The notes beneath the pieces were generated by a model. The model saw nothing but the letters and a program-made list of their open reading frames with translations. It did not search any database and was not told where the DNA came from. Shown here in pieces: positions 1-33,885 of a stretch of DNA of 33,885 nt (position 1 is the stretch's first letter; every line of letters begins with the position of its first letter). The DNA comes from Pseudomonadota bacterium (GTDB lineage Bacteria > Pseudomonadota > Gammaproteobacteria > Acidiferrobacterales > Acidiferrobacteraceae), in assembly GCA_021841585.1 (NCBI GenBank), contig JAKBUS010000026.1, positions 1 to 33,885 on the forward strand. The letters are read 5' to 3'. Both the position numbers and the translations under genes were made by a program.

Positions 1-312
1 GCGCTCGCGCGCGAGCGCAGGCCCTGCACCACGGGGTGGCGTGGCCGCGCTCGCGCGGGCGTTTTGGGTGCAGGTCGGCGCCAGGCCGCGTCCTCGAGCC
101 CCGCTCATGTCGGCCTCCATCAACGGCCCCGATCCCCCGGTGTGGCTGGTCATGGGCCGTAGCCTTCTTTATTTTTGCGTCCAAGGGCGTTGGCGGATTG
201 GCGCGCCAAGTGGCATCATGAGGGACCTTCCCTGAGATGGAGCGTGACGGCCGCCGCACCGCGTTCGCATTCGCTCCATCAATGACCGGCTCGCATCGAT
301 AAGGGGGAATGC
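1..312. other. Leader region without a supported gene
   Basis: No convincing gene is seen here; the short open frames lack a ribosome binding site and look like GC-driven chance frames. The stretch carries three symmetric elements: an 18-base perfect palindrome at positions 1-18, a 12-base palindrome (TTGGCGCGCCAA) at 198-209, and a 9-base inverted repeat (GATGGAGCG at 236-244, CGCTCCATC at 272-280). The last two lie within 120 bases of the reductase gene that follows and could take part in its control; this is inference. Confidence 0.5.
236..280 (+). promoter_or_regulatory. Inverted repeat in the leader of the Old Yellow Enzyme gene
   Basis: GATGGAGCG at 236-244 is repeated in inverted orientation as CGCTCCATC at 272-280, with 27 bases between the arms. 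The spacing is long for a dimeric repressor operator, so a leader RNA stem-loop is at least as likely. It ends 32 bases before the start codon. A separate perfect palindrome at 198-209 lies just upstream. The function of both is unknown. Confidence 0.3.
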
Positions 313-1443
313 ATGAATCAGCAGACTGACAGGCCTCGCCAGGGGGCCACTTTGTTTTCGCCGCTCGACGTCGGCGAGTTGCGCCTGCGCAATCGCATCG
401 TGATGGCGCCGCTTACGCGCAATCGCGCCGGGCCGGGCTTCGTCCCGCGTGACCTGAATGTCGAGTATTACCGCCAGCGCGCAAGCGCGGGCCTCATCAT
501 AAGCGAGGCCACGCAGATCGCGCCCGAGGGCTTGGGCTATCCCGACACCCCGGGGATTTACACCGACGAGCAGGTCGCCGGATGGCGGCGCGTGACCGAT
601 GCGGTGCATGCCGAGGGCGGGCAGATGGTGCTGCAGCTATGGCATGTCGGGCGGATCTCGCACCCCTCGCTCCAGCCACATCAGCAATTGCCGGTCGCGC
701 CGAGCGCGATCAAGCCCGCCGGCCAAGCCGCGACCTATGAGGGGCTGCAAGACTTCGTGACGCCGCGGGCCCTGGCGGCAGACGAGCTGCCGCGCATCCG
801 TGACCAATATCGCGAGGCGGCGCGCAAGGCGCGGGCGGCGGGCTTCGACGGGGTCGAGGTCCATAATGCCAACGGCTATCTCCTCGACCAGTTCCTGCGC
901 GACGGCCCGAATCGGCGCACAGACGTCTACGGCGGATCGCTGGAAAACCGCATGCGCTTTCCGCTCCAGGTCCTGGAGGCGGTGCTCGAGGCGTGGCCGG
1001 CCGGTCGGGTGGGCATACGCCTGTCGCCGAGCGGGACCATGAACGATATGCAGGACTCAGATCCCAAGGCAACATTTACCGCCATGGTCGAGGCGCTAAA
1101 GCCCTATGGGCTCGCCTATATCCATATCATGGAGCCCCTCGAGGCCGACATCCGCCACGGCGGGCCGCAGATCCCCATCGGCTATTTCCGCTCGTTTTAC
1201 CGGGGCATCCTGATGGTCAACGGCGAATACGACGGGCCCAAGGCCCAGACGGTCGTGGCCTCAGGCGACGCCGATCTCGTGTCATTTGGCCGCTTGTTCC
1301 TGGCGAACCCCGATCTGCCCGCGCGCCTGCGCGATGGACGGCCATTGAATACCCCGGACCCTCGGACCTTCTATGGTGGCGGGGCCGAGGGCTACACGGA
1401 TTACCCGACGTGGGGAGGGCGCAGCGCGGATCCGCGGTCGTAA
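313..1443 (+). CDS. Old Yellow Enzyme family alkene reductase (NemA-like)
   Basis: This is a flavin-dependent ene-reductase of 376 residues, the usual length for the NemA/OYE family. Such enzymes use FMN and NADPH to reduce activated C=C bonds, N-ethylmaleimide or nitro compounds in the cytosol. The single TIM-barrel domain fills the protein. Seen motifs are the N-terminal LFSPLDVGELRLRNRIVMAPLTR block, QLWHVGR at 108-114, HNANGY at 184-189 with the substrate-binding His184/Asn187 pair, and YGGSLENR at 206-213. The start is supported by AGGGGG at 302-307, six bases before ATG. It stands alone on its strand and converges with the glutathione peroxidase gene. Its substrate cannot be told from the sequence; a detoxification role beside peroxidase and glyoxalase genes is inference. 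Confidence 0.93.
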   Translation: MNQQTDRPRQGATLFSPLDVGELRLRNRIVMAPLTRNRAGPGFVPRDLNVEYYRQRASAGLIISEATQIAPEGLGYPDTPGIYTDEQVAGWRRVTDAVHAEGGQMVLQLWHVGRISHPSLQPHQQLPVAPSAIKPAGQAATYEGLQDFVTPRALAADELPRIRDQYREAARKARAAGFDGVEVHNANGYLLDQFLRDGPNRRTDVYGGSLENRMRFPLQVLEAVLEAWPAGRVGIRLSPSGTMNDMQDSDPKATFTAMVEALKPYGLAYIHIMEPLEADIRHGGPQIPIGYFRSFYRGILMVNGEYDGPKAQTVVASGDADLVSFGRLFLANPDLPARLRDGRPLNTPDPRTFYGGGAEGYTDYPTWGGRSADPRS

Positions 1444-1491
1444 GCGGCGACGCGCATGGGGCCGCGCCCGCTTGCCCTGCCGGAAGGTTGA

Positions 1492-2007
1492 TCATGGCGA
1501 CCGCAGGGCGCGCTCCAGGGGGCGCGTCAGGGCCTCGGGGCGGGTGCGCGGGGCGTAACGCGCGAGCACCTGACCGGTACGATCCACGAGGAACTTGGTG
1601 AAGTTCCATTTGATTTTGCGCGTACCGAGCAGGCCTGGGGCGCGCGCGGTGAGCCACTGAAAGAGCGGGTCGGCGCGCGCGCCGTTGACCTCGATCTTGG
1701 CGAACACCGGAAACGTGACGTCATAGTGTTGCCGGCAGAAGGCTTGGATCTCGGCATCGGGCGCCGGCTCTTGGCCCCCGAACTGATCGCACGGAAAGCC
1801 CAGGACCACGAGGCCCTGCTCGCGGTAATGCCGGTAAAGCCTCTCGAGCCCCGCGTATTGCGGCGTGAAGCCGCAGGCGCTGGCCACGTTGACGATGAGC
1901 AACACATGCCCGCGGTAGGCGCCCAGATCCTGCAGGCCGCCATCGGCAGTGCGCACGCGCCGATCGTAAAACCCGGCGGCGGCCGGGGCCGGCTCGTTCA
2001 CGCTCAC
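1492..2007 (-). CDS. Glutathione peroxidase family thiol peroxidase
   Basis: The product is a 171-residue Cys-type glutathione peroxidase homologue (BtuE/Gpx family), which reduces hydrogen peroxide and organic hydroperoxides using glutathione or thioredoxin. The catalytic tetrad is visible: Cys45 in VASACGFTPQY, Gln79 in FPCDQFGGQEP, and Trp134-Asn135 in the WNFTKF motif. Cys91 in the FC-x3-Y-x-VTFP motif could act as a resolving cysteine, so thioredoxin may be the reductant. The start chosen is GTG at 2007, which overlaps the TGA of the upstream glyoxalase gene in a GTGA arrangement; a second GTG lies two codons in. A longer upstream frame merely antisense-reads or overlaps glyoxalase and is not believed. 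The overlap implies translational coupling with gloA in a small electrophile and peroxide defence operon. Confidence 0.9.
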   Translation of the reverse strand: MSVNEPAPAAAGFYDRRVRTADGGLQDLGAYRGHVLLIVNVASACGFTPQYAGLERLYRHYREQGLVVLGFPCDQFGGQEPAPDAEIQAFCRQHYDVTFPVFAKIEVNGARADPLFQWLTARAPGLLGTRKIKWNFTKFLVDRTGQVLARYAPRTRPEALTRPLERALRSP

Positions 2008-2396
2008 CGCGGCGCGCGCCGTTCGATGAATTCGATCTTGTAGCCGTCCGGGTCCTCGACGAAGGCAATGACCGTCGTTCCGTGTTTCATGGGCCCCGCC
2101 GGGCGCGTGACGCGGCCCCCCGCAGTGGCGACTCGCGCGCACGCGGCGGCCGCGTCTGCGACCTCGATGGCGACGTGCCCAAAGCCCGTCCCCATCTCAT
2201 AGCCCGTGGTGTCCCAGTTATGGGTGAGCTCCAGGACCGCGGTATCGCGCTCGTCGCCGTAGCCTACGAACGCCAGCGTGAAGCGCCCGTCGGGGTAGTC
2301 GGTGCGCCGCAGGACGCGCATGGCAAGCGCCTTTTCATAGAAGCGTAGGGACCGGTCGAGATCCGCGACTCGTATCATGGTATGGGCTATTCGCAT
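2004..2396 (-). CDS. gloA: Lactoylglutathione lyase (glyoxalase I)
   Basis: Glyoxalase I converts the hemithioacetal of methylglyoxal and glutathione into S-lactoylglutathione in the cytosol. The 130-residue protein closely follows the Escherichia coli enzyme along its length. All four metal ligands fall at the same positions as in that Ni-type enzyme: His5, Glu56, His74 and Glu122. Further family signatures are LAFVGYG, GTGFGHVAIEV and the C-terminal TTVIAFVEDPDGYKIE block. Of the tandem start candidates (TTG, ATG, ATG), the last ATG at 2396 matches the family N-terminus (MRIAHTM) and sits six bases after AGAGGA. It is first in a two-gene minus-strand operon and overlaps the peroxidase gene by four bases. 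Confidence 0.96.
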   Translation of the reverse strand: MRIAHTMIRVADLDRSLRFYEKALAMRVLRRTDYPDGRFTLAFVGYGDERDTAVLELTHNWDTTGYEMGTGFGHVAIEVADAAAACARVATAGGRVTRPAGPMKHGTTVIAFVEDPDGYKIEFIERRAPR

Positions 2397-2676
2397 CATC
2401 AATCCTCTGGGATTCCGTGGGGTTTATGGCTGCCGATCGTGGCCTATCCGCCACCGGGGTGTGGCTGGGGCGCCAAGCTGCCGTCACCGCGGGCGCGGGA
2501 TGGTGCTGTGCCGCGCGGGCCACGAGGCGCGCATGTGGCACCCTACCGGCATGGAGGCCGCAGTACAAGACGGATGGGACTCGCTCGCGGCTTTGCCATC
2601 GCTGACCTTGAAAGGGGCGGCCGCCGGGCCCATGGTCGCTGGCGGTCGCCGGTGTGGGCCTTTTAGGCTTTCCGGG

Positions 2677-3960
2677 ATGACGAACAATCCGGCACGCAAG
2701 AATGGGGTCAGGCGGCGCATGGGTCTGCGCGACCTCAGTCCTGGGTTCCTGACCGGGGTCGCCGACGACGATCCGAGCAATATCGCCACGTACTCCGAGG
2801 TCGGCGCGCGGTTTGGTTACCAGATGATCTGGACGCTGTGGGTGTTTTATCCGCTGGTGGCCGTCATCCAACAGGTCAGCGCGAAGATGGCGCGGGCCAC
2901 GGGCAAGGGACTTGCGGCCAACCTGCGCGATCATTACCCGCCGCGGGTCGGCTACTTTCTGGTAACCATGCCGCTTATCGCCAACGTCATCAACATCGGC
3001 GCGGACCTCATGGCGATGGGGGCGCGGCGCGTTTGCTATTCGGCGGCCTGCGTCTCGCCTATGCGGCCGGTTTTCTGGTCATTATCGTGACCCTCGAGGT
3101 CTTGGTGCGTTACGAACGGTACGCGCGGGTGCTGGAGGTCTTGTCCCTGGCCCTGCTTGCCTATGTCGCGACGGCGTTCTCGGTGCGAGTCGATTGGCAT
3201 CAGGCGCTTTTGGGCCTTGTGCCGACGCTTACGTCCGGCCATCACTATGCCACCGCCTTGGTGGCGATCGCCGGGACCACCATTAGCCCCTACCTCCTGT
3301 TTTGGCGGGCCGGTCAGGAGGCCGAGATCACAGAGCGTGACTCCGCCAAGGCCGCGCTGAGCGTAAGGCCCGCGCAAGCGCCGCGCGAACTGCGCCGCAT
3401 CCGCTTCGACACCTATATCGGCATGGCGCTCTCGCAGATCGTGGCGTTTTCCCTCATCGTCACCGCCGCCGCGACCTTAAGGCGCCCACGGGATCGTGCG
3501 TGTCGACACCGCCAGCGCCGCGGCCCAGGCCTTGGCGCCGCTCGCCGGGCACTGGACCTCGGCTGTGTTCGCCGCAGGGCTCGTGGCCACCGGGCTCCTG
3601 GCGGTCCCGGCGATGGCCGCCGCGTGCGCCTATGCCTTGGCGGGGATATTGCGTTGGCCGCAAGGCCTGGGGGCGCCGGTACGCGCGGCGCCGCGCTTTT
3701 ATCTGGTGCTCGTGCTGGTGGGCACTGCCGGTCTCGGTATCGGGCTGTTGCCGTTCAACGCCATGCGCGCGCTCTATTTGAGCGCCGCCCTGAACGGGCT
3801 GGTCGCGGTCCCGCTGCTCGCCTTCATGATGATCCTCGCCCGGCGGCGCACCGTGATGGGACGTTTTGTCAACACCACGAGTTCGCTCATGGTCGGGTGG
3901 GCGGCCACCCTGGTCATGGCCGCGGCCGCGTTCGTGTTGGTGGAAAGCTGGATCACCTAA
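2677..3960 (+). pseudogene. NRAMP-like divalent metal transporter, broken by two frameshifts
   Basis: Three successive frames together spell about 427 residues of an NRAMP-superfamily membrane transporter, a normal family length. The first frame (from ATG 2677; ATG 2719 is an alternative) holds the TM1 block GFLTGVADDDPSNIATYSE and ends at the out-of-frame stop at 3090. The reading then shifts at about 3022-3026 (one base missing or two extra) into the frame with GGLRLAYAAGFLV and TM6 GTTISPYLLFWRAGQEAE. It shifts back at about 3480-3484 (one extra base, perhaps a G) into AHGIVRVDTASAAAQALAPLAG to the end. The TM6 Met-Pro-His of classical NRAMP is Ser-Pro-Tyr here, so the subgroup is not the standard Mn/Fe transporter. 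The shifts are about 460 bases apart and compensate each other, so consensus errors are as likely as real decay. Confidence 0.85.
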
Positions 3961-4013
3961 AGTCCGTGGCATCGCGCGGCACCGCCGCACGGCTACCCTG
4001 GTTCGTTGTTCAG

Positions 4014-4054
4014 TAGCATGCTAAGGTATTGGGATCAGGGCGGCTTGGGCCGCC
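4014..4054 (+). promoter_or_regulatory. Palindrome and hairpin in the leader of ispH
   Basis: The 10-base palindrome TAGCATGCTA lies at 4014-4023 and a GGCGGC-TTGG-GCCGCC hairpin at 4039-4054, in the 127-base gap before ispH. A weak promoter reading is TGGTTC at 3999-4004, 17 bases, then TAAGGT at 4022-4027. The position is right for the promoter or operator of the hopanoid gene run, but neither box is close to consensus. There is no T-run, so the hairpin is not a normal terminator. Confidence 0.25.
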
Positions 4055-4087
4055 TCGGTCTACGCAACAGAGAGAAGACCACCAGAA

Positions 4088-5047
4088 ATGGAATCGAGAT
4101 CCGAAATGGACGTGGTACTGGCCCAGCCGCGCGGATTCTGTGCCGGCGTCGTGCGGGCCATAGAGATCGTGGAGCGCGCGCTGGAGGTTTACGGTCCGCC
4201 CGTGTATGTGCTTCACGAGATCGTACACAATCAGCATGTGGTCGAGGACCTGAAGGCCCGCGGGGCGGTGTTCGTGGAGCGCTTGGACGAGGTTCCCGAG
4301 GGCGCGCCGACGATCTTCAGCGCCCATGGCGTCGCCACGGCTTTGGTTGACGAGGCCGCCGACCGGCGACTCGATGTGCTCGACGCGACCTGCCCGCTGG
4401 TGACCAAGGTGCATTATCAAGCCCAACGTTATAGCGTCCAGGGCTATGCCGTGATCATCATCGGCCACCCCGGGCATCCCGAGGTGGAGGGGACCCGGGG
4501 CCGTATCCCGGGGCCCGTGTATGTCGTCTCCGATGTCGACGATGTCGCGCGTCTCGCGGTTACAGACGAGACCCGGCTTGCCTATGTGACCCAAACGACC
4601 TTGAGCGTGGACGACACCAAGGACGTGATCGCGGCCTTGCGCGCGCGTTTTACGCGCATCCAGGGGCCGGATCTGAGCGGGATCTGCTATGCAACGCAGA
4701 ACCGCCAGAACGCGGTGCGCAAGCTCGCCGGCAAGGTCGATGTGTTGCTCGTGGTCGGTGCGCGCAACAGCTCGAACTCAAATCGCCTGCGCGAGGTCGG
4801 CGAGCAACCCGGGACGCGCGCCTATCTCGTGCAGGACGCAAGCGAACTCGATGAGGCCTGGTTCCGGGGCCCGTTACGGGTCGGGATCACCGCCGGCGCG
4901 TCGACCCCCGAGATCCTGGTGCGAGGCGTCCTAAAGAGGCTCGGGGATTTTGGCGTGGTACAGGTTACGGAGATGCCGGCCGAGCCCGAGACGACGACGT
5001 TTCGGCTCCCGGTCGCTTTACTGAAGAAGGCCCGTAGCCCCCTCTAG
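4088..5047 (+). CDS. ispH: 4-hydroxy-3-methylbut-2-enyl diphosphate reductase
   Basis: IspH is the last enzyme of the MEP pathway, reducing HMBPP to IPP and DMAPP with a [4Fe-4S] cluster in the cytosol. The 319-residue product has the three cluster cysteines at 18 ([12 protein letters not shown]), 102 ([12 protein letters not shown]) and 200 ([10 protein letters not shown]). The [10 protein letters not shown] and HPEVEGT segments and the SSNSNRL substrate motif are also present. The start at 4088 is preceded by GAGAAG at about ten bases; an internal ATG six codons later is also possible. It is the first gene of a same-strand run and is followed after 28 bases by hpnH. Its place at the head of a hopanoid cluster fits supply of isoprenoid precursors, an arrangement known in other hopanoid producers. 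Confidence 0.96.
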
Positions 5048-5075
5048 GAACGGGTCCACGAAGTAGGAGAGTGTT

Positions 5076-6185
5076 ATGCAAGTGCCCATAAGACAACAGT
5101 GGAGCATTGGACGTTATATCCTCGGGCAGAAATTGCGGGGCAACAAGCACTATCCGCTGGTGCTGATGCTCGAGCCCTTGTTCCGTTGCAATCTGGAATG
5201 CGCGGGTTGCGGCAAGATCGAGTACCCAGAAGAGATACTGGATAAGCGCCTGAGCGTCGACGAGTGCCTGCAGGCGGTCGATGAATGCGGCGCGCCGGTG
5301 GTGTCCATTCCCGGCGGCGAGCCCCTTATCCATAAGGACATGCCGGCCATCGTCGCCGGCATCGTGGCGCGCAAGAAGTTCGTCTATCTGTGCACGAACG
5401 CCCTGCTACTGGCGCGCAAGATCGATGAGTACACGCCGTCGCCCTATCTCACGTTCTCCATCCACCTGGACGGATTGCGCGAACGGCATGACCAGTCGGT
5501 ATGCCGCGAGGGGGTCTTCGACAAGGCCGTGGAGGCCATCAAGCTTGCCCGCGACCGCGGCTTCCGCGTGACGGTCAATTGCACCTTGTTCCAGGATGAG
5601 GACCCGACCGAGGTCGCCGACTTCTTCGATTTCGTGGCGGGCCTGGGCGTGGAAGGTGTCACCGTGTCGCCCGGCTACAGCTACGAGCGCGCCCCGCGTC
5701 AGGACGTATTCCTGCGCCGCGCCCAGAGCAAGACGCTGTTCCGCAAGGCGTTTGCGCTCGGCCGCCAACGCGGCGCCAAGTGGCGCTTCAATCAGTCGAG
5801 CCTTTTTCTCGACTTCCTGGCCGGTAACCAGACCTATCAGTGCACGCCGTGGAGCAATCCCACACGCAATGTGTTCGGTTGGCAGAAGCCGTGCTATCTC
5901 TTGAGCGACGAGGGCTATGCGGCGAGTTTCGCCGAGCTGATCGAGACCACCCCGTGGGACCGTTATGGTGTTGGGCGTCACCCCAAATGCGACAACTGCA
6001 TGGTCCATTGCGGCTATGAGGGTACCGCGGTCAATGACACCTTCGCGCATCCCCTGAAGGCCCTCAAGGTCTACCTGGGAGGGCCGCGGGTCGATGGCCC
6101 GATGGCCCCCGACCCCGAGCCGTCCTACCAGGATCCGGGTGTGGTGGTGACCGTGCAGCGGGCCTCGCCTAAGAGCGCGGGCTAA
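5076..6185 (+). CDS. hpnH: Adenosylhopane synthase, radical SAM protein HpnH
   Basis: HpnH joins a 5'-deoxyadenosyl group to diploptene to give adenosylhopane, the first step of side-chain elongation. The 369-residue protein has the radical SAM cysteines Cys38, Cys42 and Cys45 in FRCNLECAGCGKIEYPEE. The glycine-rich SIPGGEPL segment that contacts SAM follows at about 75-82. A C-terminal KCDNCMVHCGYEG cysteine cluster is also typical of HpnH. The start at 5076 has TAGGAG at 5064-5069, well spaced. It follows ispH by 28 bases and is followed by hpnB after 15 bases, so it is clearly within one operon. Family assignment rests on near-complete agreement with the known HpnH pattern. Confidence 0.96.
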   Translation: MQVPIRQQWSIGRYILGQKLRGNKHYPLVLMLEPLFRCNLECAGCGKIEYPEEILDKRLSVDECLQAVDECGAPVVSIPGGEPLIHKDMPAIVAGIVARKKFVYLCTNALLLARKIDEYTPSPYLTFSIHLDGLRERHDQSVCREGVFDKAVEAIKLARDRGFRVTVNCTLFQDEDPTEVADFFDFVAGLGVEGVTVSPGYSYERAPRQDVFLRRAQSKTLFRKAFALGRQRGAKWRFNQSSLFLDFLAGNQTYQCTPWSNPTRNVFGWQKPCYLLSDEGYAASFAELIETTPWDRYGVGRHPKCDNCMVHCGYEGTAVNDTFAHPLKALKVYLGGPRVDGPMAPDPEPSYQDPGVVVTVQRASPKSAG

Positions 6186-6200
6186 CCGCCCGCGCGGGCC

Positions 6201-7328
6201 ATGGCCTGGACCGACCTTGCGGCGGTCGCCGCCGGCGCGTGGTTTGCGCTGCTGCTGGTGCCATGGCAGCCATGGCGGACCCGCGAGCGGCTCGAGGCGG
6301 ACCCGCGAGCGCCCGCGCGCGTCGCTTTGGGTGATGTCACCGTGCTCATGCCGGCGCGCAACGAGGCGTCGGTCATCGCGCGCTCGCTGGCGGGGCTTGC
6401 AAGCCAGGGCGCGGCGCTTAAGGTCATCCTCATCGACGACGGGTCGACCGACGGCACCACAGACATAGCGCGGCGCGTAGGACTTGCGGATCTCACCGTC
6501 ATCGAGGCCCCGGCGCTCGCAGCCGGCTGGACCGGCAAGCTGTGGGCGCTGGAACAGGGGCGCCAGATGGTCACGACCCCTTATGTGCTGCTGCTTGATG
6601 CCGATATCGCGCTGAGCCCCGGTCTCGTGGCGACCCTGCTCGAGAAGGCCCAGGGCGAGCATCTGGCATTGGTGTCGCTGATGGCGGCACCGGCCATGAG
6701 CGGCTTTTGGGACCGCTGGTGGATGCCGGTATTCATCTATTTCTTCAAGCTTCTCTACCCGTTTCATCTGGCCAATCGCCCCACGGCGGGCACTGCCGCG
6801 GCCGCCGGCGGGTGCCTGCTCGTGACCCGCCAGGCCTTGGAGGGCGCCGGGGGGTTCGGTGCCCTGCGCGGCGCGGTCATCGACGATTGCACGCTCGCGA
6901 CCCTCGTGAAGAGGCAAGGGAGGGGTGCGACCTGGATTGGGCTTACGCATTCGGCGGTCATGTTGCGCGCCACCGACCTGCGGGGCTTCTGGCGCATGGT
7001 GGCGCGTACCGCCTTCACCCAGTTGCGCTACTCGTATACCTTGCTGGCGGCGTGCGCGGTGATCATGGGAGTCGTGTTCGTAGCCCCGTTTGCCGCGATC
7101 CTCGCGGGCGGCGAGGCCGCGCGCGCCACGGGTCTGGCCGCATGGGGGCTCATGGGTCTAAGTTATGCGCCGACCGCGCGCTTTTACCGCCAATCGCCGC
7201 TGGCGGTGGCCGCCCTCCCGGTGGCCGGAGTTGCCTTTCTCCTTATGACCTTCACGTCGGCCCTGTGGTATGCTCGCGGCCTCCGGTCCCGATGGAAGGG
7301 TCGTGACTACCGGCGGGGATCGGCGTGA
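6201..7328 (+). CDS. hpnB: Hopene-associated glycosyltransferase HpnB
   Basis: This is a 375-residue membrane-anchored family 2 glycosyltransferase of the HpnB type, whose exact acceptor is not settled; a role in hopanoid headgroup glycosylation is inferred from cluster membership. An N-terminal hydrophobic helix (about 5-22) is followed by the GT-A domain. That domain has VLMPARNE at 48-55, DDGSTDGT at 79-86, DAD at 133-135 and the IDDC acidic motif at 227-230. Two or three helices fill the C-terminus from about 278. The FTQLRYSYT segment takes the place of the usual QxxRW. There is no clear ribosome binding site; instead the perfect palindrome GCCCGCGCGGGC (6188-6199) ends one base before ATG. 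It lies between hpnH and hpnM. Confidence 0.93.
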   Translation: MAWTDLAAVAAGAWFALLLVPWQPWRTRERLEADPRAPARVALGDVTVLMPARNEASVIARSLAGLASQGAALKVILIDDGSTDGTTDIARRVGLADLTVIEAPALAAGWTGKLWALEQGRQMVTTPYVLLLDADIALSPGLVATLLEKAQGEHLALVSLMAAPAMSGFWDRWWMPVFIYFFKLLYPFHLANRPTAGTAAAAGGCLLVTRQALEGAGGFGALRGAVIDDCTLATLVKRQGRGATWIGLTHSAVMLRATDLRGFWRMVARTAFTQLRYSYTLLAACAVIMGVVFVAPFAAILAGGEAARATGLAAWGLMGLSYAPTARFYRQSPLAVAALPVAGVAFLLMTFTSALWYARGLRSRWKGRDYRRGSA

Positions 7329-7369
7329 GCGGCTGGACGAGACCTGCCGAAACGGCGTGAGGAGAGGCT

Positions 7370-8008
7370 ATGACACGGCAAGAGGCAGGGCGGTGGATGG
7401 CTGGCGCGTGGATGGCGGCCGCTTGGCTTGCGACCGTCGGCGTCCCCGCTTATGCCGCCCAGACGGGGCCGGCTGTGGCCGTGGTCCGTCATTTCCAGAA
7501 TACCCTGATCGCGGTTATGAAGGCCGGAAAGCCCCTCGGGTTCAAGGGCCGTTACGGAAAACTCATGCCGGCCGTGCGCAAGAGCCATGACGTGGCCTAC
7601 ATAGCCCAGTTGACCCTGGGGCCCTATTGGGGGCGCCTTACGGCCGCCGAGCGGCACGCCTTCGTGCACGCCTTTACCAAGCTTACGGTAGTCACTTACG
7701 CCGCGCAGTTCCGGCGCTATTCGGGGCAGGCCTTTCACCGCGTGGCCTCGCAGATGGTGGCGCAGCGGGATGTGCTGGTCGAGACCGAGCTTACAACCCA
7801 CGGACACAAGGAGGCCACGATCGACTATCTCGTGGCGCCGACCGGGGGGCGCTGGGAGATCGTGAACATCGTCGCCAATGGCGTGAGTGATCTGGCCCTG
7901 AAGCAAGCGCAATACACGGCCATCATTCGCAAAAAGGGTTTCCCTGCGCTACTTGCGACATTGCGCGCCAAGGTCGCGCAACTGAGTCATGGCGCCCTCA
8001 AGGGTTAG
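7370..8008 (+). CDS. hpnM: Periplasmic lipid-binding protein HpnM (MlaC/Ttg2D family)
   Basis: HpnM belongs to the MlaC/Ttg2D toluene-tolerance family of periplasmic proteins that carry single lipids between membranes; the hopanoid-associated branch probably carries hopanoids. The 212-residue precursor starts with a signal peptide (hydrophobic run at about 10-25, cleavage probably after AYA at 27-29). The mature part has the family FQNTLIAVMKAG, AERHAFVHAFTKLTVVTYAAQF and GGRWEIVNIVANGVS segments. AGGAGAG ahead of ATG 7370 is a strong ribosome binding site. It is followed after 30 bases by the outer-membrane lipoprotein gene mlaA, so the two probable lipid-trafficking proteins are made together. 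Confidence 0.92.
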   Translation: MTRQEAGRWMAGAWMAAAWLATVGVPAYAAQTGPAVAVVRHFQNTLIAVMKAGKPLGFKGRYGKLMPAVRKSHDVAYIAQLTLGPYWGRLTAAERHAFVHAFTKLTVVTYAAQFRRYSGQAFHRVASQMVAQRDVLVETELTTHGHKEATIDYLVAPTGGRWEIVNIVANGVSDLALKQAQYTAIIRKKGFPALLATLRAKVAQLSHGALKG

Positions 8009-8038
8009 GCGGGGGCGGGGTGAGCGTGGCGTGGTTTC

Positions 8039-8896
8039 ATGGCGGTTGATGCCCGATGTCGGGTGAGGCGGGCGGTCGCGCGGGTCCTCGGTCTTGCCTG
8101 TGTCTTGTTTCTTACCGGGTGCGCGACGGCCAATGGGCCAGACCCGCTCGCGCCCATGAATCGCCGCTTCTACGCCTTCAATAGCGCGACCGACCGGTTG
8201 ATCATGAGTCCAGTGGCGCGCGCGTACAAGACCGTGACCCCAAAGCCGCTACGCGCCTCGCTCACCAACTTTTTTCACAACGTGGCCTATCCGGATGTCA
8301 TCGTGAACGACTTCCTGCAGGGGCGGCTTGGGCAGGGCGTCGACGACATCGGCCGCTTCGTCGTCAACAGTACCATCGGGCTCTTCGGTCTTTTCGACGT
8401 CGCGACCCCGCTCGGGCTCAAGGCCCATGTCGAGGATGCCGGGCTCACCCTCGGGCGCTGGGGTGTGGGCCGTGGCCCTTATCTCGTGTTGCCGTTTGTG
8501 GGCCCCGATACCCTGCGCAATACCCCGAGCCTAGTGATGGGGATATTCACGAATGTCTTGTATTACGTCGGCGCGCCCGCGGTCACCGTGCCGCTCACGG
8601 TGTTCGATGTCATAAACGCGCGCGCCAATGCCAGCGCCTCGCTGCGTTATGTGCGCGAAAACGCCGTCGACAAATATGTCTTTACGCGGGATGCCTATCT
8701 TCAGCACCGAAACTACCTGCAAGATGGCGGCCATCTGCCACTGAAGGCGGTCGAGCAGATGATGATGCCGCCGGGGCCGGCCCCGGCGCCGCCCGATCCC
8801 CCGCCGCTTGCCGATCCTGCGCCCCGGCCGCGGGTGGTGGTGACGATCCCTGGGCGGCCGGATGTTGCTATCCGCCCGCCGGTGCCGGCCGGATAG
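8039..8896 (+). CDS. mlaA: MlaA/VacJ family outer-membrane lipoprotein
   Basis: MlaA is an outer-membrane lipoprotein that removes mislocalised phospholipid from the outer leaflet and hands it to MlaC. This 285-residue protein has a lipobox, LTGC, with the lipidated cysteine at 28. The core family blocks are DPLAPMNRRFYAFN, PLRASLTNFFHNVAYPDVIVNDFLQG, GRFVVNSTIGLFGLFDVAT and GRGPYLVLPFVGPDTLRN. The last 45 or so residues form a proline-rich tail that ordinary MlaA proteins often lack. No strong ribosome binding site is seen; the start was chosen because it gives a complete lipoprotein signal. It follows hpnM directly, with hpnA 16 bases downstream. No MlaFEDB transporter genes are present in the window. 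Confidence 0.92.
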   Translation: MAVDARCRVRRAVARVLGLACVLFLTGCATANGPDPLAPMNRRFYAFNSATDRLIMSPVARAYKTVTPKPLRASLTNFFHNVAYPDVIVNDFLQGRLGQGVDDIGRFVVNSTIGLFGLFDVATPLGLKAHVEDAGLTLGRWGVGRGPYLVLPFVGPDTLRNTPSLVMGIFTNVLYYVGAPAVTVPLTVFDVINARANASASLRYVRENAVDKYVFTRDAYLQHRNYLQDGGHLPLKAVEQMMMPPGPAPAPPDPPPLADPAPRPRVVVTIPGRPDVAIRPPVPAG

Positions 8897-8912
8897 CGGT
8901 CGAGGAGGGGTG

Positions 8913-9917
8913 ATGAGGACATTGGTGACGGGTGCATCGGGATTTGTCGGATCGGCGGTGGCGCGTGCTTTGTTGGCCGCCGGCCATGAGGTGCGCGTCG
9001 TGGTGCGCAAGACCAGCGCCCTTGCCAATATCGCCGATCTGCCGGTGGAGCGCGTCGAGGGCGATCTGCTCGAGCCAGCCTCGCTGCGCGGCATCATGGC
9101 TGGCTGCGATGCGCTTTTTCATGTGGCGGCGGATTACCGGCTGTGGGTCCCGGATCGGGAGGCCATGTTCCGGGCGAATGTCGAGGGTACGCGCGCGCTC
9201 ATGGAGGAGGCCTTGACGGCTGGGGTGAAGCGCGTGGTCTACACCAGCAGCGTAGCGACCCTGGGGTCGGTACCGGGGGGTGTCGCCGACGAACGTACGC
9301 CCGTCGGCTATGGCGACATGATCGGCCCCTACAAGCAGTCGAAGTTTCGCGCCGAGGAGGAGGTGCATCGCCTGATCCGCCTCGGCCTGCCGGCGGTGAT
9401 CGTAAACCCCTCGACGCCCGTGGGTCCGCGCGACATAAAGCCCACGCCGACCGGGCGTCTCGTGCGCGATGCCGCGCGCGGACGCATCCCGGCCTACGTC
9501 GATACCGGCCTCAATATCGTGCATGTCGATGACGTGGCGCAAGGCCACCTGCTCGCCTACGCCCACGGCCGCATAGGCGAGCGCTACATCCTCGGTGGGG
9601 ACAATCTGACGCTCGCGGCGATCTTGACGCTCATTGCGCGCATCGCCGGCCGCCGGCCGCCATCGGTGCGCCTGTCGCGTCATTGGCTGTGGCCGGTGGC
9701 GCTGGCCTCGCAGGCCTACGCGCGCGTGTACAAGTCGGCGACGCCGCTCGTCACCTGGGATGAGCTGCGCATGGCCTCCAAGCACATGTTCTTCGATTCC
9801 GCGAAGGCCCGCGCCGAACTCGGCTACCACCCGCGTCCCGCGGAGGAGGCGCTGGCCGATGCCGTGGCGTGGTTTCTCGCGAGCGGACACGCCGGCGAGC
9901 CCCTGAGCGCACGATGA
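8913..9917 (+). CDS. hpnA: Hopanoid-associated NAD-dependent sugar epimerase HpnA
   Basis: HpnA is an extended short-chain dehydrogenase/epimerase found in hopanoid clusters; its substrate is unproven. The 334-residue protein has the Rossmann nucleotide motif TGASGFVG at 6-13, the TSS of the active site at 111-113 and the Tyr140/Lys144 pair in YKQSK. The start at 8913 lies two bases after AGGAGGGG, giving a strong ribosome binding site; an in-frame extension upstream overlaps mlaA and is not believed. The stop codon overlaps the start of hpnI (ATGA), so the two are translationally coupled. HpnA may prepare or modify the sugar used by HpnI or HpnB (inference). Confidence 0.94.
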   Translation: MRTLVTGASGFVGSAVARALLAAGHEVRVVVRKTSALANIADLPVERVEGDLLEPASLRGIMAGCDALFHVAADYRLWVPDREAMFRANVEGTRALMEEALTAGVKRVVYTSSVATLGSVPGGVADERTPVGYGDMIGPYKQSKFRAEEEVHRLIRLGLPAVIVNPSTPVGPRDIKPTPTGRLVRDAARGRIPAYVDTGLNIVHVDDVAQGHLLAYAHGRIGERYILGGDNLTLAAILTLIARIAGRRPPSVRLSRHWLWPVALASQAYARVYKSATPLVTWDELRMASKHMFFDSAKARAELGYHPRPAEEALADAVAWFLASGHAGEPLSAR

Positions 9918-11041
9918 CCGGCTGGATCATGATCGTAGCGCCGGTCGCCGCGATCCTCGGGCTTGCGGTCCTGATCGCACAGGTCCTGGCCCTGGGGGCG
10001 TGGCCGGCACGCGAGCCGCAGCCCGCGCGGCTACCGCCGATCTCGGTCTTGAAGCCCCTGTATGGCGAGGGCCCTGGACTCTATGAGTGCCTGCGATCGT
10101 TTTGCGTCCAGGACTACCCATCCTATGAAGTCGTATTCGGGGTGCAGGATGCGCAGGATCCGGCGATCGCGGTCGTGCGCCGCCTGCAGGCGGAGTTTCC
10201 GGGGCGCGTCCTTACGCTCGTCATCGATCCCGCGCGCCGCGGCGGCAACGCCAAGATCGATAATCTGGCGAATCTGATGGCGGCGGTGCATCACGACATC
10301 CTGGTACTGGCGGATGCCGATATCCTCGTGGGCCCGCATTATCTGCGCCGCCTTGCGGGTCCAGTGCAGGATCCGCGGGTCGGTATCGTGACCTGCCTGT
10401 ACCGGGGCTCCGCGGCGCCCGGGCTGTGGTCGCGTCTCGGTGCGCTTTTCATCCAGGATTGGTTCGTGCCCCAGGTGCTGTTGGCCCATGCCCTCGGCTC
10501 CGCGGACTTCGCGTTTGGGGCCACGATCGCGCTGCGCCGTCCGGTGCTGGAGGCGTGCGGCGGATTCGAGGCGCTGGGCTCGCAGCTTGCCGATGACTAC
10601 GCGCTCGGGGCGCGTACGCGGGCGCTCGGGTGGCGCACGGTCCTGTCGTCCTATTACGTCGATACCGTGGTCTGTGAACCGCGTCTGCGCGACCTCGCCG
10701 CTCATCAACTGCGGTGGTTGCGGACCATACGCCTCATCAATCCGTGGGGCTATTACTTCTCGGGCGTGACCTTCGGATTGCCGTTGGCGGTGATCGCGGC
10801 CGTCGTCTCTGGCCGGGGATCGGTATGGGCTCTTGCGTTTCTGGCCTTAATCACGCGGCTCGTGCTACATTCACGCGCTTGCGGGCGCCTGCAAGCGCCT
10901 CGGCGCTTCGGGCTCGTTCCCCTGGCGGATGCCTTGCTTTGTGGACTGTGGGTCCTTGGGCTCGTGGGGCGCAAGGTCAGGTGGCAGGGCGCGACTTTGG
11001 CCGTGGGCCACGATGGGAGCATTAAAGCGAATCGGGAGTAA
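9914..11041 (+). CDS. hpnI: Hopanoid glycosyltransferase HpnI
   Basis: HpnI is a ceramide-glucosyltransferase-like (GT21) enzyme. Published work on Burkholderia has it adding an N-acetylglucosamine unit to bacteriohopanetetrol, the first step to the cyclitol-ether headgroup. The 375-residue protein has an N-terminal helix (about 5-30) and ISVLKPLYGEGPGL at 43-56. The metal-binding DAD is at 134-136, with the catalytic LADDY at 225-229 and HQLRW at 264-268. C-terminal membrane helices start at about 282. The start is the ATG whose last bases overlap the hpnA stop. hpnJ begins five bases after the stop. HpnI, HpnJ and HpnK being contiguous is strong context for the assignment. Confidence 0.94.
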   Translation: MTGWIMIVAPVAAILGLAVLIAQVLALGAWPAREPQPARLPPISVLKPLYGEGPGLYECLRSFCVQDYPSYEVVFGVQDAQDPAIAVVRRLQAEFPGRVLTLVIDPARRGGNAKIDNLANLMAAVHHDILVLADADILVGPHYLRRLAGPVQDPRVGIVTCLYRGSAAPGLWSRLGALFIQDWFVPQVLLAHALGSADFAFGATIALRRPVLEACGGFEALGSQLADDYALGARTRALGWRTVLSSYYVDTVVCEPRLRDLAAHQLRWLRTIRLINPWGYYFSGVTFGLPLAVIAAVVSGRGSVWALAFLALITRLVLHSRACGRLQAPRRFGLVPLADALLCGLWVLGLVGRKVRWQGATLAVGHDGSIKANRE

Positions 11042-11046
11042 GTGTA

Positions 11047-12465
11047 ATGATGAAGACTCTATTTCTGCATCCGCCGTCCTATGAGGGATTTGACGGCGGG
11101 GCTGGATCGCGGTACCAGGCCAAACGGGAGGTGCGCTCTTTCTGGTACCCCACTTGGCTCGCGCAGCCCGCGGCCTTGGTGCCGGGCAGCAAATTGATCG
11201 ATGCGCCGGCGGCAGGCTACAGCCTCGAAGAGGTGTTGCCCATGGCGCAGGGTTACGAGCTCGCGATCTTGCATACGAGCGTGCCGTCGTTTGCCTACGA
11301 CGTACAAGTCGCCGAGGCCTTGAAGAAGGCCTATCCGGACATGAAGATCGGGATGGTCGGCGCCAAGGTGGCGGTGGCCCCCGAGGAGTCCCTCACGGCC
11401 TCGCCCGCTATCGACTTCGTGGCGCGCGAGGACTTCGATTTCACGATCAAGGAGGTCGCCGAGGGCCGCCCCTACGCGGAGATCGATGGACTCACCTTCC
11501 GCGATGAGAAGGGTACGGTCGTGCATACCCCGCATCGGCCGCCGATCGAGGATATGGATCAGCTGCCCTTTGTCACCGAGGTCTATAAGCGGGATCTGCG
11601 CGTCGAGGACTATTTCATTGGTTACCTGAAGCACCCCTACGTCTCCTTCTATACCGGACGGGGATGCAAGTCGCGCTGCACCTTCTGCCTGTGGCCGCAG
11701 ACCGTGGGCGGTCACCGCTATCTCGTGCGCAGCGCCGAGCACGTCGTGGAAGAGGTCAAGCTCATACAGCGGTACTTCCCGCAGGTCGCCGAGGTGTTCT
11801 TCGACGACGATACGTTCACCGACAATGCCCCGCGCGCCGAAGAGATCGCGCGCCGGCTCGGCAAGCTCGGCGTGACCTGGTCTTGCAACGCCAAGGCCAA
11901 TGTGCGCTATGAGACCCTGAAGGTCATGCGCGACAACGGTCTGCGCCTGCTGCTTGTCGGTTATGAGTCGGGCAATCAGAAGATCCTGAACAACGTGAAG
12001 AAGGGCGTGCGCCTCGATATCGCCCGGCAGTTCGCCAAGGATTGCCACAAGCTCGGCATCACCGTGCACGGCACCTTCATTCTCGGGCTCCCGGGGGAGA
12101 CCCGCGAGACCATCGAGGAGACCATACGCTTCGCCAAGGACATCAACCCGCATACCATCCAGGTGTCGCTCGCGGCCCCTTATCCGGGCACCTTCCTGTA
12201 CAAGCAGGCCATAGAGAACGGCTGGCTCCAGGAAGAGAACAGCAAGCACCTCGTCAACGACCGGGGCGTGCAGATGAGCGCGTTAAGCTATCCGCACCTG
12301 AACCACACGGAGATCTATGATTCCGTGGAGTCGTTCTATAAGCAGTTCTATTTCCGGTCGGGAAAGGTCGCCGAGATGCTCGGGGAAATGGTGAAGAGTC
12401 CGCAGATGATGGGGCGGCGTCTGCGCGAAGGGGTCGAGTTCCTGCGGTTTTTCAGGCAGCGCTAA
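11047..12465 (+). CDS. hpnJ: Hopanoid-associated radical SAM protein HpnJ
   Basis: HpnJ is a B12-binding-type radical SAM enzyme implicated in the contraction of BHT-glucosamine to the BHT cyclitol ether. The 472-residue product has an N-terminal region with MKTLFLHPPSYEG and a Rossmann-like cobalamin-binding fold (to about residue 140). The radical SAM barrel follows with Cys207, Cys211 and Cys214 in GRGCKSRCTFCLWPQ, then FFDDDTFTDN, LLLVGYESGNQ and HGTFILGLPGET. GGGAG about ten bases upstream supports the ATG at 11047; a second ATG follows immediately. It sits between hpnI (5-base gap) and hpnK (no gap). Length and motifs match the family well. Confidence 0.95.
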   Translation: MMKTLFLHPPSYEGFDGGAGSRYQAKREVRSFWYPTWLAQPAALVPGSKLIDAPAAGYSLEEVLPMAQGYELAILHTSVPSFAYDVQVAEALKKAYPDMKIGMVGAKVAVAPEESLTASPAIDFVAREDFDFTIKEVAEGRPYAEIDGLTFRDEKGTVVHTPHRPPIEDMDQLPFVTEVYKRDLRVEDYFIGYLKHPYVSFYTGRGCKSRCTFCLWPQTVGGHRYLVRSAEHVVEEVKLIQRYFPQVAEVFFDDDTFTDNAPRAEEIARRLGKLGVTWSCNAKANVRYETLKVMRDNGLRLLLVGYESGNQKILNNVKKGVRLDIARQFAKDCHKLGITVHGTFILGLPGETRETIEETIRFAKDINPHTIQVSLAAPYPGTFLYKQAIENGWLQEENSKHLVNDRGVQMSALSYPHLNHTEIYDSVESFYKQFYFRSGKVAEMLGEMVKSPQMMGRRLREGVEFLRFFRQR

Positions 12466-13320
12466 GTGTCGGGGGCGCCTCGCCGGCTGATCGTCACCGC
12501 CGACGATTTTGGGCTGTCGCCGGCGGTCAATGAGGCGGTCTTGCGCGCCGCGCGCGAGGGGATCTTGACGTGCGCAAGCCTCATGGTCGGCGAGGAGGCG
12601 GCGGACGATGCCGTGGCGCGCGCGCGCCGTCTGCCCTCGTTGCGCGTGGGCCTGCATGTGGTGGTGGCGGACGGCCGGCCGGTGCTGCCCCCGGAACGCA
12701 TCCCCGCCTTGTGCGATCGCCATGGCCGCCTGGATGGCCGGCTGGTGCGTGCCGGAGTGCGGTTTTTCTTCCGGCCATCGGTGGCGCGCCAACTGGAAGA
12801 CGAGATCGCGGCGCAGTTCGCCGCGTTCGCCCGGACCGGCCTTCCTTTGGACCACGTCAATGCCCACAAGCACATGCACCTCCACCCGACGGTCTTGGGG
12901 CTGATCTTGAAGATCGGCCGACGCTACGGGATGCGTGCGGTCAGGCTCCCCTATGAGCCGCCGGTGGCGGTGCGCTCGGCGGGCGGGGCATGGCGCTATG
13001 GCAAGACCATGGGTGTGGTCGGGCTGTGGGCGGGGCTCATGCGCTGGCGGCTTAACCGCGCGGGCCTTGTGCATAACGACAGGGTCCTTGGGCTCCTGGA
13101 ATCCGGGGGCCTGGATGAGGTGGCGGTGCTGGCGCTCCTGCGGCGGCTTCCGCCGGGGGTGACCGAGCTCTACTGTCATCCGGCCACAAGCGATGGGGCC
13201 GCATCGCGCGCCTTGGGCTATCGGCAGGCCGATGAATTGGCGGCCTTGATGAGCGCCGAGGTGGCACGCGCCCTGCGGGAAGGCGGCATCATGAAAGTCG
13301 CCTTCGGCGATCTCGCTTAA
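12466..13320 (+). CDS. hpnK: Hopanoid deacetylase HpnK (YdjC/ChbG family)
   Basis: HpnK removes the acetyl group from BHT-N-acetylglucosamine. The 284-residue protein belongs to the YdjC/ChbG carbohydrate deacetylase family. It has the metal-binding TADDFGLS at 11-18, GLHV with His64, and the histidine-rich HVNAHKHMHLHP at 130-141. The start is a GTG directly abutting the TAA of hpnJ, with no separate ribosome binding site obvious, so translation is probably coupled. The end is 16 bases before hpnN. Together hpnI, hpnJ and hpnK predict that this organism can make glucosaminyl-BHT and BHT cyclitol ether. Confidence 0.93.
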   Translation: MSGAPRRLIVTADDFGLSPAVNEAVLRAAREGILTCASLMVGEEAADDAVARARRLPSLRVGLHVVVADGRPVLPPERIPALCDRHGRLDGRLVRAGVRFFFRPSVARQLEDEIAAQFAAFARTGLPLDHVNAHKHMHLHPTVLGLILKIGRRYGMRAVRLPYEPPVAVRSAGGAWRYGKTMGVVGLWAGLMRWRLNRAGLVHNDRVLGLLESGGLDEVAVLALLRRLPPGVTELYCHPATSDGAASRALGYRQADELAALMSAEVARALREGGIMKVAFGDLA

Positions 13321-13336
13321 GGGAAAGAGAAACGTC

Positions 13337-16003
13337 ATGCGCGACAAGCGCCACAAAGGCAGCATCGACCGGCTCGACCGCGGATATTACGGGGCCCTCA
13401 TCGGTTTGGCCGATTTCTCGCGGCGCCGTGCGTGGTGGGTACTGATCTTCGCGGTCACGCTGAGCCTGGGCTCGCTCGCCTACACGATCACGCATTTTGC
13501 CATCAGCACGGATATGAGCAAGATGCTGTCCCAGGATCTGCCCTTCGAGCGCGCCCAAGAGCGCTTCAACAAGGCCTTCCCGGGGCTCAGCAAGACCTTG
13601 CTTGTGGTCATCCACAGCGACTCGCAGGCGCTCTCGCGCCGCGGCGCCGAGCGCCTGACGCGCTGGCTCAGGCGTCATGGCCAGGGCATTACGCAGGTCA
13701 GCCAGCCCGACGGTGGCCGGTTCTTCGCGCGCGAGGGGTTGTTGTATCTGTCCCAGAAGGCGCTCTGGCGCCTGTCCGATCAGTTGTCGCGGGCGCAGCC
13801 GTTCATGGCAACGCTCGCCGCGCACCCGACCCTGCCGCGCTTCACCTCGCTCCTCAATACCGCGCTCGCGCGCGCGCGCACCTCGGGCAGCGCGCTGCCG
13901 GGCCTTGTGACGGTGCTCGACGGATGGCGTAAGACCCTGCAGGGCCAGGAGCAGGGCCGATATGTGGTGATGCCGTGGGGGAGCCTCATGGGGGTCGCCG
14001 CGCCCGGCGGCGGCACGGCCGGCGACAGTTTCGTGGTGGTAAAGCCCCGTTACGACTACAAGGGGGGCGCGCCGGTCCGTATTGCGTTGCGCAGCGTACG
14101 AGCCGGGGCCCAGGCCCTCGGGCTCGATGCCGCGCATGGCGTCACCGTGCGCATAACCGGATCGGCAGCGCTCGACAATGATCAGGTCAAGACCGTGTCG
14201 CAGAGCGCGGGTCTCGCCACCGGCCTGTCGCTTACCCTGGTACTGGTCATGCTGGTCCTGGGTTTGCGCCGTCCACGCTACGTGGCGATCATCCTCGCGA
14301 CCCTTTTTATGGGTTTGACCTGGACTGCGGCCTTCGCGCTTGTCGCCACCGGGCCCATGAACCTGATCTCGGTGGCGTTTGCGGTGCTGTTCGTGGGGCT
14401 CGGGGTCGATTTCGGGATCCAGTTCTGCATCCGCTATCAGGAGGAGGGCGCGCACGGCGACAACGGCCAGGCGATCTGCGCCACAGCGCGCGGCGTCGGC
14501 AGCGCGCTGAGTCTCGCGGCGGTGGCCGCCGCCATCAGCTTCTACTCCTTCGTGCCGACGAGTTACGCGGGCATTGTCGATCTTGGTATCATTTCCGGCA
14601 CCGGCATGTTCTTTGCGCTCATCGCCAATCTGACCGTGACCCCGGCGCTGCTCACGATCTTCGTCAATGGGAATGCGCAGGGGCGGCCGCGCGGCCGTCT
14701 GCGCGGCCTATTGGCGCGCATCCCGGTGGCGCGCCACCCGCGCGCGATCGTCGTCGGCGCCACGGTGATCGCCGTCGGGCTCGTCCCCATGATCCTCGCG
14801 AGCCGTTTCGACTTCGACCCCATGCATCTCCAGGACCCACATAGCGAGGCGGTGTCGACCTTCGAGTCTCTGCTCAAAAACAGCCGCATCTCGCCCTATC
14901 CCATCGATATCCTGGAGCCCAACCTCCACGCCGCCCAGCACATGGCCGCGCGCCTTACACGCCTGAAGACCGTGGGACGCGTGCTCACGGCTGCGAGTTT
15001 CATTCCCAGCCACCAGAGCGCCAAGCTCGCGGTGATCGCGCAAATGGCCATGGTCGTGCCGCCGTTTTCGATCCATCCTCATCGCGCGCGGCCGCCGTCG
15101 GCGTCGCGCATTCGCGCCTCCCTGCTTGGGCTTCGCCAAGGCCTGAAGGCCTTCGCCGCCGCCCGTGTCCATGGGCGCACGGTCCACGCGGCCCGCGCCC
15201 TGGATGCCGCCCTGGGCTCGTATCTGGCGCGCTTCGGGCATGATCAGGCCGCCCTTCTGGCATTGCAGCGGCGCGTCATCGGGACCCTGCCCTGGCAGCT
15301 TGCAAGCCTCCAGAAGGCGCTAAATGCGCGCCCCGTAACCCTGCGCACCTTGCCCGCCTCCCTGCGCCAGCAATTCATCAGCGCCGATGGGCGCGCGCGG
15401 GTCGAGGTCTTTTCCTCGCTCGATCTCAACCACAATCGGAATATCGCGCGATTTGCCCGTGACGTGGCGCGCGTGGCCCCGGATGCGGTGGGCCCGCCGG
15501 TGTTGCTCGTGCAGGGCGGGCGCGCGGTGGTGAGTGCCTTCAAGGAGGCCACCGCGATCTCCTTTGTGTTGATCACCGTGGTCCTGCTACTGACCTTGCG
15601 GAGCGTGGCCGATGCCTTGACGATCCTGGCCCCGCTAGTATTGGCGGCCATGGCCGCGGTGTCCGTGATGTGGGTGTTCGGCATCTCATTCAATCTCGCC
15701 AATATCATCGTGCTGCCGCTGCTCATAGGTCTGAGCGTGGCGTTTAGCATCTACCTCGTGGTGCGCTGGCGGCGCGGGGTCGGGACCGCGCTCTTGCTCG
15801 ACACCAGCACCTCGGAGGCCGTGGTGTTCAGCGCGCTTACCACCATGAGTTCATTTGGAAGTCTCGCGGTGTCGTCCAATCCGGGGATGGCGGTCCTCGG
15901 GGAGACCTTGTTTATCGCCATGGGCGCGGCGCTCGTTACGATCCTGCTGGTGCTGCCCGCCATCCTGAGCCTGCGGCAGGCCCCCGATGGGCAACATGCC
16001 TGA
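13337..16003 (+). CDS. hpnN: RND-family hopanoid transporter HpnN
   Basis: HpnN is an inner-membrane RND transporter shown in Rhodopseudomonas palustris and Burkholderia to move hopanoids to the outer membrane. The 888-residue protein has two MMPL-type halves. Each has one membrane helix (about 35-53 in the first), a large periplasmic loop, then a bundle of five helices. The first bundle carries GLGVDFGIQFCIRYQEEG with Asp358. The equivalent segment in the second bundle, GLSVAFSIYLVVRWRRG, has Ala802 where proton-relay RND proteins often have Asp. GAAAGAGAAA precedes the ATG. Its end overlaps the start of the first hpnL copy by 17 bases. Confidence 0.93.
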   Translation: MRDKRHKGSIDRLDRGYYGALIGLADFSRRRAWWVLIFAVTLSLGSLAYTITHFAISTDMSKMLSQDLPFERAQERFNKAFPGLSKTLLVVIHSDSQALSRRGAERLTRWLRRHGQGITQVSQPDGGRFFAREGLLYLSQKALWRLSDQLSRAQPFMATLAAHPTLPRFTSLLNTALARARTSGSALPGLVTVLDGWRKTLQGQEQGRYVVMPWGSLMGVAAPGGGTAGDSFVVVKPRYDYKGGAPVRIALRSVRAGAQALGLDAAHGVTVRITGSAALDNDQVKTVSQSAGLATGLSLTLVLVMLVLGLRRPRYVAIILATLFMGLTWTAAFALVATGPMNLISVAFAVLFVGLGVDFGIQFCIRYQEEGAHGDNGQAICATARGVGSALSLAAVAAAISFYSFVPTSYAGIVDLGIISGTGMFFALIANLTVTPALLTIFVNGNAQGRPRGRLRGLLARIPVARHPRAIVVGATVIAVGLVPMILASRFDFDPMHLQDPHSEAVSTFESLLKNSRISPYPIDILEPNLHAAQHMAARLTRLKTVGRVLTAASFIPSHQSAKLAVIAQMAMVVPPFSIHPHRARPPSASRIRASLLGLRQGLKAFAAARVHGRTVHAARALDAALGSYLARFGHDQAALLALQRRVIGTLPWQLASLQKALNARPVTLRTLPASLRQQFISADGRARVEVFSSLDLNHNRNIARFARDVARVAPDAVGPPVLLVQGGRAVVSAFKEATAISFVLITVVLLLTLRSVADALTILAPLVLAAMAAVSVMWVFGISFNLANIIVLPLLIGLSVAFSIYLVVRWRRGVGTALLLDTSTSEAVVFSALTTMSSFGSLAVSSNPGMAVLGETLFIAMGAALVTILLVLPAILSLRQAPDGQHA

Positions 16004-17030
16004 CGTCCGCCGCGCGCCCGCCCAACGCCCGTGGACCGCGGGGGTGTTGGGGATCATGGCGGCCTGCGGCATCGCGCTTACGGCGTGGCTCCTGGAACGC
16101 CTGGGCTGGACGCCGGTCGCGGCGTTTCTGGCGCGCGCGGGCTTCGGCCTCCTGTGGCTCATCCCTTTGCGTTTCGTGGTGGCCGCCACCGAGGTGCGGG
16201 GATGGGGTGCGTTGCTCGGGATCCGGCGGCGTATCCCTTGGCTTTTGCTGCTGTGGCTTGCCATGGTGCGCGATGCCGTCAATACCTTCCTTCCGGTGGC
16301 GCGCGTGGGCGGCGAGCTCGTCGCCATCCGCCTCTTGCGTCTGCGCGGCGTGAACACCAGCACGGCCTCGGCGAGCGTGATCGTCGAGACCAGCGTCACC
16401 CTGGCCCTACAGATCGTCATTACGCTCTGCGGCATCGCCCTGCTACTCCCCGTGACGGGTATCCACGCGTCCTTGCCGGCCTTATTGGGCGGTATCGCGC
16501 TGGCGGCCGTCGTGGTGGCGGTATTCGTGGCGGTTCAGGTGCGCATCGGCCTTGCCGAATTTGCCGACCGCACGCTCGGGCGCGCGCTGCGCGCAGTCGG
16601 CGGCCGGGGGCTGCCGCTGGTCCCAGGCCTCGACCGCAAGGTCATGAGCCTGTATCGGCACCGTATGGTGTTGGCGCGCTGCGCGCTCTGGCAGCTCATG
16701 GGTTTTGCCGGGGGCGCGGCCGAGATCGCGTTGCTCGCGGTGCTGATGCACATCCCGCTCACGCTGGTTCAGGTATTCGTGTTCGAGGCCCTGATCCAGG
16801 CCATCCATAGCGTGGCGTTCGTGGTCCCCGGGGCCCTCGGGGTCCAGGAAGGCGGCTTTGTCGGGCTTGCCATGTTGCTCGGGGTCCCGCCCGATGCGGC
16901 GTTCAGTCTCGCGCTCGGACGGCGGTTGCGTCAGCTGGCCATCGGATTTCCTGTACTCCTGTCCTGGCAATGGCATGAGTGGCGCATTCGGCGCCTTTCG
17001 TCCGCGCAGGCGGCGCCGACCAGCGGTTAG
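15987..17030 (+). CDS. hpnL: HpnL-like integral membrane protein, copy 1
   Basis: This 347-residue protein with about seven or eight membrane helices belongs to the lysylphosphatidylglycerol synthase transmembrane/flippase-like family and matches its hopanoid branch, HpnL. The function is unknown; lipid flipping is a common guess. Recognisable segments are MVRDAVNTFLPVARVGGELVAIRLL, SVIVETSVTLALQ, FEALIQAIHSVAFVVPGALGVQEGG and RRLRQLAIGFPVLLSWQW. The ATG at 15987 lies inside the end of hpnN; a second ATG three codons later is possible. A gap of 119 bases follows before the squalene synthase gene. A clear paralogue lies at 20929-21948. Confidence 0.88.
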   Translation: MGNMPDVRRAPAQRPWTAGVLGIMAACGIALTAWLLERLGWTPVAAFLARAGFGLLWLIPLRFVVAATEVRGWGALLGIRRRIPWLLLLWLAMVRDAVNTFLPVARVGGELVAIRLLRLRGVNTSTASASVIVETSVTLALQIVITLCGIALLLPVTGIHASLPALLGGIALAAVVVAVFVAVQVRIGLAEFADRTLGRALRAVGGRGLPLVPGLDRKVMSLYRHRMVLARCALWQLMGFAGGAAEIALLAVLMHIPLTLVQVFVFEALIQAIHSVAFVVPGALGVQEGGFVGLAMLLGVPPDAAFSLALGRRLRQLAIGFPVLLSWQWHEWRIRRLSSAQAAPTSG

Positions 17031-17043
17031 GGGCGCCAAGCGA

Positions 17044-17073
17044 GTTCAAGAAGATTACACTTTATGTTAAGGT
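17044..17073 (+). promoter_or_regulatory. Possible internal promoter ahead of squalene synthase
   Basis: An AT-richer patch in an otherwise GC-rich gap reads TTCAAG at 17045-17050, 17 bases, then TAAGGT at 17068-17073. The TAAGGT box also occurs in the weak promoter reading ahead of ispH. The match to consensus is poor, but this 119-base gap is the largest one between ispH and hpnG, so an internal promoter here is reasonable. Confidence 0.25.
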
Positions 17074-17149
17074 GCCGACCGCGAGCGCCGAGCGCGCCGG
17101 GCCGCAGCTTGCAGATCGACCAACCGAAGACGCATCAGGGAAAAGGGAT

Positions 17150-18211
17150 ATGTCCGTATCGGCAATAGATGCGACAGTAGTGAGGGAGGACGCCGACGAC
17201 GAGCGCTTCCAGGCGGCCATGTTGCAGGACGTGTCACGGACCTTCGCACTAACCATACCCGAGCTTCCACGGGCCCTGCGCGCCGTGGTCGGCAACGGCT
17301 ATCTGTTGTGCCGTATCGTCGATACCATCGAAGACGATCCAGATCTCGGTAGCGCCCAGAAGCGCCAGTTGTGCACGTTCTTTGCCCAGGTCGTGGCGCG
17401 CCGCGCCGACCCAAGAGAGTTTGCGCGCGGCCTCGACGCGGTCCTGGCCCCCGAAGTGCCACCCGCCGAGCGTCTGCTCGTGCGCGAGACCGAGCGCGTG
17501 ATTGCGATCGGCAACACCTTCACGGCTACGCAGCGCAAGGCGCTCGAGACCTGTGTGGCGATCATGGCCGACGGCATGGCGGAATTTCAGGAGCGCAAGG
17601 ATCCGGCGGGCCTGCCGACCTTGGCGGACATGGACCGCTATTGCTATTACGTCGCCGGGGTCGTGGGCGAGATGCTCACGCGCCTGTTCTGCGAGTACTG
17701 TCCGGAGATGCGGCGTCATGAGGACCGCCTTATGGCGCTCGCGGTTTCATTTGGGCAGACTCTCCAGATGACCAACATCCTGAAGGACATTTGGGAGGAC
17801 CATAGGCGGGGCGCCTGCTGGTTGCCTCGCGACGTGTTTGCGCGTCACGGGTTTGCGCTCGCCGATCTCGACAGGGGGCCTGGCGATGAGGGCTTCGGCC
17901 GCGCCCTTGGCGAACTCGTCGATGTGGCGCGCGCCCATGCGCGCGGCGCGCTCGAGTATGTCTTGTTGATCCCGCGCAAGGAGGCAGGCCTGCGGAATTT
18001 CTGCTTGTGGGCGCTGGGCATGGCTGTCCTGACGCTGCGCAAGATCGATCGCCGGCGGAATTTCTCCAGCGGTCAGGACGTGAAAATCACGCGCCGCAGC
18101 GTCAAGGCGACGGTCGCGGTGAGCCGCCTGTCTGCTGGTCATGACCGGCTTTTGCGTCTCTTGTTCGCGCTTTTGGCGGGCGCGCCGCGGCCGTTGCCGC
18201 GCGGCGTCTGA
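17150..18211 (+). CDS. Squalene synthase, eukaryote-like type
   Basis: The 353-residue protein is a head-to-head prenyl transferase of the squalene/phytoene synthase family, expected to make squalene from two farnesyl diphosphates. The Mg-binding aspartate-rich motifs are DTIEDD at 58-63 and DIWED at 213-217. Its texture resembles eukaryotic squalene synthase rather than HpnC or HpnD: SRTFALTIPELP near the start, YLLCRIVDTIEDD, YCYYVAGVVGEMLTRLF, and MTNILKDIWED. It lacks the C-terminal membrane anchor of the eukaryotic enzyme. The ATG at 17150 follows AGGGAAAAGGG; an in-frame extension overlaps hpnL and is not believed. No HpnE-like oxidoreductase is present. Presqualene synthase (HpnD) is the alternative reading. 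Confidence 0.87.
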   Translation: MSVSAIDATVVREDADDERFQAAMLQDVSRTFALTIPELPRALRAVVGNGYLLCRIVDTIEDDPDLGSAQKRQLCTFFAQVVARRADPREFARGLDAVLAPEVPPAERLLVRETERVIAIGNTFTATQRKALETCVAIMADGMAEFQERKDPAGLPTLADMDRYCYYVAGVVGEMLTRLFCEYCPEMRRHEDRLMALAVSFGQTLQMTNILKDIWEDHRRGACWLPRDVFARHGFALADLDRGPGDEGFGRALGELVDVARAHARGALEYVLLIPRKEAGLRNFCLWALGMAVLTLRKIDRRRNFSSGQDVKITRRSVKATVAVSRLSAGHDRLLRLLFALLAGAPRPLPRGV

Positions 18212-18244
18212 CGAAACGCGTCTTTGCCCGAGGAAGCACGTGGT

Positions 18245-20188
18245 ATGAAGAGTCAGGGTGGTTCGGCAAAGAGCCGCGAGAGCCGCGAGTCATTGGTGCA
18301 CGATGCGGAGGCGGCGTTTCTCGACGCGGCGCTTGCGCAGGCGCGCGACCGCATTCTCGCCGAACAAGCCCCGGAGGGCTACTGGTGCTGGCCGCTCGAG
18401 GCCGACTGCACCATCCCGTCCGAATACATCCTCATGATGCATTTCATGGACGAGATCGACGGCGCGCTGGAGGTGAAGCTCGCGCGTTATATCCGCGCCC
18501 GGCAGATGGCCGACGGTGGATGGCCGCTCTACCATGACGGCCGTTTCGACATGAGCGCGTCGGTGAAGGCCTATTACGCCCTGAAGCTCGTCGGTGATGA
18601 CGTCAAGGCGCCCCATATGGCAAAGGCGCGCGCGCTCATCCTCGAGCGCGGGGGCGCGGCGCGCGCCAATGTGTTTACGCGCATCGCGTTAGCGCAGTTC
18701 GGGCAGGTCCCGTGGCGCGCGATCCCGTTCATGCCCGTCGAACTCGTGATGGCCCCGAAGTGGTTCCCGATCACGCTCGCCAAGGTCTCGTATTGGTCGC
18801 GCACGGTCATGGTGCCCTTGCTCGGGCTCTGCAGCCTCAAGGTCCGCGCGCGTAACCCGCGTGGTATCGGCATATCCGAACTTTTCGTGCGGCCCGCTGA
18901 CGAGGAGCACAATTACTTCCCGGTCCGGTCGTTCATGAATTACGCCTTGTGCAAGCTAGAGCGCATCGGATTCCGGCTCGAGGGCGTGATTCCGCGGTGG
19001 CTGCGGGCCCATGCCCTCGATCGTGCCGAGGCGTGGATCATAGAGCGCTTGAACGGGACCGGGGGGCTCGGGGCGATCTTTCCGGCGATGGTGAATGCCT
19101 ACGAATTCCTCGCCGTGCGCGGCTACGCGCCCGAACATCCCTATCGGCGCGACGCCCTGATCGCCATCCAGAAACTCTTGCTTGTGGGCGACACCGAGGC
19201 CTATTGCCAGCCGTGCGTGTCGCCGATCTGGGATACCGGGCTTGTGTGTCTGGCGCTCATGGAGGTCGATCGCGAAGGCACCCAGGACGCGGTGGCGCGC
19301 GGGTTGTCGTGGATGCGTGACCGTCAGCTGCTGGATGCCCCCGGGGATTGGCGCGACAGCAGGCCGAATCTGCCTGGCGGCGGTTGGCCCTTCCAGTTCG
19401 AGAACGGTCATTATCCGGACCTGGACGACACCAGTGTCGTGGCCTGGGCCATGGAGGATTTCCGTGACCCGGCGTTCAATGAGTCGATCCGGCGCGCCGC
19501 CGAATGGGTGGTGGGCATGCAGTCGCGCAATGGGGGCTTTGCCTCGTTCGATGTCGACAATACCCATTATTATCTGAATGAGATCCCGTTCGCGGATCAT
19601 GGCGCCTTGCTCGATCCCCCGACGAGCGATGTCACGGCGCGGTGCGTCACCCTACTGTCGCGGGCGGCGAATGATGGGCGCTATCGCGAGGCGATAGACC
19701 GGGCCGTTGCCTATCTGCGTTCCGAACAGGAGGGGTATGGCGCGTGGTTCGGCCGCTGGGGGACCAACTATATCTATGGAACATGGTCGGTGCTGGTGGG
19801 CCTGCGCGCCGCCGGCATCGCCAGCGATGACCCGGCGGTACGCGCCGCGGTGCGGTGGCTCATGTCCATTCAACACGCCGATGGCGGCTGGGGCGAGAGC
19901 AACGACAGTTATCACGAACCGGAGACCGCCGGGATCGGCGCCCGCAGCACCGCGTTTCAGACGGCGTGGGCGGTCTTGGCGCTGATCGTGGCCGAGGAGG
20001 TCGACAGCGAGGCGGTGCGCCGCGGCGTGCGTTACCTCCTGGCCCATCGCGAACCCGGCGGGTTGTGGGAGGACGTGGAGTTCACCGCCCCCGGTTTCCC
20101 ACGGGTTTTTTATCTCAAGTACCATGGGTACGCCCGGTATTTCCCGCTGTGGGCCTTGGCGTGCTACCGCAATCGGGCCGCCCGCTAG
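18245..20188 (+). CDS. shc: Squalene-hopene cyclase
   Basis: Squalene-hopene cyclase (also called HpnF) turns squalene into hopene and hopanol at the inner face of the cytoplasmic membrane. The 647-residue product has the catalytic aspartate motif DLDDT at 392-396 (usually DVDDTA; Leu and Ser replace Val and Ala here). It also has repeated QW-type segments, for example EGYWCWPLEAD near the start, DGGWPLY, NGGFASFD, YGAWFGRWG, DGGWGESNDSY and PGGLWEDVEF. The second ATG-type start (18245) is preceded by GAGGAAG nine bases upstream; a TTG 21 bases earlier is less likely. hpnG overlaps its last 28 bases. Confidence 0.97.
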   Translation: MKSQGGSAKSRESRESLVHDAEAAFLDAALAQARDRILAEQAPEGYWCWPLEADCTIPSEYILMMHFMDEIDGALEVKLARYIRARQMADGGWPLYHDGRFDMSASVKAYYALKLVGDDVKAPHMAKARALILERGGAARANVFTRIALAQFGQVPWRAIPFMPVELVMAPKWFPITLAKVSYWSRTVMVPLLGLCSLKVRARNPRGIGISELFVRPADEEHNYFPVRSFMNYALCKLERIGFRLEGVIPRWLRAHALDRAEAWIIERLNGTGGLGAIFPAMVNAYEFLAVRGYAPEHPYRRDALIAIQKLLLVGDTEAYCQPCVSPIWDTGLVCLALMEVDREGTQDAVARGLSWMRDRQLLDAPGDWRDSRPNLPGGGWPFQFENGHYPDLDDTSVVAWAMEDFRDPAFNESIRRAAEWVVGMQSRNGGFASFDVDNTHYYLNEIPFADHGALLDPPTSDVTARCVTLLSRAANDGRYREAIDRAVAYLRSEQEGYGAWFGRWGTNYIYGTWSVLVGLRAAGIASDDPAVRAAVRWLMSIQHADGGWGESNDSYHEPETAGIGARSTAFQTAWAVLALIVAEEVDSEAVRRGVRYLLAHREPGGLWEDVEFTAPGFPRVFYLKYHGYARYFPLWALACYRNRAAR

Positions 20189-20910
20189 AGGCCCCTTACG
20201 GCTTTGTCGTGGCGCTGGCCGCCGAGGCCCGCGCCTTCGGCCGGCCCGTGACCCTGGGCCGACCCCGGGCGCTTCATGCCGGGCAGTGGCTGGGGGTGTC
20301 GGGGATGGGCGCGGAGCGCGCCCGGCACATGGCACGCGATCTCATATCCCGCGGGGCGCGGGGGCTCGTGAGTTTCGGTACCTGCGCGGGTCTGGCCCCG
20401 GGCCTGGCCGCCGGCACACTAGTCTTGCCGCGCGCGGTGTGCGACGAACACGGCGCGTCCTACGAGGCGCCGTGGCCGCCGGCGCTCATCGAGGCCTTGC
20501 CTGCGGGTGTGCCCATCGATGTCCTGGTGTCGGTATCGCGGCCAGTGGGTGGCGTGGCCGACAAGGCTGACCTCTTGCACCGTTACGGGGCGTGGGCCGC
20601 CGACATGGAGAGCGCCGCGCTGGCGCATGAGGCGCGCGAGCACGGCCTGCCGTTTTTGGCCGTGCGTGTGGTCGTGGATCCCTTCGATGCGCCGGTCCCG
20701 GAGGGGCTCATGCGCGGGCTCGACGCCTGGGGGCGGCCGCGTGTGGGCGCGTTGCTCGCGGCGCTCGGCATCGACGCGCGGCAGTGGCGCGCGCTTTTGC
20801 GTCTCGGCCGCGATTTTGCCAAGGCGCGGCCGACCTTGGCGCACGCCGCCGGCGTGCTGACCGGCCGGTGCCCCACCGCTGGCGCCTCAGCCGGCAAAGC
20901 GGAAGGCTGA
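20161..20910 (+). CDS. hpnG: Adenosylhopane nucleosidase/phosphorylase HpnG
   Basis: HpnG releases adenine from adenosylhopane to yield ribosylhopane or its phosphate, which is then reduced to bacteriohopanetetrol. The 249-residue protein is of the purine nucleoside phosphorylase/MTA-SAH nucleosidase fold. It shows VVALAAEARAFGRP near the start, SGMGAERARHMA, SFGTCAGLAPGLAAGTLVLP, and the ribose-binding DMESAALAHEA. The start is uncertain: GTG 20161, 28 bases inside shc, gives a natural N-terminus, while GTG 20209 is shorter. No clear ribosome binding site is seen for either. Any longer reading frame to the left only overlaps shc. It directly follows shc and precedes the second hpnL copy. Confidence 0.9.
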   Translation: MLPQSGRPLEAPYGFVVALAAEARAFGRPVTLGRPRALHAGQWLGVSGMGAERARHMARDLISRGARGLVSFGTCAGLAPGLAAGTLVLPRAVCDEHGASYEAPWPPALIEALPAGVPIDVLVSVSRPVGGVADKADLLHRYGAWAADMESAALAHEAREHGLPFLAVRVVVDPFDAPVPEGLMRGLDAWGRPRVGALLAALGIDARQWRALLRLGRDFAKARPTLAHAAGVLTGRCPTAGASAGKAEG

Positions 20911-20928
20911 CAGCATGCGCCACGATTC

Positions 20929-21948
20929 ATGAGTGACGCGCCGCGCAGGGCGCGAGGGCGCGCGTGGCTGCGTGTCGTGCCCATCGTAGCCGGCTTGGCG
21001 GGATTTGCCGGCGCGGCATTGCTGTTCGCGCGCCATCACCCGGCACGCATCCTCAATCTCGTAGCCTTCGCCGGATTCGGCATGCTCTGGCTCGTGCCGG
21101 TGCGCATTGCCGTCCTGACCATGAACGCGCAGGGCTGGCGCGCGCTCTTTCCCCGTGGTCAAGAGGCGTCCCTGGCGCTTTTGACCTGGCTTGCCTTTGT
21201 GCGCAATGCCGTCAATACGCTGCTGCCGGTGGCGCATGTGGGCGGCGAGGTGGCGGCCGCGCGCCATCTGGCCAAGCACGGCGTGCCGGCGCCGGTGGCG
21301 ATTGCCGGTATCGTCGTCGAGACCACCGTGACGATCTTCGTGCAGATGGGCTACACGATCCTCGGCATCGGCCTGCTCGTGTCGTACATGGGCGACGCGC
21401 CGCTCATCCAGCGCCTGTTGTGGGGGCTTGTCGTCGCCCTGCCCGTGGGGCTCGCGTTCGTGTTGGTGCAGCGCCGATCACGCCCGTTCGCGCGCCTTCA
21501 GCGCGCGCTTGGCCGCTTGAATCGTAAGCTCGCCGGCGAGGCCACCGACGGCGAGACCGTGGATGACGCGATCATGGCTTTATATCGTCGCGCTGGCGCG
21601 CTCGCCTACTGCGCTCTCTGGCAGGCCTTGAGCCTCGCGGGCGGGGCCGGCGAGTTCTGGGTGATCCTGCACCTGCTCCATCAACACGCCTCGGTACGTC
21701 TAGCGGTACTCCTCGAATCGCTGGTACAGGCCATACAAAGCGCCGCATTCATGGTGCCCGGCACCCTCGGGGTCCAGGAGGGCGGGCTTATCGCCATTGG
21801 CGCCGCCACCGGGCTGTCGCCGGAGACGGCGCTTGCGATCTCGGCGGTGCGCCGCGTGCGCCAGGTCGGGATATCCCTGCCGGTACTCCTGCTGTGGTTG
21901 CGCGCCGGCCGCGCGCCCTCCGCGGACCCCCATTCCCGTCCCGGATAA
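20929..21948 (+). CDS. hpnL: HpnL-like integral membrane protein, copy 2
   Basis: This 339-residue membrane protein is a paralogue of the one at 15987-17030. It shares the order of segments: FVRNAVNTLLPVAHVGGEVAAARHL, GIVVETTVTIFVQ, ESLVQAIQSAAFMVPGTLGVQEGG and RRVRQVGISLPVLLLW. The two differ widely in the first 25 residues and in the middle loop. The ATG is at 20929, 18 bases after the hpnG stop, with a weak ribosome binding site. The function is unknown; a lipid flippase or transport role is inferred from family and context. It is followed by the sulfotransferase after 86 bases. Confidence 0.88.
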   Translation: MSDAPRRARGRAWLRVVPIVAGLAGFAGAALLFARHHPARILNLVAFAGFGMLWLVPVRIAVLTMNAQGWRALFPRGQEASLALLTWLAFVRNAVNTLLPVAHVGGEVAAARHLAKHGVPAPVAIAGIVVETTVTIFVQMGYTILGIGLLVSYMGDAPLIQRLLWGLVVALPVGLAFVLVQRRSRPFARLQRALGRLNRKLAGEATDGETVDDAIMALYRRAGALAYCALWQALSLAGGAGEFWVILHLLHQHASVRLAVLLESLVQAIQSAAFMVPGTLGVQEGGLIAIGAATGLSPETALAISAVRRVRQVGISLPVLLLWLRAGRAPSADPHSRPG

Positions 21949-22034
21949 CGGGAGGTGGATGCGTCGCGCTTCGTGGGCTGGTAGCATCATGGCCCGGTCC
22001 GCGCCGGGACGCGGGACCCATGCGAGGAGATGCA

Positions 22035-23036
22035 ATGACAAAGGTGGTGTGGCCCAACCTCTTTATCGTGGGAGCCGTAAAGAGCGGTACGACGTCGCTT
22101 TATGCCTACTTGAGACAGCATCCGGATATCTTTTTCCCGGAGATGAAGGAGCCCCATTTTTTTGCGCAGCCTGCGCCCGCGCGCGAGCAGCGGCATCTCA
22201 TCACCTTCATCGGCGAGCAGGCGGAGTATCTGCAGCTCTATGAGCGCAGCGGCGATCGCCGCTGGCGGGGGGATGCCAGTCCCTCCTATCTCTGGAGCGC
22301 GTCGGCGGCCGCGCGTATCGCCAAGGTATCGCCCGATGCGCGCATCATCATCATCCTGCGCGATCCGATCGAGCGCGCCTATGCGCAGTACCTGATGGAT
22401 TATTCGGAGGGCGCGATCGACCGGCCGTTTTTCGAGGCCTTGCGTCGCGACTGGGAGCGTCCGGACAAGGGCTGGGGGGTGTCGCAGCTCTATGTCGAAT
22501 TGGGTCTCTATACCGCACAGATTCAGCGCTACCGCGCGCTCTTCGGGGGCGACCGGGTGCTGGTGCTGTTGCTCGAGGATTTGAAGAAGGACGCGCGCGG
22601 CGTGCTTACCCGCATCGCGCGCTTTCTCGACGTTCCCGAGGGGCCCATGGCGATGGTCGACACGGCCGAGGCTCATAACCACTACAAGCGGCCCAAGGGC
22701 CAGTGGGCGCGATGGCTTGCCGGGCACCCCGTGAGCCGCTTCTTGGGGGAGCGCGTCATGCCGCGGCGCTTAGGTGAGTACATATGGGAGCATTGGATGC
22801 AGAAGGATGCGCCTAAGCCGCCGATCGATCCGCGGGCCGTGGCCTACCTTCAGCCGATCTATGCGCCGGAGCTCGTGGCGCTCGAGGCCGAACTGGGGCG
22901 TCCGTTGCCGGAGCTTCGGCGTAGCTGGGCTGCCGCGCCGCACCCGGCGTCCCCGCCGGTTTCCGCCGCCGTGCCCACCCATCGATCCGTGGACGTCGTG
23001 AAGCAGGTCCACACGGAAGGCGCGATCGACCACTAG
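22035..23036 (+). CDS. PAPS-dependent sulfotransferase
   Basis: The 333-residue protein is a sulfotransferase of the heparan-sulfate/lipid type, which moves sulfate from PAPS to a hydroxyl or amine. The 5'-phosphosulfate loop is FIVGAVKSGTTSLYAYLRQHP at 10-30, with Lys16 and Thr19-Thr20. The 3'-phosphate motif RDPIERAYAQY begins at Arg109; the usual Ser of this motif is Ala117. The C-terminal tail (about 295-333) is Ala/Pro-rich and looks unstructured. The start at 22035 follows CGAGGAG and gives a normal family N-terminus; the longer frame overlaps hpnL. It is the last gene of the hopanoid run, on the same strand. A hopanoid or other sugar-lipid acceptor is inference. Confidence 0.88.
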   Translation: MTKVVWPNLFIVGAVKSGTTSLYAYLRQHPDIFFPEMKEPHFFAQPAPAREQRHLITFIGEQAEYLQLYERSGDRRWRGDASPSYLWSASAAARIAKVSPDARIIIILRDPIERAYAQYLMDYSEGAIDRPFFEALRRDWERPDKGWGVSQLYVELGLYTAQIQRYRALFGGDRVLVLLLEDLKKDARGVLTRIARFLDVPEGPMAMVDTAEAHNHYKRPKGQWARWLAGHPVSRFLGERVMPRRLGEYIWEHWMQKDAPKPPIDPRAVAYLQPIYAPELVALEAELGRPLPELRRSWAAAPHPASPPVSAAVPTHRSVDVVKQVHTEGAIDH

Positions 23037-23194
23037 CCTCGCGTCCGATACCGGGCGCCGGGGGTCGTTTTAAGGGTCCGCCGCCCGTGAATCGCGCGTG
23101 GTCATGGCGATCGCGCGCACCTCTCGCGCGTCGCCACATCCCACCCGCGTACCCATGCGCGCCGCCAGCCGTCATGGGTTTTAAGCGCGACCCG

Positions 23195-24103
23195 TCAGCA
23201 GACCTGCTCGATCAATAGCCAATGACCATCCTCATCCCGCACCATGGCGGCATCGGCGACGCGCCGGAACGGGGCCTGCTGGTGTGCTGCGGGGCGCTGT
23301 TCGAGCGCCGCGAGATCGGCGGTTTCTAGTACGGTGCGTGTCGCGGCGATGTCGGTGGTGGCGAGCGCCCGCCGACGGCCGCGCGGTTGTTCGTAGGCGA
23401 GCAGCTCGAGATGCGGCCCCGGGGGCGCGGCGAGGAGCGTTACCACGCGCACCCGCGCACCCGGCAGGTCATCAAGGCGTTCCTGCTCGAGGCCTATATT
23501 GGTGTGTTGGGTGCCGGGGCTAAGGCCGAGGGCGCCTTCATAGAAGGCCATCGCGCGACGGCAATCGCTCACACTCAAGGCCGTATGGTCGATGGCGTGA
23601 CCCCATGCCGGGGGCGATCCGGGTGTTTGCAAAGGCGCGGGCGGCGGGCTGTCCGCCGGCGCCAGAAGTTCAAGGGGGTGGCCATCGGGATCGCGAAACT
23701 TGTAGGCGGTCACGCCGCCGCTCGCGGACGGCAATTTCTGCGGTCCTTGGCGCGTGATCGGTCGTCCACCACAGTCCGTGACACGATGCGCGAGTGCCGC
23801 GATATCGTGGCAGGTGATGGCGAAGTGCTGAAACCAGAGGTCGTTGGCGCGGCTGTCGGCGGGATAGGGCGCGGATGACGCGAGGAATCGCGACAGCTCA
23901 AGCCGCGTGTCGCCGAGTGCCATGGTGAGCGATTCGAACGGACCCCCGAGGAGCGCGGCGCGCTCACGCGTCGCCGGGCGCACCGCGCCAAGGGGCGTAA
24001 AGCCGAGCGCGTGCTGATAGAAGGCCGCGGCGCGGCCCATGTCGCGCACGTTTAGCGCAATCCGCGCGATGCGTATGCCAGGCCCAGGCGGCATACCGGT
24101 CAT
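23195..24103 (-). CDS. Double-domain VOC (glyoxalase/dioxygenase-fold) protein
   Basis: The 302-residue protein has two vicinal-oxygen-chelate (VOC) domains, at about 10-145 and 165-300. The first opens with IRIARIALNVRDMGRAAAFYQHAL and closes with YKFRDPDGHPLELL. The second opens with IDHTALSVSDCRRAMAFYEGAL and closes with MVRDEDGHWLLIEQ. The first domain lacks the usual N-terminal His ligand (Ala in IALNVRD), while the second keeps it. The family includes glyoxalases, ring-cleaving dioxygenases and antibiotic-binding proteins; the activity here cannot be told. The ATG at 24103 overlaps the stop of the SMP-30 gene by four bases, and a longer frame to the left only overlaps that gene. It is the last gene of the five-gene operon. 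Confidence 0.82.
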   Translation of the reverse strand: MTGMPPGPGIRIARIALNVRDMGRAAAFYQHALGFTPLGAVRPATRERAALLGGPFESLTMALGDTRLELSRFLASSAPYPADSRANDLWFQHFAITCHDIAALAHRVTDCGGRPITRQGPQKLPSASGGVTAYKFRDPDGHPLELLAPADSPPPAPLQTPGSPPAWGHAIDHTALSVSDCRRAMAFYEGALGLSPGTQHTNIGLEQERLDDLPGARVRVVTLLAAPPGPHLELLAYEQPRGRRRALATTDIAATRTVLETADLAALEQRPAAHQQAPFRRVADAAMVRDEDGHWLLIEQVC

Positions 24104-25005
24104 GGCCGCACCGCCCCGCGGCGGTTCACATAGATACTCAAAAGCGTCTGTCCGGCGCACAGGAACAGGCGGCTGCGCTCGCGCCCGCCGAAGGCCAGAT
24201 TCGATACCGGGGTATCCGTCAGGATCTTGCCAAGCAAGGCGCCCTGCGGATTCAGGCAATGGACCCCGTCGCCGGCGCTCGTCCAGACGTTCCCGTCCTC
24301 GTCGCAACGCAGGCCATCGGCGCCGCCCGGCACCACCTCGTGGAATACCGTGGTCGCGCCCAGGCGCGTGCCATTCCCGGCGAGGACGGTGCGGCGAATA
24401 TGCCGTACCGGATCGGCGGCGAACTGCTGACCGGTCTCCACGAGATAGAGGATGCGCTCATCCGGCGAAAAGCATAGGCCGTTCGGGCCCTCGAGGTCGT
24501 CGGCGACGACCTCGAGGGCGGCGCGCGCCGGGTCGAGACGGTAGACCGCGGGCGGCCCCTCCGAGACCTGCCTGCCACCCTCGTAATCGGTGTTGATGCC
24601 ATACAGTGGGTCTGTAAACCATATCGAGCCGTCGCTTTTCACGACTACGTCGTTTGGGGCGTTGAGGCGCCGTCCCTGATAGTGGCTGGCCAATACCGTG
24701 ATCTGGCCATCCCACTCGGTGCGTGTCACGCAGCGGTTATGATGCGAGCAGCTGATGAGGCGCCCCTCGCGATCGCGCGCATGGCCGTTCTCGAAACCAC
24801 ATGGCGACCGAAACACGCTGATGCCGCCCGTCTCCGACCAGCGCAGGACGCGGTCATTGGGTATGTCGCTAAACACGAGGCAGTCGTGATCGGCGAACCA
24901 CACCGGCCCCTCGAGCCAGCGAAAGCCCGTGCCCAGGGTCTCGAGCGCGGCATTGGGAAGCACGAAGGATCGAAACGAGGGATCTATGAGTTCGTAGGGG
25001 GCCAT
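24100..25005 (-). CDS. SMP-30/gluconolactonase family lactonase
   Basis: The 301-residue protein is a six-bladed beta-propeller of the SMP-30/gluconolactonase/LRE family, which hydrolyses sugar lactones using a divalent metal. Seen features are the metal Glu32 in FRWLEGPVWF, GFENGHARDREGRLI at 70-83, the NAPNDVVVKSDGSIWFTDP block (Asn115, Asn118-Asp119), EGPNGLCFSPDE, and GGADGLRCDEDGNVW. There is no signal peptide, so it is probably cytoplasmic. The ATG at 25005 follows the cupin stop by four bases; an upstream start overlaps the cupin gene. Its operon partner, a GMC oxidoreductase, could supply the lactone substrate. Confidence 0.9.
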   Translation of the reverse strand: MAPYELIDPSFRSFVLPNAALETLGTGFRWLEGPVWFADHDCLVFSDIPNDRVLRWSETGGISVFRSPCGFENGHARDREGRLISCSHHNRCVTRTEWDGQITVLASHYQGRRLNAPNDVVVKSDGSIWFTDPLYGINTDYEGGRQVSEGPPAVYRLDPARAALEVVADDLEGPNGLCFSPDERILYLVETGQQFAADPVRHIRRTVLAGNGTRLGATTVFHEVVPGGADGLRCDEDGNVWTSAGDGVHCLNPQGALLGKILTDTPVSNLAFGGRERSRLFLCAGQTLLSIYVNRRGAVRP

Positions 25006-25009
25006 GCCG

Positions 25010-25495
25010 TCACCGCCTGTGGCAGGGGCGGCGCGGCGCCTGATCGGCAAGGCGCACGGTCATGAGTATCGCGGGCTCGGACCCGATGGTCCCGGAGCGG
25101 TGACCCTTGCGCCCCTTGGCGTCGGTCACGCACTTCTGATCCTCGCCCAGGGATAGATCACCGGGTCCCATCTCGACGCGCGTCCCATCCATGGATTCCA
25201 CCCACCAGCGGCCGCTCAACGGAACGATCCATTGCGGGGCCGGATTCTCGTGCCATTCTCCCACCCAGCCGACCGGCTGGACGGTGAACACGACGGTGGC
25301 GCGCCCCTCGGGTTGGGCATCGTTCCATTGCGGGGCGGCCGCGCCTATGCCCTTCAGGATGAAGCGATCCAGGGCGCAGCGGTCCTGATGGCTTACGCCC
25401 CGCTCATCGGTCCATATATGCCAGTATCCGACACGCGGGGTATCGCCTAGGTCCATGGGCCGCGCCGCGGCGGCTTTTGGGTCTGAGGATGACAT
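25010..25495 (-). CDS. Cupin-domain protein
   Basis: The 161-residue protein has one cupin-like beta-barrel. A first motif has His82 and Glu83 in WHENPAPQWIVPLSGRWW, and a second is MGPGDLSLGEDQ, ending with GHRSG at 131-135. The pattern is consistent with a metal-dependent cupin that binds or isomerises a small polar molecule; the activity is unknown. It has a near-perfect ribosome binding site, AAGGAGGT, four bases ahead of ATG, the strongest in this operon. It follows the DoxX gene by 13 bases. It might be a sugar-binding or isomerase partner of the lactonase (inference). Confidence 0.8.
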   Translation of the reverse strand: MSSSDPKAAAARPMDLGDTPRVGYWHIWTDERGVSHQDRCALDRFILKGIGAAAPQWNDAQPEGRATVVFTVQPVGWVGEWHENPAPQWIVPLSGRWWVESMDGTRVEMGPGDLSLGEDQKCVTDAKGRKGHRSGTIGSEPAILMTVRLADQAPRRPCHRR

Positions 25496-25508
25496 CGTAA
25501 CCTCCTTG

Positions 25509-25979
25509 TTAAGGGCCGTGGCGTCTGTCCACTTTGGGGGCGATCTGCGCCGCGGCGTGCGTGGCGGGTGTGTTGTGACGCGCCGCCGGCGCGGGCAGGG
25601 CCAGAGACGCCCCTACTACCAGCAGGAGACCGCCCACGAGACCAAAATTCTTCAGGAAATCCCAAAAATGCGCGGCGCCCTCGGCATTGTCTCCGGACCA
25701 AAACCCGGGAAATCGCCAGAAGGGATGAAAGAGGATGGCGGTAATCACGCAAAACGCCGCCAGTACCAGGGATGCGATCACCGGGTGCCACATAAGGACT
25801 ATGCACACCGGCGTCGTAAATTCGATGACGATGCCGGCCATCAGCATGGCGCGCGCGCCCCCGAGTGGCGAGGTTTTGGCCTGCTCCATGGCCTTGTCCC
25901 AGTGCACGATCTTGTCGAGCCCACTGAACGGGAACAAGACGACGAGACAGACGCGCGCCACGATCGCAAGCGTGCTCAT
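25509..25979 (-). CDS. DoxX family membrane protein
   Basis: This small membrane protein of about 156 residues has four hydrophobic helices and belongs to the DoxX/DoxD-like family (VARVCLVVLFPFSGLDKIVHWDKAMEQ near the start, and the FHPFWRFPGFWSGDNAEGAAHFWDFLKNFGLVGGLLLV block). DoxX proteins are inner-membrane subunits linked to oxidoreductases or quinone chemistry; the exact role is unclear. The tail after about residue 135 is hydrophilic. CGGAG about six bases ahead supports ATG 25979, but ATG 25997 or 25985 would add four to six residues. It lies 48 bases downstream of the GMC oxidoreductase stop in the same operon and may serve as its membrane partner (inference). Confidence 0.85.
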   Translation of the reverse strand: MSTLAIVARVCLVVLFPFSGLDKIVHWDKAMEQAKTSPLGGARAMLMAGIVIEFTTPVCIVLMWHPVIASLVLAAFCVITAILFHPFWRFPGFWSGDNAEGAAHFWDFLKNFGLVGGLLLVVGASLALPAPAARHNTPATHAAAQIAPKVDRRHGP

Positions 25980-26027
25980 GACCATCTCCGGGTCCATCGC
26001 GAGATAACGATGCGCATCGTCATGGCC

Positions 26028-27599
26028 CTAGCCCAGTCGCGCGACGATGCCATCTGCCACACGCAGGGCATTGGCGACGATCGTAAGGGTCGGGTTGACG
26101 GCGCCTATGGAGGGAAAAAAGCTCGCGTCGGCCACATAGAGATTGTCGATCTCGTGCGTCTTGCAGTCGACGTCGAGGACCGAGTCCTTGGGATCGGTCC
26201 CAAAGCGCAAGGTCCCAGCCTGGTGCGCGGTACCGGCTATGGGGATGTCCTTCCCGAGATAGAGACTACGCTCCATGAGCAGCGGATGGACATCGGCGGA
26301 CTTCAGGAGCCGCTTCAGCTGTTGGCGCAGGCCGTGATGGGCCTCCATGTTGTTTTGCGCAAGATCCAAGACCGTGCGCTCGCCGTCGTAGAACACGCGA
26401 TTTTCGGCGCGCGGCAGGTCCTCGCTCGACAGCCAAAAGCCCAAGCTGCGATCGGCGAGCGCCTCGAACGGTGCCTTCGGCAGCCAATCGAGCCACTCGG
26501 GGAGCACCTCGCCCTGGACCTGCGGCGGCTGAGTCTTCGCAAGCATCTGGATGAGGCCGAGCGGGTAGCCTTGATCGGGACCGCGCACATAGAAGTCGCT
26601 GATGGCGAGCGTCTTTTGAAAGATTGTGCGGTTGGGGTGGCGCAAGAGGGCCATGAGTACGGATTGATTGTGGCGCATGTAATTGCGCCCCACCTGTCCC
26701 GAGCCATTGGCAAGGCCGTTTGGGTGGCGGTCGCTTGCGGAACGCAGGAATAGCAAGGCGCTAGACAGCGCGCCACAGGCGACGACGACGATATCGGCGG
26801 CATATTCCTCATGGCGCCCCTCGCGTGTCACATGCACCTTCGTGATCGCGCGCCCGGCGGCATCCGTTTCGAGTCGCGACACATAGGCCCCGGTGAGGAG
26901 TGTGAGGTGGTTTGGGTAGGCGGCCAAAGCCGGATCGACGCAAACGACCTGGGCATCGGCCTTGCCGTTGGTGGGGCAAGGGAATCCGTCGAAGGCCGCG
27001 CAGCGGATGCACGGGCTCGTCGGGGATACCACACCGTCCTTTTCGTCGAGCAGGATGCCAAGCGGGAGATGGAAAGGGTGGGCGCCGGCCCGACGCAGGT
27101 CTTCGGCAAAAGCCGCGATCTCCGGCTCGTGCTCCACCGGCGGAAAGGGGTAGGGGCCGCTTGCCGGCGGCTCGTTCGGGTCCTCGCCGCGCGCGCCGTG
27201 GACATGGAACAGTCGTTCGGCGCGGGTGTAATAAGGTTCGAAGGCCGAGTAGGGTAGGGGCCAGGATGGCGACAGACCGTCTGGATAGGGGATTTCCTCG
27301 AAATCACATTCGCGCAGGCGAAACAGCGCCGCGCCGTAGACCTTCGAGTTGCCGCCCACGAAATAGTGTAGCCCCGGGTGGAACGTGCGGCCGTCCGCCC
27401 CGTACCAAGTCTCCTTGGCCTGGTATTTCGCCTCGACGAATACCGCCTTGGCGTCCCAGTTTTCCGGAGAGCGCTTCAAGTAGCCGCCCCGCTCCAGCAG
27501 CAAGACACGCTTCCCGCGCGCCGCCGCCTCATGGGCCACCGAGCCGCCGCCCGGACCGCTGCCTATGACAATAAGATCGTAATGGTCGCGTGTTGCCAT
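26028..27599 (-). CDS. GMC family FAD-dependent oxidoreductase
   Basis: The 523-residue protein is a GMC (glucose-methanol-choline) oxidoreductase, which oxidises an alcohol or sugar hydroxyl using FAD. The FAD-binding motif GSGPGGG is at 13-19. The active-site pair is His459 in AGTAHQAGTLRFG and Asn502 in GAVNPTLT. A cysteine-containing segment, SPCIRCAAFDGFPCPTNGKADAQ, at about 196-218 is typical of one GMC subgroup and might bind metal. There is no signal peptide. AAAAGGA about nine bases before ATG is the likely ribosome binding site, and it lies in a dyad. It is first of five co-directional genes with the DoxX, cupin, lactonase and VOC proteins. Confidence 0.93.
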   Translation of the reverse strand: MATRDHYDLIVIGSGPGGGSVAHEAAARGKRVLLLERGGYLKRSPENWDAKAVFVEAKYQAKETWYGADGRTFHPGLHYFVGGNSKVYGAALFRLRECDFEEIPYPDGLSPSWPLPYSAFEPYYTRAERLFHVHGARGEDPNEPPASGPYPFPPVEHEPEIAAFAEDLRRAGAHPFHLPLGILLDEKDGVVSPTSPCIRCAAFDGFPCPTNGKADAQVVCVDPALAAYPNHLTLLTGAYVSRLETDAAGRAITKVHVTREGRHEEYAADIVVVACGALSSALLFLRSASDRHPNGLANGSGQVGRNYMRHNQSVLMALLRHPNRTIFQKTLAISDFYVRGPDQGYPLGLIQMLAKTQPPQVQGEVLPEWLDWLPKAPFEALADRSLGFWLSSEDLPRAENRVFYDGERTVLDLAQNNMEAHHGLRQQLKRLLKSADVHPLLMERSLYLGKDIPIAGTAHQAGTLRFGTDPKDSVLDVDCKTHEIDNLYVADASFFPSIGAVNPTLTIVANALRVADGIVARLG

Positions 27600-27603
27600 A
27601 TCG

Positions 27604-27625
27604 CTGGTATCCTTTTAGGTACCAG
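27604..27625 (-). promoter_or_regulatory. Dyad over the ribosome binding site of the GMC operon
   Basis: CTGGTA (27604-27609) and TACCAG (27620-27625) are an exact inverted repeat, with further partial symmetry inside. The AAAAGGA ribosome binding site of the GMC gene lies between the arms. It could be a repressor operator (GntR- or LacI-like sites have similar arms) or an RNA hairpin that masks the site. The element is seen; the role is inference. Confidence 0.35.
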
Positions 27626-27750
27626 TTGTCAGGGTAACACATTAGACGGCTAACTGGGATCGGCCTTTTATCACGAGGCCAAAATCACGCAAATCGCGCG
27701 ATGCATTAAGTGGCGCGACGCCGCCCCTTTGCGCGCGCAAAAGTTCTGAC

Positions 27751-27778
27751 TTTTCTATTTAAATAATAATTAATAGGT
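27751..27778. promoter_or_regulatory. AT-rich island, possible promoter
   Basis: This 28-base stretch is mostly A and T (for example TATTTAAATAATAATTAATAG) in GC-rich surroundings. It lies about 150 bases upstream of the GMC oxidoreductase start and 660 bases upstream of cyoA. TAATAAT-like boxes occur on both strands. It could be a promoter or a binding site for a nucleoid or regulatory protein; neither is shown. Confidence 0.3.
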
Positions 27779-28404
27779 AGCACGCGGCCCTACGAACGCG
27801 CCGTTAAGTCCGTTCGTGGTGCGCTGGATACTGCGCGATGTGGGCCTGAAGATCCCGCAGAGGATCTCGATATCGGCGTCTGATCTTGCGTCTGCCGACG
27901 GAATGGCTCCCGCTAGGGCTTGGCGCTCAGCAATGCCTGGAGAAAAATTGGCTTTATCCGCCGCTGATAGGCGTCACGTCCAAAGGTTGCGGTCGTGACG
28001 CGCCAAAAATGCCGTGGCCTCGAGACGTGCGCCACAAAATCATTTTATGCGGGGCTCCATGACAGGGCGGCTATCCCGTTCGTGGCCACCGGTTTTGCGC
28101 ATGGCAAGGGGTACGCCGTTTAGGCCAACGGGCCCTGACCGCTCAAGGCGCGAGGCATCGCAGCCGTTGGCGTTGAAAACGGTGCGCGCCTCGTCAATCC
28201 GGCGGGCGGTTTCTCTAAGGTCTTCTTCGGCGCGGTTTTGTAAAACGTCAACGGATTCTCGCGCCTCGTTGGGTTCGTGGCGGCGCGGCCGCGGGCGGTG
28301 CAATCATTCTTCAATCTTTCATGCCATTTTCTCGCGCGGGCCGTGACCTCCCATGACCGCCGGCTATCAAGCGAAAGGCTGATCAGCGGATTTTAATGCG
28401 GCGC

Positions 28405-28410
28405 TACAAT
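28405..28410 (+). promoter_or_regulatory. Probable -10 box of the cyoABC operon
   Basis: TACAAT matches the TATAAT consensus at five of six positions and lies 26 bases before the cyoA start. The -35 region is poor (CTGATC at 28379-28384 is the best, at 20 bases). This would give a short leader. Confidence 0.35.
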
Positions 28411-28436
28411 GGCACGCTCATTTGCAGGGAATGCCC

Positions 28437-29456
28437 ATGCCATTGCATAAAGGACGCCACCTTCGGCCGCTTTGGCTTGCGGCCGTCGCGTTTTTGACCG
28501 GATGCGCGCAGAAAGGCTATTGGCTCGCGCACCCCAAGGGCGCGATAGCGCGCACCGAGTGGCATACCACCATTTTGGATGTCGCGGTCATGGGGAGCGT
28601 GGTACTCGTGGCCGGCGGCTTGGTGGCGGCCTTTTTATGGCGATACAGGGTTGGGGGCAAGTCTCGGAGCTATGACCCCACGTTCACGGCGTCGCTTGTC
28701 ATAGAGGTGCTGGTGTGGGGCGTACCGCTCATGATCGTGGGGTACCTATCGTATTTTTCGGTAAAGAGCGTGTTTGCCACGAACCCCTACAATCCGCTCG
28801 CGGTGCGCCGAGCCGTGGCCCGCGAGGCGCGCATGAATGGGGCCTTCACGCGCCGCGCCGATCCGGCCGGGGTCAACGCTATAGATCCCGCGGCCCATCC
28901 CATGCGCCCCTTGCGCGTCGATGTCGTGACCACCGACTGGCAATGGGTCTTCATTTATCCAAAACAGGGGATCGCGACCGTTGATGAACTCGTGGTTCCG
29001 GTCCGCGTTCCGGTGAAATTTGATCTCACGTCCACGACTGTGGTGAACGACTTTTTTATCCCACAGCTCGTGGGCGAGATCGACATCATGCCGGGGATGC
29101 GCACCAAGCAAGGCATGATCGCGAGCCGTACCGGCAGCTACCACGGCTATTCCGATGACTTCAGCGGTGGCGGGTTTTCGTGGATGGGCTTCGCTACGCG
29201 CGTGACGAGACCTGCGCACTTCAAGGACTGGGTGCGGCGCGTTCAGAGCGCCAAAGATCATTTGACCGATACGCGTTTCACGCGCGTGGCCCAGCCGACC
29301 ATAAATCTCGCACAAAAGATTCGGCATTTTTCCCATGTCCAAAAGGGGCTTTTCGATCATATCATCGAACAGGTCATGGAGGGGCGGGTCTATCGAACGC
29401 CGTTGGCTATGACAGAAAGCATGACCAAGCCTATGAAGGTGCGGTTGATCAAGTAA
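28437..29456 (+). CDS. cyoA: Quinol oxidase subunit II (CyoA-like)
   Basis: This is subunit II of a bo-type terminal quinol oxidase, a 339-residue lipoprotein with a periplasmic cupredoxin domain. The lipobox LTGC gives the lipidated Cys22 if the start is ATG 28437, which is six bases after AGGGA (ATG 28431 is close to it). Two membrane helices follow at about 42-62 and 86-108, then the cupredoxin fold with DWQWVFIYP, TSTTVVNDFFIPQLVGEIDIMPGMRTKQG and DDFSGGGFSWMGF. No CuA ligand set (Cys-x3-Cys) is present, so it is quinol rather than cytochrome c oxidising. It is first in the cyoABC operon, 16 bases ahead of cyoB. Confidence 0.94.
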   Translation: MPLHKGRHLRPLWLAAVAFLTGCAQKGYWLAHPKGAIARTEWHTTILDVAVMGSVVLVAGGLVAAFLWRYRVGGKSRSYDPTFTASLVIEVLVWGVPLMIVGYLSYFSVKSVFATNPYNPLAVRRAVAREARMNGAFTRRADPAGVNAIDPAAHPMRPLRVDVVTTDWQWVFIYPKQGIATVDELVVPVRVPVKFDLTSTTVVNDFFIPQLVGEIDIMPGMRTKQGMIASRTGSYHGYSDDFSGGGFSWMGFATRVTRPAHFKDWVRRVQSAKDHLTDTRFTRVAQPTINLAQKIRHFSHVQKGLFDHIIEQVMEGRVYRTPLAMTESMTKPMKVRLIK

Positions 29457-29472
29457 GCTAAAGGAGCGTTGG

Positions 29473-31581
29473 ATGCTCGTTCATTATCCGGGTCCATGGA
29501 GCCCGCTCCTCGGGCGGCTCGCCCTGAAAGAAATCCCCTACCAGAATCCGATCCTTGTCTGGACCTTCGTGTTGGTGAGCTGCGCGGCGCTCGCGATTTT
29601 CGCGGCGATCACCTACCACAGGGCATGGGGCTACCTTTGGCGAGAATGGCTAACGTCCGTCGATCACAAAAAGATCGGCGTCATGTACTGCCTCGTGGGG
29701 CTTGTGATGTTCTTCCGCGGCTTTATCGACGGCGTCATGATGCGTACCCAGCAGGTCATGGCCGTGGGGCCGCAATCACCCGGTTACCTCGGGGCCTTGC
29801 ATGGTTACCTGCCGCCGTACCATTTCGGGCAGATTTATAGCGCGCATGGCACCATCATGATCCTGTTTGCGATCACGCCGATCCTGATCGGGATCATGAA
29901 TATCGTGGTGCCCTTGCAGGTCGGTGCGCGCGACATGGCCTACCCGTACCTGAACGCGGTATCGTTTTGGCTTACGGCATCGGCCACCGCTCTTGTCATG
30001 ATCTCGCTTTTCGTAGGCGACTTTTCCCATGCCGGATGGGTGGGCCTAAGCCCGCTTACCGAGCTTGCCTACAGCCCGGGCGTGGGGGTCGACTACTGGA
30101 TATGGGCGGTGCAGATCGGAAGTGTCGGCACGACGCTCGCCTCGATCAATATCATCATGACCATCATCAAGCTGCGCGCGCCGGGCATGACATGGACGCG
30201 CATGCCCATATTCTGCTGGACCGCGCTTAGTACGAGTGTCGTGGGCCTCAGTTCCTTTCCGGTGTTCACGGCGGCGGTGGCGCTTTTGAGTCTCGACCGC
30301 TATGCCGGGACGCACTTTTTCACGCCAGGCCTCGGCGGCAACCTGATGCTCTACACCGACCTCTTTTGGATATGGGGCCACCCCGAGGTGTACTACGTCA
30401 TATTGCCGGCCTTCGGCATCATATCGGAGATCGTGCCAACCTTTTCCGAGAAGCCGCTTTTTGGTTACATGACCATGGCCGCGGCGAGCATCGCTATCGG
30501 GGGCGTTTCGTGGTCTGTCTGGTTGCATCACTTCTTTACCATGGGGGCAGGCCCTGGAGTGAACTCGTTTTTTAGTATCGCGAGCATGCTTGTAGGCATT
30601 CCCACGGGGGTAAAGGTCTTCAATTGGGCATTCACCTTGTACCGCGGACGCATACGCTTCGATCTCCCCATGCTGTGGGCGCTGGGCGCCCTGGTACTGC
30701 TCCTCACCGGCGGCCTTAGCGGCATGATGCTTGCCATGCCGGCGATCAACTACACGGTCCATAACAGCGTCTTTGTCGTGGCGCACTTTCACAACATGCT
30801 AAACGTCGTGGGATTCGCGGCCATAGGGGGCATCAACTTCTGGTTCCCCAAGGTGTTTGGCTTCAAGTTGGACGAGCGCATCGGGAAGCGCGCTTTCTGG
30901 TTTTTTAGCGCCGGCACGGTGGTGTTGTTCGGCTCCATGTACGCGCTGGGGTTCATGGGCATGCCGCGACGCATCGACTACATCCCGTTCGTGTCATGGC
31001 GACCGCTTCTGATGAGCGAGGAGGCCGGCATATTTCTGTTTCTGATTGCGGCCTATTACATGATAAAGCAGATGTATGTCAGTATCCGCGACCGCGCGCA
31101 ACACCGCGTGACGGGCCCGGACCCCTGGCGGACGGCGCGTAGCCTCGAGTGGCTGACGCATTGCCCTGTACCGTTTTATAACTTCGCGCTTCTGCCTCAC
31201 ATAAACAGCCGTGATGAGTGGGCGTGGCGGCGCCAAAACGGGCTTGTAAACCTGCGCCCCGACCATTACGAAGACATCCATCTCCCCAACAACACCTTTG
31301 TTCCCATGCTGCTTGGGGCGCTGGCCTTCGGCCTTGGGTTTGGCATGGTATGGCGCATGTATTGGTTGGCGGGCTTAAGCCTCCTTGGCATCGTCGTGGC
31401 GGTGATCGCACGGTCTTTCGAGCCGGATTCCGGGCATACCATTCCCGGGGTCCGGATCCGCGAGATCGAGGAGACCCTTCCCGAGGAGCTAGACGGGATG
31501 GAGCCGGTTGCGGATGTGGCGGGCGGGGTGGTGGCCTTTCAGGCCCGCACAGCCCCGCGCGCCCCGGCGCAAGAGCCCTAA
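29473..31581 (+). CDS. cyoB: Quinol oxidase subunit I (CyoB-like)
   Basis: The 702-residue catalytic subunit of the bo-type oxidase reduces oxygen to water and pumps protons. Haem and copper ligands are seen: His125 (SAHG), His303 and Tyr307 (WGHPEVYY), His352-His353 (LHHFFTMG), His438 and His440 (VAHFH). The quinol-site residues Arg82, Asp86, His117 and Gln120 correspond to those of the E. coli enzyme, and Lys381 (PTGVKVFNW) matches its K-channel lysine. About 15 membrane helices are expected. AAAGGAG precedes the ATG. The final 90 or so residues hold the usual cytoplasmic extension plus an Ala/Pro-rich tail. The gene is complete. Confidence 0.96.
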   Translation: MLVHYPGPWSPLLGRLALKEIPYQNPILVWTFVLVSCAALAIFAAITYHRAWGYLWREWLTSVDHKKIGVMYCLVGLVMFFRGFIDGVMMRTQQVMAVGPQSPGYLGALHGYLPPYHFGQIYSAHGTIMILFAITPILIGIMNIVVPLQVGARDMAYPYLNAVSFWLTASATALVMISLFVGDFSHAGWVGLSPLTELAYSPGVGVDYWIWAVQIGSVGTTLASINIIMTIIKLRAPGMTWTRMPIFCWTALSTSVVGLSSFPVFTAAVALLSLDRYAGTHFFTPGLGGNLMLYTDLFWIWGHPEVYYVILPAFGIISEIVPTFSEKPLFGYMTMAAASIAIGGVSWSVWLHHFFTMGAGPGVNSFFSIASMLVGIPTGVKVFNWAFTLYRGRIRFDLPMLWALGALVLLLTGGLSGMMLAMPAINYTVHNSVFVVAHFHNMLNVVGFAAIGGINFWFPKVFGFKLDERIGKRAFWFFSAGTVVLFGSMYALGFMGMPRRIDYIPFVSWRPLLMSEEAGIFLFLIAAYYMIKQMYVSIRDRAQHRVTGPDPWRTARSLEWLTHCPVPFYNFALLPHINSRDEWAWRRQNGLVNLRPDHYEDIHLPNNTFVPMLLGALAFGLGFGMVWRMYWLAGLSLLGIVVAVIARSFEPDSGHTIPGVRIREIEETLPEELDGMEPVADVAGGVVAFQARTAPRAPAQEP

Positions 31582-31640
31582 AGCCCGGTCCCCGATGGCG
31601 CCCCGCGCATGGTGGGCCACTTAAATATCAAGGAGGTGCC

Positions 31641-32255
31641 GTGAGTCAAGAGGCCTATATCAAACCGGCGCATGCCGTGCTTTGGCAGTCCCACCCCCCG
31701 GGGCACGACGTGATTTCCACGAAAACATTAGGGTTTTGGCTGTACCTTCTCAGTGATTCCATGATCGTGTCGAGCCTGTTTGCGAGCTATCTCGTGTTGA
31801 ATCATCGCGTCAATGCCGCGGCCGGCCCCACCGCCGGCATGGTTGTACACCCCGTGGTAGCATTCTTTGAGACCGTGCTGCTGTTTTCCGGAATCCTCGC
31901 CTATGGTTTTGCGATGGTGGGACTAAAGCGCGGGGACAAAAAGGCGGTCTTGTCTGGGCTTGCCAGCGCCATCATTCTTGCCGTGGGCTTCCTTGTCATC
32001 GAGGGGGTCGATTTCGCGGGACTTGCGGGGCACGGCATGGTGCCCGAGCGCAGCGGATTTCTGTCGGCGTTTTATGCGCTCGTGCTCTATCATGGCGCGC
32101 ACCTCGTCTTCGCCATTTTATGGACGCTGGTAATGATAGTGCAGGTAGCGCGCGAGGGATTTACGGAAAATGTCGTCTACCGGCTCCTGAACCTGAAGTT
32201 GTTCTGGTTTTTTCGTAAGCGCTTCAACAACTACACCCTGCCCCTGATCCCCTAG
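31641..32255 (+). CDS. cyoC: Quinol oxidase subunit III (CyoC-like), C-terminus replaced by IS66
   Basis: This is subunit III of the bo-type oxidase, normally about 205 residues with five membrane helices. GTG 31641 is preceded by a strong AAGGAGGTGCC ribosome binding site. Family segments are GFWLYLLSDSMIVSSLFASYLVL, FFETVLLFSGILAYG, ERSGFLSAFYALVLYHGAHLVFAILW and the start of the last helix, LNLKLFWFF. After Phe191 (codon ending at 32213) the sequence leaves the family pattern and reads 13 residues encoded by the IS66 end, with a stop at 32253-32255. About 18 residues, most of helix 5, are therefore lost. The function of the truncated protein is uncertain. Confidence 0.93.
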   Translation: MSQEAYIKPAHAVLWQSHPPGHDVISTKTLGFWLYLLSDSMIVSSLFASYLVLNHRVNAAAGPTAGMVVHPVVAFFETVLLFSGILAYGFAMVGLKRGDKKAVLSGLASAIILAVGFLVIEGVDFAGLAGHGMVPERSGFLSAFYALVLYHGAHLVFAILWTLVMIVQVAREGFTENVVYRLLNLKLFWFFRKRFNNYTLPLIP

Positions 32256-32298
32256 GTCGCTTACGCTCCGATCCATCGCAATTGATGGAGGTGGGTAG

Positions 32299-32625
32299 GT
32301 GGCGAAGATCCGTAGTCATGAGGCCTGGCAAGCGCTCTTTGCCGAGTACGAGGCAGGCCAGGAGAGTGCGCGCGATTTCTGTGTTCGGCACGGCCTGCGG
32401 CTCCAGTACTTCTATCGGCGCAGCCTGGAGCTTTGCGGGCATTCGGCGAGCCGCCGGGGCCGAGACGGTCAATCTGCCGCACCCGCGGCCTTCGTACCGG
32501 TCACGGTGACCCCCCGGGACGTGCCGGCTCCGATCACGCTCACCATCGGCCGGGCCTCGATAGCATTGTCGCCTTCCGTGCCCCCGGCGTGGGTGGCGGC
32601 CCTCCTTACAGCCCTGGAGGGCTAA
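32299..32625 (+). CDS. tnpA: IS66 accessory protein TnpA
   Basis: This 108-residue protein is the first IS66 gene product (OrfA), needed for transposition; its molecular role is not well defined but it resembles a small DNA-binding protein. It opens with RSHEAWQALFAEYEAGQESARDFC, a helix-turn-helix-like stretch (about 5-45) of the type seen in IS66 TnpA. The middle is low-complexity and the end is LLTALEG. The GTG start at 32299 follows GGAGGTGG. tnpB begins four bases after the stop. Confidence 0.85.
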   Translation: MAKIRSHEAWQALFAEYEAGQESARDFCVRHGLRLQYFYRRSLELCGHSASRRGRDGQSAAPAAFVPVTVTPRDVPAPITLTIGRASIALSPSVPPAWVAALLTALEG

Positions 32626-32629
32626 GCCC

Positions 32630-32986
32630 ATGCGCATGTTTGTGGACCCCCAAGCCGTCTACCTGCACCGCGAATCGATCGACTTCCGGGTGGGGATCGA
32701 CGGGCTTGCCGCGCGGGTGGAGCAGACCATGGGCCTGTCGCCCTTGACCGGCGCGCTCTTTTTGTTCACCAACCGCAGGCGCGATCGCGTGAAGATCCTT
32801 TATTGGGACCAGACCGGCTTTGCGCTCTGGGTCAAGCGCCTGGAGGCGGCGCGCTTTGCCTGGCCGCGCAAGGTCTCCGATGTGATCCTTGCGCTCTCGG
32901 AAGACCAGCTCCAGTGGCTGCTCGCAGGCTATGACATCACGCTCATGAAGCCGCATCCATCCCTGGTGTATCAGCGGGTTTCTTAA
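32630..32986 (+). CDS. tnpB: IS66 accessory protein TnpB (Orf2)
   Basis: The 118-residue protein is the IS66 Orf2-like TnpB. The signature block is VDFRVGIDGLAARVEQTMGLSPLTGALFLFTNRRRDRVKILYWDQTGFALWVKRLE-like, seen here from residue 18 onward with FLFTNRRRDRVKILYWDQTG at about 44-63. It is of full family length and intact. It lies four bases after tnpA and 56 bases before tnpC. The exact role in transposition is unknown, but the gene is needed in studied members. Confidence 0.93.
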   Translation: MRMFVDPQAVYLHRESIDFRVGIDGLAARVEQTMGLSPLTGALFLFTNRRRDRVKILYWDQTGFALWVKRLEAARFAWPRKVSDVILALSEDQLQWLLAGYDITLMKPHPSLVYQRVS

Positions 32987-33020
32987 ATAAAAGTGCGGCC
33001 ATGGGGGTGCACTATCGATT

Positions 33021-33037
33021 CGATTATAGTATAATCG
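33021..33037 (+). promoter_or_regulatory. Palindrome containing TATAAT ahead of tnpC
   Basis: CGATTATA (33021-33028), one central G, and TATAATCG (33030-33037) form a perfect 17-base palindrome. The right arm contains TATAAT, a perfect -10 box, seven bases before the ATG of tnpC. It could be a promoter with overlapping operator, or an RNA hairpin. A matching -35 box is not clear. Confidence 0.35.
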
Positions 33038-33042
33038 TGGCT

Positions 33043-33885
33043 ATGAATGAGACCCCAAAGACACTGCCGGAAGACGCCGAATCCCTCCAGCGTTTCGTGG
33101 CGGATCTCATGCGGGAGAAGGATACGCAGATCGCTTTGCGGGACGAGGCGATCACCGAGCGTGACGCCACGATCGAGCGCCTGACGCGCCGCGCCGAGCG
33201 CCTGCAGGAACAATTGAACCTCGCGATCGCGAGACGCTATAGCGCGCGTAGCGAAAAGGGCCCAAGCCCCCAGATGGGGCTCTTCGATGAGGCCGAAGTG
33301 GAGGCTGAGCGGGAGGCGCTTGCGGCTGAAGAGCCGCCGGTAGTCGAGAGCGTGGTGGCAGGCCACATCCGTCGGGCCCGGGGCTACAGGAAGCCCCTGC
33401 CGGCCGCCCTCCCGCGGGTCGATATCATCCATGAACTACCAGAAGACGAGCGGTGGGCCCCCGATGGACAGCCGCTGGTGGTGATCGGCGAAGAGGTGTC
33501 CGAGCAGCTCGACATCGTGCCGGCCACCATACGGGTATTGCGCCATGTGCGCCTGAAGTACGGGGTGCGCAAGGAGGACGCCGCGGGCGTGAAGATCGCC
33601 CCGCTGCCCCCGCAGCCCTTACCAAAGACCATGGCAAGCCCCGGGCTCTTGGCCCATATCGTGGTCTCGAAGTACCAGGATGCCTTGCCCCTCTATCGCC
33701 AGGAACAGATCCTGACGCGTATCGGCGTCGACCTCCCGCGCGCGACCTTGGCGCGCTGGATCGTGCGGGTGGGCCTTGAGGTCGTCCAGGTCCTTGTGAA
33801 TCTCCTGCGTGACCGGCAGCTGGCCTATGGGTATATCAGCATGGACGAGACCCCCACCCAGGTCTTGAAGGAGCCGGGCAAGAGT
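33043..33885 (+). CDS. tnpC: IS66 transposase TnpC, 3' part outside the window
   Basis: The first 281 residues of the IS66 transposase are in frame to the window edge. An N-terminal coiled-coil-like region (about 10-65, charged heptads) includes the LNLAIARRYSARSEK block at 63-77. Then come the GHIRRARGYRKPLP region, IHELPEDERWAPDG, VRKEDAAG, TMASPGLLAHIVVSKYQDALPLYRQEQI, and the first catalytic aspartate in SMDETPTQVLKE near residue 270. It is not frameshifted or stopped within the window. No ordinary ribosome binding site is seen before ATG; the 17-base palindrome lies there instead. Whether the rest is intact cannot be seen. Confidence 0.93.
   Translation, partial: MNETPKTLPEDAESLQRFVADLMREKDTQIALRDEAITERDATIERLTRRAERLQEQLNLAIARRYSARSEKGPSPQMGLFDEAEVEAEREALAAEEPPVVESVVAGHIRRARGYRKPLPAALPRVDIIHELPEDERWAPDGQPLVVIGEEVSEQLDIVPATIRVLRHVRLKYGVRKEDAAGVKIAPLPPQPLPKTMASPGLLAHIVVSKYQDALPLYRQEQILTRIGVDLPRATLARWIVRVGLEVVQVLVNLLRDRQLAYGYISMDETPTQVLKEPGKS

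Follow-up and report, generated by a model that had tools for sequence, protein, structure and literature searches.

The hopanoid gene cluster and its terminal gene

The window, by which the whole analysed stretch of 33,885 nucleotides is meant, carries a hopanoid (hpn) gene cluster on the + strand. The genes lie in the order ispH, hpnH, hpnB-like, hpnM, mlaA-like, hpnA, hpnI, hpnJ, hpnK, hpnN, hpnL1, squalene synthase, shc, hpnG and hpnL2, followed by a gene for a predicted sulfotransferase (ST). The features are as follows.

4088-5047, + strand: IspH/LytB (profile)
5076-6185, + strand: HpnH adenosyl-hopene transferase (profile)
6201-7328, + strand: HpnB-like glycosyltransferase (354 bits, just under the cut-off of 379)
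7370-8008, + strand: HpnM, MlaC family (profile)
8039-8896, + strand: MlaA-like lipoprotein (profile)
8862-9917, + strand: HpnA (profile)
9869-11041, + strand: HpnI glycosyltransferase (profile)
11047-12465, + strand: HpnJ radical SAM enzyme (profile)
12466-13320, + strand: HpnK, deacetylase family (profile)
13337-16003, + strand: HpnN hopanoid RND transporter (profile)
15987-17030, + strand: HpnL1 (TIGR03476, 241 bits)
16979-18211, + strand: squalene synthase, single enzyme of SQS_PSY type (TIGR01559 best, under cut-off)
18224-20188, + strand: squalene-hopene cyclase, Shc/HpnF (TIGR01507, 793 bits)
20124-20910, + strand: HpnG-like phosphorylase (TIGR03468, 157 bits, under the cut-off of 187); the true start falls within the open reading frame 19855-20910
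20929-21948, + strand: HpnL2 (PF03706 LPG_synthase_TM; TIGR03476, 264 bits against a cut-off of 195.65), the presumed partner of ST
21949-22034, + strand: hpnL2-ST spacer (86 nt; AGGAG ribosome-binding site; extended -10-like TGnTAnnAT element)
22035-23036, + strand: predicted PAPS-dependent sulfotransferase, ST (333 aa; profile matches, motifs, AlphaFold model)

The genes from ispH to hpnG, including one hpnL, correspond to a canonical hpn cluster, and what sets the window apart is the additional HpnL and the sulfotransferase at the end. The original prediction of a PAPS-type sulfotransferase on the same strand behind the second hpnL, with a gap of 86 nt, was borne out by the coordinates and by matches to PF13469, PF00685 and TIGR03476. 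Its description of this gene as the end of the hopanoid gene run also holds, since the next gene, of glyoxalase type (23195-24307), lies on the - strand and ST therefore closes the + strand run.

In the spacer, the TGnTAnnAT element reads TGGTAGCAT. It recurs in 10 of the 13 longer hpnL2-ST spacers of the window's genus, while the rest of the spacer is variable, and this suggests that ST may possibly (also) be transcribed from a promoter of its own. A scan of 21700-23300 gave no terminator-like site, and RNA hairpin formation in the spacer was no stronger than in shuffled sequences (z -0.24).

Some other features of the window may be mentioned. For the squalene synthase at 16979-18211, TIGR01559 outscores both HpnC and HpnD, and only one such enzyme is present in the cluster. 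The MlaA-like lipoprotein gene directly follows HpnM of the MlaC family (7370-8896), a pair also present in Acidithiobacillus hpn clusters, which suggests a Mla-like route for hopanoids. Further downstream, beyond a GMC oxidoreductase on the - strand, 28422-32255 encodes subunits II, I and III of cytochrome oxidase, one after the other.

The predicted sulfotransferase

The ST open reading frame (22035-23036, + strand) is intact, starts with ATG behind AGGAG and encodes 333 aa. Above the curated thresholds, it matches both PF13469 Sulfotransfer_3 (72.1 bits, 1e-19, cut-off 27) and PF00685 Sulfotransfer_1 (51.9 bits, 9e-14, cut-off 22). The 5'-PSB-like loop AVKSGTTS is formed by residues 14-21 (AVKSGTTSLY), and K16, G18, T19 and T20 of its K-x-G-T-T pattern are invariant in 17/17 orthologues. 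A KEPHFF motif is conserved and includes Glu39, the presumed catalytic base. The roles of these motif residues are taken to be those known from the sulfotransferase fold. The C-terminal ~30 residues are disordered and variable. An APS kinase is encoded in the window's genome, making a supply of PAPS for ST possible.

The 3'-phosphate motif of ST, LRDPIERAYAQYL, contains Ala117. Compared with the pattern R-x-P-x-x-R-x-x-S, R109, P111 and R114 are present and invariant in the 17 orthologues, and the serine is replaced. The motif ILRDPIERAYAQYLM thus has alanine at position 117, where 58 of 94 aligned homologues have serine. The original prediction had pointed out this exchange, which is real but not peculiar to the window's ST, as all 17 family members share this alanine, and so do 17 of the 19 Acidithiobacillaceae loci examined and two unrelated homologues. 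All other PAPS-site and catalytic positions that were checked (K16, G18, T19, E39, R109 and R114) are invariant in the family. Ala117 looks like a lineage change in a protein with otherwise intact PAPS-site residues.

The best match of the AlphaFold model of ST (pLDDT 84.8) was the Alicyclobacillus acidocaldarius protein 3rnl (Z 31.3, 241 residues), followed by heparan sulfate N-deacetylase/N-sulfotransferases and 3-O-sulfotransferases (NDST/3-OST, Z 22-25), TPST (~15) and steroid SULTs (~13). 3rnl resembles ST over its whole length (phmmer 6e-37) and shares the PAPS motifs, the KE-HFF motif and the fold, but is only ~35% identical and has serine at the position of Ala117. Alicyclobacillus acidocaldarius makes hopanoids, and we know of no acceptor for 3rnl. 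NDST and 3-OST share the core fold and the presumed catalytic glutamate with ST, and they transfer sulfate to a glucosamine residue, which the expected HpnI/HpnK product also contains. However, they are eukaryotic, only 21-26% identical, and act on a polysaccharide. The cytosolic steroid sulfotransferases SULT2A1/2B1 share the PAPS fold, and sterols, on which they act, correspond in eukaryotes to the bacterial hopanoids. Their Z is only ~13, however, and their sequence similarity is weak. Steroid SULTs sulfate a ring hydroxyl, and bacteriohopanetetrol has none. The ranking of the fold matches weakly favours a sugar or cyclitol acceptor over a ring hydroxyl.

Conserved position behind HpnL in Acidiferrobacteraceae

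A whole-genome search identified 17 ST carriers in the family, 14 of the window's genus and three of a second genus, each with one close copy (the window's, 13 congeners and three of the second genus). In all 17, an HpnL gene immediately precedes ST, although in genome G017 this HpnL is present only as a fragment on its contig. ST identity across these genomes ranges from 70 to 90%. Median identities to the window's proteins were 80% for ST, 80% for squalene synthase, 83% for HpnN, 69% each for HpnL1 and HpnL2 and 57% for HpnG. The value for ST is thus comparable to those of squalene synthase and HpnN and above those of HpnG and both HpnL proteins, which indicates that ST is under constraint. 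The glyoxalase and SGL genes that follow ST in the window's genus are absent beside ST in the second genus. As the downstream genes differ and the HpnL side is kept, ST goes with the hpn side.

One exception was found in an Acidiferrobacteraceae-like MAG (TL2-1.bin3, L058), which groups with G007 as its sister inside the family tree and carries ST without hpnL upstream, so that the link of ST to hpnL is strong but breakable. In this MAG, ~1 kb of seemingly gene-poor DNA precedes the Acidiferrobacteraceae-type ST (L058:1-2685). When coordinates were compared by eye in 369 genomes, an A1-type ST within 10 kb of shc was found only in two Acidiferrobacter genomes. In G173, an A1-type ST and shc share a contig at a distance of ~150 kb.

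Duplication of HpnL

Two HpnL genes were present in 7/7 ST-bearing Acidiferrobacteraceae genomes tested. A single one was found in G015 of the same family and in 5/5 Acidithiobacillaceae tested, so that among these genomes the duplication is restricted to Acidiferrobacteraceae. In the HpnL tree, HpnL1 and HpnL2 form sister groups (SH-aLRT 98 and 96), and the single HpnL of G015 lies outside both (98). According to this tree, HpnL2 arose by duplication within the family, after G015 had split off and before the two ST-bearing genera separated. No ST orthologue was found in G015, whose hpnG contig ends inside hpnG and whose remaining part of the locus did not turn up; because of this break, the missing ST could not be used as proof of ST gain, and the HpnL tree alone was used. 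The paired history of HpnL2 and ST is the best hint that the two may act together, although the duplication and the arrival of ST may have been separate events. The function of HpnL itself has not been established (PMC12583986).

Orthologues outside the family

An ST orthologue with 55-61% identity is present in 28 of 29 Acidithiobacillaceae genomes. In the loci read, it is located after rlpA, behind dapC-dapD-dapE-rlpA. The Acidithiobacillus hpn clusters read (L192 and L193) contain one HpnL and no ST, in contrast to the two HpnL genes and ST of the window's cluster. Two 'Deltaproteobacteria' MAGs and one Centralia MAG have ST preceded by a flippase-like gene of PF03706 other than HpnL, and in L084 and L085, ST lies upstream of a GNA1162-like lipoprotein gene. 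In a quick tree, all these proteins form one clade with the window's ST against other sulfotransferases, with G176 as the next branch. The clade was found chiefly in genomes from acid sites. In a plasmid collection, all sulfotransferases were <60% identical (~28-33% for the 20 best) and had no hpn link.

Co-occurrence with squalene-hopene cyclase

In Acidithiobacillales, shc was found in 27 of 28 ST carriers, the exception being a genome of 69% completeness, and two outgroup genomes have neither ST nor shc. Acidiferrobacteraceae gave a similar picture (16/17, with the exception 80% complete). All three 'Deltaproteobacteria'/Centralia MAGs carrying ST have shc, as does the sister genome G176, and of the pair L084 and L085 only the genome of L084 does. 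Close ST carriers without shc were the MAGs G017 (80% complete), G474 (69% complete) and G445 (no completeness figure). The class background is 54/369 genomes (~15%), and shc was present in 12/40 genomes with other sulfotransferases matching the profile. The co-occurrence of ST and shc represents about five lineages and is confounded with acidophily and shared ancestry. The converse fails, as many shc genomes, several of them in the same order, lack ST, which places ST outside core hopanoid synthesis.

Proposed function and alternative explanations

The original prediction had raised a possible connection of ST with hopanoids. The link to the cluster is well supported by synteny, HpnL duplication and shc co-occurrence, and the adjacency to hpnL for which a search of other hopanoid clusters had been proposed was present in 17 genomes of two genera, hence not absent in all relatives. 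A hopanoid is a candidate acceptor; the orthologues of Acidithiobacillaceae and the other carriers lie away from hpn, and the L058 copy has no hpnL.

A somewhat less than even chance is given to the reading that ST sulfates the polar head group of a bacteriohopanepolyol in the cytosol and that HpnL2 takes care of what is formed. On this view, the Acidiferrobacteraceae hopanoid cluster would have recruited a soluble cytosolic enzyme that uses PAPS as sulfate donor and modifies a hydroxyl group (or the amine) in the polar head of a bacteriohopanepolyol that the cluster itself produces. Candidate acceptor parts are the side chain made by HpnH/G and the glucosamine or cyclitol head from HpnI/K/J. 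HpnL2, which is polytopic in the membrane and belongs to a family of lipid-handling proteins, might then pass the anionic product through the membrane or across it, and HpnN might receive it from there for export. A strongly acidic sulfate ester would stay charged at pH 1-3 and could thereby provide acidophiles with an anionic hopanoid at their outer surface. Sulfation of the hopanoid head is suggested by the place of ST beside HpnL, the HpnL duplication, the shc co-occurrence, the 3rnl- and NDST-like fold and the APS kinase, and the PF03706 flippase-like gene before ST in the 'Deltaproteobacteria'/Centralia MAGs was also counted in its favour. Against it stand the Acidithiobacillaceae ST outside hpn, L058, the confounded shc test, the shc genomes without ST, the TGnTAnnAT element and the failure to find any sulfated hopanoid in the papers searched.

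The main rival to a hopanoid acceptor is another envelope glycolipid. A serious possibility, if again below even odds, is that ST sulfates some other envelope component, such as an LPS or lipid A sugar, an ornithine- or glycolipid or a polysaccharide; the hpn cluster would then serve as a locus for envelope lipids, and this other lipid may be the one that HpnL2 handles. This would fit the orthologue beside rlpA and away from hpn in nearly all Acidithiobacillaceae, the position before a GNA1162-like lipoprotein gene in L084 and L085, the paralogue of L207, whose neighbours are a further sulfotransferase, a GT25 glycosyltransferase of LPS type and an efflux operon with AcrB, and the origin of the clade mostly from acid-site genomes. 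However, it leaves unexplained why ST has its fixed place at HpnL in both ST-bearing genera and why shc is nearly constant in ST carriers, as opposed to 12/40 for carriers of other sulfotransferases.

The original prediction had also considered that ST might be only a chance neighbour. In this family, this is unlikely in view of the constant gene order in 17 genomes from two genera, the paired HpnL duplication and the shc co-occurrence. A general sulfotransferase, inserted once behind hpnL2 and kept by common descent with no functional tie, would account for all 17 genomes by a single ancestral event, and L058, which demonstrates that ST can live elsewhere, and the putative promoter of ST agree with it. 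It is nevertheless rendered improbable by a gene order kept over two genera despite changed downstream genes and identities down to 70%, by an HpnL duplication that is likewise limited to this part of the family and by the recurrence of PF03706 neighbours in the 'Deltaproteobacteria'/Centralia MAGs.

A loss of ST activity in favour of another role, for which the family-wide replacement of the usual serine by Ala117 might speak, is very improbable and was rejected, because the other PAPS-site residues are invariant, the alanine recurs outside the family and the protein is strongly conserved.

Significance

Hopanoids are bacterial sterol-like membrane lipids. They are the main bacterial molecular fossils and stabilise the membranes of acidophiles. 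No sulfated hopanoid or hopanoid sulfotransferase was found in the open-access literature searched, and a genomic study of Acidithiobacillia that included hopanoids mentioned no sulfotransferase (PMC8886135). The enzyme family and the cluster are each known already; what is unreported is their conserved combination. If hopanoid sulfation is true, sulfated hopanoids would be a new head-group chemistry and give an anionic hopanoid that is charged at pH 1-3. Standard methods that use acetylation or positive mode would easily overlook such a class. Tentatively, and with the odds somewhat against it, sulfated bacteriohopanepolyols may form a new anionic hopanoid class in Acidiferrobacteraceae (perhaps also in Acidithiobacillaceae) that contributes to acid adaptation, with the duplicated HpnL of Acidiferrobacteraceae devoted to moving them. 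The HpnL duplication that accompanies ST offers a handle on HpnL function, and the idea is open to testing in cultured Acidiferrobacter and in many cultured Acidithiobacillus species.

Further sulfotransferase genes

Several Acidithiobacillus have a second, divergent ST. In G449 (L206:7273-11436), this second ST lies near a TPR-sulfotransferase fusion protein of 551 aa. A third, 45% identical copy was found in G458 (L207:5710-14264) together with another sulfotransferase, a GT25 glycosyltransferase of LPS type and an efflux operon (AcrB/HlyD). In G473 of the Acidithiobacillaceae (L209:7624-11223), the ST frame continues into phosphoenolpyruvate synthase, predicting an ST-PpsA fusion of 1199 aa that could be real or an assembly error. 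In a Chitinophagales MAG, six related sulfotransferase matches are arrayed within 10 kb (L088:4148-13835).
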